Shown here: positions 1 through 64,000 of the stretch, in pieces
How positions within the stretch are numbered: position 1 is the stretch's first letter
Layout of the letters: every line of letters starts with the position of its first letter
DNA from: a virus
Virus record (IMG/VR): IMGVR_UViG_3300042507_006854
Coordinates: 1-64,000 of that record
Reading direction: 5' to 3' (one strand)
Length of the DNA stretch: 64,000 nucleotides
Program-made: the position numbers and the translations under genes
The notes under the pieces: model-generated
Database searches by the model: none
Told to the model about the DNA's origin: nothing
The model's input: the letters and a program-made list of their open reading frames with translations, nothing else

Positions 1-2
1 GT

Positions 3-179
3 GAATTTATTGCTCATAACATGAGAAAATTATTACGTCAATATGATAATTTACAATTTGTTTTTTGTGATGGGCGCGAAGAAGCGAGAAATAAAACACT
101 TCATATTTTAGGTATGAATGAAGAGGCATGTAAAATAGATTTACAATATTACTTTGATACAAAATGGCACTCATCGTAG
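3..179 (+). CDS. 3' end of an unidentified gene upstream of terminase
   Basis: An open frame enters from the left edge and ends at TAG 177-179, giving 58 C-terminal residues that start EFIAHNMRKL and end FDTKWHSS. It overlaps the terminase start by 16 bases, so the two are probably translationally coupled. A gene directly before the large terminase is often the small terminase subunit, but nothing in this fragment shows a helix-turn-helix, so that is only positional inference. I do not recognise the family. Confidence 0.6.
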   Translation, partial: EFIAHNMRKLLRQYDNLQFVFCDGREEARNKTLHILGMNEEACKIDLQYYFDTKWHSS

Positions 180-2068
180 GAAATCAAAAAAAATCTAAAC
201 CACTAGCTAACGTTAATAAAGAGTTACTTAATTTAAAGGGCGATTTAACTGACGAAGAAGCACGGGTTAGCCTTGCTAAATTTCTAAGATATAATCTTGG
301 TTTTACTACGGAATTATCAATGGGTTTGACATTAGAAGCCTATCAAGAATTAACTCTTAATTCTTTTTTTAATAGAAATTATTGCATGTTAGTTTGGGGG
401 CGTGGTGGCGCTAAAAGTTTTTGCGCTGCGATCTATTGTATTCTTAAATGTATGTTAGAGCCTGGAACTAAAATACTTATTGCATCTATTAACTTTCGTA
501 CTAGTCGCCGTGTTTTTAATGAAATTGAAAAATTTTTAATGTCTCCAGGCGCGGCCTTAGCCAGACAATGTTTTGGTTTAAAAAGTAAGCGGAATGACCA
601 ATACGAATGGCAAATTAATGGTGGCAGCATCACAGCTATTCCACTAACTGGAGAAAAAATTCGTGGTATCCGCGCTAACGTACTTATTTTGGATGAGTTT
701 TTACTTTTACCTCCGGATATTATTGACAATGTTCTTATTCCATTCTTGAGTTCTCCAAGAGATGTAGGCGAACGTATTCGTATTAGAAAATTAGAAGAAG
801 AATTAATAAAAAAGGGCTTGCTACATCCAGATAATAGGCATATCTTTGAGAATACATCTCAAATGTTATGTTTAAGTTCTGCAAGTTATACCTTTGAACA
901 TTTATTTCGCGTCTATCAACAATGGTCACATTTGGTAGAACATCCAGACGAACAAGAGTCTAAAGAGGGTGAGCTTCCTGGAACATATTTTATTTCCCAA
1001 TTAAGTTATGAAGCCTTGCCTCAACACATGGTAGATCAAGGCGCGATTCAAGTTGCTAAAAGTGGTGGAAGTTCACACCATTCCTTCTTACGTGAATATT
1101 GTGCCCGTTTTATTGATGGTGGAGATAGTTATTTTTCACCTAAAAAAATGCATGAGTGTACGATTTCAGATGGGGAATATCCAACTACTAAGGTAATTGG
1201 CGATAGTGATAAAAAATATATTCTGTCAATTGACCCGAACTTTTCGTCTTCTAAAGTTGCCGACTATTTTGCCATGAGTGTGATTGAGCTAGATGAAGAA
1301 AAAAAACAAGGCGTATTAGTTCATGGATACCAAGCCGCAGGGTCATCGTTGCAAGATCATATAAAATATTTTTATTATTTATATAAAAACTTTAATATTG
1401 CCTTGATTATTATTGACCATGCGGGTGCAGATACTTTTATAGATGCGGTAAATAACTCTCAGTTTTTCAAAGACATGAATCGTAAAGTTGGTTTTGTAGA
1501 TTTTGATTCTGACAAAGAAAACGAAGATTATACTAAAATGTTAAAAGATTGCGCGCGTCAATACAATAAAGATTTTGGCAATATATGTATTAAACAATAT
1601 TTTACAAGCTTCTTTTTGGGTCGCGCGAACTCTTATTTACAAACCTGCATTGATCATAAAAAAATATGGTTTGCCTCGCGCGCGAGCAACCATCCTGATA
1701 TTTTAGAAAACATTTTTACAATGAATCTTCCGATGGAATATATATATCCTAGGGGTATTGGAGAAAAAGCGGATAATGAATATGAAACAAAGAAATTAAC
1801 CGTCCGTGAATTTATAGAAGAGCAGGATTTTATTGTTCAAGATACTAAAGATCAGTGCGCTAACGTTGAAGTAACCACAACATCTAGGGGTACCCAAAGT
1901 TTTGATTTACCATCTCATTTAAGAAAATCTACAAGCATAAATAGAGCTAGAAAAGATAATTATACAACTCTCATGCTTGGAAACTGGGGCGTTAAAGCTT
2001 ATTTTGATATAATGGCTCCAGAAAATTTTGCAAAGAAGAACACCGAATTTGTTGCAGAATTAATCTAA
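164..2068 (+). CDS. terL: terminase large subunit
   Basis: Motor ATPase and nuclease that cuts concatemeric DNA and pumps it into the prohead through the portal. The 634-residue length is normal for the family. Visible motifs: Walker A-like GRGGAKS at residues 79-85, Walker B VLILDE at 173-178 with catalytic Glu178, and a Ser-Ser-Ala coupling-type motif near 238-240. The C-terminal RNase H-like nuclease shows ILSIDPN around Asp357 and LIIIDHAGAD around Asp418. The ATG at 164 lies inside the preceding gene, which favours coupled translation. The portal gene follows 42 bases downstream behind its own AGTGTAA-type element. Function is secure; packaging type (cos, pac or other) cannot be read from this. 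Confidence 0.93.
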   Translation: MALIVGNQKKSKPLANVNKELLNLKGDLTDEEARVSLAKFLRYNLGFTTELSMGLTLEAYQELTLNSFFNRNYCMLVWGRGGAKSFCAAIYCILKCMLEPGTKILIASINFRTSRRVFNEIEKFLMSPGAALARQCFGLKSKRNDQYEWQINGGSITAIPLTGEKIRGIRANVLILDEFLLLPPDIIDNVLIPFLSSPRDVGERIRIRKLEEELIKKGLLHPDNRHIFENTSQMLCLSSASYTFEHLFRVYQQWSHLVEHPDEQESKEGELPGTYFISQLSYEALPQHMVDQGAIQVAKSGGSSHHSFLREYCARFIDGGDSYFSPKKMHECTISDGEYPTTKVIGDSDKKYILSIDPNFSSSKVADYFAMSVIELDEEKKQGVLVHGYQAAGSSLQDHIKYFYYLYKNFNIALIIIDHAGADTFIDAVNNSQFFKDMNRKVGFVDFDSDKENEDYTKMLKDCARQYNKDFGNICIKQYFTSFFLGRANSYLQTCIDHKKIWFASRASNHPDILENIFTMNLPMEYIYPRGIGEKADNEYETKKLTVREFIEEQDFIVQDTKDQCANVEVTTTSRGTQSFDLPSHLRKSTSINRARKDNYTTLMLGNWGVKAYFDIMAPENFAKKNTEFVAELI

Positions 2069-2085
2069 TAAAATATCAGATTTCG

Positions 2086-2110
2086 GTGTAATAGACTGTT
2101 ATAATAAGTT
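2086..2110 (+). promoter_or_regulatory. GTGTAA late-promoter-like element before portal
   Basis: GGTGTAATAG followed by TTATAATAA lies between the terminase stop and the portal ATG. It matches the element seen at about thirteen gene starts in this window. Promoter function is inferred from recurrence and position. Confidence 0.5.
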
Positions 2111-4018
2111 ATGGCGCGTGATACTAATAAAAATATTAAGTTCCCAGAACCACAGGTAATTGAAGGATCTATAAAATCAAAAGACACTATAGAAGTCAAA
2201 GCTAGTCGTGGCGAAGTGAATACATCTGTAAGAAGAAATAGGTCTTCCACAATTTCAAGAACTGATAAGTATGCAAATATTGAAGGTGGGGTAATTCCTT
2301 TTATTTATGGCGGCGGCTATGGTAAATATACTTCAAATATAAGTATAAAAGACACTATTATTTTATGTCAAAAGGCTTATTATAATTTTTCTATTTTTAG
2401 AAATACTATTGACTTAATGACCGAGTTTAGTTGTTCGCCTATTTATTTTACTGGTGGCAATGAACAATCCCGTAAATTTTTCCAAGCATGGGGGGACCGT
2501 GTCAATTTATGGAAATTACAAGATATGTTTTTCCGCGAATTTTTCCGTAGTGGAAATGTATTTTTATATAAATTAAACGCACAATTTACCAAACAAGATA
2601 TGCGCGTTCTTACTGATTTAATTACTACAGAGGCGCGCACGGGAGAAATTCCGGTTAGATATATTATTTTAAATCCTGCTGATATTCAAGCTATTGGCTC
2701 AGCCTCATTTATTACTCCTCAATATATTAAAGTTTTAAATGATTTTGAAATGCAAGTTTTAACGAATCCAGATAATGAACAAGATAAAGAACTTGCTCAA
2801 AGAGTTAAAAATGTAAAAGATTTAAAAACTACTAGTAATATTACTCAATCAAATCAGTATATGGTATTTGAATTAGATCCTGAAAGATTTGTACCAATTT
2901 TTTATAAAAAACAAGATTATGAACCATTCAGCGTTCCGATGGGCTTCCCAGTTCTTGAAGATATTAACTGGAAGCAAGAACTTAAAAACATGGATATGGC
3001 AATCAGCCGTACAATACAGCAAGCAGTCTTATTGGTTACAATGGGAAATGATGAAGTCGGTATGCCGACCAAAGAACAAATTGGAACATTAAGAAAAATA
3101 TTTGAAAATGAAAGCGTGGGTCGTATTCTTGTTACGGATTATACAACAAATATTAAATTTATAATTCCGGAAATTAGCAATATTTTAGATCCTAAAAAAT
3201 ATGAAGTTGTTGATCGTGATATCCGTTATGGTCTGAATAACGTTCTTTTTGGAGAAGAAAAATATGCAAATACTAATACAAAAATAGAAGTATTTCTTTC
3301 CCGTTTAAAACACGCGCGCGAGACATTTATGAATGAATTTATGCTCCCCGAAATGAAAAAAATTGGTAAGAATCTTGGTTTTAAAAACTTACCCGTCGCA
3401 CGTTTTAAAGATGCTGATTTTAAAAATGATGCTAATTTAACACGAACTTATTCTAGATTAATTGAACTTGGTGTTCTAACTCCCGAAGAAGGTATTACAG
3501 CTATTGATACTGGACGCTTACCGCTTCCCGAAGAAAGCGTAAAATCTCAAGAAGAATTTAAAAAATTACAAGAAGATGGTCTTTACCAACCATTGCTTAA
3601 CAAAGGCAAAGAACAAGAAATGACCGGAAGGCCATCTGGTACTGGAACTCCGCAAACAACAAAAGCCCCAAGAAATACGCCAACAGTTCAAGCAGCTGAA
3701 GAAAAACCAAAAATTAATGCTGATCTTGTTGCAAAAAACTTGGTTAAATTTGACAATTTAGTTGAAGCCGTTGAAACGACTTTAAAAGAAAAATATGATC
3801 GTAAAAGATTGAGTAAAGAACAAAAAGAGATTATTAAAACTATTGCGGAAACAATCGCAACAAATGAGAATCCAAAAGACTGGTTAAATAAAATTAATGA
3901 TTATATTAATGAACCAGTGCAATTAAGTGTAAACATGAATGATATAAATAAAATTGCTGAAGATTATGGTTTAGATTATAAAACTGCAATTTTATTGTAT
4001 CATAGTAAATTAGAATAA
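2111..4018 (+). CDS. portal protein
   Basis: Dodecameric ring at the capsid vertex through which DNA enters and leaves. Assigned from its place directly after TerL, its 635-residue length, and the portal-like core FFREFFRSGNVFLYKL at about residues 139-155 that follows a long amphipathic helix. A helical stretch with KNMDMAISRTIQQAV around residue 295-310 resembles the portal stem region. The last ~130 residues are charged and low in complexity (GRPSGTGTPQTTKAP, then a Lys/Glu-rich helix), as in portal C-termini. The next gene starts at TAAtATG, one base after the stop. Other identities are unlikely; confidence rests mostly on synteny plus the SGNVFLYK motif. Confidence 0.8.
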   Translation: MARDTNKNIKFPEPQVIEGSIKSKDTIEVKASRGEVNTSVRRNRSSTISRTDKYANIEGGVIPFIYGGGYGKYTSNISIKDTIILCQKAYYNFSIFRNTIDLMTEFSCSPIYFTGGNEQSRKFFQAWGDRVNLWKLQDMFFREFFRSGNVFLYKLNAQFTKQDMRVLTDLITTEARTGEIPVRYIILNPADIQAIGSASFITPQYIKVLNDFEMQVLTNPDNEQDKELAQRVKNVKDLKTTSNITQSNQYMVFELDPERFVPIFYKKQDYEPFSVPMGFPVLEDINWKQELKNMDMAISRTIQQAVLLVTMGNDEVGMPTKEQIGTLRKIFENESVGRILVTDYTTNIKFIIPEISNILDPKKYEVVDRDIRYGLNNVLFGEEKYANTNTKIEVFLSRLKHARETFMNEFMLPEMKKIGKNLGFKNLPVARFKDADFKNDANLTRTYSRLIELGVLTPEEGITAIDTGRLPLPEESVKSQEEFKKLQEDGLYQPLLNKGKEQEMTGRPSGTGTPQTTKAPRNTPTVQAAEEKPKINADLVAKNLVKFDNLVEAVETTLKEKYDRKRLSKEQKEIIKTIAETIATNENPKDWLNKINDYINEPVQLSVNMNDINKIAEDYGLDYKTAILLYHSKLE

Positions 4019-4019
4019 T

Positions 4020-4994
4020 ATGGCTAAAAGTTTAATTAGAAAAAATCAACTACATCCTGATATTTTTGATCTTGTTAGCGGTTATGGTGATCAATTATTC
4101 ATTACAATTAATGAATTAAATCAAGCTATTTCTACAATTAGTGGTGTTGTTTATATTACTGGGAATCAAACAATTAGCGGTCAAAAATCTTTCAATACGA
4201 GGCCAACTTTTAATGGTTCTGGATTCGCAACTACTGGAGAATTAGGGGGTTCAACATCTTTTAATGGCAATAGACAAATTACCGCAAATGTTCAAGGTTT
4301 TCAAAATTTAATTCCTGGTGGTACAGATGTGGTTTCATTTTTAAATAATTTATTTTATCCATTTATAAATGGGTCAATTACTTTAAACGGTTTTGCAACT
4401 CAACAGCTTGGTACCACAACTACTTCTATTCCTTTTGTTGGAACTATAAATACAGGAAGTTTAAGTTTAACCGGATTCACAAATGTTGAGGGATATGTAA
4501 ATAATGTGGGTCGTCTGCCATTACTTATTCCAGTTGTTCAAAATTTTAATTTTTCTGTTGGGGTTAATTTAAATTCAACATCTAATAATGTTTATATTAA
4601 AGCAAGTGGTAGAGATCAAAATAATAACCCAATAGAAATTCAAAGCAATACGCAAAGTATTATATTTGAAGCTCCTTATTATTGGGGGTCTGGACAAGAT
4701 AATTTGACATCTGCTCAAATTACTGGCGCACCAAGAACTAAAGTTGTTTCAAGTCGTCCTAACCCTATTATATTAACATATAATACAATTAATAGTCGTT
4801 TTTGGTTGGCATATCCTTCTGGTTGGGGGGCTTTAACTTCTATAATAGATCCGAATAATTTTAACATAACATCAAGTTTCACTGGTTCGGGCATGTTGTT
4901 AAATTTGGTAAACGGGTCTACGCATCCATATTTAGTATATAAATCTTTAGTCAATTCAACAAATTCTAATTTTCAAATTAGATTTAATTTTTAA
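4020..4994 (+). CDS. fibre/adhesin-like virion protein with TGNQTISG motif
   Basis: 324 residues, rich in Asn, Thr, Ser and Gly, with alternating beta-strand patterns and no membrane segment or signal peptide. After an N-terminal helix (QLFITINELNQAISTI, a likely trimerisation or anchor segment) it carries ITGNQTISGQKSF near residue 47, a motif shared with the genes at 4998 and 7209. This motif is typical of phage fibre repeats. The rest looks like two or more beta-sandwich domains. Starts one base after the portal stop. Because it sits inside the head module it could be a head fibre rather than a tail fibre. Receptor is unknown. Confidence 0.6.
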   Translation: MAKSLIRKNQLHPDIFDLVSGYGDQLFITINELNQAISTISGVVYITGNQTISGQKSFNTRPTFNGSGFATTGELGGSTSFNGNRQITANVQGFQNLIPGGTDVVSFLNNLFYPFINGSITLNGFATQQLGTTTTSIPFVGTINTGSLSLTGFTNVEGYVNNVGRLPLLIPVVQNFNFSVGVNLNSTSNNVYIKASGRDQNNNPIEIQSNTQSIIFEAPYYWGSGQDNLTSAQITGAPRTKVVSSRPNPIILTYNTINSRFWLAYPSGWGALTSIIDPNNFNITSSFTGSGMLLNLVNGSTHPYLVYKSLVNSTNSNFQIRFNF

Positions 4995-4997
4995 TTT

Positions 4998-6899
4998 ATG
5001 GGAATACAAGTATCTACAAATTTTGATTTAGCATCGCAGGTTCCGTTAGATTCTAGAATTACCGTTTCGAATCAAACAGAAAGAAATGCATTGGCGACAA
5101 ATAACCAAGCTTATCCTGGAATTATTGTATACGTAACAGAAGAAAATAAATACTATTATTATAATAATAATAATCAATGGGCTGAGTTTAATTCTTCTAC
5201 CGTTAATAATATTGTATTTACTACCGGAAATCAAACAATCAGTGGGGTGAAACTTTTCAGTTCTGGGAATGGAGGATATTTAAAAGGTGATCTTATTTAT
5301 ACAAATAGCCCTGCTAATTTAAAACTTAGCGATGATCCAGGAAATATAACATCTTTGCCATTAAATATTTCATATCTTAATTCTACGTCTCCATTTGAAA
5401 CACTTAGCGCCAATGCTAACACAACTGGATATAGAATTTTTTGGAATTTTACAACTAATAACCAACAAGAATTAAGTAGACATATCCGTACTCAAATGGT
5501 TACTTTTCAAACAGGTTTCAGTCCAATTTTTGGACCATGGGTAACTGTAGCTCAAAATCTTCAAAATTCTACTGGTATTGTTATAACTGGATTTCCAAAT
5601 GTAAATGTATCTGCAAGAGGTATATTTTCTAATTACCCTCTTGAAGATAGGCTAGTGCATATCGAAAAAAATGGAGTTTTTTCGCTTTTATCTGGAGAAA
5701 GAATGGGGATTGGAATTCATAATCCTTCAGAAAAGTTGCACATTGTTGGGAATTTAAGATTAGATGGTAGATTACAATCTACAGAACGACCAACTGTAAA
5801 TGGAACTGGCGTTCTTTTAAGCGGCGAAGCAGCACAACTTCCGAGTACAATTATTTATACAATTGGTAATTCATATATAATAGCTAGGCCTGAAGATGAT
5901 ATATTTACTAAATATCAAGAAGCAAAAGCCTTAAATCCGAATGGTAATCCTAAAAGTACTATCAATAGAAGTTCACTTATAATATTTCCAGGAATATATA
6001 ACTTAACTGGACATTTAGATATTAATGAAGAATTTACGGATATAATTGGATTAGGAGCTATAAAAAAAGATGTAGGATGTATCCCATCTGTTATTATAAC
6101 TGGTTCTGGTACTAGCCCCAGTTCTAGCGGTTTTATTCATGTATCTGCAAATGATGTAAGAATTCAAGGAATATATTTTAGTGGAGATTTTAATAATTTT
6201 TTTCTTTTAGGGAACGCTTTACCAAAACAAGTATTTGAAGATTGCAAAGGTAACAATAGGAGTTTCAGTTTTGTGCGCCCATTTCAATTTCCAGATCCAA
6301 TTTCTATAGATGGAACTTTTATTAATTGCGAAGGATTAGAGGATTCTTTTACAGTTCCAGGGGTTACACATACATTTAATGGAGCTTATATAAATTGTAA
6401 AGCTGGTGATAATAGTTTTAGTAATTCCTCGAATACACAACTTAATGGATTATATAGAAATTGTCATGCTGGTGCACGCTCTTTTGGGGCTGGTGGAATC
6501 GGTGGAAATTTATTGGGGACATTTGAAAATTGTCAAGCTCCAGGTTCTGGTTTTGGTTTTGGCGGGTTTCCAGATCTTCACGGAAGATTTACAAATTGTA
6601 AGGCTGGCGATCAAAGTTTTGGTTTTGGCGGCGGTGGATCTTTTACTGGATCTTTTTTTGAAAACTGTAAGGCCGGAGAGGCGAGTTTTGGCTATTCTAC
6701 TTTTTCACTTTCTGGGGCTACATTCGTAAATTGTACAGCTGGTCCAGCAAGTTGGGGAGGTATTGGCGTTGGCGATAATAATCGAATGTTAGGAAAATTA
6801 TATAACTGCAGATTAACAAGCGGAACTTTCGGAATACTTAGTGGTGAAGGTTTACTCAGAAACTGTATTGACGGAGATAATAATATTATAGATGGATAA
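4998..6899 (+). CDS. fibre protein with Cys/Asn-ladder beta-helix
   Basis: 633 residues. N-terminal part contains FTTGNQTISGVKLFSSG (near residue 75) and the fibre-type segment RPTVNGTGVLLSGE (near residue 262). From about residue 410 to the end there are ten rungs containing Asn-Cys or Asp-Cys, such as NCKAGDNSF, NCHAGARSF, NCKAGDQSF and NCKAGEASF. They are spaced about 20-30 residues apart and many are followed by SFGFGG-type turns. This periodicity predicts a right-handed parallel beta-helix with stacked Asn and Cys side chains, a fold common in glycan-binding or glycan-cleaving phage spikes. I see no obvious catalytic pair, so binding is a safer call than depolymerase. Overlaps the next start by 8 bases. 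Confidence 0.65.
   Translation: MGIQVSTNFDLASQVPLDSRITVSNQTERNALATNNQAYPGIIVYVTEENKYYYYNNNNQWAEFNSSTVNNIVFTTGNQTISGVKLFSSGNGGYLKGDLIYTNSPANLKLSDDPGNITSLPLNISYLNSTSPFETLSANANTTGYRIFWNFTTNNQQELSRHIRTQMVTFQTGFSPIFGPWVTVAQNLQNSTGIVITGFPNVNVSARGIFSNYPLEDRLVHIEKNGVFSLLSGERMGIGIHNPSEKLHIVGNLRLDGRLQSTERPTVNGTGVLLSGEAAQLPSTIIYTIGNSYIIARPEDDIFTKYQEAKALNPNGNPKSTINRSSLIIFPGIYNLTGHLDINEEFTDIIGLGAIKKDVGCIPSVIITGSGTSPSSSGFIHVSANDVRIQGIYFSGDFNNFFLLGNALPKQVFEDCKGNNRSFSFVRPFQFPDPISIDGTFINCEGLEDSFTVPGVTHTFNGAYINCKAGDNSFSNSSNTQLNGLYRNCHAGARSFGAGGIGGNLLGTFENCQAPGSGFGFGGFPDLHGRFTNCKAGDQSFGFGGGGSFTGSFFENCKAGEASFGYSTFSLSGATFVNCTAGPASWGGIGVGDNNRMLGKLYNCRLTSGTFGILSGEGLLRNCIDGDNNIIDG
6240..6885 (+). repeat. degenerate ~26-residue coding repeats (NCxAGxxSFG)
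   Basis: Ten imperfect repeats within the gene at 4998, each with a conserved AAYTGT-type Asn-Cys codon pair, followed in the best copies by codons for Ala-Gly and then Ser-Phe. Repeats diverge at DNA level, so they are old and selected at protein level rather than a recent tandem expansion. Confidence 0.65.
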
Positions 6900-7209
6900 A
6901 AATATGAAAGTCGTTACTTTAATAAATAATGAGTGGAAAGAGTTAGTTAATTCAAATATGACTAACCAAGAAGAGAGTTTTATTTTAAATGAAAATAACC
7001 CATTAGAAGAAAGAATGGAGTTATTAAATAATATAAAACAAAGACAGTACCAATCGATATCAACTGAAGAACAACTGGTAGCGCAAAATTTATATGATCA
7101 ATATCGTATCCCAAATTCCGAATTAATAAATGTTAATATTTATTTACCCGAGCAACGTGGAATTATTAATTGCCGTGTAAATAACGAACATCAACAAATT
7201 AGATTTTAA
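6892..7209 (+). CDS. small hypothetical protein between fibre genes
   Basis: 105 residues from ATG 6892, or 101 residues from the second ATG at 6904. The first start overlaps the preceding stop and the second does not. N-terminal half is acidic and helical (NNPLEERMELLNNIKQRQYQSISTEE); the C-terminal half is strand-like and ends in NCRVNNEHQQIRF. Its own stop overlaps the next ATG (TAATG). Small genes wedged between fibre genes often encode fibre assembly chaperones, but that is only inference here. I do not recognise the family. Confidence 0.6.
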   Translation: MDKNMKVVTLINNEWKELVNSNMTNQEESFILNENNPLEERMELLNNIKQRQYQSISTEEQLVAQNLYDQYRIPNSELINVNIYLPEQRGIINCRVNNEHQQIRF

Positions 7210-8201
7210 TGAACAGATATTTTAGAAACAATTTAGTAGAAATTAGTGGCGTTCGTACAATTGAAGGCGGTGGAACCAATGCGTCTAATGCTGGACAAGC
7301 GCTTTTGAATCTTTCTGGTGTTTCAATAACTGGTAATCAAACTATTAGTGGGGTAAAAACTTTCATTAATACCGCTCGTGTTGATAGTGTTAATTTTACA
7401 AGGAATTTTATAACAACAGGAACGCCTTATAATTTTTCAACAAGTGGCGTCGTTATAAACGATGGTCCATATGAATTTGTTACACATATATATACAGGAT
7501 GGAACAATGCCATTATAAATCCATCTGATGATAATCGATCTATAAAATTAAGTAGCGGAAGTTATATTAACATTACGGTAAGTGGCAGAAACAATCCAGA
7601 TGTTCAGGTTGCATGGTTTGCAATTAAAAATACTGGAGATAGTAACCCTATACAGTTTAATTTATTAAATAGTGGCGTTCCTGTTAATTTTATTCGATTC
7701 GGGGGTTTTTCAGTATTTAATTTTTCAGGATTTTTACCAAGAGAATATGATAGAATTGCAATTGGAGTTTTGGGTTCAAATCTTTTTCCTTTAATTACTG
7801 TATCTGGTGATTTTGGAATACAAAATGAAATAATATTAGAATCTCGTAATAATAGATTGTTTTTAGGAAATTCTGGAGTGCTTTTCGGTGGCGAAGCGGT
7901 TGCGCCTTTAGTTGATATTAATAATATTATTACTAACTTTAATTTTAGCGGCCCATATAATTCAAAATTATTAACTATAAATGCATCTCAAAATATAACT
8001 GGAACGGTACCAACAGGATTATCAACGGGTTATAATGTTGCTTTTGTTCAAATGGGTGCTGGGCAATTACGTATTACTGGCCAAAATGGAGTTACAATCC
8101 GACAAAGATTAAATTTATATAATACGGCTGGACAATATGCAATAGCTTCTTTGGTGCACCGTGGAAATAATGAATATATATTATATGGAGATCTTGCGTA
8201 A
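7209..8201 (+). CDS. fibre/adhesin-like virion protein
   Basis: 330 residues, beta-rich, with SITGNQTISGVKTFIN near residue 40, the third copy of the motif seen at 4158 and 5222. The C-terminal ~100 residues (ITNFNFSGPYNSKLLTINASQ... ending ASLVHRGNNEYILYGDLA) resemble the compact beta-sandwich tip found at the end of many phage fibres, where a final strand reads as xxxxWxLxGDL-like. Start overlaps the preceding stop as TAATG, and the next gene begins at its own stop in the same manner. Together with the genes at 4020 and 4998 it forms a family of related fibres. Confidence 0.58.
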   Translation: MNRYFRNNLVEISGVRTIEGGGTNASNAGQALLNLSGVSITGNQTISGVKTFINTARVDSVNFTRNFITTGTPYNFSTSGVVINDGPYEFVTHIYTGWNNAIINPSDDNRSIKLSSGSYINITVSGRNNPDVQVAWFAIKNTGDSNPIQFNLLNSGVPVNFIRFGGFSVFNFSGFLPREYDRIAIGVLGSNLFPLITVSGDFGIQNEIILESRNNRLFLGNSGVLFGGEAVAPLVDINNIITNFNFSGPYNSKLLTINASQNITGTVPTGLSTGYNVAFVQMGAGQLRITGQNGVTIRQRLNLYNTAGQYAIASLVHRGNNEYILYGDLA

Positions 8202-8839
8202 TGTTTGGAAATTATGCAGCACATGCTGGCGTCGTTGCTGGTAAAAATTTTGCATCTGTAAATATTGAATGGGATTTTGGAAATATTTTAGTTTTAGGAT
8301 TTGAGCCTTTTCCTTCAAATACGAATGATCGGCCGAGAATCAATACTTTTAGATCTGATTCAACAAATTTAAATTATATGTCTGGTGGACATTATGTATT
8401 TTATCCGCCATTTTCTCCTACAGGGGAAATTTTCGAACCATGGGGGGATAGAAATACTGGTAATCAAAATATTAATATCCCATTAGTTAGTAATACATTT
8501 GCTGGTGTAGATGCTTTTATTCCTAGCGGTATAAGTGTTACTTTCAATCCTCCAATAGGGCCAAATAGTTGGCAAAAAGTTGCTACAATTCCTAATGAAG
8601 ACCAATATCAATATATTTTAAAAAATGGTATAAATCCAACATTACGAATATTATTAAATTATACTGGTTTAACGAGTTTCTGGAATTTTACATCTAATCC
8701 TGTGGGCACACAATTGAGCAATTTTTCAATTTCTTTTTCAAGTCCTGCCAATAGCGGTGTTGTAATTGCTTATTGGAATGATGGAACTGCCCCGACCAAG
8801 ATTATAAGTGGAGCTAATGTTTCGCATACTTTTGAATAA
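8201..8839 (+). CDS. hypothetical beta-rich virion protein
   Basis: 212 residues, no signal peptide or membrane segment, rich in aromatic residues, Pro and Asn (FYPPFSPTGEIFEPWG, IPSGISVTFNPPIGPN). The composition and position after three fibre-like genes suggest a structural component or fibre tip. It lacks the TGNQTISG motif. It starts by TAATG overlap with the preceding gene and is the last gene of the 4-8.8 kb adhesin block; the lysis genes follow after 40 bases with a promoter-like element. Confidence 0.5.
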   Translation: MFGNYAAHAGVVAGKNFASVNIEWDFGNILVLGFEPFPSNTNDRPRINTFRSDSTNLNYMSGGHYVFYPPFSPTGEIFEPWGDRNTGNQNINIPLVSNTFAGVDAFIPSGISVTFNPPIGPNSWQKVATIPNEDQYQYILKNGINPTLRILLNYTGLTSFWNFTSNPVGTQLSNFSISFSSPANSGVVIAYWNDGTAPTKIISGANVSHTFE

Positions 8840-8862
8840 TCAAGATTATAATAATTTATTTT

Positions 8863-8879
8863 AAGTGTACATATATAAT
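8863..8879 (+). promoter_or_regulatory. GTGTA-type element before lysis cassette
   Basis: AAGTGTACATATATAAT ends directly at the ATG of the lipoprotein gene. It varies from the consensus at one position (GTGTAC). The short spacing means a transcript starting here would have almost no leader. Confidence 0.4.
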
Positions 8880-9146
8880 ATGAGATATTTGTTACTAATT
8901 GTTTTAATATTTGGAACTGGATGCGCGAATCTTAAAAAGAAAGATTCTTTGCCACCTTCTGTTTCTACTGCAAAAGTTGTTGAATCTTTAGAAGAAACAA
9001 AATCTGAATTAGCAAAAGCTGGTGAGAGTAATACAAAAGTTGCTGTTAATATTGATAAAGCTTTATCTTTAGCCGAAAGACTCGAAAAACTCTTAGAAGA
9101 AATTGAGAAAGAATCAAATAAAAATATCGTAAAGGAACAAAAATGA
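8880..9146 (+). CDS. small lipoprotein, candidate outer-membrane spanin subunit
   Basis: 88 residues from ATG 8880. An upstream in-frame GTG at 8865 would put MYIYN before the signal and lies within the promoter-like element, so ATG is preferred. The N-terminus MRYLLLIVLIFGTGCANLKKK is a lipoprotein signal with a lipobox-like Gly-Thr-Gly-Cys and Cys near residue 15. The rest is a charged helix (ESLEETKSELAKAGES...ALSLAERLEKLLEEIEKES), likely coiled coil. A lipoprotein immediately upstream of a holin/endolysin group fits the o-spanin role of bridging to an inner-membrane partner and fusing membranes at lysis. The order relative to the endolysin is not the classical one. Overlaps the next gene by 4 bases (ATGA). 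Confidence 0.6.
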   Translation: MRYLLLIVLIFGTGCANLKKKDSLPPSVSTAKVVESLEETKSELAKAGESNTKVAVNIDKALSLAERLEKLLEEIEKESNKNIVKEQK

Positions 9147-9664
9147 AAAAATTATTATTAATATTATGCTTGTTTAGTTTTGCCACGACAGGGTTTGGAC
9201 AATTTTGGAAACCGAAACCAAAACCCACGCCAGTCCCAGTTCGTGTAGCAGAACCAGTTCAATCTCCAATGAATAATTTACAAGAAGCTCGTAAAATTAT
9301 CAAAGAATTAAATTCAGAATTAGTTTCAGCAAAATCAGAAAACGCCAAATTAAAAACAAATTTAGCCAATGCAAATAGAACTGTTTCCGAAGCCGAAAAA
9401 AATATTGACACTGTTCAAAAACAAGCTGACATGCTTAAAGAATGGGGAATTCAAAAACAAAAAGAAGCTTTTGAATGGTTAGAAAAATATAATAATGCGG
9501 TTAAACGTTATCATCGTTTAAAATGGATTGCTGCAATTATTGCGGCTGCTGGTGGAGTTTTATTAGGTCTACAATTCATGGCGTTTGCGCCACCACCTTA
9601 TAATTTATTTATACCAATTGGTGGTGCTGGATTATTTGGCGCACTAGTTTGGTTCTTTTTATAA
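9143..9664 (+). CDS. coiled-coil membrane protein of lysis cassette
   Basis: 173 residues. MKKLLLILCLFSFATTGFGQ is a signal peptide with a probable cleavage after Gly. A Pro/Lys-rich stretch (KPKPKPTPVPV) follows, then a long coiled coil (about residues 45-115). Two hydrophobic segments come last: WIAAIIAAAGGVLLGLQFM, then FIPIGGAGLFGALVWFFL. AGGAA-like sequence lies just before the ATG. The topology (exported coiled coil, C-terminal membrane anchor) suggests an envelope-spanning partner of the lipoprotein, possibly the other half of an unusual spanin pair. A pinholin or structural role cannot be excluded. Confidence 0.55.
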   Translation: MKKLLLILCLFSFATTGFGQFWKPKPKPTPVPVRVAEPVQSPMNNLQEARKIIKELNSELVSAKSENAKLKTNLANANRTVSEAEKNIDTVQKQADMLKEWGIQKQKEAFEWLEKYNNAVKRYHRLKWIAAIIAAAGGVLLGLQFMAFAPPPYNLFIPIGGAGLFGALVWFFL

Positions 9665-9668
9665 AATT

Positions 9669-9788
9669 ATGAATAAGATAACAGAATACTATGAAAAAAC
9701 AGTCGCTTGGGTTCAAGCTAACCCTGGTAAGGCTACATTAATTGGAATATTTGCCGCTGGATTATTATTTGGCGCAATATTATTTTAA
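9669..9788 (+). CDS. 39-residue single-pass membrane peptide
   Basis: ATG 9669 to TAA 9786-9788 encodes a 39-residue peptide: an amphipathic N-terminus MNKITEYYEKTVAWVQANPG, then a Gly/Ala-rich membrane segment TLIGIFAAGLLFGAILF at the very C-terminus. It fits tightly between the neighbouring genes (4 bases after one stop, immediately before the next ATG), which supports it being real. Small single-pass peptides in lysis cassettes act as holins, pinholins or antiholins; here that is inferred from context. Confidence 0.6.
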   Translation: MNKITEYYEKTVAWVQANPGKATLIGIFAAGLLFGAILF

Positions 9789-10265
9789 ATGTGGGAGAAT
9801 GTAAAAAATATTGCTAGCAATGCAGCGGCTTTTTTAAGCTCGAATAAGGTTCCGCCAAATACGCCAATCGAATTACAAAATTCGATGAGGAATGAAAACC
9901 ATTTTAAATCTAAAAAATTTTTCTTAGCATTTTCTTCCTTTATTGGTCTATTGGGCTTTTATTTATTATCTGTTGCAATTCTTTTTTTATTACCAAGCAA
10001 GAATGAATTAATTGCAGGCTACGTAACTATTTTTACAAAAACAGTCGAGATTGTCGCCATAATTGTCGCGTCTTATATTGGTGTCCAAGCGGCTATTGAT
10101 TTTAAATACGGTAGTACTTCTAATACAAACTTGGACTCTGTATTAACATCGGAGCAACGCGAAGAAAAAATCATCGAAGAACAAACAGTTGTTTACGCAG
10201 AAAAATATAAAAATGATCCATCATACGCACCAATTGATTGGGTGTTTAATCAAGAACAGGAATAA
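9789..10265 (+). CDS. two-TM membrane protein, holin candidate
   Basis: 158 residues with a soluble N-terminus (about 45 residues) and two strong membrane helices, FFLAFSSFIGLLGFYLLSVAILFLL and VTIFTKTVEIVAIIVASYIGVQAAI, followed by an acidic cytoplasmic-type tail. The ATG abuts the stop of the 39-residue peptide, and the endolysin ATG lies one base after this stop (TAAtATG). Position and topology suit a class II-like holin that permeabilises the inner membrane to release or activate the endolysin. No family-specific motif was recognised. Confidence 0.55.
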   Translation: MWENVKNIASNAAAFLSSNKVPPNTPIELQNSMRNENHFKSKKFFLAFSSFIGLLGFYLLSVAILFLLPSKNELIAGYVTIFTKTVEIVAIIVASYIGVQAAIDFKYGSTSNTNLDSVLTSEQREEKIIEEQTVVYAEKYKNDPSYAPIDWVFNQEQE

Positions 10266-10266
10266 T

Positions 10267-10962
10267 ATGAAAGTTTTACAAAAAGGAGATGTGAGTGAAG
10301 AAGTAAAACAATGGCAATTGTTTCTTCAAAGTGCTGGTTATAAAATTCCCTATGTTGATGGAGCTTTTGGACCGGCAACTGAACGAGAAACTGTAAAATT
10401 TCAAGTTAAAAATGGGTTAAAAGCGGATGGAGTTGTTGGACCAAAAACTTGGAAATTTGTAACGAATATTTCTAAGAATACCCCGCTTTCTCAAAAATGG
10501 CCAAAACAAAATTACACAAGTATGGTTAATTTTTATGGACCAGTTGGTGAAAATCAAACTAAATTAGATGTTCCATATAAATTAAAATTAGCATGGGCGC
10601 CATCGACAACCTTAACACGTATTACTTGCCATGAGAAAGTTGCACAATCTCTTTATAAAATATTTGAAAGTACTTTAAAAACATATGGAGAGAAAGAAAT
10701 TTCTCGTTTAAAATTAGATATGTTTGGTGGATGTTTAAATGTTCGTCGTATGCGCGGGGGGTCCGCATGGTCAATACACAGCTGGGGAGCAGCAATAGAT
10801 CTTGATCCAGACAATAATCAATTAAAATGGCCAAAACCAAAAGCAATATTAAGTCGTGCTGAATATAATGAATTTTGGAAAATAGTTGAATCCGAGGGAT
10901 GGACGAGTTTAGGTAAGGAACGCAATTTTGATTGGATGCATTTTCAAGCTGCTTATTTATAA
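10267..10962 (+). CDS. endolysin, PG-binding domain plus M15 peptidase
   Basis: 231 residues from ATG 10267, which follows AGGAATA. A longer frame starting at 10189 overlaps the holin gene and lacks homology there, so it is rejected. Residues 3-65 are a PG_binding_1 domain (QKGDVSEEVKQWQLFLQSAG ... DGAFGPATERETVKFQ ... DGVVGPKTW). Residues ~100-231 are an M15-family zinc peptidase (VanY/Ply500-like) with the ligand set His171 and Asp178 in SIHSWGAAIDLD and His225 in DWMHF. It should cleave peptidoglycan stem peptides. N-terminal binding modules of this kind are common in endolysins of phages of diderm hosts. Confidence 0.9.
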   Translation: MKVLQKGDVSEEVKQWQLFLQSAGYKIPYVDGAFGPATERETVKFQVKNGLKADGVVGPKTWKFVTNISKNTPLSQKWPKQNYTSMVNFYGPVGENQTKLDVPYKLKLAWAPSTTLTRITCHEKVAQSLYKIFESTLKTYGEKEISRLKLDMFGGCLNVRRMRGGSAWSIHSWGAAIDLDPDNNQLKWPKPKAILSRAEYNEFWKIVESEGWTSLGKERNFDWMHFQAAYL

Positions 10963-10978
10963 TAAAATTATAAAAATT

Positions 10979-11003
10979 AGTGTAATATATTTATAATAAT
11001 AAA
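10979..11003 (+). promoter_or_regulatory. AGTGTAA element before protease-scaffold gene
   Basis: AGTGTAATATATTTATAATA ends four bases short of the ATG at 11004. It is the cleanest copy of the recurring element: an AGTGTAAT block, then about 6 bases, then TATAATA. Confidence 0.55.
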
Positions 11004-12749
11004 ATGCCTACATTCGAAGACGTTCCAGTAGAAAAAAATATTGATCCCAAAACAGGATTTGATTTATCTGATTTGGCAATTTCATTTACTAGACCCATTT
11101 CATTATGCGCGATGGAAATTAATAAATGCGAAAATGATAAAATTATTATTGGTAGCAAACTCAAAAATGTTGCCCTATTAGAAGAACAAAGTGTAAATTT
11201 ACAAATGGATTCAATGAAAGATTTTAAATACTCAATTAAATTCGATGGGATTATTGTTCAAGCAATGGTTCCATTTGACGAAGATAAATATTTAGCAGTC
11301 GCTTCGATTGATCAATTAAAACAATATCTTCCACAAAATGTTGATCTTGATGTTAATCGTGATTTAATGGGTGTAGCATTTGATGCATTTGTAGTAAATC
11401 GTGGTAATAAGAACGGGCATATTATTAGTACTGACGTTGCGTTAGCAATGGTAGAAAATTTTATTAATAAGCCTTTTAATATCGAACATAATCGTAAAGT
11501 TGTAGTTGGTGTTTGTACTGGATATGGATTTAGCGAATTTGGTAGTAGCAAGCCTTTAACTTTAGAAGAAGTTAAAGCAATGAAAGATCCGTTTAACGTT
11601 GTTCTTTCTGGCTATGTATGGAAAATTGTAAATCCCGAGTTTGCTTCAGAGCTTGTTGAAAGTAGCGACCCATCTTCTAATAAGTATCTCTCAGTAAGCG
11701 CGAGTTGGGAGCTTGGATTTAATGAATTTAATGTCGCTAAAGGTAATAAAAATTTAGCTGACGCAACGATTGTAGAAAAAGAAGAGGATATCATAGAATT
11801 AAAAGATCGTCTTAAGGTTTTTGGTGGAAATGGTTATACAGAAGATGGAGAAATTGTTTTATTAAATCTTCAAGGAAGCGTTCTTCCTTTGGGAATTGGT
11901 TTTACTAATACTCCTGCGGCTGAAGTTAGCGGTGTTGTTATTTCTTATGATAAGCCTCAGACGGAAGAAGCTGTAAAAGCCGAGGAAGAAATTCAAGAAA
12001 ATAATAATCAAGAAAAAAATGAAATTGAATCGTCTGAAATTAAAATGAATAAAAAAAGTGTCCCTGAAGAAAATAAAAATGTAAAAAATATTATGCAACT
12101 AAAAAATATTGATGATATTACGGAAGATTCCATTAAGGAAGTTGCTGCAAGTCAAGTTCGTGAATTTATTTCGAATCGTATTGCAGACCTAGCGAAAGAA
12201 TGGCAATCGAAAGTTGAAGAAAAAGAAACAGCACTTAAAGCCGCTGAAGATCAAATCGCTGAATTAAAAACCAGCCTTGAATCAATCAAAGCTGATAGTG
12301 AAAAAGTAAAAGAAGAATTCTCAAAAATTCAAGAAGATCTTAAAGCCAAAGAAATTGAAGCCAATTTCCAACGTCGTATGGCCTTGCTTGATGAAGAATT
12401 CGATCTTACTGATGAAGATCGTAGTATCATCGCAGAAGATTTAAATGCCATTGAAAATGACGAACAGTTCGAAAAATGGTATAAAAAATTCTCTACATTT
12501 GCCGCCGCTAAAAAGAAAATGGCTAAAGCTGAAAAGAAAGAAGACTATAAAAAAGAAGAAATGAAAGAAGAAGTCAAAGAAGAAAAAGCTTCTGAAGTCA
12601 TTGCTAGCGAAGAAAAAACTGTAGAAGAAGTAATTTCGAGTGCAGAGGTAAAGGAAGAAGTTCTTCCGAACGCTTCCTCTCCTCAAGAAGTATCGTTGGT
12701 TGAAAAAATCAGCGCCGCTTTCAATAAAAATAGCGTAAAAATTAAATAA
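11004..12749 (+). CDS. prohead protease fused to scaffold-like domain
   Basis: 581 residues in two parts. Residues ~1-320 are protease-like: NKPFNIEHNRKVVVGV holds a candidate catalytic His162, followed about 70 residues later by LSVSASWELGF with Ser at 230, 232 and 234. This matches the His...Ser layout of prohead proteases (HK97 gp4/T4 gp21 type). Residues ~330-581 are Lys/Glu-rich coiled coil with very low complexity near 500-545, as in scaffolding proteins. One gene therefore probably supplies both scaffold and the enzyme that removes it during maturation. Which Ser is catalytic is not resolved. Followed by decoration and capsid genes in the usual order. Confidence 0.75.
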   Translation: MPTFEDVPVEKNIDPKTGFDLSDLAISFTRPISLCAMEINKCENDKIIIGSKLKNVALLEEQSVNLQMDSMKDFKYSIKFDGIIVQAMVPFDEDKYLAVASIDQLKQYLPQNVDLDVNRDLMGVAFDAFVVNRGNKNGHIISTDVALAMVENFINKPFNIEHNRKVVVGVCTGYGFSEFGSSKPLTLEEVKAMKDPFNVVLSGYVWKIVNPEFASELVESSDPSSNKYLSVSASWELGFNEFNVAKGNKNLADATIVEKEEDIIELKDRLKVFGGNGYTEDGEIVLLNLQGSVLPLGIGFTNTPAAEVSGVVISYDKPQTEEAVKAEEEIQENNNQEKNEIESSEIKMNKKSVPEENKNVKNIMQLKNIDDITEDSIKEVAASQVREFISNRIADLAKEWQSKVEEKETALKAAEDQIAELKTSLESIKADSEKVKEEFSKIQEDLKAKEIEANFQRRMALLDEEFDLTDEDRSIIAEDLNAIENDEQFEKWYKKFSTFAAAKKKMAKAEKKEDYKKEEMKEEVKEEKASEVIASEEKTVEEVISSAEVKEEVLPNASSPQEVSLVEKISAAFNKNSVKIK

Positions 12750-12769
12750 ATAGAAAGAAATAAAATATT

Positions 12770-13306
12770 ATGGCAAATTTAAAACCATTTAGAGATTATG
12801 ATGAGCATGATGTCGTAAATCTTTTTGCTGTCAATGCGGAATCCCTTAATAAGGGAACTGTTGTTGTAGCAAACGGAAACGGTGTTGATCTTAAAAATAA
12901 TCTAAGTTTAGACAATCTTTCTCAATACGGGAATACTCTTTCCGCACAATTCAACGTTCCTTGGACTGTTAGCGCCGCTCCTTCTGGTGCAGCTAAAGGT
13001 CAAATCGTTGGGTTATTGCTTAAAGACGTTCGTAAAGTAGATGAGAACGGTGAACAATTAATTTACAACCCACGCAAGGCAGCTGAGATGGATGTCATCA
13101 TCAGTGGTCAAGCATGCCCAATTCTTACAAAAGGGCTTGTTCTTGTTAATGGTATTGTTGGCACCCCAGGTTTTGGTAGCGGCGCAGCTGTTTCCGATGC
13201 TGGTGGTGGAGATCTTAAAGTTGTATCTTATGCAACCGCAACAGTCGGCAAATTCCTTGGTCCTAAAAATGACGAAGGATATGCTCTCTTAAAGGTAGAA
13301 CTCTAA
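12770..13306 (+). CDS. head decoration / capsid-stabilising protein candidate
   Basis: 178 residues between the protease-scaffold and the capsid gene, the normal place for a decoration protein that binds the expanded capsid surface. The sequence is Gly/Val-rich beta (DVVNLFAVNAESLNKGTVVVANGNGVDL, PILTKGLVLVNGIVG, and the C-terminal GKFLGPKNDEGYALLKVEL). The pattern of short strands separated by Gly turns resembles lambda gpD-like or SH3-type decoration proteins, but I cannot name the family. Base use is less AT-rich than neighbouring fibre genes, consistent with high expression. Confidence 0.6.
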   Translation: MANLKPFRDYDEHDVVNLFAVNAESLNKGTVVVANGNGVDLKNNLSLDNLSQYGNTLSAQFNVPWTVSAAPSGAAKGQIVGLLLKDVRKVDENGEQLIYNPRKAAEMDVIISGQACPILTKGLVLVNGIVGTPGFGSGAAVSDAGGGDLKVVSYATATVGKFLGPKNDEGYALLKVEL

Positions 13307-13326
13307 TACAAAAAGAAAGAATAAAT

Positions 13327-14451
13327 ATGAAAATTCAATTTGATAAAAACCCAGAGCAAATCGAGCTTATTAAAGCCCTTGCTTCTGATAATAAAACTGT
13401 AGCGGTGGAGGCACAAGAAGCTTTCGCAGCATTCATTAGTGATGTTATTCAGCAAGTTCTTTTACAAGCCGGTTCTGCTCCTATGATTTACAGAGACGTA
13501 GAATTTGATGAAGATGATTCTCCTTCGATTCCTCTTGATCTTTACTACGGTCTTAATGAAGGACACATCAGCGTATGGAGTCAAACTGTTGGTGGCGGAT
13601 TGCCAACCAATTTCGTACAGGGCATGCAAGAAATGAAAATCAATACCTATCGTTTAGATAGCGCGATTTCCATGGATAAACGTTATGTACGTAGAGCCCG
13701 TCTTGATGTTGTTGCTGCTGGTTTAGAACGTATGGCCAACGAAATTCTTGTTAAACAAGAACGTAACGCTTGGGCTGTCATTCTTAAACTATTAGCTGAT
13801 GCTACAACTAATGGTAACAAGCATGTTTTCCGTGTCGGAACAGCTGGAACTTTCCAACTTGACGACATGAACAAGCTTTGGACTTTGGTTCGTAGATTAA
13901 ATACCGCTTACACTGGTGGTACACCACAAGGCTTACAAAGCCGTGGTTTAACAGACATCTTCGTAAGCCCAGAAGTCAAAGAACAAATTCGCGCATTCGC
14001 TTATCAGCCAATGAACACACGCGCCGGAACAGTTGCTACAAGTGGTGCTACCGCAGTACCTCTTCCTGACAGCATCCGTGAAGATATCTATCGTGCTGCT
14101 GGTACGAACGAGATCTTCGGCGTAACAATTCATGAATTGCTTGAACTCGGTGAAGGTCGTAAATACAATGACTTGTTCGATACCTTTGCTGGTTCGACAC
14201 AATTCAATACTTATGGTCAAGCTGGTGGATCAACTTTCACAAGCGCTTCCGATGAATTAATTCTCGGTATCGATGCTAGCCGCAACGCTTTCTTGCGCCC
14301 AGTCGCAATCCAAAGCGAAACACGCGGTCAAGTAAAAGTTCTTCCTGACGATCAATTCTTAGCTCGTAGCCAAAAAGTTGGTTTCTACAGCTTCGTAGAA
14401 GAAGGTCGTGTAGCTGTTGACGCTCGTGCAGCTGTTGGTTTAATTGTATAA
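13327..14451 (+). CDS. major capsid protein
   Basis: 374 residues, HK97-fold candidate. It follows protease and decoration genes and is closed by the strongest terminator of the window. An N-terminal helical part (residues 1-50) precedes the beta-rich E-loop-like region (DSPSIPLDLYYGLNEGHISVWSQTVGGG). Next comes a long spine-helix-like segment (RRARLDVVAAGLERMANEILVKQERNAWAVILKLLADA), then a Gly-rich P-domain/A-domain. RLDSAISMDKRYVRRARLD is characteristic of capsid proteins. Codon use is richer in G+C than surrounding genes (GGT, CGT, AAC, TTC), as expected for the most abundant protein. No obvious long prosequence; cleavage by the neighbouring protease would have to act near the N-terminus. 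Confidence 0.85.
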   Translation: MKIQFDKNPEQIELIKALASDNKTVAVEAQEAFAAFISDVIQQVLLQAGSAPMIYRDVEFDEDDSPSIPLDLYYGLNEGHISVWSQTVGGGLPTNFVQGMQEMKINTYRLDSAISMDKRYVRRARLDVVAAGLERMANEILVKQERNAWAVILKLLADATTNGNKHVFRVGTAGTFQLDDMNKLWTLVRRLNTAYTGGTPQGLQSRGLTDIFVSPEVKEQIRAFAYQPMNTRAGTVATSGATAVPLPDSIREDIYRAAGTNEIFGVTIHELLELGEGRKYNDLFDTFAGSTQFNTYGQAGGSTFTSASDELILGIDASRNAFLRPVAIQSETRGQVKVLPDDQFLARSQKVGFYSFVEEGRVAVDARAAVGLIV

Positions 14452-14473
14452 TTAAATTTAATAGTTTAAAAAT

Positions 14474-14507
14474 TAAGAGCCGCTCCGAAAGGGCGGCTCT
14501 TTTTTTG
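14474..14507 (+). terminator. strong intrinsic terminator after capsid gene
   Basis: AGAGCCGC-t-CC, GAAA loop, GGGCGGCTCT, then a run of T. The GC-rich 10-base-pair stem with one bulged T stands out in this AT-rich sequence. It lies 22 bases after the capsid stop and probably isolates the abundant capsid transcript from the connector genes. Confidence 0.92.
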
Positions 14508-14535
14508 TAAAAAATTTAGATTATTTTTATATTTA

Positions 14536-14552
14536 ATGTAATAATATTTAAG
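14536..14552 (+). promoter_or_regulatory. ATGTAA variant of the promoter-like element
   Basis: AATGTAATAATATTTAAG runs up to the ATG at 14553, directly after the capsid terminator, where a new transcription unit must begin. It is one base off the GTGTAA core. Confidence 0.45.
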
Positions 14553-14930
14553 ATGAATACTCAAGCTAAAAAGAAAAGGGGTCGCCCCTCTAAAAAAGAA
14601 ATGCTACAAATTCACGGTAAAGAAGAAAAAATTCAGAAGCAGCCCTCTTCTTTAGATGAAATTTTAGGTGAAACTCTTTCTGTTTATACAGCTAATAGTT
14701 CAGAGCAATACCGTGGACAATTGGCAGAAATGAATATGACTGATTTACAAGCTCATGCTTATAAAATTGGTCTCGTTCCAACTCCAGATCGCAAAGTTCT
14801 TACAGATCGTTTAGTTCAAGAATTTATAAAATGGAATTCTAGATATGGAAGTAATGTCATTGAAGGCGAAATTAAATCTATTGATGATTTAGACTCAAAA
14901 GCACGAAAGATCTTAAGAGAAGGTGCTTAA
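14553..14930 (+). CDS. AT-hook plus SAP/HeH-like DNA-binding protein
   Basis: 125 residues. N-terminus MNTQAKKKRGRPSKKEM contains an AT-hook-type RGRP core, which binds the minor groove of AT-rich DNA. Residues ~70-105 (MNMTDLQAHAYKIGLVPTPD then a KVLTDRLVQEF helix) match the helix-extended-helix pattern of SAP/HeH domains, also DNA-binding. It lies between the capsid and the connector genes, preceded by a terminator and followed by another promoter-like element. Possible roles are packaged-DNA organisation, terminase or head-completion assistance, or late regulation. The motifs are seen; the role is inferred. Confidence 0.6.
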   Translation: MNTQAKKKRGRPSKKEMLQIHGKEEKIQKQPSSLDEILGETLSVYTANSSEQYRGQLAEMNMTDLQAHAYKIGLVPTPDRKVLTDRLVQEFIKWNSRYGSNVIEGEIKSIDDLDSKARKILREGA

Positions 14931-14934
14931 TTTT

Positions 14935-14949
14935 TGTGTAAAATAGTAT
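14935..14949 (+). promoter_or_regulatory. GTGTAA element before connector genes
   Basis: TGTGTAAAATAGTAT ends at the GTG start of the next gene. No Shine-Dalgarno is visible in between. Confidence 0.4.
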
Positions 14950-15483
14950 GTGAACTGTCAAAATTATTTAACACAATTTATTACAAATGTTTATTATGAT
15001 TTAGGTGAGCCTATAGATTATACTCCAACAAGATTAACAGCTTGGTTTGTAGATAATTCTAATTTAGGGAAATTAAATAATCTAATCGGAACCCATTTTT
15101 CAGGTGTTGCTTACACAAATAGTGAAAACATTATTACTGGCTATGGAATAAATCCAGAGCCAAACAATGACCAATTGTCTATTTATAAATTAATATTTGA
15201 TTGTAATTTTTTAAAAAATCAATCCAGACATTTAGCAAAAAGTTCTGCAACTATTGGGAATGACTGGACGACTTTAAAGGAAGGGGATAGTACGATAACT
15301 AAAATTAATAAAAATGAGATCTCTAAAAATTTCAGAGGTCTTTCTCAGGATTGTCAAGCAGAGTTAGACAAAGCCGTAAAGATGTATCTTAAATATAATG
15401 CGACTCCTGATCAAGTTATTGGAGACGACACCGTTGGAGTTGCCAATTATATAGTACAAGAATATCAAAGAACACTAAATTAA
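14950..15483 (+). CDS. head-tail connector candidate
   Basis: 177 residues starting at GTG 14950. The ATG two bases earlier runs into TGA at once, so GTG is the usable start. The N-terminal helix (NYLTQFITNVYYDLGEP), a middle beta part (TAWFVDNSNLGKLNNLIGTHFSG) and a C-terminal helix (VGVANYIVQEYQRTLN) are visible. First of three tightly packed genes between capsid and tail tube, where adaptor, stopper and tail-completion proteins are encoded in siphophages. No motif identifies it further. Confidence 0.5.
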   Translation: MNCQNYLTQFITNVYYDLGEPIDYTPTRLTAWFVDNSNLGKLNNLIGTHFSGVAYTNSENIITGYGINPEPNNDQLSIYKLIFDCNFLKNQSRHLAKSSATIGNDWTTLKEGDSTITKINKNEISKNFRGLSQDCQAELDKAVKMYLKYNATPDQVIGDDTVGVANYIVQEYQRTLN

Positions 15484-15484
15484 T

Positions 15485-15916
15485 ATGCCAAGTTTTGTTT
15501 CAGATGCGGAAAAATTATCGTGGGCAAATGAATTTAATAATTTGCATGATACATTTGCGCGCCCAGTTACAGTCTGGAAAACCCCAGAACGTATAGTTGT
15601 TTCGAGCGATCCAAATTATAATTTTTTATACAATGAGCAAGAATCTATTGAAGTAACATATATTCCAGTTAGTGGAAAATTTGATTGTCGTATACAATGG
15701 CAAGACCCATCTAAAATGGGTGGATGGCCAGAAATTCGAGAAGAAGTTCGTGGCAATATATGCCGAATAAAAGCTAAAAAAGATTTTATAGATTTTATTA
15801 GCGATGCTGAAAAAATTGAAATTGATGGCCGTCCAGTTCAAGCACTTGGTACTAACAGACCGCACGGACTTTTTAATATAGATTTTTATACAATGTTTTT
15901 CAAGGAGAGTGAATAA
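15485..15916 (+). CDS. head completion / neck protein candidate
   Basis: 143 residues, second of three connector-position genes; starts one base after the preceding stop. Helical N-terminus (SDAEKLSWANEFNNLHDTFARP) then beta strands. The order VTVWKTPERIVVS... IRWQ-like ...GNICRIKAKKDFIDFISDAEKIEIDGRP resembles head-closure or stopper proteins, which have a small beta-barrel with a conserved late 'D-x-I-x-(I/V)-D-G-x-x' turn. That resemblance is by pattern only. The stop overlaps the next ATG (TAATGG). Confidence 0.5.
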   Translation: MPSFVSDAEKLSWANEFNNLHDTFARPVTVWKTPERIVVSSDPNYNFLYNEQESIEVTYIPVSGKFDCRIQWQDPSKMGGWPEIREEVRGNICRIKAKKDFIDFISDAEKIEIDGRPVQALGTNRPHGLFNIDFYTMFFKESE

Positions 15917-16494
15917 TGGGTAAAAGTTTAAATAAAAAAGCTTTACAATTAGAAATCCTGAGTAATAAAGCAATTAAACAATTTATTAGAGATCGGGTTT
16001 CTGAGGAGATAGAAGTGCAAAAAAATATTTTTTTAAAAGAATTTGAATCTCACCCAGTTACGCAAGAAATTGAGGGTGAAGAAAATGCCTCTAATATCTC
16101 TGGCACTCTTGGTGGTTATGGTAATTTATATTCTTTTTTAGGTTTTTCTAGGGGTTCCAATCCAACCTTACCTGTAAAAGTTTTAATTCAAAAAATAACT
16201 TTAAACAAAAACCCAACAGTTAAAAATAATGGTTACCAATTTAAGCTTACCGTTCCTTCGAAAGAGGAATTTGCTTCTGTTACTAAATTGCCATGGGAAG
16301 GTGGAAGAAGTTGGTTATTTGATATCGAAAAAGTTATTTCTGGTTTGGGGGCCTATTTATATGGAAAATTTTCAGGCTCAAGATCTGGAGGGGGTATACA
16401 AAGCAATTATAATTATTCTGGTAAAGTTTTTAAACCGACTAAATATTTTACTGGGATTTATAATAAATTTTTATTTAGAATAGGAGCGAAGTAA
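15916..16494 (+). CDS. tail completion / neck protein candidate
   Basis: 192 residues, third connector-position gene. N-terminal helix with RDRVSEEIEVQKNIFLKEFESHPVTQEIE, Gly-rich centre (ISGTLGGYGNLYSFLGFSRGS), then strands and a C-terminal LPWEGGRSWLFDIEKVISGLG segment followed by a Gly/Ser-rich loop. Head-tail joining proteins of the HK97 gp10 class have this size and place and a long first helix. I infer the class from context only. The stop overlaps the next ATG by one base. Confidence 0.5.
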   Translation: MGKSLNKKALQLEILSNKAIKQFIRDRVSEEIEVQKNIFLKEFESHPVTQEIEGEENASNISGTLGGYGNLYSFLGFSRGSNPTLPVKVLIQKITLNKNPTVKNNGYQFKLTVPSKEEFASVTKLPWEGGRSWLFDIEKVISGLGAYLYGKFSGSRSGGGIQSNYNYSGKVFKPTKYFTGIYNKFLFRIGAK

Positions 16495-17789
16495 TGAAAG
16501 CTAGTTATATAACAAATTTAATGTCAAGTTTTTATTTATGGTTGGATCATGAAATATTATATCATGGAGAAGCTTTTACAAATTATAGTGGAAAACTTTA
16601 TCCGTCTACAGACCCGAATTTCGCTAAAAACTCTTTATATAGCTCGCCGTTTCGTCAATGGGTATACGACCAGAGTATTCCTAATGCAAATATTCCTTCT
16701 GGTATTTTTATTAATAATAATTATATTTCTCGTGGAACTTATGGCTTAAATATTGACTTTAACAAAGGTCGTGCTATATTTTTAAATAGTGGTATAAATT
16801 CCAATAATGTAGCGGCAAACTATAGTTTAAAAGAATACAATATTTATTATACTGATGAACGTGAAGAAAAATTACTTTTTGAAAAAGCTTATAATTTAAC
16901 ACCGAAAGTAACTCAAATTATAAGTGGTTTGGGATATTTAGATACCCCTTATCCTTGTATCTTTATTAAACATCGTATTGGTGAAAACTTACCTTTTGCT
17001 TTCGGTGGCGAAGATTCTACAAAGACAATGATTCGTTGCATTGCTCTTGCTGCTAATAGTTTTTCTTTAGACGGGTTAATTTCAATATTAAGTGATAGCG
17101 CTCGTAAGGTTTTTCCAGTATTAACGCCAGATGATTTTCCATTTAACTATTTTGGAGATCTTAAAGCGGGGCAGAGTTTTAATTATATTAATTTATGTAA
17201 AGAACAATTGCCTTCTAATTTTGTTTATATAGATAAAGTAACCGTATCGAAACTAGACGAAATTGACAACGCAAAGATCAATAAAAAATGCGTTGCAGCT
17301 TTAATTGATTTTGAATTATCTCATGTTCGATCGCCTAGAATATCTAACAATAGTTCTTCGTCGAGTTCTTCGTCGAGTTCTTCGTCAAGTTCTTCGTCAA
17401 GTTCTTCGTCAAGTTCTTCGTCAAGTTCTTCGTCAAGTTCTTCGTCAAGTTCTTCGTCAAGTTCTTCGTCGAGTTCTTCGTCATCTAGCGTTGAAATTCC
17501 AGGCTCTTTATCTAGTATTTTAATTCAAAATGGTGGATGGAATATTTTAAATGGCACTTTTGATTATAGTGCTGAATTGAATAGCAAGCCTTATTATAAT
17601 AAAAATGGTGATGGTAATTTATTTATTGTTTGGTTTGACAACCAATGGGGTATATACGATTTTAATCAGAACCCTATAGATCCAATTTATTTTAGTACAA
17701 GTAATACCTTATATCCATGGAACGCACAAAATTGGTCTGCTATTAACAATATTTATTTACCAATACCAACTATTAATCAAATTATTTAA
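16494..17789 (+). CDS. tail-terminator-position protein with poly-Ser linker and C-terminal display-like domain
   Basis: 431 residues in three parts. Residues 1-286 are a globular beta-alpha protein sitting where tail terminators are encoded. Residues 287-332 are an uninterrupted run of 46 serines, from eleven 12-base repeats plus two codons. Residues ~333-431 form a small aromatic domain (GGWNILNGTFDYSAELNSKP followed by YYNKNGDGNLFIVWF) with the signature NGTY-x-NG-P-YY-x-DG-x-IxW. This resembles a short beta domain found at the ends of many unrelated phage and bacterial surface proteins. The layout suggests a virion ring protein that displays a binding module on a flexible tether. The function of the first part is inferred from position. 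Confidence 0.55.
   Translation: MKASYITNLMSSFYLWLDHEILYHGEAFTNYSGKLYPSTDPNFAKNSLYSSPFRQWVYDQSIPNANIPSGIFINNNYISRGTYGLNIDFNKGRAIFLNSGINSNNVAANYSLKEYNIYYTDEREEKLLFEKAYNLTPKVTQIISGLGYLDTPYPCIFIKHRIGENLPFAFGGEDSTKTMIRCIALAANSFSLDGLISILSDSARKVFPVLTPDDFPFNYFGDLKAGQSFNYINLCKEQLPSNFVYIDKVTVSKLDEIDNAKINKKCVAALIDFELSHVRSPRISNNSSSSSSSSSSSSSSSSSSSSSSSSSSSSSSSSSSSSSSSSSSSSSSVEIPGSLSSILIQNGGWNILNGTFDYSAELNSKPYYNKNGDGNLFIVWFDNQWGIYDFNQNPIDPIYFSTSNTLYPWNAQNWSAINNIYLPIPTINQII
17352..17483 (+). repeat. eleven tandem 12-base repeats encoding poly-serine
   Basis: Unit AGTTCTTCGTCA/G repeated eleven times in frame as Ser-Ser-Ser-Ser. The near identity of the copies (only A/G at the last base varies, mostly at the two ends) points to recent slippage or recombination, so length probably varies between relatives. 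Confidence 0.95.
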
Positions 17790-17826
17790 TATAATAAAAT
17801 TAAGTAGTGTCTTGAGTAAGAATATA

Positions 17827-17841
17827 CTGTAATATATTAAT
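17827..17841 (+). promoter_or_regulatory. TGTAA element before tail tube gene
   Basis: CTGTAATATATTAAT ends at the ATG at 17842 with almost no leader. Matches the recurring element apart from the first two bases. Confidence 0.45.
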
Positions 17842-18930
17842 ATGAGCAGAAATAGAATCATTTATAACGTGTTAGCTCTTTATGCTAGCCAAGTAAATCC
17901 AAGTGGTCAGCAAACTGGTGCTGGTGCCGTTAAACAATTGACTCGCGTACAGTCTTTTGATGAGGATTTTTCAAGAAATTTAACTGATGTTAACCAATTC
18001 GGTAACTTGGCCGCTATTGACCGTATTGAAGTTGAAGCCCCAACTGTTAACGCAAGCCTTTCATACTACATTACAGATGGTAGTAACGAAAAATATTTAG
18101 GTCTCACCGTAACCCCAAACGGGGGAGCAATTAACGTTTCTTGTATTTCTGGGATTTTAAATAAATCAACGGATGAAAAAAATTATTATCTTTTAATTGC
18201 CGACGAAGGTAATGACGCGAACGGTTATAATGGTAACAGTGGTATTATTGGTGTCGGTAACGGATTTATTACTTCATATAGTGTTAATGCTGCCGTAGGT
18301 GAAATTCCAACAGCCACTGTTGACATGGAAGCTTTAAATATTCGTATTTATTCCAATGTTACTGGCGCTTCACAAGTACCAGCTGTAAACCCTGTTAATG
18401 GTTTACCAATTACTACCGCTCAATTTAGATTGCCAGTTGGTCAAACAAATGATAACGCTACTCAAGTAACAGCTTTACAACCTGGAGACATCGAATTTAC
18501 TCCAGTTGGAACAGTTGGTTACGATGAAGAAAACTTAAAAGTTCAAGACTTTACTCTTTCATTTGACTTAGCTCGTACTCCATTACAAAAACTCGGATCG
18601 AAATTCGCATTCTCTCGTGAAATTGACTTCCCAGTAACTGCTACCCTTGAAATCAATGCCGAAGTTGGGGATCTTAAAGATGGTAACTTGGCTGATCTTC
18701 TTTGCGCTACTGGAACGCATGATTTCACAATTACATTGAAGAAACCTGATTGCAGTGGTAATGGCCAAGCATCATTAAGATATCTATTCAAGGGTGCTAA
18801 AATTATTAGCCAAAACTTCAGTTCAGCAATCGGAGATAATGCTTCAATGAGCGCTACTTATGAAGTTCAACTTGGTGGACCACAAGATCTTGCAAAAGGT
18901 ATCTTTATTTCTGGTTCATACGCTGCCTAA
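17842..18930 (+). CDS. major tail tube protein
   Basis: 362 residues, followed by the second strong terminator. It lies upstream of the chaperone-position genes and the tape measure, which is the standard place. The sequence alternates strands in a way typical of the tail tube beta-barrel (SYSVNAAVGEIPTATVDMEALNIRIY, then EIDFPVTATLEINAEVGDL, then DNASMSATYEVQLGG). The phrase about 'T-a-d-V-d-m-e-a-l-n' near residue 160 is commonly seen in tube proteins of marine and freshwater phages. G+C-richer codon choice matches high expression. With 362 residues it is larger than minimal tubes, leaving room for a surface domain. No sheath gene is next to it. Confidence 0.78.
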   Translation: MSRNRIIYNVLALYASQVNPSGQQTGAGAVKQLTRVQSFDEDFSRNLTDVNQFGNLAAIDRIEVEAPTVNASLSYYITDGSNEKYLGLTVTPNGGAINVSCISGILNKSTDEKNYYLLIADEGNDANGYNGNSGIIGVGNGFITSYSVNAAVGEIPTATVDMEALNIRIYSNVTGASQVPAVNPVNGLPITTAQFRLPVGQTNDNATQVTALQPGDIEFTPVGTVGYDEENLKVQDFTLSFDLARTPLQKLGSKFAFSREIDFPVTATLEINAEVGDLKDGNLADLLCATGTHDFTITLKKPDCSGNGQASLRYLFKGAKIISQNFSSAIGDNASMSATYEVQLGGPQDLAKGIFISGSYAA

Positions 18931-18948
18931 TTAGCATTTAATAATTAA

Positions 18949-18980
18949 AAAAATGGGCACTTCTGGTGCCCATTTTTTTT
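18949..18980 (+). terminator. intrinsic terminator after tail tube gene
   Basis: AAATGGGCAC, loop TTCTG, GTGCCCATTT, then more T. The stem is perfect. Together with the terminator after the capsid gene it means both abundant structural genes end in strong hairpins while most other genes have none. Confidence 0.9.
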
Positions 18981-18984
18981 ATTT

Positions 18985-19008
18985 AGTGTAAGTTATCTTA
19001 GGAACAAG
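18985..19008 (+). promoter_or_regulatory. AGTGTAA element before tail chaperone genes
   Basis: AGTGTAAGTTATCTTAGGAA lies 5 bases after the terminator and 34 bases before ATG 19025. Unlike the short-leader copies, this one is followed by AGGAACAAGG and AAAGGA, so a leader with ribosome-binding sequence is predicted. Confidence 0.55.
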
Positions 19009-19024
19009 GTTAGTAAAGGACAGT

Positions 19025-19249
19025 ATGGATTTAAACTTAAACGAATTTGTTGAGGGCTTAATTTACAGAGATGTAAAAAAACTTTATTTATCTTTTCTAT
19101 ACATATTAGAAGACCTCCGTGATCAAGAAAATATTTCTGAAGAAAATTTTCAAAAATTAAGAAAACGTGTTCTCGATTATGGAAATAATTGTTATAGAAA
19201 TATAGAAGAACAATTAAATAGTTTTGATTTTAACTTGACTAAAAAATAA
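19025..19249 (+). CDS. small acidic protein before tail chaperones
   Basis: 74 residues, almost fully helical by pattern (LNEFVEGLIYRDVKKLYLSF, then LEDLRDQENISEENFQKLRKRV and YGNNCYRNIEEQLNSFDF). AAAGGACAGT before the ATG is a plausible ribosome-binding site. Sits between tube and chaperone-like genes, 8 bases from the next start. Family not recognised; probably a tail assembly factor. Confidence 0.6.
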   Translation: MDLNLNEFVEGLIYRDVKKLYLSFLYILEDLRDQENISEENFQKLRKRVLDYGNNCYRNIEEQLNSFDFNLTKK

Positions 19250-19257
19250 AATATATT

Positions 19258-20091
19258 ATGGATAAACAGAATAAAAATTGGATGTACAAATTTGAAGCCG
19301 TAGAGAGTATCTACAAGGAAGATAAAGAAATTGATAAGAAGACACGCTCATTTATTATTTCTAAGCCTAATCGTAGATTAAGAGAAGACGGAGAGCTTTT
19401 TTATGCTAGTGAAACATCAAGGTTTGCCAAAGCTGGCGTTTTACCAAAGGCGGCTTGGAATACAATTTTATCTAATGGTGGTGGAAGTATTAGCGAGAAG
19501 GAAAGAGAAGTTTATGGCGGTTTATTAATTAAATTTAGAGACGCATCTTTTGAATTACAATCTATTTTAATTAAAACCGAAAACGAAAGAACAAATCTTG
19601 AGAAAAAACGTGCTGATGAAATTTTAGTAGAATTAGAAGAAATTAGAAAAGATATTCAGTCATTTGAAGCTTCGCAAATAGCTATTTTTGAAAATACAGC
19701 TGAGGCCAAAGCAAGAAATAGAACCATTTTATGGTGGGTATTAAATCTCGCTTATGAAGATATAAATGGTGACATTAGGCCTCTTTTCGAAGGACAGTCT
19801 TTTAATGATAAGTTAGATAAATATGATTTCTTAGAAGAAAGTCAAGAAAATACATTTCTACTTTCCGTTATTAGAAGGTTTACCTATTTAATTACATTAT
19901 GGTTTTTGGGTAGAATCGAAACAGACGCTGATTTTGAAGACTTTGATAAATCTTTTATGAAAGATGGAACTGAAGACGAAGAATCTACGGAAATTGAATC
20001 TTCAAGTTCCTCATCTGTTGAGGACAAACCTTCTGAACCTGTAAGCTCTGATTCGTCTTCTAGTTCTTCGGAAGTTCAGGCTCCTCAGTAA
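19258..20091 (+). CDS. tail assembly chaperone candidate
   Basis: 277 residues, highly charged and helical, with a conserved-looking body (WMYKFEAVESIYKEDKEI, TAEAKARNRTILWWVLNLAY, LITLWFLGRIETDADFEDFD) and a Ser/Glu-rich tail (ESSSSSSVEDK...SSDSSSSSSEVQ). Genes between tube and tape measure usually encode chaperones that coat the tape measure during tail assembly, often made in a short and an extended form. Here the next gene is in the same reading frame, separated only by TAA and one codon, so an extended form by stop readthrough is possible. The chaperone call is from position. Confidence 0.55.
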   Translation: MDKQNKNWMYKFEAVESIYKEDKEIDKKTRSFIISKPNRRLREDGELFYASETSRFAKAGVLPKAAWNTILSNGGGSISEKEREVYGGLLIKFRDASFELQSILIKTENERTNLEKKRADEILVELEEIRKDIQSFEASQIAIFENTAEAKARNRTILWWVLNLAYEDINGDIRPLFEGQSFNDKLDKYDFLEESQENTFLLSVIRRFTYLITLWFLGRIETDADFEDFDKSFMKDGTEDEESTEIESSSSSSVEDKPSEPVSSDSSSSSSEVQAPQ

Positions 20092-20094
20092 TGT

Positions 20095-21117
20095 GTGGAT
20101 AAAACAACAGAGTTTGGAAGAATATATAGTGAAATAGCAAATGGCTATTCTAAACAAAATGTAAATAATAATGTTATTTATTTTAAACACCCTAGCTTAA
20201 CTGAGCATTTTAGTATTTATTCAAATTATGAATTGCTTTTGAAAGAAGCTAGAAATAAAGGCGTTCCCACGGAAGAAGAAAAAATTAAAGAAGCTATTGA
20301 GGGCGGCTGGTGGACCAAAGAAAAAGAAATGGAGATTTCTATTCTTAGAAAGACGATCACTAATCTTACTAAAACAAAAAATAAATTGGCATTGCCATCT
20401 CAAAAAACAGCTATAGAAAATCAACTTAGAAGCAGAGAAGCTATCCTATTAACTTTTTTAAAAGAACGGCAGGAGATTACCGCCTATACGGCTGAAGATT
20501 ACACTTCTCAAAGATTTATAGATGAGACAATACTATTATTAACATATAAAAATACTAATTTAACAGAACTATATTTTACCCTAGAAGATTATTACAATTT
20601 AAATGACAGGTACATAGAAAATATTAAAAACCTATATAATCAATACTCTATAGTTTTTTCACAACAAAATATCAAATGTATTGCTGCTTGTGGATTTTTT
20701 CAAAATCTTGTTTATTTAAATGACGATGCTTATAGCTTTTGGGGCAAGCCAACAGTCAAATGTACTAAATATCAAGTTGATGTTTTAGTATATGGTAAAA
20801 TGTATAAAAATTTTATTAAAAATTCCGCAGAAAATGGGAATGCCGTGCAGGAGGAAATCTTAAATGATCCTGAAAAATTAGTTGATTTTGTAGACAGTGC
20901 TACACAAGGTTCTAGCAAATTAAAAGGCCCAAATAAAAAATCAAAAGATAGTCGAAATATGGTAAGCAGTCTTGTTGGGGCGACACCAGATGATTTAAAA
21001 AAGATGGGCGTTAAAACTGAAAAACTGGCTGGGGGTAAAAGTTTACTGGAAATGGCTAAAGAATCTGGTGGTACTTTAGAAAAACATCAGTATTTAAAGG
21101 CGCGAGAAAGTAGTTAA
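20095..21117 (+). CDS. tail assembly protein, possible readthrough extension
   Basis: 340 residues from GTG 20095. It is in frame with the preceding gene: ...CAG TAA TGT GTG GAT. An ATG at 20091 is in another frame and stops after two codons. No good Shine-Dalgarno precedes the GTG. The protein is helical and charged (EIAYSR-like N-terminus, KEMEISILRKTITNLTKTKN, then LLTFLKERQEITAYTAEDY) and ends in a Lys/Ser-rich tail with a short helix. A place directly upstream of the tape measure suggests a chaperone or tail-initiator role. Either an independently started gene or the second half of a 619-residue readthrough product. Confidence 0.5.
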   Translation: MDKTTEFGRIYSEIANGYSKQNVNNNVIYFKHPSLTEHFSIYSNYELLLKEARNKGVPTEEEKIKEAIEGGWWTKEKEMEISILRKTITNLTKTKNKLALPSQKTAIENQLRSREAILLTFLKERQEITAYTAEDYTSQRFIDETILLLTYKNTNLTELYFTLEDYYNLNDRYIENIKNLYNQYSIVFSQQNIKCIAACGFFQNLVYLNDDAYSFWGKPTVKCTKYQVDVLVYGKMYKNFIKNSAENGNAVQEEILNDPEKLVDFVDSATQGSSKLKGPNKKSKDSRNMVSSLVGATPDDLKKMGVKTEKLAGGKSLLEMAKESGGTLEKHQYLKARESS

Positions 21118-21145
21118 AGTGTAAATAATAATATTCTAGGAATAA
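21118..21145 (+). promoter_or_regulatory. AGTGTAA element before tape measure gene
   Basis: AGTGTAAATAATAATATTCT followed by AGGAATAAGG, overlapping the end of the preceding gene and 39 bases before ATG 21158. It has the same architecture as the copy at 18985 (element, about 10 bases, AGGAAyAAGG). Confidence 0.55.
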
Positions 21146-21157
21146 GGATATTACACC

Positions 21158-24100
21158 ATGGCTGCTATTAATATTGATGTAGGCGCAAATACAAGACGAG
21201 CTGAAAGAGATATTCAGAAACTCGTAAGCAAGTCTTATAATATAAATTTAAAAACAAAAGGCGACCAACCTCTTGGGCGTATTACTGGTAAAGTTAATGA
21301 ATTTACTAAATCGTTAGACGCTTCTAATGCTCGCGTTATTGCTTTCGGTGCTAGCGCAGGAATTATTTTTGGAGTACAAAGAGCTTTTGAAGCATTAGCA
21401 ACTTCCGTTATAGACACTCAAAAATCATTGGCGGATATTAATGTTATTTTAAATGTTTCAAGTAGTCAATTACAAAAATTTGGTGGAGAATTATTTGGAA
21501 TAGCAAAGAATACTGGACAATCTTTTCAAGAAGTCGCCAAAGCTGCTACAGAATTTTCTAGACAAGGCCTGGGAATTGCCGAAACGTTAAAAAGAACTAG
21601 TGAAGCTTTAATCTTATCAAGATTAAGTGGGTTAGATGCTGCAAAAAGTGTTGAAGCGTTAACTGCTGCCGTTAACTCATTTGCAAGTCAAGCTGTAACA
21701 GCAACAGAAATTGTTAATAAATTTGCAAATGTTGACGCGGCTTTCGCTGTCAGTTCTGCGGACCTTGCAGATGCTATTTCCCGTGTCGGTAGTAGTGCGG
21801 CCCAATCTGGAGTAAATTTAGATGAACTTATCGCAATTGTAACTGCCGCGCAACAAACAACTGCTCGTGGCGGCGCAGTAATTGGTAACTCTTTTAAAAC
21901 AATTTTTACAAGGCTACAAAGAACAAAAACCATTGATTTATTAGAAGGTCTTGGCGTTAATACAAAAGATTCGTCTGGTCAAATTAAAAGCACAATTAAT
22001 TTATTAACGGATCTTGCCAAAGTATATGACCAGCTTGGAACTTTGCAACAAGCAGAAGTAGCTGAAAAAGTTGGTGGTGTATTCCAAATTAACATCTTAA
22101 AAGCTGCTTTGGCAGATTTAGGAAAAGAATTTTCTGTTTATAATAGTGCTTTGCAAGTTGCCGGTTCAAGTACCGATCAAGCAATTCGGCGTAATGAAGA
22201 ACTTAATAAAACTTACGCAGCACAATTAAATGCTATACAGGAAAATGCTAAGCAATTGGGCGCTAGCGTGGGTGATAGATTATTTGGCCCAGCTTTTAAT
22301 AGGGTAGTTGGAAATGCTAATGATATTCTTGGTACTGTTAATGCTGGTGACGGTAATGGGATCGGTGCAACGCTAGGAAAAGGAATCCTAGATGGTTTGG
22401 GTCAAGTTATTGCTGGTCCAGGTTTGGCATTATTGGGTGGTATTTTTATAAAGCTTTTTGCTGACTTAAGTAAATTTATAGGTGGAAGTTTAAAAGAACT
22501 TTTAAATCTAAATAACGCTTCAAAACAGCAACAAGCATTGCAACAAAGTATCTCGGCAATTTTACAAAAAAATCCTGATTTATTTAAATTAATGCAACAA
22601 GGTACCGTTGGTCTTAACAAGGGTGCTGAAATTTTATTAGCTAGTTTACGCGCGCAAACGGTTGAGTTACAAAAACAAGAAGCTATTGCTGCGAAAATTG
22701 CTGCTCAATTTTTAAGATCCGGTAATGTAACTATGGTTGGAGGTATTCCGACGGCTACCACAGGAAAACCACCAAAAACAAAATCTGGAGGATTTATTCC
22801 AAATTTTGCCAATGTATCGCAAAAACAAGTAATTGGCGAAACTGCTGGCGCGCTTAAAGGTGGGTACGAACCTGGCAAAATAGTTCGAATTAAAGGAATG
22901 GTGGCTAATGATGCCGAAGAATTTATAAAATATCAGGGAGTTTCAAAGCCTGAAATTAGACCGCCAGCAGATAGTAAAGCCGGAAAAGATCACCGTAAAA
23001 AATTAAAAAATAAATTAGGATTTATTCCTGGAGAAGATAAAGCTACTGGATTTATTCCAAATTTTGCAGAGGATAAAAATATTTTAAAATATCAAAAAAG
23101 TTTTGCTGCTGGAAAAGTTTTTGATAATGCTATTGCTTTATCTTTAGGATTAAAAAAAGCATATGTGGAAGATCGTGATGTTATTGATTTTGCTCCAAAC
23201 TTATTAGCGCCGCCAACAATTGATAATAAGGTTAAAACTCTTCTGGGTATTAACCCTAAAACTTTATATGGTGATGCAAAATTAAGCGGATCTGATGATA
23301 ATATAGCTAGTTATATATCTAAAATATTAAGATTACCAGGAACTCAAATACGTAATAACACAGTTATTCCCGCTAGTAAGGGTGGTTCAATATTAATTCC
23401 TGGAAGTGGCGATAACGATTCGTTAAAGAATCTTCGCGCTGGAGTGGGAACAATTTTAAAGAAAAACCCTAGCGTTGCACAAACCTCAGTATTTCAAAAC
23501 TCTGGATTAGAAAAAGGTGAGTCCTTATTTTTACCAAATGTTCTAATTGATTCTGTAAAAAATATAACAAGACAGACAGTTTTTGGTAATGTGGCTGGTG
23601 GAGGAAAAAATTTCCAAGATTTTAATGTAAGAAAATCTGCAGCTGAAAATATTGCTAGTAGATTTGGTTTTAAAAAAGCTAAAACTTTTGCTTCTGGTTT
23701 TATTCCAAATTTTGCAAAAGCATCTAAAGAAGAATCTGTAAACTTAGGCGATATAAGTTCAAACCCATCGTATAGATCAAAATTACTTTCTGTTATTATT
23801 CCCCAACCATCAAAAAGTTTATTAAAATTCCCAGCTGAAGCAAAATACGGAGATACATTATATACTACCACCGGACTCCCAGTATCAGGACCAAACCCAG
23901 ACATAACAAAAAGATTATCACAACAAAATATTCCAAATTTACATAAAAATATTGGTAAAGTTGTTCTTGATCAAGCTAATGTTTTTGGTCAATCATTAGG
24001 CGCAACAAAATTTATGAGTAGCGTTTCTGAATTACCCAATTTGGGTGGGGTCAATAGCGCTGCCGGAATTGCTTTTGAAGGTGGGGTACTGAACGCCCTT

Positions 24101-27100
24101 GGAAAATCAATTGGATCCAAAAATGCAAGAGTTGATTTTTCATCTGCGTCTCTAAATTCACAAATTAAAAAAATATTTAATAATGCCCCTGGTTCGTATG
24201 AAGCTAAAAATAGACCATCGAGACCACTGATTAATGATGGTTTTTTAAAATTTTTAAGTCGTGCAAAGCCAGGGTCCGTAAAATCACCAAGGAGCGGAGG
24301 ATTTAAGGAGGCGCAGGCATTAAGAGCACAGGCGTTAAAGAATTTTGAATTAGAGGGTCGTACATATAAAAGAGGCCCTCAATTAAACAATGAAATTGAG
24401 AAAGAAATAGCTAAAATTAGAAGTAGTAGGGGTATGGCTGCTGGTTTTATTCCGGATTTTGAAGAAATGAAACAAAGCGCAATGAGCGCCGAAAGAAAAT
24501 TCGGTAAAGGTGCTAAAATGGATGAATATAAAGGATTGTTATATGTTCGCCAACCAGGACAATCTTCTAATTTCAAAACGATGATGAAAGAAGATCATCC
24601 AGAAGGTTTTGCAGCAGCCGTTGCTAATTCTGCTAAGTCTCAAGGAATTGCTAGTCAAGGATTTATTCCAAACTTTGCAATTAACGAAAGCACCGCCCCA
24701 GCAGATTTAACTGCATCAATTTCTGCTGTCGTTACACAATTAGGCGGGCTAGCATTTATGCTATCTTTTGCAAAAGGTCAATATCAAGAGTCTTTAAAAC
24801 AATTGACTTCTGCAAATGTGGCCGCTGCAAAAGCTCAAGCTCAAAATGTTTTAGCTTTAAAAAAATTGCAAGCAGGAGGCGGAGTTAGAAATGAGCCTGG
24901 TGGATTCCTGAATGCACAACAATCGATTAAAAGAGCTGAGGCGGGGACATTTGCACAGAAATCTGGAGCCTTGCTTGGTTCAAATGCCCTAGCCCTTACT
25001 TTTCTTGGCCCTATTATAGCAGAAACAATTAAAAATGCGATTGGTCAACAAACAAAAGAGGCGAGGGTTCAGAGTTCTGTAGCAAGTGGATTTGGTCAAG
25101 CAGCTACTTTTGCTGGTTTTGGCGCATTGATGACGCCAATGAATCCTTTAGTTGGTGGGGGCGTTGGTCTCGCTGCTGGCGCAATGTTAGGATTAGTTGA
25201 TGTTATTAAACAGGCAAATACAAATATCCCAGAACTATCAGCAGCTGCGAAAAAAGCTTCTGAAGATCTTACTAGAATAAATGACGCTGGTCAGAAAGTA
25301 CAAACGCAATTTGAGCAAGTTTCACAATTAAGAGAATCTGGAGAACAAGAAAAAGCTGGAAAATTAGAAGCAGATTTACTGAAATTGATAGGAAAAGAAT
25401 TTAGAGATCGTCCAGAATTAGCTTCTCAAGCTGCTAGCGCTGTAATTAATCAAGATTTTAAATCTTTAACAGCGGCTTTAGAGAAAAATACTCAAGCAGT
25501 ATTAAAACAAAAAATAACAGAAGATCGTAACTTATTAATAGGAGAATTTATAGAGGGGGCTGGGGGTAAACAAGCTGGAAAACAATTTGTAGATATTGTT
25601 CCTATCGAAAGTTTTGATGAACAAGCTTTAAATAAATTGATAGAATTTTCTAATCAAGCCTCTCAAACGAAACCAGATGTAGTAAGAAAAGTTACTACGG
25701 GAGAAGCGTTTGGAAATCCATTAAATCAAAAAGCTTTTGAAAATACAAAGATAATAAGCGAAAACCTTTTAAATTTTCTAGCCTCAACTGAAAAATTAAA
25801 TCCAGGAGATATTGATAAATTACGAGCAGCTTTTGCAGATGATCCGGCTCTGGCTATTGAAGCATTAGCTGCGATTAAAAACCCCGCATTAGATACTTTA
25901 AAAGCTGTTGAGGCTACCGCTCGAAATAGCGCTAAAGGTAATAAAATTATTGCAGCTATTACAGACGCTTTATCAAAGGCGCAATCAATTTATGCACAAT
26001 TTGCTATTAATGCACAAGCTGCGGTTGATTTGCAACTAAGTAGTCAAAGAAGTATAAGAGAAGCTTATAAAAATATAGCAGAATCACAAGGTCAAAGAGA
26101 CGTAAGTCTTTTAACCGCCGTTGGAAATCCGCAAGCGGCTAAAAATGTTCGTATTAATACTGAAATTAAAAAATTTAATACTGAATTTGCTAATGCAGTA
26201 AATAGTTCTTTTGATAGCATAATAAGTAATGTCGCAAGCGCGGTAGTTACAAGCGGCCAAAAAACCTTGGCTGGATTTTCTGATATTGGCTCTGGAGACG
26301 GCACCGAAGGAAGAGCAATTCAAAACATTGACGCTGCGACAACTTTTGCGGAAGCTTTTCAAAGACAGTTTAATATTAATAATTTTAAAGACTTAATAGG
26401 AATTGGTGGCGAAAATTTTGATATACAAGATTTTGAAGGATTTAATGTACAAAGCGTCTTAAATGAAATATCTAGTAAATTAGGCCTTGATCAAGGAGAC
26501 CCCGAAGCTAAAGCATTGCTAGAAAGAATTAGAGAAAGTTTAAACGAAGCTAATACTAAATTATTAGACCAAAAAGCAATATTAGCTCAACAGCTTACGG
26601 TTTTAGCAAACCAAGAATATGCAGCAAATTTTCAAGAATTGATGACGGCTATCACCAAAAGTTTTGGTGGAATGGAGTCTTTTAGAAATTTTAATAATCA
26701 ATTTTCAATGACTGATGAATTGAATAGGGCTATTGGTAGCTTATTTGGATTACGTAATGCTTCTGGACCAAAAACTGATATTGAAACTGCTAGAGCGTTA
26801 TCTTCTATAGTTGAGGAGTTAAGCAAGTTGGCCGGAAGTAATATTGTAACAAATAGTCAAGGAGGACTTCGTCCAGAATTGGCTCCGGTTATTGATGCAA
26901 TTGTTAAGGGCCGGGCTTTAGATATTGAAAAAACCATTAATAGCGTTCTGACAGGACCGTTAAGTAAAACTGGTCAAGGCGGTGCTCTACAAACAGCATT
27001 TTTAAATGAATTAATAGATAACCTAGGAATAAGCAGAACAAAAGAAGATGGCACATTAAAAACCCAACAAGAGCTGGTAAGAGAGGTTTCTTTAAAAAAT

Positions 27101-30100
27101 GCTGAGATGCAAACAAAAGCTGAATTGGGTGTTGGAGAAATTAACAAACAAGTATTAGGCCAAGCTTTCAATATGTTGCCAGATAGCTTGAAAAAAGCTT
27201 TCAAAGAGCAGGGGATGGGAGCTTTTAATAGTATTGAGCAAATTGCTCTTGCTCAAGACTTGGCTCGAAATCAGTTATTGCAACAAATATTAGATACTCT
27301 TCGTGCTGGAACGGGTGAAAAGTATGGAGATTTTTCAGCTAGCAGAACTGGAACATTTAATCAAGATGCGGCTGGAGGAGGTGGCTTGAATCCTACGGGT
27401 GTTGGAAGAGCAGAAGACATCAATAATTACACTCCACAAGCCGTAGTCGAGCAAGCTAAGACTCCAGGAACCGATTCTTTTTCGAAAGCAGTTAGTGATA
27501 GAGTTTCGACCTTTAATGATGTTAATTTTACTGGGGAAGATGGATCTCCACGAACACTAAGTAAATGGTTTAATGAGCAAGCTCCTTTAGATTTAACTAC
27601 CGGCTTAACAACAAAATTATCAGATTTAAATGGAGTTATTGGTGCTGTTATAAATGATGAAATGATTCCAGATAATAGTTCTGAAAATCCAATGATGGTT
27701 CCAAAAGATCCTTTGGGATTAGGAATTAATGATGCTATAGGTACGACCGCTGCCGAAATTGCAGGAACAGATCCAGAATTACAAAAAGCTGCTGATTTGA
27801 TTAGAAATACCGATAGTAGGTATTCAGATAATGTTCCTTTGACTATAGAAGATATTAATGATAAGTATACTTCTTCATCATCTTCATCTTCTTCCGATGC
27901 TTATCAATCACAACTAGATAAAGATTACGAAGAATGGAAAGCAAAAAATAAAGCAAAAGGAGAAGTTCCTAAAGGTTTTAAAGATGAAATATCTTCAATT
28001 CGTCGTGGGGTGGGGGGTGCTAAACCATGGCATTCTCCTTATCTAACCGAAATTAATGGGGAACCAGCTTGGGTTCATACTGGGGAAACAGTTACAAAAA
28101 TGGGCCCAAATGGTGAAATGGGGGTTTTAACTCCGGATATGAAAAAAGCTTTAAATTTTGCTGAGGGTTCCATACCAGATGACTCAGCTGTCGCAGCATT
28201 TTTATCTCAATTCAGAAAAAAACGTAATTTTGGAGATGCCGGATACAAAAAATTTAGAGATTGGTTCCGTGCCAATGACGCTGCCGCACCAAAAAATTTA
28301 GGAGGAGCTCCAAGAACAAAAGGCTTTGGATTACAAAATTTTGCTAGGTATGGTAATGATTTATTTAGTGGAGGAACTGCGGGGGCCGGTGGCTATTTTG
28401 ATCCAGCAGATAAGTTTAATGCTTTTAGACCTCCGGTAATACCACCACCGATACCAGGAGCATCTTCTTTAGATAATACTATTAGACAAGATAGACTTGA
28501 TAAACAATTTCGTTTTTCTGAAAAGGACTTTAGAGTAAGAAGGCATGAATTTACACATGCTATGCAAAATGATACGGCTGGATCTAAAGCTGGACAAATG
28601 TTTAAAGGAAAAGCAGCAAAATTTTTTGGAGTCGGAAGAACTGATCCTCAAAAATTTGGAAAATGGACCCAACTAATTGAAGAAACTCAAGCAAGAATTG
28701 TCGAAAAAAGAAGTTTGACTGGCGGTGTTCTTGATATGATAAAGGATGCAGATTTTTATGCAGATTATTATAAAAAGAATCCAGAAGTTTCTAAATCATT
28801 TAAAATGCTTTCTCCTTTAAAACGTTTGGGCGATATACCATATGATCCTGTTTTACAAAAAATTACAAGCCCATTAAATTTAATGAGTCGTAATATTATG
28901 TCAGGTAATATTTCAGTATCTGAAGCTGGAAAAGGGATGGTCGAACAATTCAAAAATATTCCCCAGTTGTTACAAAATCCCGAAATGCTTAAACAATTGG
29001 GGGGTGGTATTTTAAAAGGCGGGGCTGTTGGTATGGGTACCCAATATGCTGGAGAAAAACTTATTCCAAAATTTGATGGTAAAAATAAGGATGGTGAGAT
29101 GTCTTATTTGGAAGAAGTTGCCAATGAATTAAGATCTTTTGGTATTGCAACCGGGTCTGGAGCAGCGGCTGGAGCAGCTGGAACCGGTGGCGCGGGAACA
29201 ATTTTAGGAGCTATTGCTGGAGGAACTACTGATGTTTTAGGTAAATTATGGAGATTAGGTTCTTCTAGCGTCGAACTAGCAAAACTTACATATGACGAGT
29301 ACGGAAGAGAAGATAAGATTAACGCCCAACAATCGGAATTACAAAATAGATCTAAAAAATTAGCAGAACAAGCTAGATTAAAACGTCAAAAATCAGAAAC
29401 GCAAAGAATGGAAAGTATAGGCATGTTAAAACAAAAAGGCCCATCCGTATCAATGCCAATGATGCCATCCACTTTAGATTTTGCAAATGCCGCAACTAGA
29501 AATAAACAACAAACACAATTTAATAAACAAATCACTACCGCACAAACAAAACCAACTAATCCATATAGACTAATCGGCGGAAAAGGAAATGCTCCGGCAA
29601 CTCAAATAGATACAAGAACTGGAACGGGAACTTTAGTGCCTCGTGCAGAAGCTGTTAATCCAAGTCGCGGAATTTCTACATCAACAAGTTATGCCCAAGA
29701 TCCAGAAGTTCAAAAAGCTATTAAGTCTGGTGACATTAGAGCTATTGAACAGGCAACAGTAAAAGCTAGAGAGAGGGCTGGTAAGTCATTCGAAACTCCT
29801 GGTAGTGATTTTGCTAGACAATATAAATTTAAAGAAGATTTAGTAACCGCTTCTCAGATTGGTGAAATTGGTGGTATCGTCACTGGAGGAACACAGGCTG
29901 AAGTTGATGATTATTATAAGAAAAAAGCCAAAGAATTTGGAATGTCAGATCGTTTTATTACAGATTATATTGAACCAAGAGAAAGAAGAAAAGAAGAGCA
30001 AAAACTAAACCCACCAAAAAGAAATTTTACTGAAAAAGGCGCTAGAAGTAGATTAAAAGATATATTGGATGGTTATGATGCTTTAATGCGTGGAAATAGA

Positions 30101-31261
30101 AGCATGGCTCAAACACAAGCATATCAAGCTAAAAAACAAGAATTACAAAGGTTATTTAATTCCGGTAATTTTGAAGGAATATATAATACATATGATTCTT
30201 TACCAAAGAGTGACCAGCCACGAGGGTTTAGAACTCAAGATGGAAGTTTTATAGTAGCTCCTCCGACTCCAACCCCAGAACCAGCGTATAGAAATGCTGA
30301 AGAAGCTCGTTTAGCGGGGAGAAACGTTTTGCGACCAGGGGCAGTTGGAGCGATGACAAGAGTAGAGCGCGATGATGGAACTTTAAAAACACTTTTTAAT
30401 GCTTCCTCTGTAAACCCAGAAATTCCAAAAGCAATGGCGGCAGCAAATGAAGCTGCAACAATGGCATCTATTAAACAAACTTTAGCTATTAGCGATTTTA
30501 ATAGTGGTAGGGGCCCCGATCCAAGAAAAATGGATTTTACTCCCAAAGTGTTACCCCCGGTTTTAGATTATAGTGGTAGTGTTTCACAGCCTGGATTAGC
30601 AAACTATAACCGTACCATGAATCTTTCGCCTATTAATCCTGAAGGTATAGATTTATATAAAAACCTCAAGGGAACTGAAAGACCAGATGGGTCTGTAAGC
30701 ACCGGAATTCCTAAATCATGGGAAACTATAAATAAAATAGAAGAAGAAAAGAAAAGGGCAAAAAATTATGCACAGGGATTAGTAAATAGATCCTTCTTGG
30801 CTGAATTAGCTAATGGTGGGGTTCCGGTTCAAGATAGTATTCCTGGAATCGGCCCTGTAGTTATCGATAAAAATACAGAATATAGCGCAGCTAATGCTGT
30901 AGCAAGAAAAGGTTTATCTCAAGGAATGTACGAATCTCGTAAAATGCAGAATATTTCTGCACAAGGTTTTTCTCCAAACTTTGCAGTTAAAAAAGCTGAT
31001 ACTCAACCATCTCCAAACAACTTTAGTATAAAATTGGGCGATATGGTAATTAATAGTGCTTCGGCTCAAAATAATCCCGAGCTATATGGTAAAGATTTTG
31101 GTTCCGAATTACAATCTAGAATTCCAGATGTTATTGAACAAATTAGATCTGACATGGATAAAAAATATGGTAGGGTTGCAGACTTAGTTCGTCAAAATGA
31201 AAATATGTTTGTAAACAAGGTTCCGCCTAAGTCTCGTGGAAACGCGGCCTTAAGAACATAA
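21158..31261 (+). CDS. giant tape measure protein with embedded enzyme-like segments
   Basis: 3367 residues. N-terminal ~350 residues are TP901/PhageMin_Tail-like (SKLAD-type helices; VAKAATEFSRQGLGIAETLKR; TARGGAVIGNSFKTIFTRLQ). GFIPNFA-type repeats lie at 545, 631, 847, 1096 (GFIPDFE), 1168 and 3270 (GFSPNFA). Between them are two PD-(D/E)XK-like segments: D656...D677...D706-A-K708, and E974...D993...E1015-A-K1017. Residues ~1180-2000 are long helices with hydrophobic stretches near 1270-1345. An 8-serine linker at ~2239 precedes HEFTH at 2463-2467 with Glu2508/2509 about 42 residues on, a gluzincin-like zinc site. Normal role: set tail length and pass into the host during DNA ejection. The enzymatic readings are from motif spacing only. 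Confidence 0.85.
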   Translation: MAAINIDVGANTRRAERDIQKLVSKSYNINLKTKGDQPLGRITGKVNEFTKSLDASNARVIAFGASAGIIFGVQRAFEALATSVIDTQKSLADINVILNVSSSQLQKFGGELFGIAKNTGQSFQEVAKAATEFSRQGLGIAETLKRTSEALILSRLSGLDAAKSVEALTAAVNSFASQAVTATEIVNKFANVDAAFAVSSADLADAISRVGSSAAQSGVNLDELIAIVTAAQQTTARGGAVIGNSFKTIFTRLQRTKTIDLLEGLGVNTKDSSGQIKSTINLLTDLAKVYDQLGTLQQAEVAEKVGGVFQINILKAALADLGKEFSVYNSALQVAGSSTDQAIRRNEELNKTYAAQLNAIQENAKQLGASVGDRLFGPAFNRVVGNANDILGTVNAGDGNGIGATLGKGILDGLGQVIAGPGLALLGGIFIKLFADLSKFIGGSLKELLNLNNASKQQQALQQSISAILQKNPDLFKLMQQGTVGLNKGAEILLASLRAQTVELQKQEAIAAKIAAQFLRSGNVTMVGGIPTATTGKPPKTKSGGFIPNFANVSQKQVIGETAGALKGGYEPGKIVRIKGMVANDAEEFIKYQGVSKPEIRPPADSKAGKDHRKKLKNKLGFIPGEDKATGFIPNFAEDKNILKYQKSFAAGKVFDNAIALSLGLKKAYVEDRDVIDFAPNLLAPPTIDNKVKTLLGINPKTLYGDAKLSGSDDNIASYISKILRLPGTQIRNNTVIPASKGGSILIPGSGDNDSLKNLRAGVGTILKKNPSVAQTSVFQNSGLEKGESLFLPNVLIDSVKNITRQTVFGNVAGGGKNFQDFNVRKSAAENIASRFGFKKAKTFASGFIPNFAKASKEESVNLGDISSNPSYRSKLLSVIIPQPSKSLLKFPAEAKYGDTLYTTTGLPVSGPNPDITKRLSQQNIPNLHKNIGKVVLDQANVFGQSLGATKFMSSVSELPNLGGVNSAAGIAFEGGVLNALGKSIGSKNARVDFSSASLNSQIKKIFNNAPGSYEAKNRPSRPLINDGFLKFLSRAKPGSVKSPRSGGFKEAQALRAQALKNFELEGRTYKRGPQLNNEIEKEIAKIRSSRGMAAGFIPDFEEMKQSAMSAERKFGKGAKMDEYKGLLYVRQPGQSSNFKTMMKEDHPEGFAAAVANSAKSQGIASQGFIPNFAINESTAPADLTASISAVVTQLGGLAFMLSFAKGQYQESLKQLTSANVAAAKAQAQNVLALKKLQAGGGVRNEPGGFLNAQQSIKRAEAGTFAQKSGALLGSNALALTFLGPIIAETIKNAIGQQTKEARVQSSVASGFGQAATFAGFGALMTPMNPLVGGGVGLAAGAMLGLVDVIKQANTNIPELSAAAKKASEDLTRINDAGQKVQTQFEQVSQLRESGEQEKAGKLEADLLKLIGKEFRDRPELASQAASAVINQDFKSLTAALEKNTQAVLKQKITEDRNLLIGEFIEGAGGKQAGKQFVDIVPIESFDEQALNKLIEFSNQASQTKPDVVRKVTTGEAFGNPLNQKAFENTKIISENLLNFLASTEKLNPGDIDKLRAAFADDPALAIEALAAIKNPALDTLKAVEATARNSAKGNKIIAAITDALSKAQSIYAQFAINAQAAVDLQLSSQRSIREAYKNIAESQGQRDVSLLTAVGNPQAAKNVRINTEIKKFNTEFANAVNSSFDSIISNVASAVVTSGQKTLAGFSDIGSGDGTEGRAIQNIDAATTFAEAFQRQFNINNFKDLIGIGGENFDIQDFEGFNVQSVLNEISSKLGLDQGDPEAKALLERIRESLNEANTKLLDQKAILAQQLTVLANQEYAANFQELMTAITKSFGGMESFRNFNNQFSMTDELNRAIGSLFGLRNASGPKTDIETARALSSIVEELSKLAGSNIVTNSQGGLRPELAPVIDAIVKGRALDIEKTINSVLTGPLSKTGQGGALQTAFLNELIDNLGISRTKEDGTLKTQQELVREVSLKNAEMQTKAELGVGEINKQVLGQAFNMLPDSLKKAFKEQGMGAFNSIEQIALAQDLARNQLLQQILDTLRAGTGEKYGDFSASRTGTFNQDAAGGGGLNPTGVGRAEDINNYTPQAVVEQAKTPGTDSFSKAVSDRVSTFNDVNFTGEDGSPRTLSKWFNEQAPLDLTTGLTTKLSDLNGVIGAVINDEMIPDNSSENPMMVPKDPLGLGINDAIGTTAAEIAGTDPELQKAADLIRNTDSRYSDNVPLTIEDINDKYTSSSSSSSSDAYQSQLDKDYEEWKAKNKAKGEVPKGFKDEISSIRRGVGGAKPWHSPYLTEINGEPAWVHTGETVTKMGPNGEMGVLTPDMKKALNFAEGSIPDDSAVAAFLSQFRKKRNFGDAGYKKFRDWFRANDAAAPKNLGGAPRTKGFGLQNFARYGNDLFSGGTAGAGGYFDPADKFNAFRPPVIPPPIPGASSLDNTIRQDRLDKQFRFSEKDFRVRRHEFTHAMQNDTAGSKAGQMFKGKAAKFFGVGRTDPQKFGKWTQLIEETQARIVEKRSLTGGVLDMIKDADFYADYYKKNPEVSKSFKMLSPLKRLGDIPYDPVLQKITSPLNLMSRNIMSGNISVSEAGKGMVEQFKNIPQLLQNPEMLKQLGGGILKGGAVGMGTQYAGEKLIPKFDGKNKDGEMSYLEEVANELRSFGIATGSGAAAGAAGTGGAGTILGAIAGGTTDVLGKLWRLGSSSVELAKLTYDEYGREDKINAQQSELQNRSKKLAEQARLKRQKSETQRMESIGMLKQKGPSVSMPMMPSTLDFANAATRNKQQTQFNKQITTAQTKPTNPYRLIGGKGNAPATQIDTRTGTGTLVPRAEAVNPSRGISTSTSYAQDPEVQKAIKSGDIRAIEQATVKARERAGKSFETPGSDFARQYKFKEDLVTASQIGEIGGIVTGGTQAEVDDYYKKKAKEFGMSDRFITDYIEPRERRKEEQKLNPPKRNFTEKGARSRLKDILDGYDALMRGNRSMAQTQAYQAKKQELQRLFNSGNFEGIYNTYDSLPKSDQPRGFRTQDGSFIVAPPTPTPEPAYRNAEEARLAGRNVLRPGAVGAMTRVERDDGTLKTLFNASSVNPEIPKAMAAANEAATMASIKQTLAISDFNSGRGPDPRKMDFTPKVLPPVLDYSGSVSQPGLANYNRTMNLSPINPEGIDLYKNLKGTERPDGSVSTGIPKSWETINKIEEEKKRAKNYAQGLVNRSFLAELANGGVPVQDSIPGIGPVVIDKNTEYSAANAVARKGLSQGMYESRKMQNISAQGFSPNFAVKKADTQPSPNNFSIKLGDMVINSASAQNNPELYGKDFGSELQSRIPDVIEQIRSDMDKKYGRVADLVRQNENMFVNKVPPKSRGNAALRT

Positions 31262-31262
31262 T

Positions 31263-32837
31263 ATGAATTTTCCAAATGTCCAAGTTATACAAGCTTCTAG
31301 TCGATCCGAATTTTTTGGAGCTAGCTCGAGATGGAAAAGTATTATAGAAATAACTGTAGAGGGTAGTTATTTAGCTTTAGAAAATTCAAATGGCTATACA
31401 CAAACGCACGCCCAAGCCAATCAAACAGAAAATGCAAATTTTGGTGGCGGAACTTTTTATAGTAGTTTAACTGTTAACGGGGTGAGTTTTGGAGAGGGGT
31501 ATGTAAACTCTTTCAGGGCTGAAGCTGGTGGGGTTGATATTCAAGATAAAAAATATACGGCAACCATTGTTATTCCTAGAGATGGTAATGTTACACAGTT
31601 AAGTACAGATGGTGCCGGTTCTGTACCAAAAGGAGACTTTAAATATTTAGATTCTTTTACTGAAACAAGCTCCTTTTCTAAAGGCCCTGGAGTTGTTGAT
31701 AATTATAATCAAAGTATATCTTTATCTATCGCTCCCAAAACAAAAGCCGCTGGAAAAGGTATTGCTTCGGGTATTATTCGTGGAGCTATAGAAAATAATC
31801 AATTAACTTCTTTGATAAACGGTCAGTATAAAAAAAGTGTTAAAAAGGTTTATGAGCAAACTTATGATGAAGTAACAAATTCTTATAGTACTGTTGTTGA
31901 TTTTCAATTATATTCAAGATCTGACGCCCCTGGAAACACAGACAATCTTTTAGTTAAAACAAATGTAACGGTTGAATTTTTATCTAACGGAGCAGTAAAC
32001 ATTACTGAAAATGGAGAATGTATCGGTAATCAAAATTCCGCTTCTCAAAGTCGTTATTCAGAAGCCGCTGGTCAAGCAGCGACTTTAATGAAGAACGCTT
32101 TTGGTCGTTGTTCAAGTTACTTACCAGCCGGTAATCATAATCCATTAATTGATTTTCCAATTGCCAAAAGTAGTACGGCAGTTCCTTTTGAGGGCAGGGC
32201 TGGTTATTCTGTTACCTACACTAATTCTAAAGAGATAAAAAATAAAAAGGGCTATTGGGAGTATTCGATCTCTATTGAAAAAGATACTGGCGGCGAACAC
32301 ACGGGAACAGAAAATGGCACTATTACTGGCGCTGAAGAATTAAGACTTGGTAAAGAAAAATATAATAATGCTAATTCTGTATGGAGTTCTGTAAAAAGCG
32401 GTGTTAAATCACGAATTAATGGTTATATGCCTAAACAAGGACAAGATTTAACTTTTTTTGAAAGCCATAATGAAATTGACGGTGTTATTACATATTCAAG
32501 AACTGTTACAACGAGTAATAGTTTAACCACAAATCAAAATATTAGAAAAAAAATGGTCACAGTAACAGAAGATTATGAAAAACCACTATATAGTACTTTC
32601 GGTATCGTTGGTAAAAAAGAAATTGCTCAAGTTAGGGATAATAAACTACCAATGGAAACAACTGTAACTATTGTTTTGAATGGCAAATATGATACAAGTA
32701 TTAGTACATATTTAGGCGAAGCCAAAAGTCTTGGACAGGGGAAAAGAAAAGGTGGGTATTACAGTAAAGTAAGTTACAGTTTTTCAAAAGCTAATAGAGA
32801 GTTTAACTATTCACAAACCTCTTTTAAAATGGTATAA
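31263..32837 (+). CDS. distal tail protein A (paralogue of next gene)
   Basis: 524 residues directly after the tape measure (TAAtATG). N-terminal part looks like a distal-tail beta domain (SSRWKSIIEITVEGSY ... NGVSFGEGYVNSFRAEAGG). Two similar units follow, each with long strands, a helix (QAATLMKNAFGRCSSYLPAG; KEKYNNANSVWSSVKSGVKS) and a closing strand such as VITYSRTVTTSN. The neighbour at 32879 has the same order, so the two are probable paralogues forming rings below the tail tube. Exact role (Dit-like or baseplate ring) is inferred from position. Confidence 0.55.
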   Translation: MNFPNVQVIQASSRSEFFGASSRWKSIIEITVEGSYLALENSNGYTQTHAQANQTENANFGGGTFYSSLTVNGVSFGEGYVNSFRAEAGGVDIQDKKYTATIVIPRDGNVTQLSTDGAGSVPKGDFKYLDSFTETSSFSKGPGVVDNYNQSISLSIAPKTKAAGKGIASGIIRGAIENNQLTSLINGQYKKSVKKVYEQTYDEVTNSYSTVVDFQLYSRSDAPGNTDNLLVKTNVTVEFLSNGAVNITENGECIGNQNSASQSRYSEAAGQAATLMKNAFGRCSSYLPAGNHNPLIDFPIAKSSTAVPFEGRAGYSVTYTNSKEIKNKKGYWEYSISIEKDTGGEHTGTENGTITGAEELRLGKEKYNNANSVWSSVKSGVKSRINGYMPKQGQDLTFFESHNEIDGVITYSRTVTTSNSLTTNQNIRKKMVTVTEDYEKPLYSTFGIVGKKEIAQVRDNKLPMETTVTIVLNGKYDTSISTYLGEAKSLGQGKRKGGYYSKVSYSFSKANREFNYSQTSFKMV

Positions 32838-32850
32838 AAAAATGGATAAG

Positions 32851-32878
32851 CGTGTAATAATTATAAAGGAAAAAGGAT
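32851..32878 (+). promoter_or_regulatory. GTGTAA element with ribosome-binding site
   Basis: CGTGTAATAATTATAAAGGA then AAAAGGAT before ATG 32879. Lies in a 41-base gap between the paralogous tail genes. Confidence 0.5.
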
Positions 32879-34483
32879 ATGGCATCATACGGAGGTTTTA
32901 ATTTTAATTCATTATGCGGTGGACACGAACCTTTTGTAGGGATTGAAGACGAACAAGTTCTTGTCGGTGGAAGATTTAAGACTGCTAAAAAGGTAATTAT
33001 ACAAGGCCGAATTTATAATGATGGTTTCGAACAATCTTGTATTAAGTCTAATGCAATTAGTCAAAAAATTAATTCTTTACTTTTGGGTGTAAAGGACGAC
33101 TTTGTACCTTTAAATGCTGGGGGATTTTCTTTACCAATTGCAAGATGTGAATCGGTTGAAGTAAACCAGTCAAGTGTTTTTGAAGGGGCGGATTTTACAG
33201 CGGAGTTTCTAGGCTACCCTACTACTTTGGCGGCTTTTGGAGAAAATATCTTAGACCCTGTAGATACTAGGCAAATTAAAGAAAATAATGATGGAAGTAT
33301 TTCATTAATTAGAAATATCTCTGCAAAAGGTATTAGTACAGATGCGTCTCTTAATGGTATTAGTAACGTTAGAAAATGGATTGCGGGTTTAAATATCGAA
33401 ACACCACCACAAATATTTTTTCAAATAGGCCAACTGCAAAATCCTGATAATTCTGTTAAACCTCGTAGAATAGTAGAAACAATTAATAGATTTGAAGGTT
33501 CTGTCAGCATGGAAATTGAATTTGTTTATAGACCTGGGGCGAGAGCAGAAGAATTATTAAATTATAGTGTTGATGTTAGTTATGATGATAAAAGTGGTAT
33601 ATACTCTGTCACCTTAAACGGTAGTTTAACAGGTCATTTATATTCTACAAAATCTAGTTTAAAATCCGCTCTGGGTAAAGTTAATTTTTACACCTTAGCG
33701 TCGGATGCTTTTAAAAAAATTACTGGATTTAATTATTTAAATCGAAAAGAAGAACAATTTAATACTACAGAAGAACTAGAAAATAATACTATTAATTTTA
33801 GTTATACTTATGTTAGTGATCCATTTGATTTAAAAAAATCTTTTTCTGGAGAAGTTAGTTATGATTATGTACGAGATATAACAACTGTTAAAGTAACTGG
33901 GGCAATTACAGCTAGAGGTACTGAAAGAGAAAGAGATACAGCCCTACGTAACGAAATCACAAAATTAAGAAATGGCGGTCTATATGGCGAAGCAAATAGT
34001 TATTTTACTAAATATGCCGTTGAAAAAACTCCACCATTAAGTCGTTTTCCGGTATCTGAATCTATAACTACTGATGAATATGATAATACAATTAGGCAAA
34101 TTAATGTTAGTGCAGAATTTAGTAATCAATATGAAGACAAATCAGGATTAACAAAATACGAGTCTACTGTTTCTGCAAGCCCAAGTTTAGATGTTTACTT
34201 ACCAATACATTTTTTAAATGAAACCGATGGCGTTTTTAAAATGAATTTTTTTAAACGCGGAAATATTTCTGTACAATGCTCTGCATTGGCATCAAGTAAA
34301 TCTGCCGGTGGCGCTATAAAAAGTTTAGGTGAAAAGGATTTAGATGGAATTGCTACGACTGTTGGGGTGAATGGCGTTCGAATTCCAACCGAATTTAATT
34401 TATCAACTCCAGAATATTCTGACGGCGGTTATAGTTTTAATTTCTCTAAAACAGAGAATGTAGAAACTTCCGTTTTTAAATAA
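32879..34483 (+). CDS. distal tail protein B (paralogue of preceding gene)
   Basis: 534 residues. Same architecture as the gene at 31263: an N-terminal beta domain (VGGRFKTAKKVIIQGRIYND ... ESVEVNQSSVFEGADFTAEF), then two units with strand-helix-strand order (YSVDVSYDDKSGIYSVTLNG, a helix with KSALGKVNFYTLASDAF, then NTINFSYTYVSDP; and EVSYDYVRDITTVKVTGAIT, a helix with RNEITKLRNGG, then YDNTIRQINVSAEF). The internal duplication is visible by eye. The phrase on Cys13-Gly-Gly-His and IARCES suggests few disulfides. Likely a distal tail or hub-connecting ring. Confidence 0.55.
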   Translation: MASYGGFNFNSLCGGHEPFVGIEDEQVLVGGRFKTAKKVIIQGRIYNDGFEQSCIKSNAISQKINSLLLGVKDDFVPLNAGGFSLPIARCESVEVNQSSVFEGADFTAEFLGYPTTLAAFGENILDPVDTRQIKENNDGSISLIRNISAKGISTDASLNGISNVRKWIAGLNIETPPQIFFQIGQLQNPDNSVKPRRIVETINRFEGSVSMEIEFVYRPGARAEELLNYSVDVSYDDKSGIYSVTLNGSLTGHLYSTKSSLKSALGKVNFYTLASDAFKKITGFNYLNRKEEQFNTTEELENNTINFSYTYVSDPFDLKKSFSGEVSYDYVRDITTVKVTGAITARGTERERDTALRNEITKLRNGGLYGEANSYFTKYAVEKTPPLSRFPVSESITTDEYDNTIRQINVSAEFSNQYEDKSGLTKYESTVSASPSLDVYLPIHFLNETDGVFKMNFFKRGNISVQCSALASSKSAGGAIKSLGEKDLDGIATTVGVNGVRIPTEFNLSTPEYSDGGYSFNFSKTENVETSVFK

Positions 34484-34484
34484 A

Positions 34485-36380
34485 ATGAATAAATTATCTT
34501 CAATTAAATATTTTATGAATTTATTACCAGGTAGGGCTAATTCTAGTCTTTTATCTTACATGTCTTTTGATTCTGGTAATAACCAGTTTATTAAAAATAC
34601 TTCTGGTAAAAAAGATTCAAATAATAATGATTTAATTACTGGCTTTATATTACCAAACGTGAATAATTTTTGGCAAGTTTCTGGAGCCGCATGTTTTGAA
34701 AATAATTATGTTAAAATAGTAAATAATAATAATTTATTTAATTTTTCTGATTTTACTTTCGTATCTATTATAGAAAATACGGGTTCTGTGAGTGGTGCAA
34801 CATTATTTTCAACTGTCCAAACTGGTTTAAAATTTAGTTATGACGATTTTGGGGTTGAATATGAAGAAATCTTTTTAAAAGGCTGGGAATTTGGTTTAAC
34901 TTCTAATAATAAATTATATTTTGAATATAAAGATAATAATGGTATTAAAAATATAGTTACAAAAGAAACTCTTCCAGATAAAGCCCCAATCTTTTTTCAA
35001 ATTGATTTTAAAAATTTGACTTTTGGCTATTACGATTATTTTTCAAATACTTTAAAAATTAATTATCATTTTATACAAGATGAATATATTTTTAACCCAA
35101 ATTCTTTATATATTGGTTTTAATCCAGAATCTTCCGGTTTGTATAATTTCAATAAACCATTTTATGGGAAAATGGAACAATTACTACTTTTTTCTCCATC
35201 TATTTACCAATATGAATTAGAAAATATTTTTAGTGGTTTTGTTTCTAGTTATAATTCAGGATCTTATTTTTTTAATGAATATGATGTTTCTGGAGTTACA
35301 GGTTTCGCAACTGGAGTAGATGGAGAAGAAATACCTCTTATTGGAAAAATCGTAGTGATTACTGGTTACGCTACTGGAATAATTGGAACTGTTACCGAGC
35401 TTACTGGAATAGAAACGGTATTTACTGGAATGTATGAAGATGATTTTGGTAATATAGTAGAGGGTTTTGAAGACGTATTTTTAAGTGGAACCTTCGAACA
35501 AACAGGTTTAATACCTCTTTCTGGATTTTTAACAAGGCGAGAAAGTGGTGTTATCCCTGAAAGTATTAATATTAATAATAATGAAATATACCAATATGGT
35601 AGAAATGCAATTAATCTTTTATCTAAAATAGATAATGATGATTTTATTGATATCGAAATGTTCACAGGTAATAAGTTTAATTCAAAATATAATAAAAATT
35701 TAAATGCTTATTTTGATCGTGTCAATGGTACTTTTATATTTGACAATGTAAGATTTGATGGTGAGAATAAAAATTATATAGTTTTTGCTAATGGCCAATT
35801 ATTAAATAGTGGAAGTGGGCAACGGGTTGGTTCAGTCTATCAACCTACTTCTTATATTATTAACGAGGACTACGCAGAATTGTCGCGTGGTGAAATATTA
35901 TGTCAAAATGATTTTAATATTTCAGATAATATTTTAGGAGATTTTATCTCTGGAGGTTTGATTGTTATAGATGAATTTATTCCTTTTCATCAAAATTTAG
36001 CTTCTGTTATTGGTCATCCAAATCTTCAATTTAATCAATACAATGTTTTTATTAATGGGCAAAAATTATGTTCCGGAGAGCATTATACAATTTCTAATAA
36101 TGTAGTTTATTTTAATATTAATAGCGCACTTTTTTCTGGTATTTCTGGCCGTTTAAGTTTAGTAAATTTAAACTATGATTTAAAAATAACGGGCTCTGAT
36201 AAAAATTTATTTTTACCTTCTCAAAAATATTTTGAGAATTATAGTCAAGTATATAAAAATGGTTTGCGTCAACAAAATATAGGAGATTATATTGAAATTT
36301 CGAAATTGAATATTTTAACTGGTAAAGCAATATTTGATACAAAATCTAATTTAATATATAATAATAATACTTTATTTTAA
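34485..36380 (+). CDS. LamG-like tail protein, receptor-binding candidate
   Basis: 631 residues. Residues ~20-260 follow the LamG/concanavalin jelly-roll pattern: LLSYMSFDSGNNQF at the start, strands with FSDFTFVSIIENTG, and a closing FYGKMEQLLLFSPSIYQYEL helix typical of the C-terminal edge ('f.G.id.v.if.raLs..Ei..l'). Residues ~265-355 are a Thr-Gly-rich strand repeat (VTGFATGVDG, VITGYATGIIG, TVFTGMYEDD). The C-terminal ~260 residues are more beta strands. LamG-like domains bind glycans, so host recognition is plausible. It starts one base after the preceding stop. Confidence 0.55.
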   Translation: MNKLSSIKYFMNLLPGRANSSLLSYMSFDSGNNQFIKNTSGKKDSNNNDLITGFILPNVNNFWQVSGAACFENNYVKIVNNNNLFNFSDFTFVSIIENTGSVSGATLFSTVQTGLKFSYDDFGVEYEEIFLKGWEFGLTSNNKLYFEYKDNNGIKNIVTKETLPDKAPIFFQIDFKNLTFGYYDYFSNTLKINYHFIQDEYIFNPNSLYIGFNPESSGLYNFNKPFYGKMEQLLLFSPSIYQYELENIFSGFVSSYNSGSYFFNEYDVSGVTGFATGVDGEEIPLIGKIVVITGYATGIIGTVTELTGIETVFTGMYEDDFGNIVEGFEDVFLSGTFEQTGLIPLSGFLTRRESGVIPESININNNEIYQYGRNAINLLSKIDNDDFIDIEMFTGNKFNSKYNKNLNAYFDRVNGTFIFDNVRFDGENKNYIVFANGQLLNSGSGQRVGSVYQPTSYIINEDYAELSRGEILCQNDFNISDNILGDFISGGLIVIDEFIPFHQNLASVIGHPNLQFNQYNVFINGQKLCSGEHYTISNNVVYFNINSALFSGISGRLSLVNLNYDLKITGSDKNLFLPSQKYFENYSQVYKNGLRQQNIGDYIEISKLNILTGKAIFDTKSNLIYNNNTLF

Positions 36381-36383
36381 TAT

Positions 36384-39122
36384 ATGAGAGTAATTTCGGC
36401 AGAAAACGTACAAGGCAATTTTTTTGGAGGCGATCCTTTTAGCGCTAACTGGGATTTTGGTGGGGGAACATCTCCATCAAAATTAACCCTAAATGTTGTC
36501 AATGAACAAGGTAAATATGGTAATCCCAAAAGCGCTTTAGGCTATAATAAACCACAGTCTATTTCAATAGGAAAATTTACTTTTAATGGTTATTTAGTAT
36601 CTTACTCAATAAAAGAATCTCCCACACAGGGTAAAACTTTAGAACTTGTTTATGTTGATAAATTTGTAGATTTAGATAAATATACAATTGGTTTAAAAGG
36701 TAAATGGGGCGAATCCAGCTCTGGTCAATTAATTATAGTGGGCAAAAGATACCATCCTTGTGACATTGATTTAGATTCGACAGTTGAATATCAAGAGCAA
36801 AGAGGTCAATACGACCCTTGTGATCCATGCCCCGAAATGCCAAAATTAAAATATGAATTAGCATGCAGCCCCCTATTAGAACAATTCAATATTTTTGAGA
36901 CCTATTATACTTTTAATGAGTTAGTAGATGTTATACCTTTTGATGTAGATATACCAAACGCAAAACAGTATAAAGAATACAGGTCTAATCATACCGGACC
37001 TTTGACTTCTGTTTTAGGTAGTTGGTGTTCCGATCTTGGCCTTGCTTATTTCTGGGACCCGTTTGGTGAAAAATTGGTTTTTATTAGTAGAGATAAATCT
37101 TTATCAATTAAAGACCCCGGTATCGGAAATGATATCATTGACAAAGAAGAAGGAGCTACGATGGAGAATTCCTACTCAAGAGGTCTTGTCGGTTATATGG
37201 GCTTACAAGGTGGAATAAAAGACTATAGCTGTGTAAAAAGCACGGTTGAAAATCTTGCCTGTTTAAAACTTGGAGATTTAGCTGCAGATGGAACTTATAA
37301 TAGTTTCGGTGGTGGTGAAAATAGTACTAGTTCTGCTGGAGAAGCAGATGAAAAATATGCAAATCATGAAGCAAAAGAAATTGCTATAGCTCTGAGTTAT
37401 TATTCAAAAGACATGCGTGATGCATTTTTATGGTTTGATCATTATGGAATCTTAGGCCCAGATGATTTATTAAAACAATCCGCAGATCAGGGTTCGGGAG
37501 CGTCTGCCGGTAAAATAGATGATGCGGCTACTTTTAGTTTTTTTGGCAACATGCGTGTTGTAGCTGTTTATACCGAAGGGGATGAGGGGGATAATATATC
37601 TCCAGGATTTTCGAAAATAGATGGAGCGTTATCTTCTCAACAAAGAGCGACTTACAACTTACCACTTGGGAAAGATCAGAAAGGAGGGGCGCCTGATTCT
37701 CCAAATTATTATTTTTTTATTGCCCAAGTTAATGAAGAATTATATAGAAAAGAACAAGATTCAGAAGTAGAATTATCAAGAAATTTTTTGGGTAAATATT
37801 GGTATTCCGAATTTGATACTACAATACCTAATGCTACAAATAGAACAACAGAAGTCGATATTCAAGGGCCTGACGGGGCTGGGACATGGTATTATAAAGG
37901 ATCTCAGCTTAAAAATTTACCAATTTTTAATTTTGGGCATGAAGAAGGTTCTTTTATTTCTAAATTAGATGATGAATTACCAACCGCAGATAAAGATTAT
38001 TTAAATAAAATAAATAAATATATTGGAGATCCAAAAGAAAAAGAATTTTTTATTAAAGGTTTTCTTTTGTTAGACAGGGAATCCAAATGGGAACCAAGTT
38101 CAGAGCAATCTCAATGGTATGATAGTTTATTTGATTGGTATGCCGCTCAAATTCCTGTAAAATTAGATGACGGTAGACCAAAAGTTTTATTTGATGTTTA
38201 TCCCGAAGCTGTGAATGACGCTTCTATAAGATTATATATAGCTAGAAAAGGCAATGCTTCTGCATTTAAAGTAAGAAAAGTAATTAAAACTGGACACCCA
38301 AAAGAAAGTCGTGTTCAAAAATCTTTTACAGAAAGTTATCAATCAGCATTAGGTGAATTCGTTGTAGAAGAAATTTGCAAATGGGGTATTTCAGATAAAG
38401 CAAAATATGTTTCACTTGAAATGGGTAGTCCTGTAGCAATTAAAATTGCTACGCCTGTAGAGTCATTTCAACAAGTTCAAAGTGGATCCTTAAGACAAGA
38501 TCCTGAAAAGTTATTATATGATGTTACTGGTGAAGGGGCTAATGCAAAAATTAAAGTCCCCGCTCCTTTTGATAAAGGTTATGACGCAGTAGTAAAGGCT
38601 TCTTCTAAATTTAAAGCTTTCTTGCCGAAGTATGAAAAAACATATATTAAAGAACCTAAAAATGCACAACAGGTTAGTAATGTAAGTTATTTATATGCAC
38701 AAGTAAGTGAAGAAAATCTTAATTTTTGGTTCCGAAAAAATAAAGGAAATAAGGGGTCTTCTGGTCGTGATGATTGTATGCCTACAGATAAAAATTTTGA
38801 TACCTACATGGAGAAAGTTCATCAATTCACCAGTTATACAATGAACTCTCCTCAAGATAGGTATGCATTTAAAATGGCTGGACTTTTTCCAGTAAAGTAT
38901 GGAGTTTTAGATGGTTTAAGTAGTGTTTCAATTAATATTACAGATGATGGTGTTTTTACTAATTACGTTTTAGAAGATAAAATTATTCAACCCCCTTCTA
39001 TCAATGTTATAGAACAGTTTTTAAGAAATAATGCCACCCCCCAAAGAACAATAGGAGATGGTCGTTTACCAATAGATCCTTGGAAATTAAGAAAAATGAT
39101 GGGATCTGTGGCTAATGTTTAA
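36384..39122 (+). CDS. tail hub / tail-associated protein
   Basis: 912 residues. The N-terminus resembles the beta-barrel hub of siphophage tails: SISIGKFTFNGYLVSYSIKE then GKTLELVYVDKFVDLDKYTI, the pattern 'F-x-F-x-G-x-(v/l)-x-S ... y-x-V-x-l-x-D'. Next comes the second hub segment GPLTSVLGSWCSDLGLAYFW around residue 205-225 followed by a strand EKLVFISRD. A Cys cluster (HPCDIDL; YDPCDPCPEMPK near residue 145) may bind metal or form disulfides. The middle and C-terminal parts are large, mostly beta with charged helices. No lytic motif was seen. Hub identity is from pattern and gene order. Confidence 0.6.
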   Translation: MRVISAENVQGNFFGGDPFSANWDFGGGTSPSKLTLNVVNEQGKYGNPKSALGYNKPQSISIGKFTFNGYLVSYSIKESPTQGKTLELVYVDKFVDLDKYTIGLKGKWGESSSGQLIIVGKRYHPCDIDLDSTVEYQEQRGQYDPCDPCPEMPKLKYELACSPLLEQFNIFETYYTFNELVDVIPFDVDIPNAKQYKEYRSNHTGPLTSVLGSWCSDLGLAYFWDPFGEKLVFISRDKSLSIKDPGIGNDIIDKEEGATMENSYSRGLVGYMGLQGGIKDYSCVKSTVENLACLKLGDLAADGTYNSFGGGENSTSSAGEADEKYANHEAKEIAIALSYYSKDMRDAFLWFDHYGILGPDDLLKQSADQGSGASAGKIDDAATFSFFGNMRVVAVYTEGDEGDNISPGFSKIDGALSSQQRATYNLPLGKDQKGGAPDSPNYYFFIAQVNEELYRKEQDSEVELSRNFLGKYWYSEFDTTIPNATNRTTEVDIQGPDGAGTWYYKGSQLKNLPIFNFGHEEGSFISKLDDELPTADKDYLNKINKYIGDPKEKEFFIKGFLLLDRESKWEPSSEQSQWYDSLFDWYAAQIPVKLDDGRPKVLFDVYPEAVNDASIRLYIARKGNASAFKVRKVIKTGHPKESRVQKSFTESYQSALGEFVVEEICKWGISDKAKYVSLEMGSPVAIKIATPVESFQQVQSGSLRQDPEKLLYDVTGEGANAKIKVPAPFDKGYDAVVKASSKFKAFLPKYEKTYIKEPKNAQQVSNVSYLYAQVSEENLNFWFRKNKGNKGSSGRDDCMPTDKNFDTYMEKVHQFTSYTMNSPQDRYAFKMAGLFPVKYGVLDGLSSVSINITDDGVFTNYVLEDKIIQPPSINVIEQFLRNNATPQRTIGDGRLPIDPWKLRKMMGSVANV

Positions 39123-39150
39123 TTTTAAATATTAATCTAATTTATAAATA

Positions 39151-39169
39151 AGTGTAATACACTGTATTA
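39151..39169 (+). promoter_or_regulatory. AGTGTAA element before large adhesin
   Basis: AGTGTAATACACTGTATTA ends at ATG 39170. It opens the second tail-adhesin block and leaves a near-leaderless start. Confidence 0.5.
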
Positions 39170-42100
39170 ATGTTAATTTCAGGCACAAGGTTTCGGTCAA
39201 TATATCCTCAGTCTGTAGTAAATTGGAATTTTAATTTTCAACCTACTACTAGCACTGGCGTATTTGATTTTTCTTTTATTTCGAATAGTGGAGATGTTAA
39301 TATTTTTTCTATAAAAAATGGAAAAATTCTTACTACTGATGGTAAATTAGTTGGTGGTTATAGCCCTTATTCTGATATTAATTTATCGGGCAATGTTTCA
39401 AATGGTTTTATAGATCTATACGACACTAATGGGCCTTTATATCTAGGTTATAGAACAACTAATTATAATTATGTAACAGGTTTTAAATTAAATGCTTACG
39501 ATAATTTTATAGATTTTAAATCCTTAAATATTTTAGGAGATGTTCCTCAATATTTTTATGAGAATACTTTATCATACAAATCTGGAGATTTAATAAGAGT
39601 TAATATTTTTAATAGTGGCGAATTTGATTTTAAAATTTTTTCAGGTTCAATTAATACTAATGTTTTTTCACTAAGTGGCGCGAATAATTTAACGATACCT
39701 AAAAATAATAGTGGTAATTTTTATTTAGTCCATAATGGTGTTTTTATTGATTTTTTAAATACTAAAATAATTTTAGATACAGATTTTGGCACAAAAGAAC
39801 TGCCTCTTTTAATGTCTGGAATTAGAATTGAAGATCAATTATATTATATAACAATAGGCCCAGAAATTGTTGCTATTCAAAATGATTATTTTCAAGACTA
39901 TAATATAACTTTTAAAAATTCTTCTGGAGTTAAATTGTCTGTCGAATTAAAATATGTTAGTGGTATAACAGGAGATTATTATAAACCAGTTAGGCAAACC
40001 GGTTTGGCCTCTTTGACAAATGTCTCTGGTTTAATTTCTGGAAGTGGTTTTTTATATGGAAGATCTAGCGGTGTAATAACTAGATTTAATCCTTTGAGAG
40101 GGTTCAATGAATTTGGTACCGGATTTGGAGTGGCTAGAGATTTTAAAATAGCTGAAGATCAATATATTGAAAGATTTTTTATTATTTCTGGGTCAGGTAT
40201 TGGAGAGGTATATTTAAAAACAGGTATCCGTGTTACTGGTTATAGTACTGGTGTTGTCTATTCTGGTTATATAACTTATCTAGGTGGAAATTTAACTGGA
40301 TCTATTTCTAATGCGTTAGCGACTGGAGTAACCCCAGACAGTAGAAGAAATTGGACTGTAGTTAGTGGAGTTTTAGTTCCAACTACGTCAAATACAAATG
40401 TTGATAGTATCTGCCTTATTAGGCCCGAACTTTGTCCGACTTTATTCCCCCCAAACATTTTTGTCCAAACTATTACAGGTTTAGTTACTGGTAATTCAAC
40501 AGTATTTTATGATTATACTGGGCCTATTACGGGATATTATGAAGATAGAGATTTAAGAGTCGTCGATTTAGTAGCAAACAAAGTATATATAACTGGAGAT
40601 TTCGAAGATTATTATAACGTACTTGGTGTTGCATATGCTGTCGGCCCCAGAGTTTCTGGGAAATTTATTGGTGAATTGACTAATTTTGTCGAACCTGGTT
40701 TTTGGACAATATATAAAAGATGGTCTGGCGAATTAACAGGGGAAGGATTTGTAGAATGGACTGGCTCGGGTTTTGACCCTGTTAAAGTCGAAACAAGGCC
40801 TATTATTTTTACAGGTTATTGGTCAGGACAAATTGAGTCAGGATTTCTTGTAGACTTTTGTGATTTAATAGAAGAAAACCCTTTTCCGTGCGAATTTGTA
40901 GTAGAAGGAACTCCTGAATATGTTCAAACAATAGGAAATACTGGAATTTTTTATACCGAATTAAATGAAGTAAACGTGATTACTCAAAAAAATATTGGCT
41001 ATCAATATTTAGAATGGCCTAATGAAAATAGTGATTTTTTAATTAATTCTGGTAATATTAGTTTACATTTAGAACACCCGACAGGGGGGCGTACTAGAAT
41101 TTCTAGATTAGGGTCTACTCCATCTGGATCTGGAAAATTTGATAATCTTTTTCAATTTCCTTTCTATGAAGGAGTTAATACTCAGAAATTTGAGACGGGG
41201 GATGGGGGTGAATTATTATTAATTACAGGACAACCTGTTTTAAAATTCAATTTTAAGTTAGATTCGTCTGGAAATAAAATTCCAATTTATAGTGGTTATT
41301 TATGTGAATATGTAAGAACGGGAAATAATGAAATAGCAATTATTAATGGTTTTCCAGTTCCAATTCCTTTGTCATGCGAAACTAGTTCACAATGTATTGG
41401 TAACGGAGTTTGTTTTAGTGGTATCTGTTGGGAACATAAATTTGAGTTTGAAAGATATATATTTGATGTTTCTGGAAATCCCGTCCCAGACTTAAATAGA
41501 TACCAATGCAAACCCCAAACTGGTTCTACAGGCCAATTACTTTTAAATCCACTTTTAGATATTTCTGGCTCTATTTATGTAAAAGACGAAAAAGGTAAAT
41601 ATAATAAGGTTTATACTATTCCAGGATCAGAAAACAATATCGCTGTTCCTATGTATGAAATGATTCCTGATATGTTTGTAGCATCGAGTGGTTTTTTTGG
41701 ATGGAAAGAAAGTCTTCGAACTTTAACTGGTAGAATATATCCAGATGGTAGAGCTACATATATAACAGGTATTTCTGGCAAAGGTTTTATGGCCAATATT
41801 TGTGATAGTACTTATTTTCGTTTTAATATTACGGGCACCGGAAATGAAACAAATAGTATAGGAGCCTCTTTTTTTACTCCCGAAACTGGAAGATTATTAG
41901 TTTATAAATTATATAAGAGGGGTGACGGTAAACCAATTCAACAACAAAGTGGGGGTATGTATTTTTATACTGGTAAAAATTTGATTGTAAATTCTACTTT
42001 ACATACGGGAGATTATTATGGAACACTTGATTTCTTGCCAGTTCAATGTTTAAAAGAATATTCAAATTCATGTATTGGATTTAGTCATATAAGCTATACT

Positions 42101-43576
42101 GGTTGCGATAGTGATGGATTTATAGCTGGGACTATTTATAGAAATGGTTATGATGATTTTAGAATGAAATTAAGAGTAACAGCTTATTTTGTAGGCGACC
42201 AATTTCCATATATTTCACAAGAAGTTTTTGCTAGCGGTATCATGTGGGATATTATTTTAGGACCAAAACAAAATGAAGCGACTTTTAATTTTCCAATATA
42301 CAAAAATAATAAAATAGAAAATATTGTTTATGGAAAATTTCATTTAGGAATAGCAGAGATTGGTGAGTTTCCACCATGGTTAGTCGGCGTAAAACAAGAA
42401 GAGGTTGATTTTGTGTGGAGTGGTGGGCAAAATTGTCAATCAACAATTCAATCTAGAGGTGTAAACCCAGCAAATTCTGGTCTATATGCTCCATCATTAT
42501 CTTCACTTGGGCTAGACTTACAGGAAACACCATCTTCAAGACCTAATTTATCTAATTGGGGAAATACATGCCCCACTGGAGGTTGGGAGGAATGTTTTTG
42601 TGGGCTGAACACAACAATTTGTCCTGGTATCACATGCACTGGAAATTATATTCTGGACCCTATTTCTTGTAATTGTGTTCCTCCGATAGTTACTACTGGA
42701 TGTATAAGTATTACTGGGTGTACCGGAATTCCGCCAGTAGAAATTGAATGTTCTGGAGCGGCTTTAACAATTAGTGGTTACGTTTTTTATAGAGATAGAA
42801 TCACGACGCCATGTATTGTTCCAGGTCTTGGATCATTAACCCCTACATGTGCCGGTGGTCACTGGTGTAATAGAACTGATTTTATGCCAAGGTTAAGAAT
42901 TGGTAGTTCAACAATAATCAATGCGAATAAAGCCGTTACTCTTAATAATTTGAATGGTGGTGATAGAGACGATCAGTTTGAATTTTTTATACCTGATAGT
43001 ACAATTATTAGTGGTCAAAATGTCCGTTTTGAATTACAGTGTTTGGGAAATAATTGTCATAGAGGTGTTTCATATGTAGTTATGACTACAGCAATTTCTG
43101 GTAATGTTATAAAAATATTTGATAATTGTGTAGAGCCTGATCAAGTTGCCTCTTTACCATTTATATGTACATCTCCAGGGTGTGACGGGTTTAATGTGGA
43201 TACATTAAAAAATAATTTTAATAAGGTTTTACTAAATAGCATTGAGCCTTCTCCAGATACCCCGCCAGGCCCAGGGTTTACTAGACAACATGCTTGTATA
43301 CGTTGGTTATGCACATGTGTTTCTATAAATCAGAATGGACCCCCAACAATAATTTCTTCTAGGCAGTATGGTGGACCGACAACAAATAATTTAAATTTAT
43401 CTGGTATAATTTGGAATGTTGTTCCACCACCAACATCTGGCGGTTGTTACATATATGAATTTCATTTTTATGGTTGGCAAACCCGTTCTCCAAATTCTCA
43501 ATGGATATCTGATGATTCAAAATTTGATGTTTATGGTCTAATTGCTAGGGATAGACAAACTACAAGAATTAGATAA
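39170..43576 (+). CDS. giant Cys-rich tail adhesin
   Basis: 1468 residues of almost pure beta pattern with Thr-Gly/Ser-Gly periodicity (for example GIRVTGYSTGVVYSGYITYL around residue 355). An EGF-like knot is visible near residues 735-755 (CETSSQCIGNGVCFSGICWE). From ~1130 to the end there are many Cys residues (EECFCGLNTTICPGITCTGN, GCISITGCTG). A domain around residues 1195-1320 carries C-x-GG-H-W-CNR-x-x-F, shared with the gene at 51838. Probably an extended, disulfide-stabilised host-binding protein. Disulfides would form only after export or lysis, which is odd for a cytoplasmically assembled virion. No catalytic motif seen. Confidence 0.6.
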   Translation: MLISGTRFRSIYPQSVVNWNFNFQPTTSTGVFDFSFISNSGDVNIFSIKNGKILTTDGKLVGGYSPYSDINLSGNVSNGFIDLYDTNGPLYLGYRTTNYNYVTGFKLNAYDNFIDFKSLNILGDVPQYFYENTLSYKSGDLIRVNIFNSGEFDFKIFSGSINTNVFSLSGANNLTIPKNNSGNFYLVHNGVFIDFLNTKIILDTDFGTKELPLLMSGIRIEDQLYYITIGPEIVAIQNDYFQDYNITFKNSSGVKLSVELKYVSGITGDYYKPVRQTGLASLTNVSGLISGSGFLYGRSSGVITRFNPLRGFNEFGTGFGVARDFKIAEDQYIERFFIISGSGIGEVYLKTGIRVTGYSTGVVYSGYITYLGGNLTGSISNALATGVTPDSRRNWTVVSGVLVPTTSNTNVDSICLIRPELCPTLFPPNIFVQTITGLVTGNSTVFYDYTGPITGYYEDRDLRVVDLVANKVYITGDFEDYYNVLGVAYAVGPRVSGKFIGELTNFVEPGFWTIYKRWSGELTGEGFVEWTGSGFDPVKVETRPIIFTGYWSGQIESGFLVDFCDLIEENPFPCEFVVEGTPEYVQTIGNTGIFYTELNEVNVITQKNIGYQYLEWPNENSDFLINSGNISLHLEHPTGGRTRISRLGSTPSGSGKFDNLFQFPFYEGVNTQKFETGDGGELLLITGQPVLKFNFKLDSSGNKIPIYSGYLCEYVRTGNNEIAIINGFPVPIPLSCETSSQCIGNGVCFSGICWEHKFEFERYIFDVSGNPVPDLNRYQCKPQTGSTGQLLLNPLLDISGSIYVKDEKGKYNKVYTIPGSENNIAVPMYEMIPDMFVASSGFFGWKESLRTLTGRIYPDGRATYITGISGKGFMANICDSTYFRFNITGTGNETNSIGASFFTPETGRLLVYKLYKRGDGKPIQQQSGGMYFYTGKNLIVNSTLHTGDYYGTLDFLPVQCLKEYSNSCIGFSHISYTGCDSDGFIAGTIYRNGYDDFRMKLRVTAYFVGDQFPYISQEVFASGIMWDIILGPKQNEATFNFPIYKNNKIENIVYGKFHLGIAEIGEFPPWLVGVKQEEVDFVWSGGQNCQSTIQSRGVNPANSGLYAPSLSSLGLDLQETPSSRPNLSNWGNTCPTGGWEECFCGLNTTICPGITCTGNYILDPISCNCVPPIVTTGCISITGCTGIPPVEIECSGAALTISGYVFYRDRITTPCIVPGLGSLTPTCAGGHWCNRTDFMPRLRIGSSTIINANKAVTLNNLNGGDRDDQFEFFIPDSTIISGQNVRFELQCLGNNCHRGVSYVVMTTAISGNVIKIFDNCVEPDQVASLPFICTSPGCDGFNVDTLKNNFNKVLLNSIEPSPDTPPGPGFTRQHACIRWLCTCVSINQNGPPTIISSRQYGGPTTNNLNLSGIIWNVVPPPTSGGCYIYEFHFYGWQTRSPNSQWISDDSKFDVYGLIARDRQTTRIR

Positions 43577-43602
43577 ATTTTTTATATAAAATATAATATA
43601 TT

Positions 43603-43887
43603 ATGGATTTAATATTATTCGTATTAGTGTCTTTAGGGGCTAGTTATGTTTGGTCTTATGGAGAAATATTTCTTCCTTTAAGAATTTTTATAGTCAAATA
43701 CTTGGGTAAATGGGGTAAGCCCTTTTTATGTGGCGAATGCTCTTCTTTCTGGGTCGGAGTTATCATATCAATATTTATAAACCCTTTATTCCAAATTACT
43801 TATTTAATTGTTTCCAATATTTTTTGTGGTTTAATTTCTTATTTATTATATAAATTTACGCATAAAATACTTTTTGAAAATGAATAA
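43603..43887 (+). CDS. DUF1360-like small membrane protein
   Basis: 94 residues with membrane segments at the N-terminus (LILFVLVSLGASYVW) and in the C-terminal half (FWVGVIISIFINPLFQ; LIVSNIFCGLISYLLYKF). Between them is KPFLCGECSSFWVG with Cys43 and Cys46, the pattern 'kP-x-x-C-x-x-C-x-x-F-W-v-G' that I know from DUF1360-type membrane proteins of phages and bacteria. Function of that family is not known to me. Sits at the end of the adhesin gene and just before a strand switch; overlaps the next gene by 8 bases. Confidence 0.6.
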   Translation: MDLILFVLVSLGASYVWSYGEIFLPLRIFIVKYLGKWGKPFLCGECSSFWVGVIISIFINPLFQITYLIVSNIFCGLISYLLYKFTHKILFENE

Positions 43888-44404
43888 AGAACAGATATTA
43901 GCAAATTTAAATCAATACAAAAATCCACAATTTGGAAGTTATATCGTATTTATTTTTTTAAATTTATTAACAAATTTTAAAGATAAATTTTACACTGGTT
44001 CTGAAAATATTATTCCCGCGATTTATGTAGAAATGGTTACACTAAGTAATTCTCCAAATTGCTCGTGCCGTTCTAAAGTAATAAAATATATAAATAATAA
44101 TTTAGATCAAATTTTTGAATTTATGGTAAACTGGATTAATCGAACAGAAGAATCTATTTTAAGTGAATTTTTTGATTTCTTATTTAACGAAATAGATTCC
44201 CAAAATATAAAAGCCAGATATTTTCAACATTTGGATTTAAAAACAAAAAGAATGGCTGGTAATGTCCTTGTTATCGAAGACGATCCAGTAGAATATAGAA
44301 AAGTAATAGATTACTTGCAAAAAGAAAATTTTGAATATAAAGATTTTAATTTATTTAGTTTAACAGATGGTGATAAAAAATATTTAAAGTTTTATTTCTA
44401 TTAG
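43880..44404 (+). CDS. hypothetical protein beside glycosyltransferases
   Basis: 174 residues from ATG 43880; a TTG at 43874 would add two residues and is less likely. Helical, with a central SPNCSCRSKV and a C-terminal strand-rich part with NVLVIEDDPVEYRKVIDYLQ. The last part has a superficial resemblance to response-regulator strands but lacks a receiver layout. Its stop overlaps by 4 bases the stop of the convergent minus-strand glycosyltransferase. Function unknown. Confidence 0.5.
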   Translation: MNKEQILANLNQYKNPQFGSYIVFIFLNLLTNFKDKFYTGSENIIPAIYVEMVTLSNSPNCSCRSKVIKYINNNLDQIFEFMVNWINRTEESILSEFFDFLFNEIDSQNIKARYFQHLDLKTKRMAGNVLVIEDDPVEYRKVIDYLQKENFEYKDFNLFSLTDGDKKYLKFYFY

Positions 44405-45192
44405 AATTTTCTTTGATTTATTAAAGCATTTTTACTTCTCATCGCGTGGACCAAAGTAGGTTTAATATTATATTTTTCACCCGTCATATAAGATTCGTAA
44501 CTCCATGTGGTATGTAATGGAATTATATTTTTAAAATTACCCGTCCAATCCGAAGCCCAATAATTAAAGTAATTTTCATGAAAATGAAAATTTACATTTT
44601 TACTCATATAATTTGTAATATAAGCCATCGGAATCTCTTCTGTAATTCGATAGTTATTTGACACAAAATAATTATAACAATTTATTCCTAGCTCACAAGC
44701 TTGTTTAATAAAACTTTTTTTACATATCCAATATCCAGCATTTACGTTTCTAATTTCTTTATTAAAAACACCAAGGTTTCTATACATTTGAGTTAAAGTT
44801 TGAACTGGAACTCCCCACCAATCTGGTCGTATAGTTTTTTCTGAATTAATTGGGCTTTCCAAAAAACAGTGCCAAGGATTACCTTCCCTCATTAAATCTA
44901 ATGGAGATATCTCAGGTTGTGCCACAAAATAACTATCGCTGTCTATAAAAACAAAATACTCGTAATCCATTTCTAATAATTTTATTAAATAAAAAAACTT
45001 AAACATATAATTTGCTAAACTGATTTCAATTTTTGAGTCTAGGGAACGGTTAATACAATTTTTTAAATCTTTATCTGAGAATACAATAAAATCATCTTGT
45101 ATTCCAACAGCTCTTGAAGAGTTTATCAAAGATTGAGCCATATATGCATAATCTCCCCAAGCAATTGTCCAATAACAAATTTTTTTATTCAT
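44401..45192 (-). CDS. glycosyltransferase, GT-A fold (GT8-like)
   Basis: 263 residues. YFVFIDSDSYFV holds a DxD motif at Asp84/Asp86, the metal and nucleotide-sugar site of GT-A enzymes. NVNAGYWICKKSF (about 149-161) matches the 'N-x-G-x-(w/f)' acceptor-side motif of GT8-like families. Several Trp/His motifs occur at the C-terminus (WASDWTGNF, LVHAMRSKN). It starts by ATGA overlap with the upstream minus-strand glycosyltransferase, so they form an operon. It could modify virion surface proteins or host surface glycans; the donor sugar is unknown. The opposite strand to the surrounding tail genes marks it as an inserted cassette. Confidence 0.72.
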   Translation of the reverse strand: MNKKICYWTIAWGDYAYMAQSLINSSRAVGIQDDFIVFSDKDLKNCINRSLDSKIEISLANYMFKFFYLIKLLEMDYEYFVFIDSDSYFVAQPEISPLDLMREGNPWHCFLESPINSEKTIRPDWWGVPVQTLTQMYRNLGVFNKEIRNVNAGYWICKKSFIKQACELGINCYNYFVSNNYRITEEIPMAYITNYMSKNVNFHFHENYFNYWASDWTGNFKNIIPLHTTWSYESYMTGEKYNIKPTLVHAMRSKNALINQRKF

Positions 45193-46208
45193 ATACTTTT
45201 AAATATTTCTTCCCATAATTTAATATGTTCGTCTGAGTTACACCACAATTTGATTGATAAATTTCTTGCTTCTACTCCTATTTGTATACGATCCTTATAT
45301 GAAAGATCCATAAATTGGGCATATTCGCAAGCCTCTTCATATGTTTTCCAAATAAATCCAGTTTTATTATGATTTATTTGATTAACGAAATTAACTTTAT
45401 TAGGAGCGATAACTGGAAGTCCTGTCAACATTGCTTCAATTGTGGCTCGACATTGTGTCTCAGTAAATGTATAATGACTATTATAAACATAACAATCTAA
45501 AGATTTTAGAAAATCAATAACGTTTTCTTTTGTGGCGGGTAATAATGTCCATTTATCTTTATTAAAATTAAACCAAGAAAAATGTTCAACTATTTTTTTG
45601 TTTAAACCCATAACACGATACTTAGGATTTTTAATACCAAGACCTTCATAAAATAATGGAAAATTATCTGAAAATTTTAAAAAATCGGGCCGACTATGTT
45701 TACCAATTGTAAAAACATCTTTCTCCTCTCTTTGTATATAACGATAATTTTCCAAATGAAAATAATTAGGAATTATATATTCTTTCGATTTTTGTAATCT
45801 TATATCTTGATAGTGCTGATTACTAGTATAAATAGTCGCATCAATGAAATTATTATCAAAAGCCCATTTTTCTTCATTCGTTCTCCACATCATATCATTT
45901 GACCAAATAAATTTAAGACCCATTGATTTTATTTTTTTTATACGCCAATTTTCAGAAAATATTCTAAAATTACAAAATGAAATTCCAAAACCTTCTGTTT
46001 TTTCTGGAAGGTCTTCCCATCTTAAAATTTCTACATTATTTTTCTTTAAAAAAGAAATATTTTCAACTTCTTCTAATCTAAAATTGTCATTTGGAATACA
46101 AAATAATTTATATTTTTTATTCGTATTGAAACATTGTATTAATTCTTTTAATCTTGTATCTGCGCCCCCTAAATTAGATGGCCAAAGAAAAAAATACAAA
46201 TTTATCAT
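45189..46208 (-). CDS. glycosyltransferase, GT-B fold (GT4-like)
   Basis: 339 residues from ATG 46208. A longer frame to 46298 would run through the divergent promoter region and adds an unrelated N-terminus, so it is rejected. MINLYFFLWPSNLGGADTRLKE looks like the Gly-rich first loop of GT-B enzymes. TETQCRATIEAMLTGLPVIAP with NKTGFIWKTYEEA is the classic C-terminal donor-binding signature (E-x(7)-E/A-M-x-x-G-x-P-V). Operon with the GT-A enzyme that follows. A possible TGTAA element for this strand lies upstream (46230s) but is weak. Confidence 0.78.
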   Translation of the reverse strand: MINLYFFLWPSNLGGADTRLKELIQCFNTNKKYKLFCIPNDNFRLEEVENISFLKKNNVEILRWEDLPEKTEGFGISFCNFRIFSENWRIKKIKSMGLKFIWSNDMMWRTNEEKWAFDNNFIDATIYTSNQHYQDIRLQKSKEYIIPNYFHLENYRYIQREEKDVFTIGKHSRPDFLKFSDNFPLFYEGLGIKNPKYRVMGLNKKIVEHFSWFNFNKDKWTLLPATKENVIDFLKSLDCYVYNSHYTFTETQCRATIEAMLTGLPVIAPNKVNFVNQINHNKTGFIWKTYEEACEYAQFMDLSYKDRIQIGVEARNLSIKLWCNSDEHIKLWEEIFKSI

Positions 46209-46250
46209 ATTTATATTATATTCTATAAATCTTGTTTTACATAATTTTTT

Positions 46251-46269
46251 AGTGTAATTAGTTAAATAT
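46251..46269 (+). promoter_or_regulatory. AGTGTAA element in divergent gap
   Basis: AGTGTAATTAGTTAAATAT ends at ATG 46270. The 61-base gap separates the minus-strand glycosyltransferases from the + strand adhesin genes, so a promoter is required here. Confidence 0.55.
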
Positions 46270-46638
46270 ATGGCATGCGAACTTTCAGTTATTAGCAATC
46301 AAAATTTTTTATTTGGATCTACCAATTTAAATTGTCCAGATGTTCCTATTCCAATTTGCCCACCAGGAAACTATTCTATTGTCCCAGTTATTCAAAATGG
46401 TTGTATAATATCTTATAATTGTGTTTTAATTAGTAGCGCTATAGATAATTTTATCCCAGAATCTGTTGATGTTAGTGGTCGTGCCGGAACTTTATTTTTC
46501 CCAGACGCCGGATTAATAAACACTACTTGCCCAATAATATCTGAATTAAGCTCTTTTATACCAAATATATTAGAATCTAGTGGCCGAGCGGGAACCTTGT
46601 TTTTCCCAGACTTTGAAACTAAATTATGTGTAAATTAA
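46270..46638 (+). CDS. small Cys-containing virion protein with internal repeat
   Basis: 122 residues. The sequence SGRAGTLFFPD occurs twice (around residues 74-84 and 106-116) within a wider ~35-residue duplication (NFIPESVDVSGRAGTLFFPD; SFIPNILESSGRAGTLFFPD). N-terminal half has NCPDVPIPICPPGNYSIVPV and NGCIISYNC. Probably a short fibre-associated or tip protein. Family not recognised. Confidence 0.55.
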   Translation: MACELSVISNQNFLFGSTNLNCPDVPIPICPPGNYSIVPVIQNGCIISYNCVLISSAIDNFIPESVDVSGRAGTLFFPDAGLINTTCPIISELSSFIPNILESSGRAGTLFFPDFETKLCVN

Positions 46639-46641
46639 GCT

Positions 46642-48555
46642 ATGAGTTGCGTTTTATCACACCCTATTAGTGGTCAAATTTTAGTTTTAGAATCTGGATT
46701 TCCGGCTTTATTATATACTTCTTTAAATAATTTAAATGTTGATTTAAATACAGGTTCAAGAATTACCTTAAAAAGTTATTCTAATTTATATGTATTAGAA
46801 AGTACTGATAGCGCAAATAATGTATATCCAACGGAAATCGGTTTTGTTCAAAATTCTGGACTCCCAAATGGATTAGGTCTTTATAATTATAATACAATTA
46901 CGGGAAAAATAAATGGCACCGGTATTTGGAATGTTGCTACAAGATATATATATCCAAATCGGCCGGAGCCCGTATCAAAAATTTTTACAATCGTATCTAA
47001 AGTCTCAGGGGGTAGTATTAATTCGTATCCTTTACCAAATTTTGAGACGGTATTTACAGGAAATGGCCAACCAGTTTTTCCAATTAATGGGCCTAACGGT
47101 TTAGAAATTCCAACTGAAAATAATGGAAATATAACTTTTACCCCAATTACTCAAGAAATTATAGACTCTCCTTTTGTAGAATCAAGTGGGCCAACTTTAG
47201 AAAATTCTAATATCCCTGAAGTTATTGAAAATCCTGAAACCCCCTGTCCAGAAGCCGAGGAATGCCCACCAGATCAGGGTTTTGGTGGTGGAGGATGGGG
47301 CGGTGTTGAAGGCGGTGAAGGAGGCGGCGGCGGTGGCGGTGGTGGCGGCGGACTTGGTTTTGGAGGCGCGGGTGGAGACCCTATTAACTATATTGCAGTT
47401 AGAGGTTTCAATAATCTTACTACCACGCCCGAAGGAGTTATTACTGGATTTAATAGTTTCTGGGCTGAAACAAGATATGTAGACACAAGAACAAGAACAG
47501 AAAATTATTTCTTAGGTAGGATTGGAAATAGATATGTGCGAGTAGATACTCAAACTGACCGTGGTTTTGATAACTCTCAATTAGGTATTATTAAAGGTAT
47601 TAAATTTTCTCAAGGTATTCTAACTCCTAGTGGAAATGGTTATTTACCTTATGGTATTGAAACAGGTTCTACAACTTATTTTATATTAACTGGATTATTG
47701 CCAAATAATAGTATATCAACTTCTTTAATTCGTAAAGACTTAAATGGTCCTTTTATTGATGTACTTCAAAATGGGACTGGCATTTCATTGGGAAATTTAT
47801 TTCCAACGGGTGTTCCTAGACTTGAAAATGCTTCAAATTTTGAAATACAAATTAATATCGGAATTGAAAATATTACAGCTTTATCTTTGAACTGGCAAGT
47901 TATTGTTGATAATTGGAGATCTATTAATGACGCGGTATTGGGTGGTTCATATTCCTCAATTCCAGGAGATTTACTTTCTTATGATCAGGTTGGGGGTAGT
48001 TACATAGAGCATTTAAATTATACATATGAATTAATTCCATTTACGAGTAATGTTTTTTCACAAACAGGAGTTTCTGATTTCACTGGTATTCAAATAAATG
48101 AACCATGGACTACATGGGGAGAAACTCTAAAATGGACAGAATTAACACCAAAAACTCGTCATTTTTATGGTTTATCTTGGTTGATGAGTAGAGCATGGTT
48201 AAATTCTAGTAACGGGACAGTGAATGAAAATCTTCCAATTAGTGGGGCAAATTTTAATCGGCAGGATACTGGTTTTGAAGATTCTCCGATTATCATGACA
48301 AATGATATAACTTTAGACACGACTTGCCCTCCCGTTTTAAATAGATGTTTAGGGTGTGACCCTACGCGCATTAATTTTACTGGTAGTTTTGAGAATTTTA
48401 ACAATTCGCCGCTAGGAAATGTAAGCGGTGCACAGATGATTGAAGCTTTTGCTAATTGTGTTGGTTTAGTACCTTTTTGGAGAGTAGAACCAGTATCAAC
48501 AACCTCTTCACAATCGTTAACAGATCTCTTAGATTTATTAGAAGAATTAAATTAA
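46642..48555 (+). CDS. virion protein with glycine-rich hinge
   Basis: 637 residues. Residues ~1-190 form a beta domain. A Pro/Glu/Cys-rich stretch (ENPETPCPEAEECPPDQG) then leads into a Gly-rich hinge of ~35 residues (GGGGWGG, then runs of nine or more Gly). The C-terminal ~390 residues are beta-rich with Trp and Thr, ending with two Cys pairs (CPPVLNRCLGCDP). A GTGTAA at 46628 lies 14 bases before the ATG and inside the end of the preceding gene. The hinge probably allows flexible presentation of the C-terminal domain. No enzymatic motif seen. Confidence 0.55.
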   Translation: MSCVLSHPISGQILVLESGFPALLYTSLNNLNVDLNTGSRITLKSYSNLYVLESTDSANNVYPTEIGFVQNSGLPNGLGLYNYNTITGKINGTGIWNVATRYIYPNRPEPVSKIFTIVSKVSGGSINSYPLPNFETVFTGNGQPVFPINGPNGLEIPTENNGNITFTPITQEIIDSPFVESSGPTLENSNIPEVIENPETPCPEAEECPPDQGFGGGGWGGVEGGEGGGGGGGGGGGLGFGGAGGDPINYIAVRGFNNLTTTPEGVITGFNSFWAETRYVDTRTRTENYFLGRIGNRYVRVDTQTDRGFDNSQLGIIKGIKFSQGILTPSGNGYLPYGIETGSTTYFILTGLLPNNSISTSLIRKDLNGPFIDVLQNGTGISLGNLFPTGVPRLENASNFEIQINIGIENITALSLNWQVIVDNWRSINDAVLGGSYSSIPGDLLSYDQVGGSYIEHLNYTYELIPFTSNVFSQTGVSDFTGIQINEPWTTWGETLKWTELTPKTRHFYGLSWLMSRAWLNSSNGTVNENLPISGANFNRQDTGFEDSPIIMTNDITLDTTCPPVLNRCLGCDPTRINFTGSFENFNNSPLGNVSGAQMIEAFANCVGLVPFWRVEPVSTTSSQSLTDLLDLLEELN

Positions 48556-48559
48556 TACT

Positions 48560-49645
48560 ATGTTTTATACGGGAAAATCAGTAAATAAAGTTTCTCCTAG
48601 TACGGGCCGTTTAAATTTATTAGCTCAAGAAAGTGGTCGTTTATTTTATAATTTATCCGTAAATTCCGAATTAGGTTATGATATATTTTATTTAAGACGA
48701 GCAAAATTTAATAATAATACTCTTTTTAGGAATATCGAAGAAAGGAGTGGCCCTAATAATAATTTTTCTGGATCTTTATATTTAGATAAAAATGATATAA
48801 TTAGTTTTAATTATATTAAAGATTCCACTAATAGCGTTGGATTAGATGAAACACAAATCAATTCTTTAAATTTTGATTGTAATAATCAAACAAAAGATCT
48901 TAAACCCAAAGTAGCGTTTTTATCTTTTTATGGAAATAGTTCCAGCAGTTCTTCTCAAAACCCTCCATTGATAGTTACTAATTTGATCAGTGAGATGAAT
49001 GATCCTACTTATAAAACATATAATTTTCAAATAGCTATTAATAATTCTTGGCCGATTACAGATACTAATGGCAATGTTACGTTTTTACAGTACCGTTTGC
49101 CAAATTATTATGAATGGGAAGATTATCCAGATAATTTTTATGGTTGGAGTTATAACTCTGGAAATATACAAAATTTAGGACCAAATTATGTACAATCAAG
49201 ATTAATTACCGGAAAAATATTAGTAAGTAATCTTTTGTCTTATTCTAATGATCAAAAAGGTTTTAATTTCATTGATTTTCGTTTAGTTCATTACGATCCT
49301 AATTCTACAGAATTTATTAGTGATTATTATAGATTAAATCTATGTCTTGGGGGAATGTTTTTAGATAATCATTGGCTATGCCCAGAATCTGATACATGTG
49401 CTGATACGAATATTTTAGTTCAGGGTTGTACTGGGTATGTAAGTTGTGGTTCTATAGACACCTCTTCATGTACGGATGGAAATGGGCCTTTTGAACCTAA
49501 CCAAGTTTACCCATTTAGAGAAGTGCCGCCATGTGCGGCTGGCGCAACTTTTGATTATCCATGTTTAACATCTTTTAATTTAAGAACTAAACCTGTTCCT
49601 AATCAATGCCCTGGACGACCTATTGATATATTTGTAATTTGTTAG
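48560..49645 (+). CDS. virion protein with Cys-rich C-terminus
   Basis: 361 residues. N-terminal ~125 residues and a middle domain (residues ~135-270) are beta, joined by a six-serine linker (NSSSSSSQNPP). The last ~85 residues contain about ten Cys (CPESDTCADTNILVQGC; YVSCGSIDTSSC; PPCAAGATFDYPC; final Cys). This pattern of a poly-Ser linker plus a Cys-rich end recurs in the giant proteins at 39170 and 51838. Unknown family; adhesin component inferred. Confidence 0.55.
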   Translation: MFYTGKSVNKVSPSTGRLNLLAQESGRLFYNLSVNSELGYDIFYLRRAKFNNNTLFRNIEERSGPNNNFSGSLYLDKNDIISFNYIKDSTNSVGLDETQINSLNFDCNNQTKDLKPKVAFLSFYGNSSSSSSQNPPLIVTNLISEMNDPTYKTYNFQIAINNSWPITDTNGNVTFLQYRLPNYYEWEDYPDNFYGWSYNSGNIQNLGPNYVQSRLITGKILVSNLLSYSNDQKGFNFIDFRLVHYDPNSTEFISDYYRLNLCLGGMFLDNHWLCPESDTCADTNILVQGCTGYVSCGSIDTSSCTDGNGPFEPNQVYPFREVPPCAAGATFDYPCLTSFNLRTKPVPNQCPGRPIDIFVIC

Positions 49646-49658
49646 TGTAACATATCAT
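49644..49658 (+). promoter_or_regulatory. AGTGTAA element overlapping a stop codon
   Basis: AGTGTAACATATCAT; its first bases are the end of the TAG stop of the preceding gene and its last base abuts ATG 49659. Confidence 0.5.
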
Positions 49659-50963
49659 ATGAGTTTTAAATTATATTATAAACCCTGGCCAAATGTAGTT
49701 CCTATTATTAATAATGTGGCTTACGATACAACAGAGCTTCGTTCTCCTGTAAAATTAGGAGAATTTAGTTCTGTCGATTCGGCAAAATATTGGGTAACTA
49801 GACATTTAAGATACGGAACTTTGGTTAAATCAACAGAATCTTTAGCTCAAGATACTTTTTTATCTGGTTGGGGTACAAATTCTGGGCCTCAACCTCAGCC
49901 TTTATTAAATTCAACACCTTTTATGTTGACAGGTATAAAAAATATTGCTCTTGGTTCTTTTCATGGTGTTGCTGTTTTATATTCAAACATCGTAACCGGT
50001 TGGGGATCAAATTCAAATGGTCAAATTAATCCTTCTATTTTTAGTGAACTTAAAGGAGAAAGAATAAAAAAAATAGAGGCTGGTGATTCTCACACTTTAT
50101 TTTTATCTATAGATGGAAAAATTACAGGTGTTGGGAGTAACAATGTAACCGCTGGGAATAATCTAACAAATGTTAAAGATATCTCAGTCGGTGCTTATCA
50201 TAGTTTGGCATTATTTGAAAATGGAAATATTACTGGTTGGGGTGGGCCCTCAGCTAGTGAAGCAAAAAATGTTCCCCAATTTTTACAAACAGGAGAGTTA
50301 GGAATATCAATTAGTGCTGGAACAACTCATAGTTTAGCTATTTTAAAAAATGAATTAGTTCCTTTTGAAGATTTTCCAGATTTGAAAGTTTCTACAACAA
50401 GATTAACTGGCTGGGGAGATTACCAAAATTTAAACAATTGGGCTGCAAATCTTTTAACCGGTGAATTTAAAATCGACACTTTTGATTGGGCTGGTTTAAG
50501 AAAAATTAGCGCTGGAACTTGGCATAGTATAGCAGTAATAGAAAAATGGGTTCAAAGAAGCCCTGGTTCAAATTTTTATGATAAAGTTTCTATGGTTACT
50601 GGCTGGGGTAGAAATGACCCCCCAACAAACGGAAACCAAGGTCCTGATGTCAATTTAGCAAATGGTGGGGATAATCTAATGTTTGTAGATAAGATTTTTG
50701 CCGGACCTTATCATAATATTGCTCAATTTTATAATGGGCAATTAACTGGATGGGGGCAAACAAGCGCGTTTAATAACATTAATATGAATGAATATAAAAC
50801 TTCTAATATTAAAGTTAATTATAACTTTAATCTAGTGATTAAAGAAAAAACAAGCACTTTATCTTGGGACAATTCAGAGATATTAAATAACTGGCCTTAT
50901 AATGATTTATATGTATATGAAACAGAACCTGGTGAAGGTGGCGTTGATGCGGTTCCTTGTTAA
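49659..50963 (+). CDS. RCC1-like seven-bladed propeller virion protein
   Basis: 434 residues. After ~65 N-terminal residues there are six clear RCC1-type signatures of the form 'I-x-A-G-x-x-H-(s/t)-x-A-(l/v)': IALGSFHGVAVL, IEAGDSHTLFL, ISVGAYHSLAL, ISAGTTHSLAI, ISAGTWHSIAV and IFAGPYHNIAQ, at roughly residues 93, 136, 172, 215, 280 and 344. Each is followed by a TGWGxN strand. The extra N-terminal GWGTNSG and C-terminal strand probably close a seventh blade. The family is a general protein-binding propeller (RCC1, BLIP-II). It has no known phage role; receptor binding or fibre scaffolding is inference. Convergent with the glycosyltransferase at 50960. Confidence 0.85.
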   Translation: MSFKLYYKPWPNVVPIINNVAYDTTELRSPVKLGEFSSVDSAKYWVTRHLRYGTLVKSTESLAQDTFLSGWGTNSGPQPQPLLNSTPFMLTGIKNIALGSFHGVAVLYSNIVTGWGSNSNGQINPSIFSELKGERIKKIEAGDSHTLFLSIDGKITGVGSNNVTAGNNLTNVKDISVGAYHSLALFENGNITGWGGPSASEAKNVPQFLQTGELGISISAGTTHSLAILKNELVPFEDFPDLKVSTTRLTGWGDYQNLNNWAANLLTGEFKIDTFDWAGLRKISAGTWHSIAVIEKWVQRSPGSNFYDKVSMVTGWGRNDPPTNGNQGPDVNLANGGDNLMFVDKIFAGPYHNIAQFYNGQLTGWGQTSAFNNINMNEYKTSNIKVNYNFNLVIKEKTSTLSWDNSEILNNWPYNDLYVYETEPGEGGVDAVPC

Positions 50964-51748
50964 TATTTAATATTATTATTTTTTAATATATTTTCAATTA
51001 AATTTAGATTAACTTGTTTGTCTTTATTTGCCCAAAGATGGACAATACCATTCTTTATTAATTCTGAGGAAATGTCTTCATATTTTGGTGTTTTTATGAT
51101 TAAATTATCTTTATAATTTATTTTTAAATTATTAAAAATTAAGTTTGTAAATAAAATTTGTTCAAAAATTACTGGTAACATCCAACACTTATCTTTTTGA
51201 GGTAATTTTTCATTAATATCTTCTAATAATACTTTATTATTTAAGGCGTAATTTACCAATTCTATTGCTATTTGGTTAATTAATTCAAAATTATTTCCGC
51301 CCACAATCGCACAATTTAATGAAATGGGCTTTGCTATATATGTATTTAAATTTTTATATATATCTACTAAAATTTTAGTATTAAAAAGAAGCCATTCTTC
51401 TCCATGTAAACACAGAAATTCTTTTTTTATTAAATCATCTTTCAATTGTCGTAATAATAAAATATCAAAATCAATATGAATAAAAGGTTCTTTCATTTGG
51501 CTCATTGCTAATAATTTACCTAAACTCCATATTGATTTTGGTATATTTTCTGTAATTTGCTCTTCTAAACAAAAAATATTATTGTATTGAATATTTTCAA
51601 AATACAATCGAGATTTTTTGTCCACAAATAAAATTGTTTCATATCCATGTTTTTGAGCTAAAAAGTTTGAAACTGCTGCCATTTTTAAAATTTTTGAATG
51701 ATTTTTCTCTTTTAAGCTAAAATCAACATAACTAAAAATAACTTTCAT
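50960..51748 (-). CDS. glycosyltransferase-like protein, DxD (DUF6734-like)
   Basis: 262 residues. FIHIDFDILLLRQL carries Asp93-x-Asp95 after a beta strand, the GT-A nucleotide-sugar motif. LNCAIVGGNNFELIN near residue 148 fits the acceptor side. The N-terminus KVIFSYVDFSLKEKN and the ordering 'SLGKLLAM..EPFIHIDFDILL' resemble a family of predicted glycosyltransferases (DUF6734-type). Single-gene minus-strand island; its stop overlaps the preceding gene's stop by 4 bases, and a divergent promoter-like element for the + strand protease gene lies upstream. Confidence 0.62.
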   Translation of the reverse strand: MKVIFSYVDFSLKEKNHSKILKMAAVSNFLAQKHGYETILFVDKKSRLYFENIQYNNIFCLEEQITENIPKSIWSLGKLLAMSQMKEPFIHIDFDILLLRQLKDDLIKKEFLCLHGEEWLLFNTKILVDIYKNLNTYIAKPISLNCAIVGGNNFELINQIAIELVNYALNNKVLLEDINEKLPQKDKCWMLPVIFEQILFTNLIFNNLKINYKDNLIIKTPKYEDISSELIKNGIVHLWANKDKQVNLNLIENILKNNNIKY

Positions 51749-51802
51749 CTATTTTAATATATACAGATTTAAATGTTAATTCCAGTATATTTATTAATAA
51801 AT

Positions 51803-51837
51803 AAGTGTAAATATTTGATACAGGTAAAAGGCTTGCA
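51803..51837 (+). promoter_or_regulatory. AGTGTAA element with ribosome-binding site
   Basis: AGTGTAAATATTTGATACAGG, then TAAAAGG before ATG 51838. Located in an 89-base divergent gap, the only region that can hold a + strand promoter after the minus-strand gene. Confidence 0.55.
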
Positions 51838-54800
51838 ATGAATTACGATAATCTACAAAAATACATAGAAAATCTTTATTTTAATACTCCAGAAACAATT
51901 CATGGGATCTCTTTAGGATATAAAATAAAAGATGGTGTTACAACAGATAAGCTATGTATAAGCTTTTTCGTTCCTAAAAAACTTGAAGCAAAAGACCTCG
52001 AAAATCAATACGTTATTCCAAAATCTATTGTTATTGACGGAACTGAATATTTAACAGACGTTGTTGAGACAAAAATGCCAATAGCAATTGGTTGTTTTAA
52101 TTGGCAAGCGTCTCCACTTCCTTCAGCAATAGTTCCTCACCGCTCTAGACAAAGGCCATTAAAAGGTGGCATTGTTATCTCAAATTATACAGATTTATAT
52201 AATCCTTTAAAAAATTCTATTGTAAAAGGGACTTTAGGGTTAATTTGTGTTGATAAAGATACGGATTCATTTGTTGGGTTAACCAATGCTCACGTAATTA
52301 TTAAAGACCCGTTTATTCCTTCAAATCAAGATGTAAAAGGTTTTTTAAGTAATATTTTGCCAGATAAAAAAATTGTTCAATATACCGAACCAAATATTAA
52401 TACCACAAATGATAATATAGGTAATATTAGAAAATTTTATCCTTTATCTAAAGATGCCTCGAATTATATCGATGCAGCTTTAATTTCTATTAAAGAATTT
52501 GTTGGTAATACATCAACACCTATTTTAAGTCAAACTGAATCCTGGAGACAGTTAGGTTTAAACTATAACAATCCGATGGAATTTGCTTCCACGCAAGAAA
52601 TTGATAGTTTATTAAATACGCCAAGAGAAATTTATTCAGCCGGAAGAACTACTGGACCAAAAGGATCTAACTGTCCTTTGCAAATAACAAATTTACTAAG
52701 TTCTTATAGTATAATATACGAAGAACAAGGAACTCGTGTTTCTGTTCCTTTTTCTAATTGTATTACATTTAAATATCAAGACAATTCTTTATGGTCAACA
52801 GCTCCTGGAGATAGCGGATCTGTTTTAATAGCAAATTTTAACGGCGCCTGGAAAATTATTGGTTTAGTTTTTGCTGGAGATGAGGGCGGAAGTTTCGGCG
52901 TTGCCTGTCGTATCGACACAGTCGCAAATAGATTAAATATTGAACCTTGGCTTAATGGGAATAAGAACTATATTCAAAATTATAAAACAGTATTAAAAAC
53001 TTTTGATGAGGGCGTATCCTTAATGAGTAATAATAATTCTAATTTATGGAATGTTACTCAAACAATTAGCGGAGATAAATATTGGTATGCTGGTTTAGTT
53101 GCAGACTCAAGTAGCTCATCTTCTGGACCTGCAACTTGGGATATTCAAATTCAAATGACTCAACCTAGTCAAAAGTTTTTTATAGATATCAGGGGTGGGA
53201 CGAATCCTAATTTTACTATTGACTGGGGTAATGGTTCTATTCAAACATATAATTCATTAGGTACAAAAGACTCAACGTATCCATTAACTGGCAATTATAT
53301 AGTCAAAATAAATGGTAGTTTTTCTGATAACGGAAATATTGCTATTAATAGTAATAGTTCACCAAATCTTGGAACACCAGTCTCCGCAGCAGTCAAATCA
53401 ACTTCTATAATGCCTTTTATTTCAGGTTTAAAATCTGTTAATGGGCTATTTTTCCAATCTACGAGTTTAACTTCTCTTCCAACTGGATTCTTTGATTTTA
53501 ATCCTCAAATTACTGATTTTTCTTCGGCTTTTTCGTTTTGTTCGTCTTTAAATTCTATACCATCCGGATTATTTAAAAATAATACGAATGCTATAAACTT
53601 TGGTAGTTCAGACACTTATGGTACTTTTAGAAGTACAGCTTTTACAAATGTTCCAAGTAATCTTTTTTATAATAATACGCTAGCTACTAGTTTTGTCGAT
53701 TGTTTTAATGACGTACCTTTAACAACAACTTCATATAGTAATTTATTGATAAACTTGGCATCAAATGCTGCTCAGCGTCCAAATAATGTAGTATTTGACG
53801 CTCGTAGCTCTCGTTATAATTGCAATGCTCAAGCGGCCAAACAGGTGTTGTTAGCGAAAAATTGGTCTGTTAATGATTTAGGGCTAGAAGGTACTTGTAC
53901 TTCTTCCTCGTCCTCGTCTTCTTCCTCGTCCTCGTCTTCTTCTAACAATCCTAATTTAAATACATCCTGTCTTCCATGTTGCCCAAGTTTTACTGGATCT
54001 TGGGCTGGAGGTATCAATGGACTAGGTATACTAAGAAATTGTACTTCGGAACTTTATGTGTGTCCGACTGGATGCTCAATAAAAAATCTTAATACTAATT
54101 TTACTACTACTGCTGGAGATCCAAATCTAATATTTATAAGCACTCTTGACGGGTCGGCGTATAAAAGAGCTTATATTCAGGGAATTGATAGCGGAGCTTC
54201 TTTCACGAATTATACTAATGTTCATAATACTCTTGTTTTATGGGATGGAGAACAAGATGGTACTACTTTCCAAGATGGCGACACAGTAAGATTTAGCGGT
54301 ACGCTTGGATCTCTTGATAATAGAATTATTAAAGGAATTGATTATAAAGTAGCCGTTATTCCCGAGAAATGTGCGCCGCCTTCTAATTATTTAAATAGTC
54401 AAGCTTTAGCAATTCAATGTGAATATAATCCTATTACGGACCCCTCTTGTTTTGATATATGTTCTGGCGGCTTAATTAATTATACAGTTGAAGCTCTTTA
54501 TTTACATACTTATGACCCAGGCAAATTCCCAGAATCGATATCAATATGTAGTGGAACAGAAGTAACCGGAACTAATAGTATTAGAATATTGACACCATAT
54601 TCTCCATCAAATTTTATACCACAAAATGCTCCAGATTTTTCAGGTATTGCTATTTTACCAAGCCTACAAGGATCACCAATAAATGTCGAGATTCAAACAA
54701 TTTTAAAACCAGGGGGAGCGCCTTTAATCGATATATCTAATGATAATATTAATTTTGGGCAAAATACAACTATTACAATTCCAGCAAATCAGTTAAGTGG

Positions 54801-55452
54801 ATTATTCGCTATTAGAATTACTGGGGCATTACCTCCTGACAATCCTAACCTTCCAGGTTTTAACGAGCCAGCAGAAATATTTTTACAGGCGAGTGTTCCT
54901 GGTAGTCCACTTTACAATCCTTCCTTAACTTTATTAACAATACATCCAGGAGAAAGTGGTACGGGAAATGGGGCTCCTTGTGGCGGACCAGGACACGTTT
55001 GTAATAGAGCTTTATTTGACATTATAATTGGAACAGGTCTTGATCCAGTAACTTCTGGGGTTGTCGGGGTTACTGTACTAAATGCTAATTTAAATAATAA
55101 TGGCGGCCCAACAGATCCAGGTCCTGGTCCGGCACCATATAATGGTCAATATGATAGATATAGCTCTGGAATTATTACAGAGCAAATGGCTCAACAAATT
55201 TTTGGCGCTTCATATAATGACGGTTTAGATAAATCTTATTTTGTAGAAATTAGAACTGGCGTGGGAAATACTAATCCTCACAATGGTATTACGAATGTAA
55301 GAATTAGAGATTGCTCTGGCGCTTTAGTTTATAATTGTTGTTTATCTATCGGTGGTGGTTCAACTGTCCCTCCTCCATTACCAACGCCTTCTACGACTTC
55401 ATCGGCAGCTTTTGACGAAATTCTATCCTCTTTAATAGATGATGTGATATAA
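51838..55452 (+). CDS. virion protein with trypsin-like protease domain
   Basis: 1204 residues. Residues ~1-375 are a chymotrypsin-fold serine protease with intact triad: His152 in LTNAHVI, Asp212 in NYIDAALI, Ser326 in APGDSGSVL. Residues ~440-500 contain FTIDWGNGSIQTYNS, a PKD-like DWGNG turn. Residues ~510-620 are BspA-like leucine-rich repeats (FQSTSLTSLPTGFF; FCSSLNSIPSGLFKN; FTNVPSNLFYNNT). A 14-serine linker follows (689-702). The remainder is Cys-rich and ends with a C-x-GG-x-GHVCNR domain shared with the gene at 39170. No signal peptide. Possible roles: digestion of host surface proteins, or maturation of other tail proteins. Confidence 0.8.
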   Translation: MNYDNLQKYIENLYFNTPETIHGISLGYKIKDGVTTDKLCISFFVPKKLEAKDLENQYVIPKSIVIDGTEYLTDVVETKMPIAIGCFNWQASPLPSAIVPHRSRQRPLKGGIVISNYTDLYNPLKNSIVKGTLGLICVDKDTDSFVGLTNAHVIIKDPFIPSNQDVKGFLSNILPDKKIVQYTEPNINTTNDNIGNIRKFYPLSKDASNYIDAALISIKEFVGNTSTPILSQTESWRQLGLNYNNPMEFASTQEIDSLLNTPREIYSAGRTTGPKGSNCPLQITNLLSSYSIIYEEQGTRVSVPFSNCITFKYQDNSLWSTAPGDSGSVLIANFNGAWKIIGLVFAGDEGGSFGVACRIDTVANRLNIEPWLNGNKNYIQNYKTVLKTFDEGVSLMSNNNSNLWNVTQTISGDKYWYAGLVADSSSSSSGPATWDIQIQMTQPSQKFFIDIRGGTNPNFTIDWGNGSIQTYNSLGTKDSTYPLTGNYIVKINGSFSDNGNIAINSNSSPNLGTPVSAAVKSTSIMPFISGLKSVNGLFFQSTSLTSLPTGFFDFNPQITDFSSAFSFCSSLNSIPSGLFKNNTNAINFGSSDTYGTFRSTAFTNVPSNLFYNNTLATSFVDCFNDVPLTTTSYSNLLINLASNAAQRPNNVVFDARSSRYNCNAQAAKQVLLAKNWSVNDLGLEGTCTSSSSSSSSSSSSSSNNPNLNTSCLPCCPSFTGSWAGGINGLGILRNCTSELYVCPTGCSIKNLNTNFTTTAGDPNLIFISTLDGSAYKRAYIQGIDSGASFTNYTNVHNTLVLWDGEQDGTTFQDGDTVRFSGTLGSLDNRIIKGIDYKVAVIPEKCAPPSNYLNSQALAIQCEYNPITDPSCFDICSGGLINYTVEALYLHTYDPGKFPESISICSGTEVTGTNSIRILTPYSPSNFIPQNAPDFSGIAILPSLQGSPINVEIQTILKPGGAPLIDISNDNINFGQNTTITIPANQLSGLFAIRITGALPPDNPNLPGFNEPAEIFLQASVPGSPLYNPSLTLLTIHPGESGTGNGAPCGGPGHVCNRALFDIIIGTGLDPVTSGVVGVTVLNANLNNNGGPTDPGPGPAPYNGQYDRYSSGIITEQMAQQIFGASYNDGLDKSYFVEIRTGVGNTNPHNGITNVRIRDCSGALVYNCCLSIGGGSTVPPPLPTPSTTSSAAFDEILSSLIDDVI
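53902..53943 (+). repeat. 14-serine linker with TCTTCCTCG-type repeats
   Basis: Fourteen consecutive Ser codons, using TCT, TCC and TCG, in an imperfect repeat of ~18 bases. Codon choice differs from the AGTTCTTCGTCA unit at 17352, so the two poly-Ser linkers arose independently or were reshaped. Confidence 0.9.
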
Positions 55453-55471
55453 TAATTTTAGGTACAAGGAT

Positions 55472-58400
55472 ATGTCTAACTGTTCTAATTCTTATTCAGT
55501 AAAATTTGAATCCTTTAATGGTTTTAATAGGGCAGTTATATTAAAAGGTACTGGCTTATCAATCAATTATGATTTGGGTTGCGAATGTTTAACGCAAGAT
55601 AAAAATTGCAATATTTTAAATAATCTACCAAATAATATTGAAAAAATATTAGACACTAATTGCGTCAATACTTCTTTTACTGGTAATTTTAGATTTGATC
55701 AAAATGATCTTTATAAATATTTAGTAATTCCAGATTGTAATAACTCTAACCCTAATACTACATGGGATTTTTCGGTTTCTCCAATTTGTTGCAATAATCA
55801 ATATTCAGTTAATTTTTGGTCCTATACCGCGCCAAGTCGATTAGTGATATTAGCAGGTAGCGGACTATTAGTTAATTCAGGATTATTTTGTGATTGTATT
55901 AATAGTGATAAAAATTGTTCAATATTAAATTCTTTACCTTCTGATATTTATAAAGTTTTAGATACAAATTGTATTTTAACAAATCAAACAAATTTCACTC
56001 AAACGATTGATTTACCTTCAAATCTTCCAAATTTTGTTTTAGTTATTCCTGATTGTTTAAATCAAAATGCCAACGCAACTTGGAATTTAAATATAACTCC
56101 ATATTGCGCTCAAGGTGCTGTATGCGCTCCTTGTGAAGTTGCTTCTGGTATTTCCTGCTCTTTTGATTATACTTTTAGTATTTCTCCGCGTAACTCAAAT
56201 ATTGTTTTTGATACTTTTGAAAAAGTAACTTCTTATAAAGACGATCAATTAAATAAAGTAATTGTTGAAACTACAAATGGGTTTAGAGGTTATGAACGAG
56301 ATCTTGGATTCATTGCTGAGCAAGTTGATATTAATCCGTTCTTACCAAGTGGCGTTAAAGGCGTAACATATCCTAATGTCGGTGGAATAAATTTTGAATA
56401 CCCAAGTGATACATTCATAAGGGTAGAAGAAAAAAATCTTCGTCTTAAAGAACATGAATCATGGACAGAAGACTTTTCTTTATTTAATAAATATAGCTAC
56501 AATAATTTATCTCAAGAAGAAGCGGGGGCAGTAATTCCAACTAATGACAATATATCATTGTCTAAAGGTCCTTCAATTTATAATATTGAATATAAAGGTT
56601 ACAAATTTAATTCAAATACAAATGCAAAGTATAAACAAAAATTTGTTATCAAACAATTTCCTGAAAATAATATCGGTGTACCGATAGATTATTCTTTTAA
56701 CTCTGGATGGGCAAGTTATGATGTTACTTCGGGAATGAATTTTAAAAATGCCTTTTCGTATGGTGTTCAAGTCGTAGACAAGTTAACATTTACGGAAGGT
56801 TTTATTATTGAAGGTGAAACTAGAATTACTGGTCGTCAAGATATTATCAATTGGATACGAAGTGGCCTAAATCCAGTATTAAGAACTGGCATAATGAGCG
56901 CTTTTAGTTTCTTGTCTGCTTATTGTTTGGAAGGCCCAGACTGTCCAGAGCCTCCAGAGCAATGTCAAAAAGCTGGAGACGGAGGTGGTTTTGGCGGCGG
57001 ACCAATTTGTCCGATAGAATGTTGGACAGGTTCTAATATTACTGGAGCCGAATATTATAATTGGCTGACTGGCACTTTAAATAAATACCAAGACCAAAAA
57101 GCTTTTTTAAATAGTAATAATGTTTATGGAAAAATTATTACAGGTTCAATTAATGCACCATTTACCTCATTAACAGGGTCTCTTAGATATAATTCTTGGA
57201 TTTCTGGAGATAAATTTAGATTCACTATGTATCCATTTGATTATACTGGACTATATAGAGCTCTGCATCTTGGAAATGATCCTATTTATCCACCATACAA
57301 TGTAGAATTAGTCTACCCAAGAGATTGGACAAATATGTATAATTTTGTAGACAAATTAAACGAAAAATTAAGAGATGTTTCTGCGCCTATTTGGTACCCT
57401 TACCTGTGTTTATCAGGCACGCCTAGTGGTCATTACGTATCCGGTTCTTTGATGGAATTTATGATAAATACTGGTTCCTGTTGTCTACCAACTGGCGATC
57501 TCGATATTATGGATTTTCAAAATTTAATTGACTTTCGTTCTTTAAGAAGTTTACCAGGTTTACCACGAACAGGTCAAGCGATGAAAGATGAAGATTTATG
57601 TTTATCTGAAATAAAATCTGATGGATCTGGTCGTGCCCCATGGTATTTTAATTTAAAATTAGATTTATCTCCTAATGAAAGAAGGCCGTATAACATTTAT
57701 AGTGGCTATAGTTACTTAATTCCTACCTGTATTGAATTTCAAAGATGGGAAAATAATTCTTGGAAAACTGTAGATAAACATTGTAATTTATATAAAGATA
57801 TCACTGGACTAGATCGGACCTGTATTATTAAAGAAGTACCTGATTTAATCGAATCCAATGATGGTTATCTTAATCAGAATTACGCAAGCTCAATTACGGG
57901 CACGAAAACAGAGGAAGAATTACTTTTAGAAATTGAAGGTCAACCTTTCAGTGGTGTTTATAAAACACTTTTGAATTTCAAACAAAAAATCACAGTAAAT
58001 AGCAGGGGTAAATGTCAAGGTTGGGTTGATATTAAAGATATTGATTTTATATGGCCAGATAATTTTCCGACAGGCATTCTAACTAAAAATGGTCAATTAA
58101 GCGGTGTTGATAATAGATACTGGTGTAATCCAGAACAACAAGAAGAAAAAGGACCCCCCTGTGAATGTGAACCGTTGGGTCCCGAGCCGGATTGTGCTTT
58201 ACAAGGGTTTGACTGCATTGCGAAACAAGATAAAGACGAAGAATGCGGATGTCCATATTGGTATTGTGAATGCCCAACAGAAGAGGTTCCGCCTGTCGAA
58301 ATTTGTCAAATAAGAACTGGCTGGAATTTAACAGGTAGCTTTGGTTTAGAAGCAAAGAGTGCCAATTTTGATAAATATAGACTTGTATTTAGTAATTTTA

Positions 58401-59905
58401 GCGGTCAAAATATTGAGCATTATAAACCATTAAATGAATTTTATATTGGAAATATAAATTTATTTAGTATCACCGGAGGGATACCGTTACCACCTTTAAC
58501 AGGAACCGAAAAATGTCCTATTGGAGCTGATTATGTAATTGACGTTTTTGGTAATGTGCCTCTTAGAATTACTGGTGTGCACAATTATTCTATTAATGAG
58601 GGTATGAGCGGTGAATATACTAATTATTTTGAAGTAGTAAGACCAATTCTGCCCGAAGAAAGAAATGTTAAATTTAACAAGGTTAGTGGTATTATTACAA
58701 GTTTCTTCGCAACTGGTTTCTGGAGTAAAACGCTTAGACCTTCAGGCTGGGCTTGTAGAACATTTGATGATTATTTCTTTTATGACCCGAATTCAAAAGA
58801 AATTACTTTTGAGAAGACTTTATGCGCTTACGCATCTGGATTTACAGGGTTGAGTGGTAGTTTTATTGCTCTAAAACAATCTGTTGTTAATAGAGAACTA
58901 TTAGTTGGTGGTAGATTTAATACCCCTATTGCTTTTGTAACCTATACTGGAATAGGTACTTATACTGGATTTATTGATAATGTTACTTATAAAGAATATG
59001 ATGTAGTTGGTTATTATCCAATTACTGGACGCATAACAGGATTTACTAGAAGTGGATTTTTAGATGTTAGTAACACGGTAATAAGCCAGGCACCTGTTAG
59101 CGGTGATACTTATCCTTATTACCCAATTCCTACTGGTTTTATAAATGCTAGTGGTTATATAGAAGTTGATTTTTCTCAGATTAGGAATTTTGATTATTTT
59201 ACTATATATGGAAATAATTTTGTTTATCATTCTAATTCTTCTGAATATCCTTTCCCAAGCTACTTTAATAATATAGATACTTTATATCAAATTGTTAGTG
59301 GTATTGGGTCAGATCTTGGTATAGAGTCTTCGTTAGATGGAAATAAAATATTTATTAAAAGTTTAAGAACGGGAACCTTAGGTAATACTTCAATAACAAC
59401 AACTAATACAGGAGCTTTTAATATATTTGGTATGTCTGGTGGCCAAGACATCTTTCCAAGAATTTATAACTATTATTATGTAATTAATGACGGTTTTATA
59501 TCTGGCATTGAAATAACTCCAATGGTAACTGGAAATATTAATAGATTTATTTTAGCCACTGGATTTTACTATAGTAATTCTGGAACAGGTACTGTTACGG
59601 GTAACATAAGCACATTTACAGGCGTAAGATATTTTACTGGAGTATGGGATATTGCAACTGGAAATATATTTACGCCATTTAGAAGCTTTTTAAGCAATGG
59701 GTGGGTTTCCGGAGATAGTTTTATTAGAGAGAATACTTATAGTCCGAATTATTTACATTATATAAAATTGAGAGCCTTTTATTTAAATCAATTGTCCACA
59801 TTCTTATTCGAGGAATCTGATATTGCTGATTTAATTATTAAAGATGCTAACAATCCAGATATTTCCGGATCTGGGATTATTTTTAGATTAAGTGGAATTA
59901 AATAA
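55472..59905 (+). CDS. giant Cys-rich virion protein with N-terminal tandem domain
   Basis: 1477 residues. Residues 1-106 and 107-205 are a clear tandem duplication: YSVKFESF / YSVNFWSY, RAVILKGTGL / RLVILAGSGL, CECLTQDKNCNILNNLP / CDCINSDKNCSILNSLP, KILDTNC / KVLDTNC, LVIPDCNNSN / LVIPDCLNQN. Conserved Cys positions suggest disulfides. The middle (~210-900) is beta with Cys-rich patches (CPEPPEQCQK; PCECEPLGPEPDC...EECGCPYWYCECP). The C-terminal ~450 residues have Thr-Gly periodic strands (YTGIGTYTGFIDN; YYPITGRITGFTRSG). AGGTACAAGG precedes the ATG. Adhesin role inferred. Confidence 0.6.
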   Translation: MSNCSNSYSVKFESFNGFNRAVILKGTGLSINYDLGCECLTQDKNCNILNNLPNNIEKILDTNCVNTSFTGNFRFDQNDLYKYLVIPDCNNSNPNTTWDFSVSPICCNNQYSVNFWSYTAPSRLVILAGSGLLVNSGLFCDCINSDKNCSILNSLPSDIYKVLDTNCILTNQTNFTQTIDLPSNLPNFVLVIPDCLNQNANATWNLNITPYCAQGAVCAPCEVASGISCSFDYTFSISPRNSNIVFDTFEKVTSYKDDQLNKVIVETTNGFRGYERDLGFIAEQVDINPFLPSGVKGVTYPNVGGINFEYPSDTFIRVEEKNLRLKEHESWTEDFSLFNKYSYNNLSQEEAGAVIPTNDNISLSKGPSIYNIEYKGYKFNSNTNAKYKQKFVIKQFPENNIGVPIDYSFNSGWASYDVTSGMNFKNAFSYGVQVVDKLTFTEGFIIEGETRITGRQDIINWIRSGLNPVLRTGIMSAFSFLSAYCLEGPDCPEPPEQCQKAGDGGGFGGGPICPIECWTGSNITGAEYYNWLTGTLNKYQDQKAFLNSNNVYGKIITGSINAPFTSLTGSLRYNSWISGDKFRFTMYPFDYTGLYRALHLGNDPIYPPYNVELVYPRDWTNMYNFVDKLNEKLRDVSAPIWYPYLCLSGTPSGHYVSGSLMEFMINTGSCCLPTGDLDIMDFQNLIDFRSLRSLPGLPRTGQAMKDEDLCLSEIKSDGSGRAPWYFNLKLDLSPNERRPYNIYSGYSYLIPTCIEFQRWENNSWKTVDKHCNLYKDITGLDRTCIIKEVPDLIESNDGYLNQNYASSITGTKTEEELLLEIEGQPFSGVYKTLLNFKQKITVNSRGKCQGWVDIKDIDFIWPDNFPTGILTKNGQLSGVDNRYWCNPEQQEEKGPPCECEPLGPEPDCALQGFDCIAKQDKDEECGCPYWYCECPTEEVPPVEICQIRTGWNLTGSFGLEAKSANFDKYRLVFSNFSGQNIEHYKPLNEFYIGNINLFSITGGIPLPPLTGTEKCPIGADYVIDVFGNVPLRITGVHNYSINEGMSGEYTNYFEVVRPILPEERNVKFNKVSGIITSFFATGFWSKTLRPSGWACRTFDDYFFYDPNSKEITFEKTLCAYASGFTGLSGSFIALKQSVVNRELLVGGRFNTPIAFVTYTGIGTYTGFIDNVTYKEYDVVGYYPITGRITGFTRSGFLDVSNTVISQAPVSGDTYPYYPIPTGFINASGYIEVDFSQIRNFDYFTIYGNNFVYHSNSSEYPFPSYFNNIDTLYQIVSGIGSDLGIESSLDGNKIFIKSLRTGTLGNTSITTTNTGAFNIFGMSGGQDIFPRIYNYYYVINDGFISGIEITPMVTGNINRFILATGFYYSNSGTGTVTGNISTFTGVRYFTGVWDIATGNIFTPFRSFLSNGWVSGDSFIRENTYSPNYLHYIKLRAFYLNQLSTFLFEESDIADLIIKDANNPDISGSGIIFRLSGIK

Positions 59906-59920
59906 ACATAATTAATAATC

Positions 59921-60598
59921 ATGGACAAAAGTTTATTCTTACCAAGTGAAGATCATCCTTTTAAAATAACCGTATCAAAATCAAAAGATGGATATGTTGG
60001 AGAAGTGGCGGATGGCGTATGTTTTTCTAGTTTTAGTTTTAACACCGGTTCGTTTTTACCTATTGAGAATTTAAACAAAGAATTGCCTTTTGAAAAAGAT
60101 AGTAAATTTTTTATTGAAATAAATTTAACGCGAAATTTGCAACCTTCTGGAAATGCAGTAATAAAATGTGCCCCGGTAGGAACAGAAGACTCTTGGCCTA
60201 ATTATCCAGAGCTATTTGAAATACAGCCAAAAGATGAATATGACGATACTGGAAGGGTTATTAAATATGTTGATGGCAAAAGTCAAACGAAATGTTATGT
60301 TTTAATTGGTTACGCAATGAATGATTCTTCTAAAAATGGAGTGAGCAAAGAAGATAGTGGCGATGGTGGCGATGGTGGCGATGGTGGCGATAGCGGTGGT
60401 GGCGGTGGTAGTGAAGATGAAAGTTCTTCAACTTCTTCGGCTGGGGATCCAAAGGGTATTGTTCAACTACTTAAGCATAATTTTATACTATTAGCCTCTG
60501 TTGTTAGTGGGGTCGCAGTGGTTTTTGCAGCACCTTATTTTGAAGGGCATACTCATGAATTAGCTTGTTTAGATTTCGAAACTAAAAATCCTATATAA
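59921..60598 (+). CDS. hypothetical virion protein with GDGG repeats
   Basis: 225 residues. Residues 1-140 form a beta domain (PFKITVSKSKDGYVGEVADG). Then comes an acidic Gly hinge (DSGDGGDGGDGGDSGGGGGS) and a Ser-rich stretch, and a hydrophobic segment NFILLASVVSGVAVVFAAPY near the C-terminus that could cross a membrane or pack into a hub. Followed by EGHTHELACLDF. Unknown family; location at the end of the adhesin block suggests a minor virion component. Confidence 0.5.
   Translation: MDKSLFLPSEDHPFKITVSKSKDGYVGEVADGVCFSSFSFNTGSFLPIENLNKELPFEKDSKFFIEINLTRNLQPSGNAVIKCAPVGTEDSWPNYPELFEIQPKDEYDDTGRVIKYVDGKSQTKCYVLIGYAMNDSSKNGVSKEDSGDGGDGGDGGDSGGGGGSEDESSSTSSAGDPKGIVQLLKHNFILLASVVSGVAVVFAAPYFEGHTHELACLDFETKNPI
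60353..60388 (+). repeat. 9-base tandem repeat GATGGTGGC
   Basis: GATAGTGGC followed by three GATGGTGGC copies, in frame as Gly-Asp-Gly-Gly-type hinge. Probably slippage-prone. Confidence 0.7.
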
Positions 60599-60604
60599 AC
60601 AACG

Positions 60605-61654
60605 ATGAGTGGTTTTAATGTTAATTTTTTAGGGGGAGTTGGTTTTCCACGATGGCCAATTCCTTATAATCCAGATAGATTACATAGGCCAAAAAATTTT
60701 AGAGCGCCTATTCAATTTTTTAATAACAGGCCTATACAATTAACTCCAGATCAAATGTTCAGAATGTACTGGACTGTTAAAAGTTTTGAAGTTAATATTA
60801 CCGCTGCTACTTTCTCGATAAGAGATATGTTTTCTGATTTTATGATGGCTGGAGGTACTAGTGGTGGAATTGTTGGTGCTATGACTGGGTTAACAGTAGC
60901 CCTCCAAAATCAGTCATTAGATTATGGAGCTATGGCTGTAAAAGGTCATACAAAAATTATAGGCAAATATGAAAAAAAAATACGTCTTGGTAGAGAGGGT
61001 ATTCATAATGGAATTACAATGCCCGACTCTTATGTAGGAGAAGGTTCCGCTTTAGACATGGATGAAAGTTATGACCCTAATATTTTATTATCTAGAAATT
61101 TTAAACCAAATGAGGGATCAATTTGTTCTTCTGGTCCTATACATTATTTTTCCTCAAGAGAGCAGGGCACTTTAGGTGGTAATTTTATTCTTATAATAGA
61201 CTTTTCTGATATTTTATATTATAGAAGATTTTATTGGCCAGCGGTATATATGTCAGCAGGTTTAACAGGTGGGGCCAGTTTTAGTTATGGTCAAATGCCA
61301 TATGTAGATCTTTCTAATCTTGGGGTTGTTTTAGCTCCAGCTTTCGGTGGTCAAGCTATCGGTGGGATAACTGGAGATTTAGGTTATTTAACTGGGTTTA
61401 GTACAAATCTAAGATTTACTCAAGTTTTAATGGTCGGCGGTAGTATTAGAATTGGTAAAAGATGTTGTGATAGATTTTTATGGGATGGTAAAGATGACAT
61501 ACGAGAATCTGGCGGTGCTACCCCTCCAGACACAGATCCTAATAAAAAGCCCTGTGAAAAAGTTTGTAAGAATGACAAAAAAGAAGGGGTATTTATTGAA
61601 ACAAACTGGCCGCAACAGCAAGCCGCGAAAAAGAAAGAAAAGAAAGAAGCATAA
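60605..61654 (+). CDS. hypothetical virion protein, last of the + strand block
   Basis: 349 residues. Gly/aromatic-rich N-terminus (NVNFLGGVGFPRWPIPYNPD), a Gly-rich centre (GGTSGGIVGAMTGLTVALQN) and beta strands, then CCDRFLWDG and a charged tail (PCEKVCKNDKKEGVFIETNWP then Lys/Glu). Probably structural. It ends in an AT-rich inverted repeat shared with the convergent minus-strand gene. Family not recognised. Confidence 0.5.
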   Translation: MSGFNVNFLGGVGFPRWPIPYNPDRLHRPKNFRAPIQFFNNRPIQLTPDQMFRMYWTVKSFEVNITAATFSIRDMFSDFMMAGGTSGGIVGAMTGLTVALQNQSLDYGAMAVKGHTKIIGKYEKKIRLGREGIHNGITMPDSYVGEGSALDMDESYDPNILLSRNFKPNEGSICSSGPIHYFSSREQGTLGGNFILIIDFSDILYYRRFYWPAVYMSAGLTGGASFSYGQMPYVDLSNLGVVLAPAFGGQAIGGITGDLGYLTGFSTNLRFTQVLMVGGSIRIGKRCCDRFLWDGKDDIRESGGATPPDTDPNKKPCEKVCKNDKKEGVFIETNWPQQQAAKKKEKKEA

Positions 61655-61674
61655 ATAAAAAAATTATTTATTTT
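61651..61674. terminator. weak AT-rich hairpin between convergent genes
   Basis: ATAAATAA, AAAAA, TTATTTAT, TTT. It overlaps the stop codons of both convergent genes. All-AT stem, so terminator strength is doubtful. Confidence 0.3.
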
Positions 61675-61870
61675 CGAACAGGCCACAATTTAAGCATTCC
61701 GTCATATCTAATATTTTAATACGTTTTTTATTACAAAAATTGTATGTGCTAGTTTTTTTAGAACATCTGCAACCATGTGTTTGTTGGGATGAAAATTTAC
61801 AATTTTTAAATTTATACGAAGCAATTATAATATTTTCTTTTTGGTTATGAGAAAATTGAAGATTAGACAT
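61664..61870 (-). CDS. small Cys-rich protein, metal-binding candidate
   Basis: 68 residues with six Cys (KNCKF, HGCRCSKK, YNFCNK, ECLNCGLF), the last pair as CLNC. The spacing could form a zinc ribbon. Starts at ATG overlapping the preceding stop as TAATG, so it is translated with the gene at 61870-62622. Unknown function; phage genes of this type are often nucleic-acid binding or regulatory. Confidence 0.55.
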   Translation of the reverse strand: MSNLQFSHNQKENIIIASYKFKNCKFSSQQTHGCRCSKKTSTYNFCNKKRIKILDMTECLNCGLFENK

Positions 61871-62622
61871 TATTTTTTATTTTTTGACTTTATTCCGCTT
61901 ATTATTGTAAACATGCTTAAAGGAGAAATATCTTTAAGATCTTTCCAATTTTCAGAACCTTCCATATTTTTTTGTACAGCTCTTTCTTTAATTTGTTCGA
62001 AAGAAATGTTATATTCTTGCATAGTTTTTTCAAGAAGAGCTAATGGTTGAGTGACCAATGTATTTGGTTCTACATCTGAATCAATATGAGTTGTTTTACC
62101 CATTTCGTCATTACCAACAATATTGATTTTAAGAAAACTTCTGACACAACGAATAAAAGCACGATTTTCGGCAATCGCCATTAAAAAGTTTTTTGCAAAA
62201 TCTTTTGTATTGTCAAGGTGGGCATCAGCTAAGGCTGAAAATGAAACCATATTCATACTAGTTTCATAATTAGGAATCCAATCAATAGTGCATTTAACAG
62301 CAACATAATCTGGCTGAGCTTGAATTACTTCATAAGAAACATTTTTATATCCACGAATTTGGGCAAGTTCTTTAATACCCGCCAAAAGAATAAGCAATTG
62401 GTTATCAGCTAAGGATGTTACGTCAATTTCTTTAAGGTTAATATCTTTTTGATTTTTAAAAGCATCACGATTGGGAACAAGATATTCTTTATTAATCATT
62501 GCTCTCCAATTTATGGTATTGTCTGGATGAAAAATATAGTCTACGCACTCTAAAAGACCATTAACATCTCTTTTAAATTTATTTACAGTATCTTTATAAC
62601 GATAAACGATTTTATCTGACAT
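61870..62622 (-). CDS. possible single-strand annealing recombination protein
   Basis: 250 residues. The segment YVAVKCTIDWIPN followed by SFSALADAHLDNT and a long helix KNFLMAIAENRAFIRCVRSF resembles the layout of Rad52/Sak- and RecT-type annealing proteins ('strand-strand-A-x-A-x-x-R-A-x-x-R-a-x-r'). The C-terminal ~75 residues hold a helical domain (LALLEKTMQEYNISFEQIKE). It belongs to the minus-strand, non-virion block that starts here, where DNA metabolism genes would be expected. No diagnostic motif, so this is a tentative call. Confidence 0.4.
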   Translation of the reverse strand: MSDKIVYRYKDTVNKFKRDVNGLLECVDYIFHPDNTINWRAMINKEYLVPNRDAFKNQKDINLKEIDVTSLADNQLLILLAGIKELAQIRGYKNVSYEVIQAQPDYVAVKCTIDWIPNYETSMNMVSFSALADAHLDNTKDFAKNFLMAIAENRAFIRCVRSFLKINIVGNDEMGKTTHIDSDVEPNTLVTQPLALLEKTMQEYNISFEQIKERAVQKNMEGSENWKDLKDISPLSMFTIISGIKSKNKK

Positions 62623-62658
62623 ATTCTGATTATGGCATTATTTGATCAAAGTGTCAAC

Positions 62659-63837
62659 TTATTTACCATATATTAGAAAATAATCTAGATCTTGTTTTAA
62701 TAATTCTTTGTTGTTAATTAATTTAATTTCTTGTTCTAACGTTTTCCCATTAAAATTTATCGGCTTATTCTCTTCTGCTGCTGCACGGCTTGCATAAAAA
62801 TGATTATTAGCCATCAGTATTTTATTGGTCCTATATATAAAATTATCATTTAAAAATTCACAATCTTTATCTATATCAATCTCTTCAATTAAATTTGGTA
62901 ACTCAATCATTTGATATTTACGTTCAGAAAAAAGATGCTCATTGTTTTTTGTTTTCTTAAATACAATAGCGCTTCGAATTAATAATTTATTTAAATATTC
63001 AATAAATCTAACATCAATTCCTTCTGTTACATCATAAATAATCATGCTCAGATTTTTCCTATAAACTAACAGTGGGTCTAAGTTTATAGGGCTATCCGTA
63101 ACAATGCAACAGGGTCGAGTTGCTAAATTATGAATAATAGGATCTAATACATTAATTTTTTTATAATCTAATCTAATATTGACCATTTCATTTTGATTAA
63201 AATTGGGAGGGATTACTTGGTCTGGATAACATTCTAAAATTGGATGTATAAATTTATCCCCAATAAATTTTGTAGTAAAACTTGTAGAACTTTTTTCAAA
63301 AAGTAATTTTTCACAGGCTTTTACTACATCTTCAATTTTAATTTCATTAATTCTTTTAGGATTTTCGTTCGGATTAAAACTTGGCTTCCAATTTTGGGGG
63401 GTTAAACAAATTTGCTTAGAATTTTTCCAAAATGGTCCCGCAATTTCTGGAGAAGATACGCTATAAAGGGCAACTAATGGAGTTCCGAAGGCGCTAGCCA
63501 TATGTACTGCAAAACTATCATTGCCAATATGTAACATTGAATTTTCAATAATATAAGCAGATTGATTAAGATTCGTTTGCCCTTGGTAATTAATAGCGTT
63601 TTTAAGAGGAGCATCATCTTTAGATCCAATTTGTATTATTTGAATATTTTCTTTTTCTAAAGATGGCCGAAGATGATTAATCACTTCTTGAAAATAATCA
63701 TAACATTTTCCTGGCATTCCACTACTATTTTGTATAGTAATGTATTTCTTAAATGGAAGAGGAAAATATTTTTTTATAATAAAAGGTTTTTTTATTTTAC
63801 TTCCCGTTGATAATGCGTATGTTTCTAATAAGTGCAT
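62659..63837 (-). CDS. GT9-like glycosyltransferase, C-terminal domain
   Basis: 392 residues. Residues 104-138 (HIGNDSFAVHMASAFGTPLV then ALYSVSSPEIAGPFW) are the donor-site signature of GT9 heptosyltransferase-like enzymes ('D-S/G-x-x-H-x-A-x-A-x-G-x-P-x-v-a-l-(f/y)'). The N-terminal Rossmann domain typical of GT9 is missing, since the match to the second domain begins about residue 30. The C-terminal ~200 residues are another alpha/beta region of unknown kind. The upstream gene, in another frame one base away, might supply the first domain. Role: sugar transfer to LPS, virion proteins or DNA bases; not resolvable. Confidence 0.65.
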   Translation of the reverse strand: MHLLETYALSTGSKIKKPFIIKKYFPLPFKKYITIQNSSGMPGKCYDYFQEVINHLRPSLEKENIQIIQIGSKDDAPLKNAINYQGQTNLNQSAYIIENSMLHIGNDSFAVHMASAFGTPLVALYSVSSPEIAGPFWKNSKQICLTPQNWKPSFNPNENPKRINEIKIEDVVKACEKLLFEKSSTSFTTKFIGDKFIHPILECYPDQVIPPNFNQNEMVNIRLDYKKINVLDPIIHNLATRPCCIVTDSPINLDPLLVYRKNLSMIIYDVTEGIDVRFIEYLNKLLIRSAIVFKKTKNNEHLFSERKYQMIELPNLIEEIDIDKDCEFLNDNFIYRTNKILMANNHFYASRAAAEENKPINFNGKTLEQEIKLINNKELLKQDLDYFLIYGK

Positions 63838-63838
63838 A

Positions 63839-64000
63839 TTATTCTAATTTTAAATCAATTTTGTCTTCACCATTATGCATATAGCTTAATAGCCTTTGTG
63901 TTGAAAAATAAGGATGGTAAACTATATCACAAACCCCCTCTTGACCCATTCCACCCTCCATCACAATAGCTGAGTCCATTATTTGATGATACGGTATCCA
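63839..64000 (-). CDS. 3' end of a gene upstream of the GT9-like gene
   Basis: 53 C-terminal residues enter from the right edge (WIPYHQIMDSAIVMEGGMGQ... ending DKIDLKLE) and stop at 63839-63841, one base before the ATG of the GT9-like gene. Too short to identify. It may encode the missing N-terminal half of that glycosyltransferase. Confidence 0.55.
   Translation of the reverse strand, partial: WIPYHQIMDSAIVMEGGMGQEGVCDIVYHPYFSTQRLLSYMHNGEDKIDLKLE

Follow-up and report, generated by a model that had tools for sequence, protein, structure and literature searches.

The window analysed here, a stretch of 64,000 nucleotides from a virus (IMG/VR record IMGVR_UViG_3300042507_006854, positions 1 to 64,000), contains a very long open reading frame whose product bears six copies of a GFIPNFA-type peptide. 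This raises the question of what the peptide and the segments between its copies do. A preliminary description of the sequence had proposed that these segments are enzymatic payloads of a tape measure protein, with the repeat as a processing or docking site.

The array-bearing protein of the window

The ORF at 21158-31261 is, as judged by its profile matches to PF10145, TIGR01760 and phrog_4211, a tape measure protein. Over the N-terminal domain, the TIGR01760 and PF10145 scores exceeded the curated cut-offs (116.4 bits vs 28.8 and 93.5 vs 33.2, respectively). As is usual for tape measure genes, the ORF was very long, lay 3' of tail genes (the upstream genes being identified by their position) and encoded hydrophobic segments, with hydropathy peaks near residues 1184-1206, 1269-1289 and 1329-1350. 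The 362-aa product of 17842-18930 had no Pfam match and is probably, judged by position, the major tail protein, while the genes 19258-20091 and 20095-21117 occupy what we take to be the usual place of tail assembly chaperones. These three genes were conserved together with the array-bearing protein. The features of the region, all on the + strand, were as follows.

17842..18930, +, upstream tail gene, 362 aa; homologues in 142 loci
19258..21117, +, two genes directly upstream of the tape measure gene; homologues in 102 and 115 loci
21158..31261, +, tape measure protein carrying the array, 3367 aa; PF10145 2.1e-26, TIGR01760 1.4e-33, phrog_4211 2.2e-51
21380..22342, +, conserved N-terminal tape measure domain, residues 75-395; TIGR01760 match over 75-395, profile in 128 of 133 N-terminus-bearing GFIPNFA ORFs
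22790..22810, +, GFIPNFA copy 1, 545-551; DNA match and translation
22811..23047, +, opening module, 552-630; cluster 2
23048..23068, +, GFIPNFA copy 2, 631-637; DNA match and translation
23069..23695, +, putative payload module B, 638-846, nuclease-like residues G652, D656, D677, D706 and K708; 80 profile matches, AlphaFold pLDDT 80
23696..23716, +, GFIPNFA copy 3, 847-853; DNA match and translation
23717..24442, +, putative payload module C, 854-1095, residues G970, E974, D993, E1015 and K1017; homologous to B, AlphaFold pLDDT 90.7
24443..24463, +, GFIPDFE, degenerate copy 4, 1096-1102; translation
24464..24658, +, closing module, 1103-1167; cluster 3
24659..24679, +, GFIPNFA copy 5, 1168-1174, end of the array; DNA match and translation
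24776..25495, +, start of the tape measure body with hydrophobic stretches, about 1207-1446; profile in about 105 relatives
28544..28684, +, HEFTH (2463-2467) to Glu2508/2509, zincin-like, outside the array; HExxH shuffling P 0.001, HEFTHAMQ also in L330
30965..30985, +, GFSPNFA, isolated C-terminal copy 6, 3270-3276; translation

All six copies described earlier, at residues 545, 631, 847, 1096, 1168 and 3270, were found in the translation, and the interval then said to cover them (22789-28690) has to be extended to include copy 6. A loosened motif gave 6 matches in the protein against 0.003 expected from shuffles of it. Relatives seldom had the motif as near the C-terminus as copy 6.

Architecture of the array and exchange of modules

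Three variants of the motif were each found in at least 120 viral stretches, while the reversed peptide gave 22 matches, all single-copy. In total there were 825 motif copies across 276 ORFs, against 0.05 expected, and 128 of the 133 motif ORFs with an N-terminus were tape measure proteins according to the N-terminal domain profile. The array was located after this domain and before the tape measure body. Apparent GFVPNFA sequences in another virion-like protein (L253, L281, L297 and L321) and in a DNA polymerase (L264) were single-copy and were read as chance.

As judged from these sequences, GFIPNFA delimits swappable modules inside the tape measure proteins of hundreds of related uncultivated phages. 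The order was an opening module of about 76 aa, exchangeable modules and a closing module of 64-70 aa. When 620 array segments were compared they fell into 143 clusters, 88 of them single; the opening clusters (2, 5, 9 and 11) came first in 76 of 80 cases and the closing clusters (1 and 3) stood last in 122 of 128, cluster 3 following 17 different module types. Among 101 longer arrays there were 77 distinct architectures, and the distance between the N-terminal domain and the body, which ranged from 496 to 2002 aa, correlated with motif copy number (r 0.77). When related proteins were compared, 60% of the homology breaks lay no more than 10 aa from a motif in both partners, vs 1.3% by chance; as the motif contributes to the alignment score, this comparison is slightly biased towards ends near motifs. 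Finally, a motif-bounded cassette of two modules, 87.6% identical, was found at different places in two proteins (L062 and L291).

Enzyme-like modules inside and outside the array

The residues D656/D677/D706-x-K708 and E974/D993/E1015-x-K1017, earlier noted for their PD-(D/E)XK spacing and linked to possible nuclease segments, lie in modules B and C. The two modules were homologous (hhalign 99%, E 5e-18) and belonged to one large family with a near-invariant G..FE / D / [DE]xK pattern. In the 80 profile matches of B, the G was kept in 100%, E/D in 100%, D in 96%, D/E in 100% and K in 89%; in the 78 sequences of the family of C (A2), G970, D993 and K1017 were invariant and E974 was present in at least 90%, and a further group, A3, likewise had near-invariant columns. 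The B/C family conserves an E in a helix, a D and the [DE]xK, as PD-(D/E)XK enzymes do, with His or Tyr replacing the Lys in the B-like modules of L102, L248 and L076/L094.

The preliminary description had named conservation among homologues and predicted structure as checks on the nuclease reading. The first favoured it, the proposed catalytic residues being near-invariant; the second did not, as Foldseek found no nuclease fold in the AlphaFold models. The model of B (pLDDT 80) had no match in the PDB and that of C (pLDDT 90.7) none in the PDB or BFVD, in a sequential comparison that a permuted core could escape. In the predicted topology, short helices separated the D strand from that of the [DE]xK, which is unusual for PD-(D/E)XK. 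A search of Pfam, NCBIfam, PHROG and the PDB gave no nuclease family match to either module. Because both models matched no known fold, the word nuclease refers here to the residues alone: B and C carry a PD-(D/E)XK-type active-site signature, and would be candidate nucleases. Kinship with the more classical D-x9-ExK modules was not significant by hhalign. A match of A3 to annotated plant lectins in the PDB (7.5e-5 for the whole sequence, 0.06 for the best stretch) covered GxxFE..D but not the [DE]xK, and was attributed to chance.

The wider proposal of enzymatic segments in tape measure proteins was supported by the relatives, which hold recognisable enzymes at the same place in the array. 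Array modules matched SNase (1.9e-9), GNAT (4.1e-7) and nucleotidyltransferase (6.1e-8), a P-loop family matched P-loops in the PDB at 8.9e-8, and all catalytic motifs were invariant in a HAD family, one module of which matched a phage polynucleotide kinase. Three proteins, encoded among virion genes, combined disparate domains in one chain, as polyvalent proteins do: a nucleotidyltransferase with the PF10145 tape measure domain (L051), a HAD with the tape measure domain (L278), and nuclease-like, P-loop and weak GNAT modules with the tape measure domain (L067). Many larger modules resemble enzymes with nucleic acids, nucleotides or proteins as substrates; most of the 143 clusters had no assigned function. 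The scan of array segments turned up no wall hydrolase.

A peptidase had also been proposed, after a linker of eight serines. The Ser run (2239-2246), HEFTH at 2463 and Glu2508/2509 were all present, the latter two corresponding to a gluzincin motif, and HExxH arose in only 0.1% of shuffles because the protein has just 7 His. This segment lies about 1290 residues past the last array copy, so that it does not lie between repeats in the way that B and C do. The octapeptide HEFTHAMQ recurred in one other tape measure protein (L330), and there was one partial pairwise match (E 2e-4); the segment had no Pfam or PDB match and no relative in the set of loci, being nearly unique. We call it zincin-like, on the grounds of HEFTH and of the octapeptide shared with L330.

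Probable payload carriage, its alternatives and known systems

The array architecture, the module exchange and the conserved residues are established by computation. On this basis we consider it probable that the tape measure protein doubles as a payload carrier, with exchangeable enzyme-like modules at GFIPNFA borders that are injected as early factors. The module array would sit between the N-terminal domain and the membrane-active body, framed by fixed opening and closing modules and with the invariant peptide bounding each module. The modules would travel inside the tail and reach the cell with the tape measure protein, whose ejection would precede that of the genome. During the first minutes they would serve to take over the host or to counter its defences, several of them presumably needing cytosolic co-substrates (ATP, acetyl-CoA). 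In the window phage, B and C, which are related to each other, would then make up the payload. How tape measure proteins in general behave at the inner membrane is known (PMC13190303); delivery of the modules and its timing are what we infer.

It is rather unlikely that the modules are instead structural or assembly elements of the tail (for packing, chaperone binding or the tail tip), each docked by GFIPNFA to the tube or to a neighbouring subunit, with the enzyme likeness a relic or used only in assembly. This would agree with the strict conservation of the motif around the small, non-enzymatic-looking opening and closing modules, with the co-conservation of the chaperone-position genes and with the lack of a fold match for B and C. 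However, payload content varied among close relatives, unlike that of assembly parts, and active-site residues were kept while the remainder diverged. Moreover, we know of no assembly role for SNase, GNAT or nucleotidyltransferase.

If the chief role of GFIPNFA were to assist recombination, as a conserved DNA word for in-frame swaps and not as a functional peptide, module borders would coincide with the motif and homologous cassettes would occur at different places, as they do. The codon test contradicted a DNA-level motif: copies shared 57% codon identity vs 51% expected from codon usage, so that amino acids and not DNA were conserved, and a stretch of 20 bases in which third positions can vary offers little length for homologous exchange. 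This explanation appears improbable. The border consensus was [AS]x-G-[FY]-[IV]-P-N-F-A, and outside positions -3 to +6 the flanks of copies within one protein were no more similar than background; with flanks at background and codon choice near expectation, constraint acts on the peptide.

We read GFIPNFA as a protein-level recognition site at each border. A processing site that frees the modules seems the most likely reading, though a tentative one; a docking site, by which the modules would be retained in the tube or on a chaperone, comes second and is possible. The tail protein gpH of phage lambda has a C-terminal maturation site. A similar role for GFIPNFA was rejected because the last motif was typically 800-2000 aa upstream of the C-terminus in most proteins; apart from the window protein, only a few had a motif within 250 aa of that end. 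No GFIPNFA protease was identified, few arrays contain zincin motifs, and the HEFTH segment is unlikely to be a universal array protease since HExxH occurs in few arrays and the window copy is outside the array.

Least probable of all is delivery to the periplasm or envelope as an aid to wall or membrane passage, like that of the lytic domains of other tape measure proteins: wall hydrolase motifs are known in such proteins (Piuri and Hatfull 2006, as cited in PMC13277306), and HEFTH in the window, like HExxH segments elsewhere, might belong to a peptidase of the wall or envelope, but the commonest modules (E-D-[DE]xK, P-loop, HAD and GNAT) need nucleic acids or cytosolic co-substrates and the scanned segments included no wall hydrolase.

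The carrier reading may be taken further, as a conjecture that we hold possible rather than probable: in a large, uncultivated siphophage-like group the tape measure protein would be a polyprotein-like vehicle whose cassettes are cleaved at GFIPNFA on entry and swapped in an integron-like manner, giving each phage its own injected counter-defence kit.

Several known systems are comparable. In the polyvalent proteins that phages and conjugative elements encode (Iyer et al. 2017, PMC5512222), a very large polypeptide likewise unites numerous enzymatic domains of different kinds, among them nucleases, GNAT, ART and zincins; its gene lies with those for virion components, and the protein is predicted to pass into the host together with the DNA. 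That paper contains no mention of tape measure proteins, whereas here the carrier is one, with a single invariant peptide between its modules and fixed modules at the two ends of the array. Tme of the Streptomyces davawensis contractile injection system (PMC11126660) is a tape-measure-like protein with a nuclease acting after delivery; in contrast, its one nuclease, EndA-like, is C-terminal, the injection system is bacterial, and neither array nor delimiter is described. Sle1-type effectors of actinobacterial contractile injection systems (PMC13277306) also place an exchangeable functional domain on a tape-measure-related platform, but have one C-terminal domain, a coiled-coil N-terminus and bacterial hosts, whereas the array protein comes from a phage, has a TIGR01760 domain and carries its several modules centrally. 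T4 Alt and the N4 virion RNA polymerase, as far as they are treated in PMC5512222, are enzymes that are packaged in the virion and go into the cell with the genome, although as separate virion proteins and not as tail-ruler modules. The wall-hydrolase motif of mycobacteriophage TM4, in the account cited in PMC13277306, is an extra enzymatic segment in a tape measure protein, but acts on the wall and is described there with no exchangeable array or delimiters.

When isolate phage genomes were searched by tblastn with the array modules or the HEFTH segment, no payload relatives were found (a single match, E 0.5), and GTDB genomes had none except in one MAG contig (L240). The motif was absent from the 50 kb read of Microcystis phage MaeS, a distant terminase relative. 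No literature on the motif or the arrangement was found in a search whose scope lay outside subscription papers and preprints.

These results suggest that the DNA of these phages is injected together with a tailored set of enzymes. If this is true, the tail ruler would also be an injector cartridge, and a seven-residue tag would let the probable injected proteins of many uncultivated phages be read from sequence. The 143 module clusters would then list candidates for proteins that act early in host takeover or counter-defence, and roles of tape measure proteins besides the setting of tail length would become directly testable.

The repeated peptide and its carrier

Translation of the window ORF that encodes the tape measure protein confirmed the positions that the preliminary description had assigned to all copies of the GFIPNFA-type repeat, to two sets of acidic and lysine residues, to a serine run and to HEFTH with its two downstream glutamates. 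The window covers the opening 64 kb of a virus record 146,949 bases long, and the ORF is:

21158-31261: tape measure protein, 3367 aa

A loosened motif matched this protein six times, when 0.003 matches were expected by chance. In a scan of viral contigs, GFIPNFA, GYIPNFA and GFVPNFA were each found in at least 120 stretches, whereas the reversed peptide, used as a control at equal codon degeneracy, was found in 22, with a single copy in each. G[FYLH][IVL]PNF occurred 825 times in 276 long ORFs against 0.05 expected from shuffles, a count that is biased when taken alone because the ORFs had been gathered by the motif; the fair tests are the control peptide and repetition inside single ORFs, and 207 of the 276 long ORFs from motif loci carried at least two strict copies. 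Copies inside one protein agreed at -3, -2 and 0 to +6 and were at background level beyond, and their codon agreement (57%) was near that predicted from codon usage (51%), showing that the peptide is under conservation. The conserved object is a peptide of about nine residues, and neither a DNA word nor a longer domain.

The tape measure N-terminal domain was present in 128 of the 133 ORFs having their own N-terminus; the remaining five were each single-copy and unrelated. The first copy lay directly after this domain, at 537-860 aa in most ORFs (median 627), and the last was usually 800-2000 aa ahead of the C-terminus. The six genes immediately upstream were co-conserved with the tape measure gene in 52-142 loci, indicating one tail module present in many phages. 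In this region of the window, 16494-17789 encodes a 431 aa protein with an unbroken run of 46 serines and homologues in 52 loci; shorter serine runs were seen in the tape measure protein and in the adjoining product of 19258-20091. Four other loci (L253, L281, L297 and L321) encode a virion-like protein of about 1830 aa, not a tape measure protein, with one GFVPNFA and the zincin motif HEYVH or HEYIH.

Array architecture and module exchange

Cutting at the motif gave 620 segments, which fell into 143 clusters; 88 of these had a single member. Members of four clusters (about 70-83 aa) stood first in the array in 76 of 80 cases. Members of two others (64-70 aa) stood last in 122 of 128, and these two closing clusters were preceded by 24 and 17 different module kinds. 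The ORFs with at least three segments, 101 in all, showed 77 different orders, and the distance from N-terminal domain to body (496-2002 aa) tracked copy number (r 0.77). The window array reads opening module (552-630), B (638-846), C (854-1095) and closing module (1103-1167), followed by the body. The post-array part of the window protein (residues 1175-3269) greatly exceeds that of most relatives in length, and the set held no relatives of its middle or end.

Homology breaks were surveyed in proteins at least 55% identical (513 pairs, 589 internal homology ends). The motif lay within 10 aa in both partners at 59.9% of the ends, compared with 1.3% at random positions, and at 51% after repeated break points were dropped; figures at the 5-aa scale need caution, because the motif's own score draws homology ends by a few residues. 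Two loci shared a two-module cassette (L062 274-572 and L291 1206-1503) that was 87.6% identical, with edges 3 and 8 aa from motifs.

Enzyme-like modules and the HEFTH segment

Modules B and C are homologous (hhalign E 5e-18), and their profiles gave 80 and 140 matches, respectively. The putative catalytic positions named in the preliminary description were conserved in these matches (G, E/D, D, [DE] and Lys near-invariant). At residue 656 the window copy of B has Asp, a position that is Glu in 96%. AlphaFold models were good (pLDDT 90.7 for C and 80.0 for B), but Foldseek searches with them found no match in PDB or BFVD. The residues thus argue for a putative metal-dependent site of nuclease type, and "PD-(D/E)XK nuclease" is not yet usable as a family name for these segments. 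In a small group of B-like modules (L102 residues 636-814, L094 residues 557-732 and L248 from residue 422) DAH or DAY replaces DxK, with His or Tyr for Lys, and activity may be lost or changed in this group.

In other arrays, single segments matched SNase (1.9e-9), GNAT (4.1e-7) and a cytidyltransferase-related family (6.1e-8), all above the cut-off; in locus L051 the cytidyltransferase-related module shares one reading frame with PF10145. A P-loop family has an invariant Walker A and matched PDB P-loop proteins at 8.9e-8, and a HAD family retains DxDxT, TxR, Lys and DD, its L278 member matching phage polynucleotide kinase at 3.8e-4. HAD modules matching the phosphatase part of that enzyme were seen in the arrays of L278 (residues 1358-1716), L021, L091 and L067, and HAD and P-loop modules occur together in several arrays; the two may correspond to the halves of a polynucleotide kinase/phosphatase, each on its own cassette, for the repair of nucleic-acid ends. 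Modules resembling protein kinases, ADP-ribosyltransferases and ParB were seen by eye only and are leads (ParB-like module against ParB_N, E 0.043). Segments starting LYRG in L278 (residues 1510-1716), L089 (1247-1496) and L041 (638-847) have an ADP-ribosyltransferase look by eye and gave no library match.

The segment proposed as a peptidase in the window protein has HEFTH and the two glutamates; it had no Pfam or PDB match and lies 1289 residues beyond the last array copy. HExxH arose in 0.1% of shuffles of the window protein, a rarity due to its having only seven histidines. A profile search found no relatives of the stretch in the set, and a DNA scan of viral contigs for HEFTHAMQ found one further site, likewise in a tape measure protein, which matched the window protein weakly (pairwise E 2e-4). 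This protein, encoded at L330:3-5597, is of another kind (phrog_9807, 6.5e-22) and lacks GFIPNFA, which places a zincin-like motif in a second tape measure lineage. The HEFTH segment is plausibly a peptidase, a matter separate from the array.

Possible role of the motif and proposed delivery

A fixed short peptide separating independent modules resembles the cleavage sites of polyproteins. No protease for GFIPNFA was found in this analysis; one window ORF matched a protease, and its product is a possible candidate for a protease acting in trans:

51838-55452: protease-matching ORF, 1204 aa (residues 20-368, phrog_20754, 2.7e-22)

No relative of this ORF adjoined the other GFIPNFA loci examined. 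A docking role would account for the presence of GFIPNFA on the small end modules as well.

The nearest kind of known system is the polyvalent proteins (PMC5512222), in whose description tape measure proteins are unmentioned. Tme and Sle1 are tape-measure-like proteins of bacterial injection systems bearing a single effector domain (PMC11126660, PMC13277306), in contrast to the multi-module array of a phage protein described here. Our literature search found no report of a multi-module, motif-delimited array within a phage tape measure protein, and no genome with such modules was found in the isolate genome collection searched.

Tape measure proteins exit the tail on ejection and reach the inner membrane, with support from proximity labelling in lambda (PMC13190303). 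Array enzymes requiring ATP or acetyl-CoA would make sense in the cytosol only, and frequent exchange together with retained active sites would fit host-takeover or counter-defence proteins.

Follow-up and report, generated by a model that had tools for sequence, protein, structure and literature searches.

Most of the enzymes known to help phages enter their hosts hydrolyse glycans or peptidoglycan. Among solved structures, the closest in fold to the phage protease discussed here is NAL1 of plants, an intracellular protein that forms a hexameric assembly. In the open-access literature, no title or abstract found with the terms searched describes a phage family of the NAL1 type. In the one review consulted on this point (PMC6116005), a term search finds none of the words "protease", "proteolytic" and "proteinase". 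A survey of Alphaproteobacteria phages (PMC10783043) mentions, for one of its clusters, a serine protease that is trypsin-like. The ICTV profile, in the passages on it, mentions only a prediction for the protease of Aeropyrum coil-shaped virus (PMC7416610), and excerpts of the literature naming Virus NIOZ-UU157 do not discuss its protein A0A7S9XDX3.

The locus studied here lies in the window, the whole stretch of 64,000 nucleotides that was analysed, which is part of a 146,949-bp IMG/VR virus record. It comprises one open reading frame (ORF) in which a NAL1-type protease domain is followed by several further parts. These parts, together with two neighbouring genes, are as follows:

49659..50963, + strand: RCC1-repeat protein (PF13540/PF25390)
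51838..55452, + strand: protease-adhesin ORF, 1204 aa, with ATG start
51838..52152, + strand: NAL1-type N-terminal domain, residues ~1-105 (NAL1 fold match from residue 1)
52153..52956, + strand: chymotrypsin-fold protease core, residues ~106-373 (VIA alignments to alpha-lytic-type proteases, 106-373)
52291..52293, + strand: codon of His152 (TNAHV), His in 61/61 distinct relatives
52471..52473, + strand: codon of Asp212 (NYIDAA), Asp in 59/61, Glu in L051 and L095
52813..52815, + strand: codon of Ser326 (PGDSGS), Ser in 61/61 distinct relatives
53080..53094, + strand: YWYAG, residues 415-419, the window's version of the YWQxG-like motif that closes the domain in this family
53107..53124, + strand: first poly-Ser linker, residues 424-429
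53134..53901, + strand: PKD-like and BspA-like module (match to the 2030-aa ORF of locus L014)
53902..53943, + strand: second poly-Ser linker, residues 689-702
53944..55404, + strand: Cys-rich C-terminal region, read from the sequence, with no Pfam family
55405..55449, + strand: short acidic C-terminal tail AAFDEILSSLIDDVI, identified by eye and putatively helical
55472..59905, + strand: Cys-rich ORF of 1477 aa, 19 nt downstream of the protease-adhesin ORF

The PKD-like, BspA-like, poly-Ser and Cys-rich modules that an earlier note had named in this protein are visible by eye, and the PKD/BspA part is backed by a related phage, L014, whose 2030-aa ORF carries the same module with 37% identity over 317 aligned columns (E 6e-41). 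Pfam, however, confirms none of these modules in the window protein. At the N-terminus no signal peptide is apparent to a reading of the sequence made without a predictor, so that export with the virion would be the simplest exit from the cell. The last 20 residues of the ORFs at 46642-48555 and 51838-55452 are alike, both having TTSS followed by a short acidic tail, and the protease protein of L014 ends in an acidic tail that looks similar to that of the window protein. Such a shared ending could possibly be an anchoring peptide; the likeness of the acidic tails is not significant by BLASTP. Scans of the gene for DNA repeats and for promoters and terminators returned chance-level matches or poly-Ser codons only.

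Relatives were collected from IMG/VR, where a single protein as a query yielded 1 locus, a two-sequence query 2, set A2 5 and set A3 90 confirmed loci. The analysis set holds the best 80 of the 90, a selection that favours closer relatives; it includes L014 and L017 as well as L015 and L016, which are re-fetches of the contigs of L001 and L004 (the latter two are used here). Addition of L018 (a 16-kb contig from the A2 search), the window and L002 gave 83 proteins, 61 of them distinct, and L002 was excluded from the 60-locus counts and from the 60-sequence alignment A6. Among 50,697 phage records, a tblastn search with the window domain found none at E 1e-3 and one weak hit at E 1, in the unannotated 484-kb phage LR756508, whose relative passes the threshold of Trypsin_2 (28.6 bits against a cut-off of 27.6). 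The same records gave only chance-level Klebsiella phage matches with L001 and no match with L086. The searches of annotated phage and virus records turned up only the relatives in LR756508 and Aeropyrum coil-shaped virus, both distant. A first scan of genome contigs found 0 relatives among 280 candidates, and a second found three, namely the cellular MAG proteins L099 and L100, and L098, whose 3.7-kb contig is assigned to a Bifidobacterium MAG but is probably a misplaced phage fragment. At positions 2-1939 of L098 the protease is fused to a HELGHALGIG segment; reading it as a metalloprotease was not counted, since no Pfam family was found at 1e-3. In 251 genomes of one phylum, PF25608 (NAL1_N) had a match in 4, above the cut-off in 2, and the family is rare in that phylum. 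The NAL1-type domain is a widespread family of metagenomic phages, and described phages lack it wholly or almost wholly. The protease had been called unusual in the earlier note, which is true for described phages but not for uncultivated ones, where it is frequent (90 loci).

The structure of the domain was modelled by AlphaFold2 on alignment A6 (pLDDT 88.8, pTM 0.91), a model from a two-sequence alignment having been discarded at pLDDT 37. Its best match in the PDB is rice NAL1 (NARROW LEAF 1; Foldseek E 1.3e-16), and the top 34 hits are all NAL1 chains. By VIA-align, whose Z gauges shared fold and not function, NAL1 is aligned with Z 30.0 and rmsd 3.2 over 324 residues in the model range 1-377, and alpha-lytic-type proteases come next with Z ~18 over residues 106-373. 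The model has the full-length NAL1 fold, with an N-terminal domain and a chymotrypsin barrel. Comparison of the A6 profile with PDB sequences also finds NAL1 (E 5.4e-8), in an alignment that includes the His and Ser segments and does not reach Asp. Pfam NAL1_N matches the window protein weakly (23.3 bits, below the cut-off of 27; E 5.6e-5), PHROG 20754, named "protease", matches residues 20-368 at profile positions 24-315 of 324 (E 2.7e-22), and Trypsin_2 (PF13365) has no match in the window's record. The structure prediction called for in the earlier note did find a chymotrypsin fold, and not the missing protease fold named there as a refutation. The description "trypsin-like" holds in the sense of an intact protease of the trypsin fold; with the NAL1-type domain ahead of the barrel, the protein is better called NAL1-like than simply a trypsin, and Trypsin_2 does not match it.

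The complete triad His152/Asp212/Ser326 is present as claimed and near-invariant in the alignment of 61 distinct proteins, whose median pairwise identity is 34% and minimum 23%, and degenerate triads did not appear among these homologues. Invariant columns number 14, five of which (107, 111, 131, 132, 134) fall within the patterns used in the IMG/VR search. As these patterns span residues ~105-112 and 131-139 and cover neither the triad nor GDSGS, and relatives were fetched mainly with them, the conservation of the triad is not built in. The window domain is probably an intact, catalytically competent NAL1-type serine protease, with activity predicted from these features. In regard to its limits, the domain reaches ~residue 419 (53094) and does not end at residue 381 (52980), as given earlier. 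Gly419 of the YWQxG-like motif is conserved in 59/61 proteins, the two gaps being L036 (truncated) and L002, and in 46 of the 47 stand-alone proteins the ORF stops 0-20 residues past this domain-end Gly (49 in L050).

When proteins longer than 520 aa are taken as fusions, 13 of the 60 loci encode a protease extended by modules that vary and are mostly adhesin-like. The remaining 47 have a stand-alone protease, whose gene as a rule adjoins a further ORF that is often very large. A Ser/Thr/Pro/Asn-rich low-complexity run starts 4-42 residues past the domain-end Gly in 11 of the 13 fusions; L064 and L095 have no low-complexity linker past the domain by the pattern used. A Pfam scan that took in ten fused proteins recognised BNR/Sortilin (L014), Gly-rich (L027), FGE-sulfatase-like (L064) and DUF285/BspA (L079) modules beyond the protease, and no module downstream of it in the remaining six. 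On a tree of 59 rows, from which the truncated L036 and L054 were omitted, the fused or separate state needs 10 changes, and well-supported branches force at least 8 of these; the branches leading to L002 and L064 are long, and their joining on the tree may be false. The fusion to adhesin-like modules, also proposed earlier, is supported by these data.

The surroundings of the protease gene were described with a simple greedy ORF picker and not a gene caller. An upstream gene was available in 58 of the 60 loci (L002 excluded), on the same strand in 56 and at a distance of at most 30 nt in 54. Upstream ORFs of at least 500 aa were found in 31/54 cases against 62/499 background ORFs (Fisher p 5e-13), and ORFs with low-complexity linkers in 49/212 within two genes against 12/424 farther off (p 2e-15), p-values which overstate independence because the loci are related by descent. 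In 40/60 loci such a linker is present in the protease protein or in a same-strand ORF within two genes, and L018, L085-L088, L093 and L094 have no low-complexity adhesin signature within two genes. PHROGs matches among the neighbours include tail sheath, portal, head-tail adaptor and DNA polymerase. PHROG 15511 was rejected as a conserved partner, its matches falling on PT-rich, low-complexity stretches (profile positions ~190-414). In the Pfam scan of 57 of 76 neighbouring proteins, with 19 near-duplicates or extras omitted, Laminin_G_3 (lectin-like) was found in 4, Fib_succ_major in 3, Peptidase_S8 in 2 and M35 in 1, with collagen, DUF285 and Gly-rich among the single cases. The protease of L064 lies between two subtilases (Peptidase_S8), and position -1 in L096 is occupied by an M35 endopeptidase. 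Within L064 (3087-15684), a subtilase, the NAL1-type protease with an FGE-like domain and a second subtilase with a carbohydrate-binding domain stand in a row. Tandem protease paralogues occur in L029, L038 and L056; in the last (1-10539), five ORFs of the protease family lie within ~10 kb, which suggests tandem duplication.

In the window itself, TerL is at 164-2068, there is an upstream ORF that with 3367 aa has the size of a tape measure, and the capsid-region protein at 13327-14451 is 92% identical in L014, where the protease gene is a few genes upstream of this protein. The gene is thus placed within a structural region, marked here by TerL and the capsid-region protein and in other lineages by sheath, portal and adaptor. 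With this position, and with relatives near sheath, portal, connector and capsid-region genes, it is plausible that the window protein is a tail adhesin. The protease protein of L014 (987 aa, its domain 44% identical to the window's) has a different genomic place, directly after the 2030-aa ORF, and other C-terminal modules. In L001 and L004, a stand-alone protease is followed by a poly-Ser ORF and an RCC1 ORF. These are the 2 of 6 other records with relatives of the window's RCC1 protein (44-45% identity), located two genes from the protease, and the terminase of L004 is 54% identical to that of the window. No homology was found between the C-terminal part of the window protein and either the poly-Ser ORF of L004 or the C-terminal part of L014. 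Taken together, the comparisons with L014, L001 and L004 indicate that the head genes, the protease and the adhesin modules are in part exchanged separately from one another. Minus-strand genes are inserted in the adhesin region of the window at 44401-46298, 50960-51748 and 61870-63837, with one match each to glycosyltransferase group 1, DUF6734 and glycosyltransferase family 9; two genes beside them are unassigned. Three ORFs at 4020-8201 have weak BppL_N matches, all below the cut-off, and could possibly be further baseplate or fibre proteins.

The best reading of these observations, to which we would give an even chance, is that the protease is carried on the virion, tethered by an adhesin, and cuts proteins of the host surface. 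It builds on the fold, the conserved triad, the domain boundary, the repeated joining to variable extensions and the tight linkage to large ORFs, from which we infer activity, a virion location and an exterior substrate for the window protein. According to this proposal, the ORF would encode a virion-attached, enzyme-bearing adhesin, in which flexible Ser-rich linkers would join a catalytically competent N-terminal NAL1-type serine protease to PKD/BspA-like and Cys-rich binding modules. Such modules would hold the protease at the host surface, where, on contact, it would cut surface proteins (S-layer, outer-membrane or matrix protein), and the cleavage could clear the path to the receptor, as tailspike depolymerases clear polysaccharide. 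A wider version is tentative and, in our estimate, somewhat less probable than its opposite: in several tailed-phage lineages a virion NAL1-type protease, sometimes beside a subtilase or M35, would be carried on exchangeable adhesin modules and degrade host surface proteins at entry, with the YWQxG segment as the break point of module swaps.

The main rival to host-surface cutting is the maturation of adhesins or tail proteins, in which the protease would cut its own polypeptide or a neighbouring giant adhesin in the course of assembly, as a kind of prohead protease dedicated to fibres; both functions had been offered in the earlier note. Stand-alone forms within 30 nt of the upstream ORF in most loci and the repeated fusion and fission on the tree would suit such an enzyme, and peptidase domains that process large bacterial surface proteins from inside them are described in the excerpt of the source used (PMC3482391). 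However, the neighbouring ORFs are very diverse (in an alignment of 57 of them, mean column identity is 6% and not one column is invariant), two loci have proteases of exterior type from other families in this position, and long extensions past the protease are kept in the fused forms. We consider maturation rather unlikely, though it ranks next after host-surface cutting.

It is also conceivable, but improbable, that the protease takes part in host takeover inside the cell and lies beside adhesin genes only fortuitously. The BNR, DUF285/BspA and Gly-rich extensions, the enrichment of large low-complexity ORFs beside the protease and the relatives near portal, sheath, connector and capsid-region genes all argue against this, and what speaks for it is the lack of a signal peptide by eye, the intracellular nature of the plant relatives of the fold, and the LR756508 copy, which is found among genes that look non-structural by reading. 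The last two points also count against host-surface cutting, as do the stand-alone members (47/60), which could act inside the cell, the loci of the L018 group with no adhesin signature nearby, and the missing linkers of L064 and L095. Finally, receptor-binding proteins usually keep the N-terminal domain constant and vary the C-terminal modules behind it, a plan that would fit a structural N-terminal domain in which the protease fold is retained mainly for docking. If the domain were no more than a scaffold, catalytic residues should have been lost here and there among the lineages, yet His and Ser are kept in every one of the 61 proteins and Asp in all but two at 34% median identity, which makes docking highly improbable.

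Compared with known systems, the phage protein shares with plant NAL1 (PDB 7y77, 8pmi, 8has and others) the fold over the whole length and alignable NxHV and GDSGS segments. It differs by an identity of only 14-19%, by the YWQxG-like segment at the C-terminus, which the alignment (1-377) does not reach, and, in some members of the phage family, by the adhesin extensions. PHROG 20754 is matched by the window domain, L001 and LR756508, and offers a family name only, its listing attaching no adhesin coupling or virion role. ORF 25-326 of Aeropyrum coil-shaped virus (HE681887), a putative serine protease found with L043 (E 4e-4, residues 20-166) and having a weak NAL1_N match, differs in being a stand-alone protein of 326 aa from an archaeal ssDNA virus. 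The best structure match in BFVD, A0A7S9XDX3 of Virus NIOZ-UU157 (E 2.5e-34, TM 0.87 / 0.82, 29% identity), is an unannotated, uncharacterised protein. With a widespread phage family in which an intact protease is coupled to adhesin modules that change, proteins of the host surface would join the targets of phage enzymes. In its proposed working, an enzyme combined with binding modules on the virion, the window protein resembles the depolymerases of tailspikes and tail fibres, with no sequence relation claimed; these enzymes cut glycans, and the present family suggests that some phages may cut host proteins as others cut sugars.
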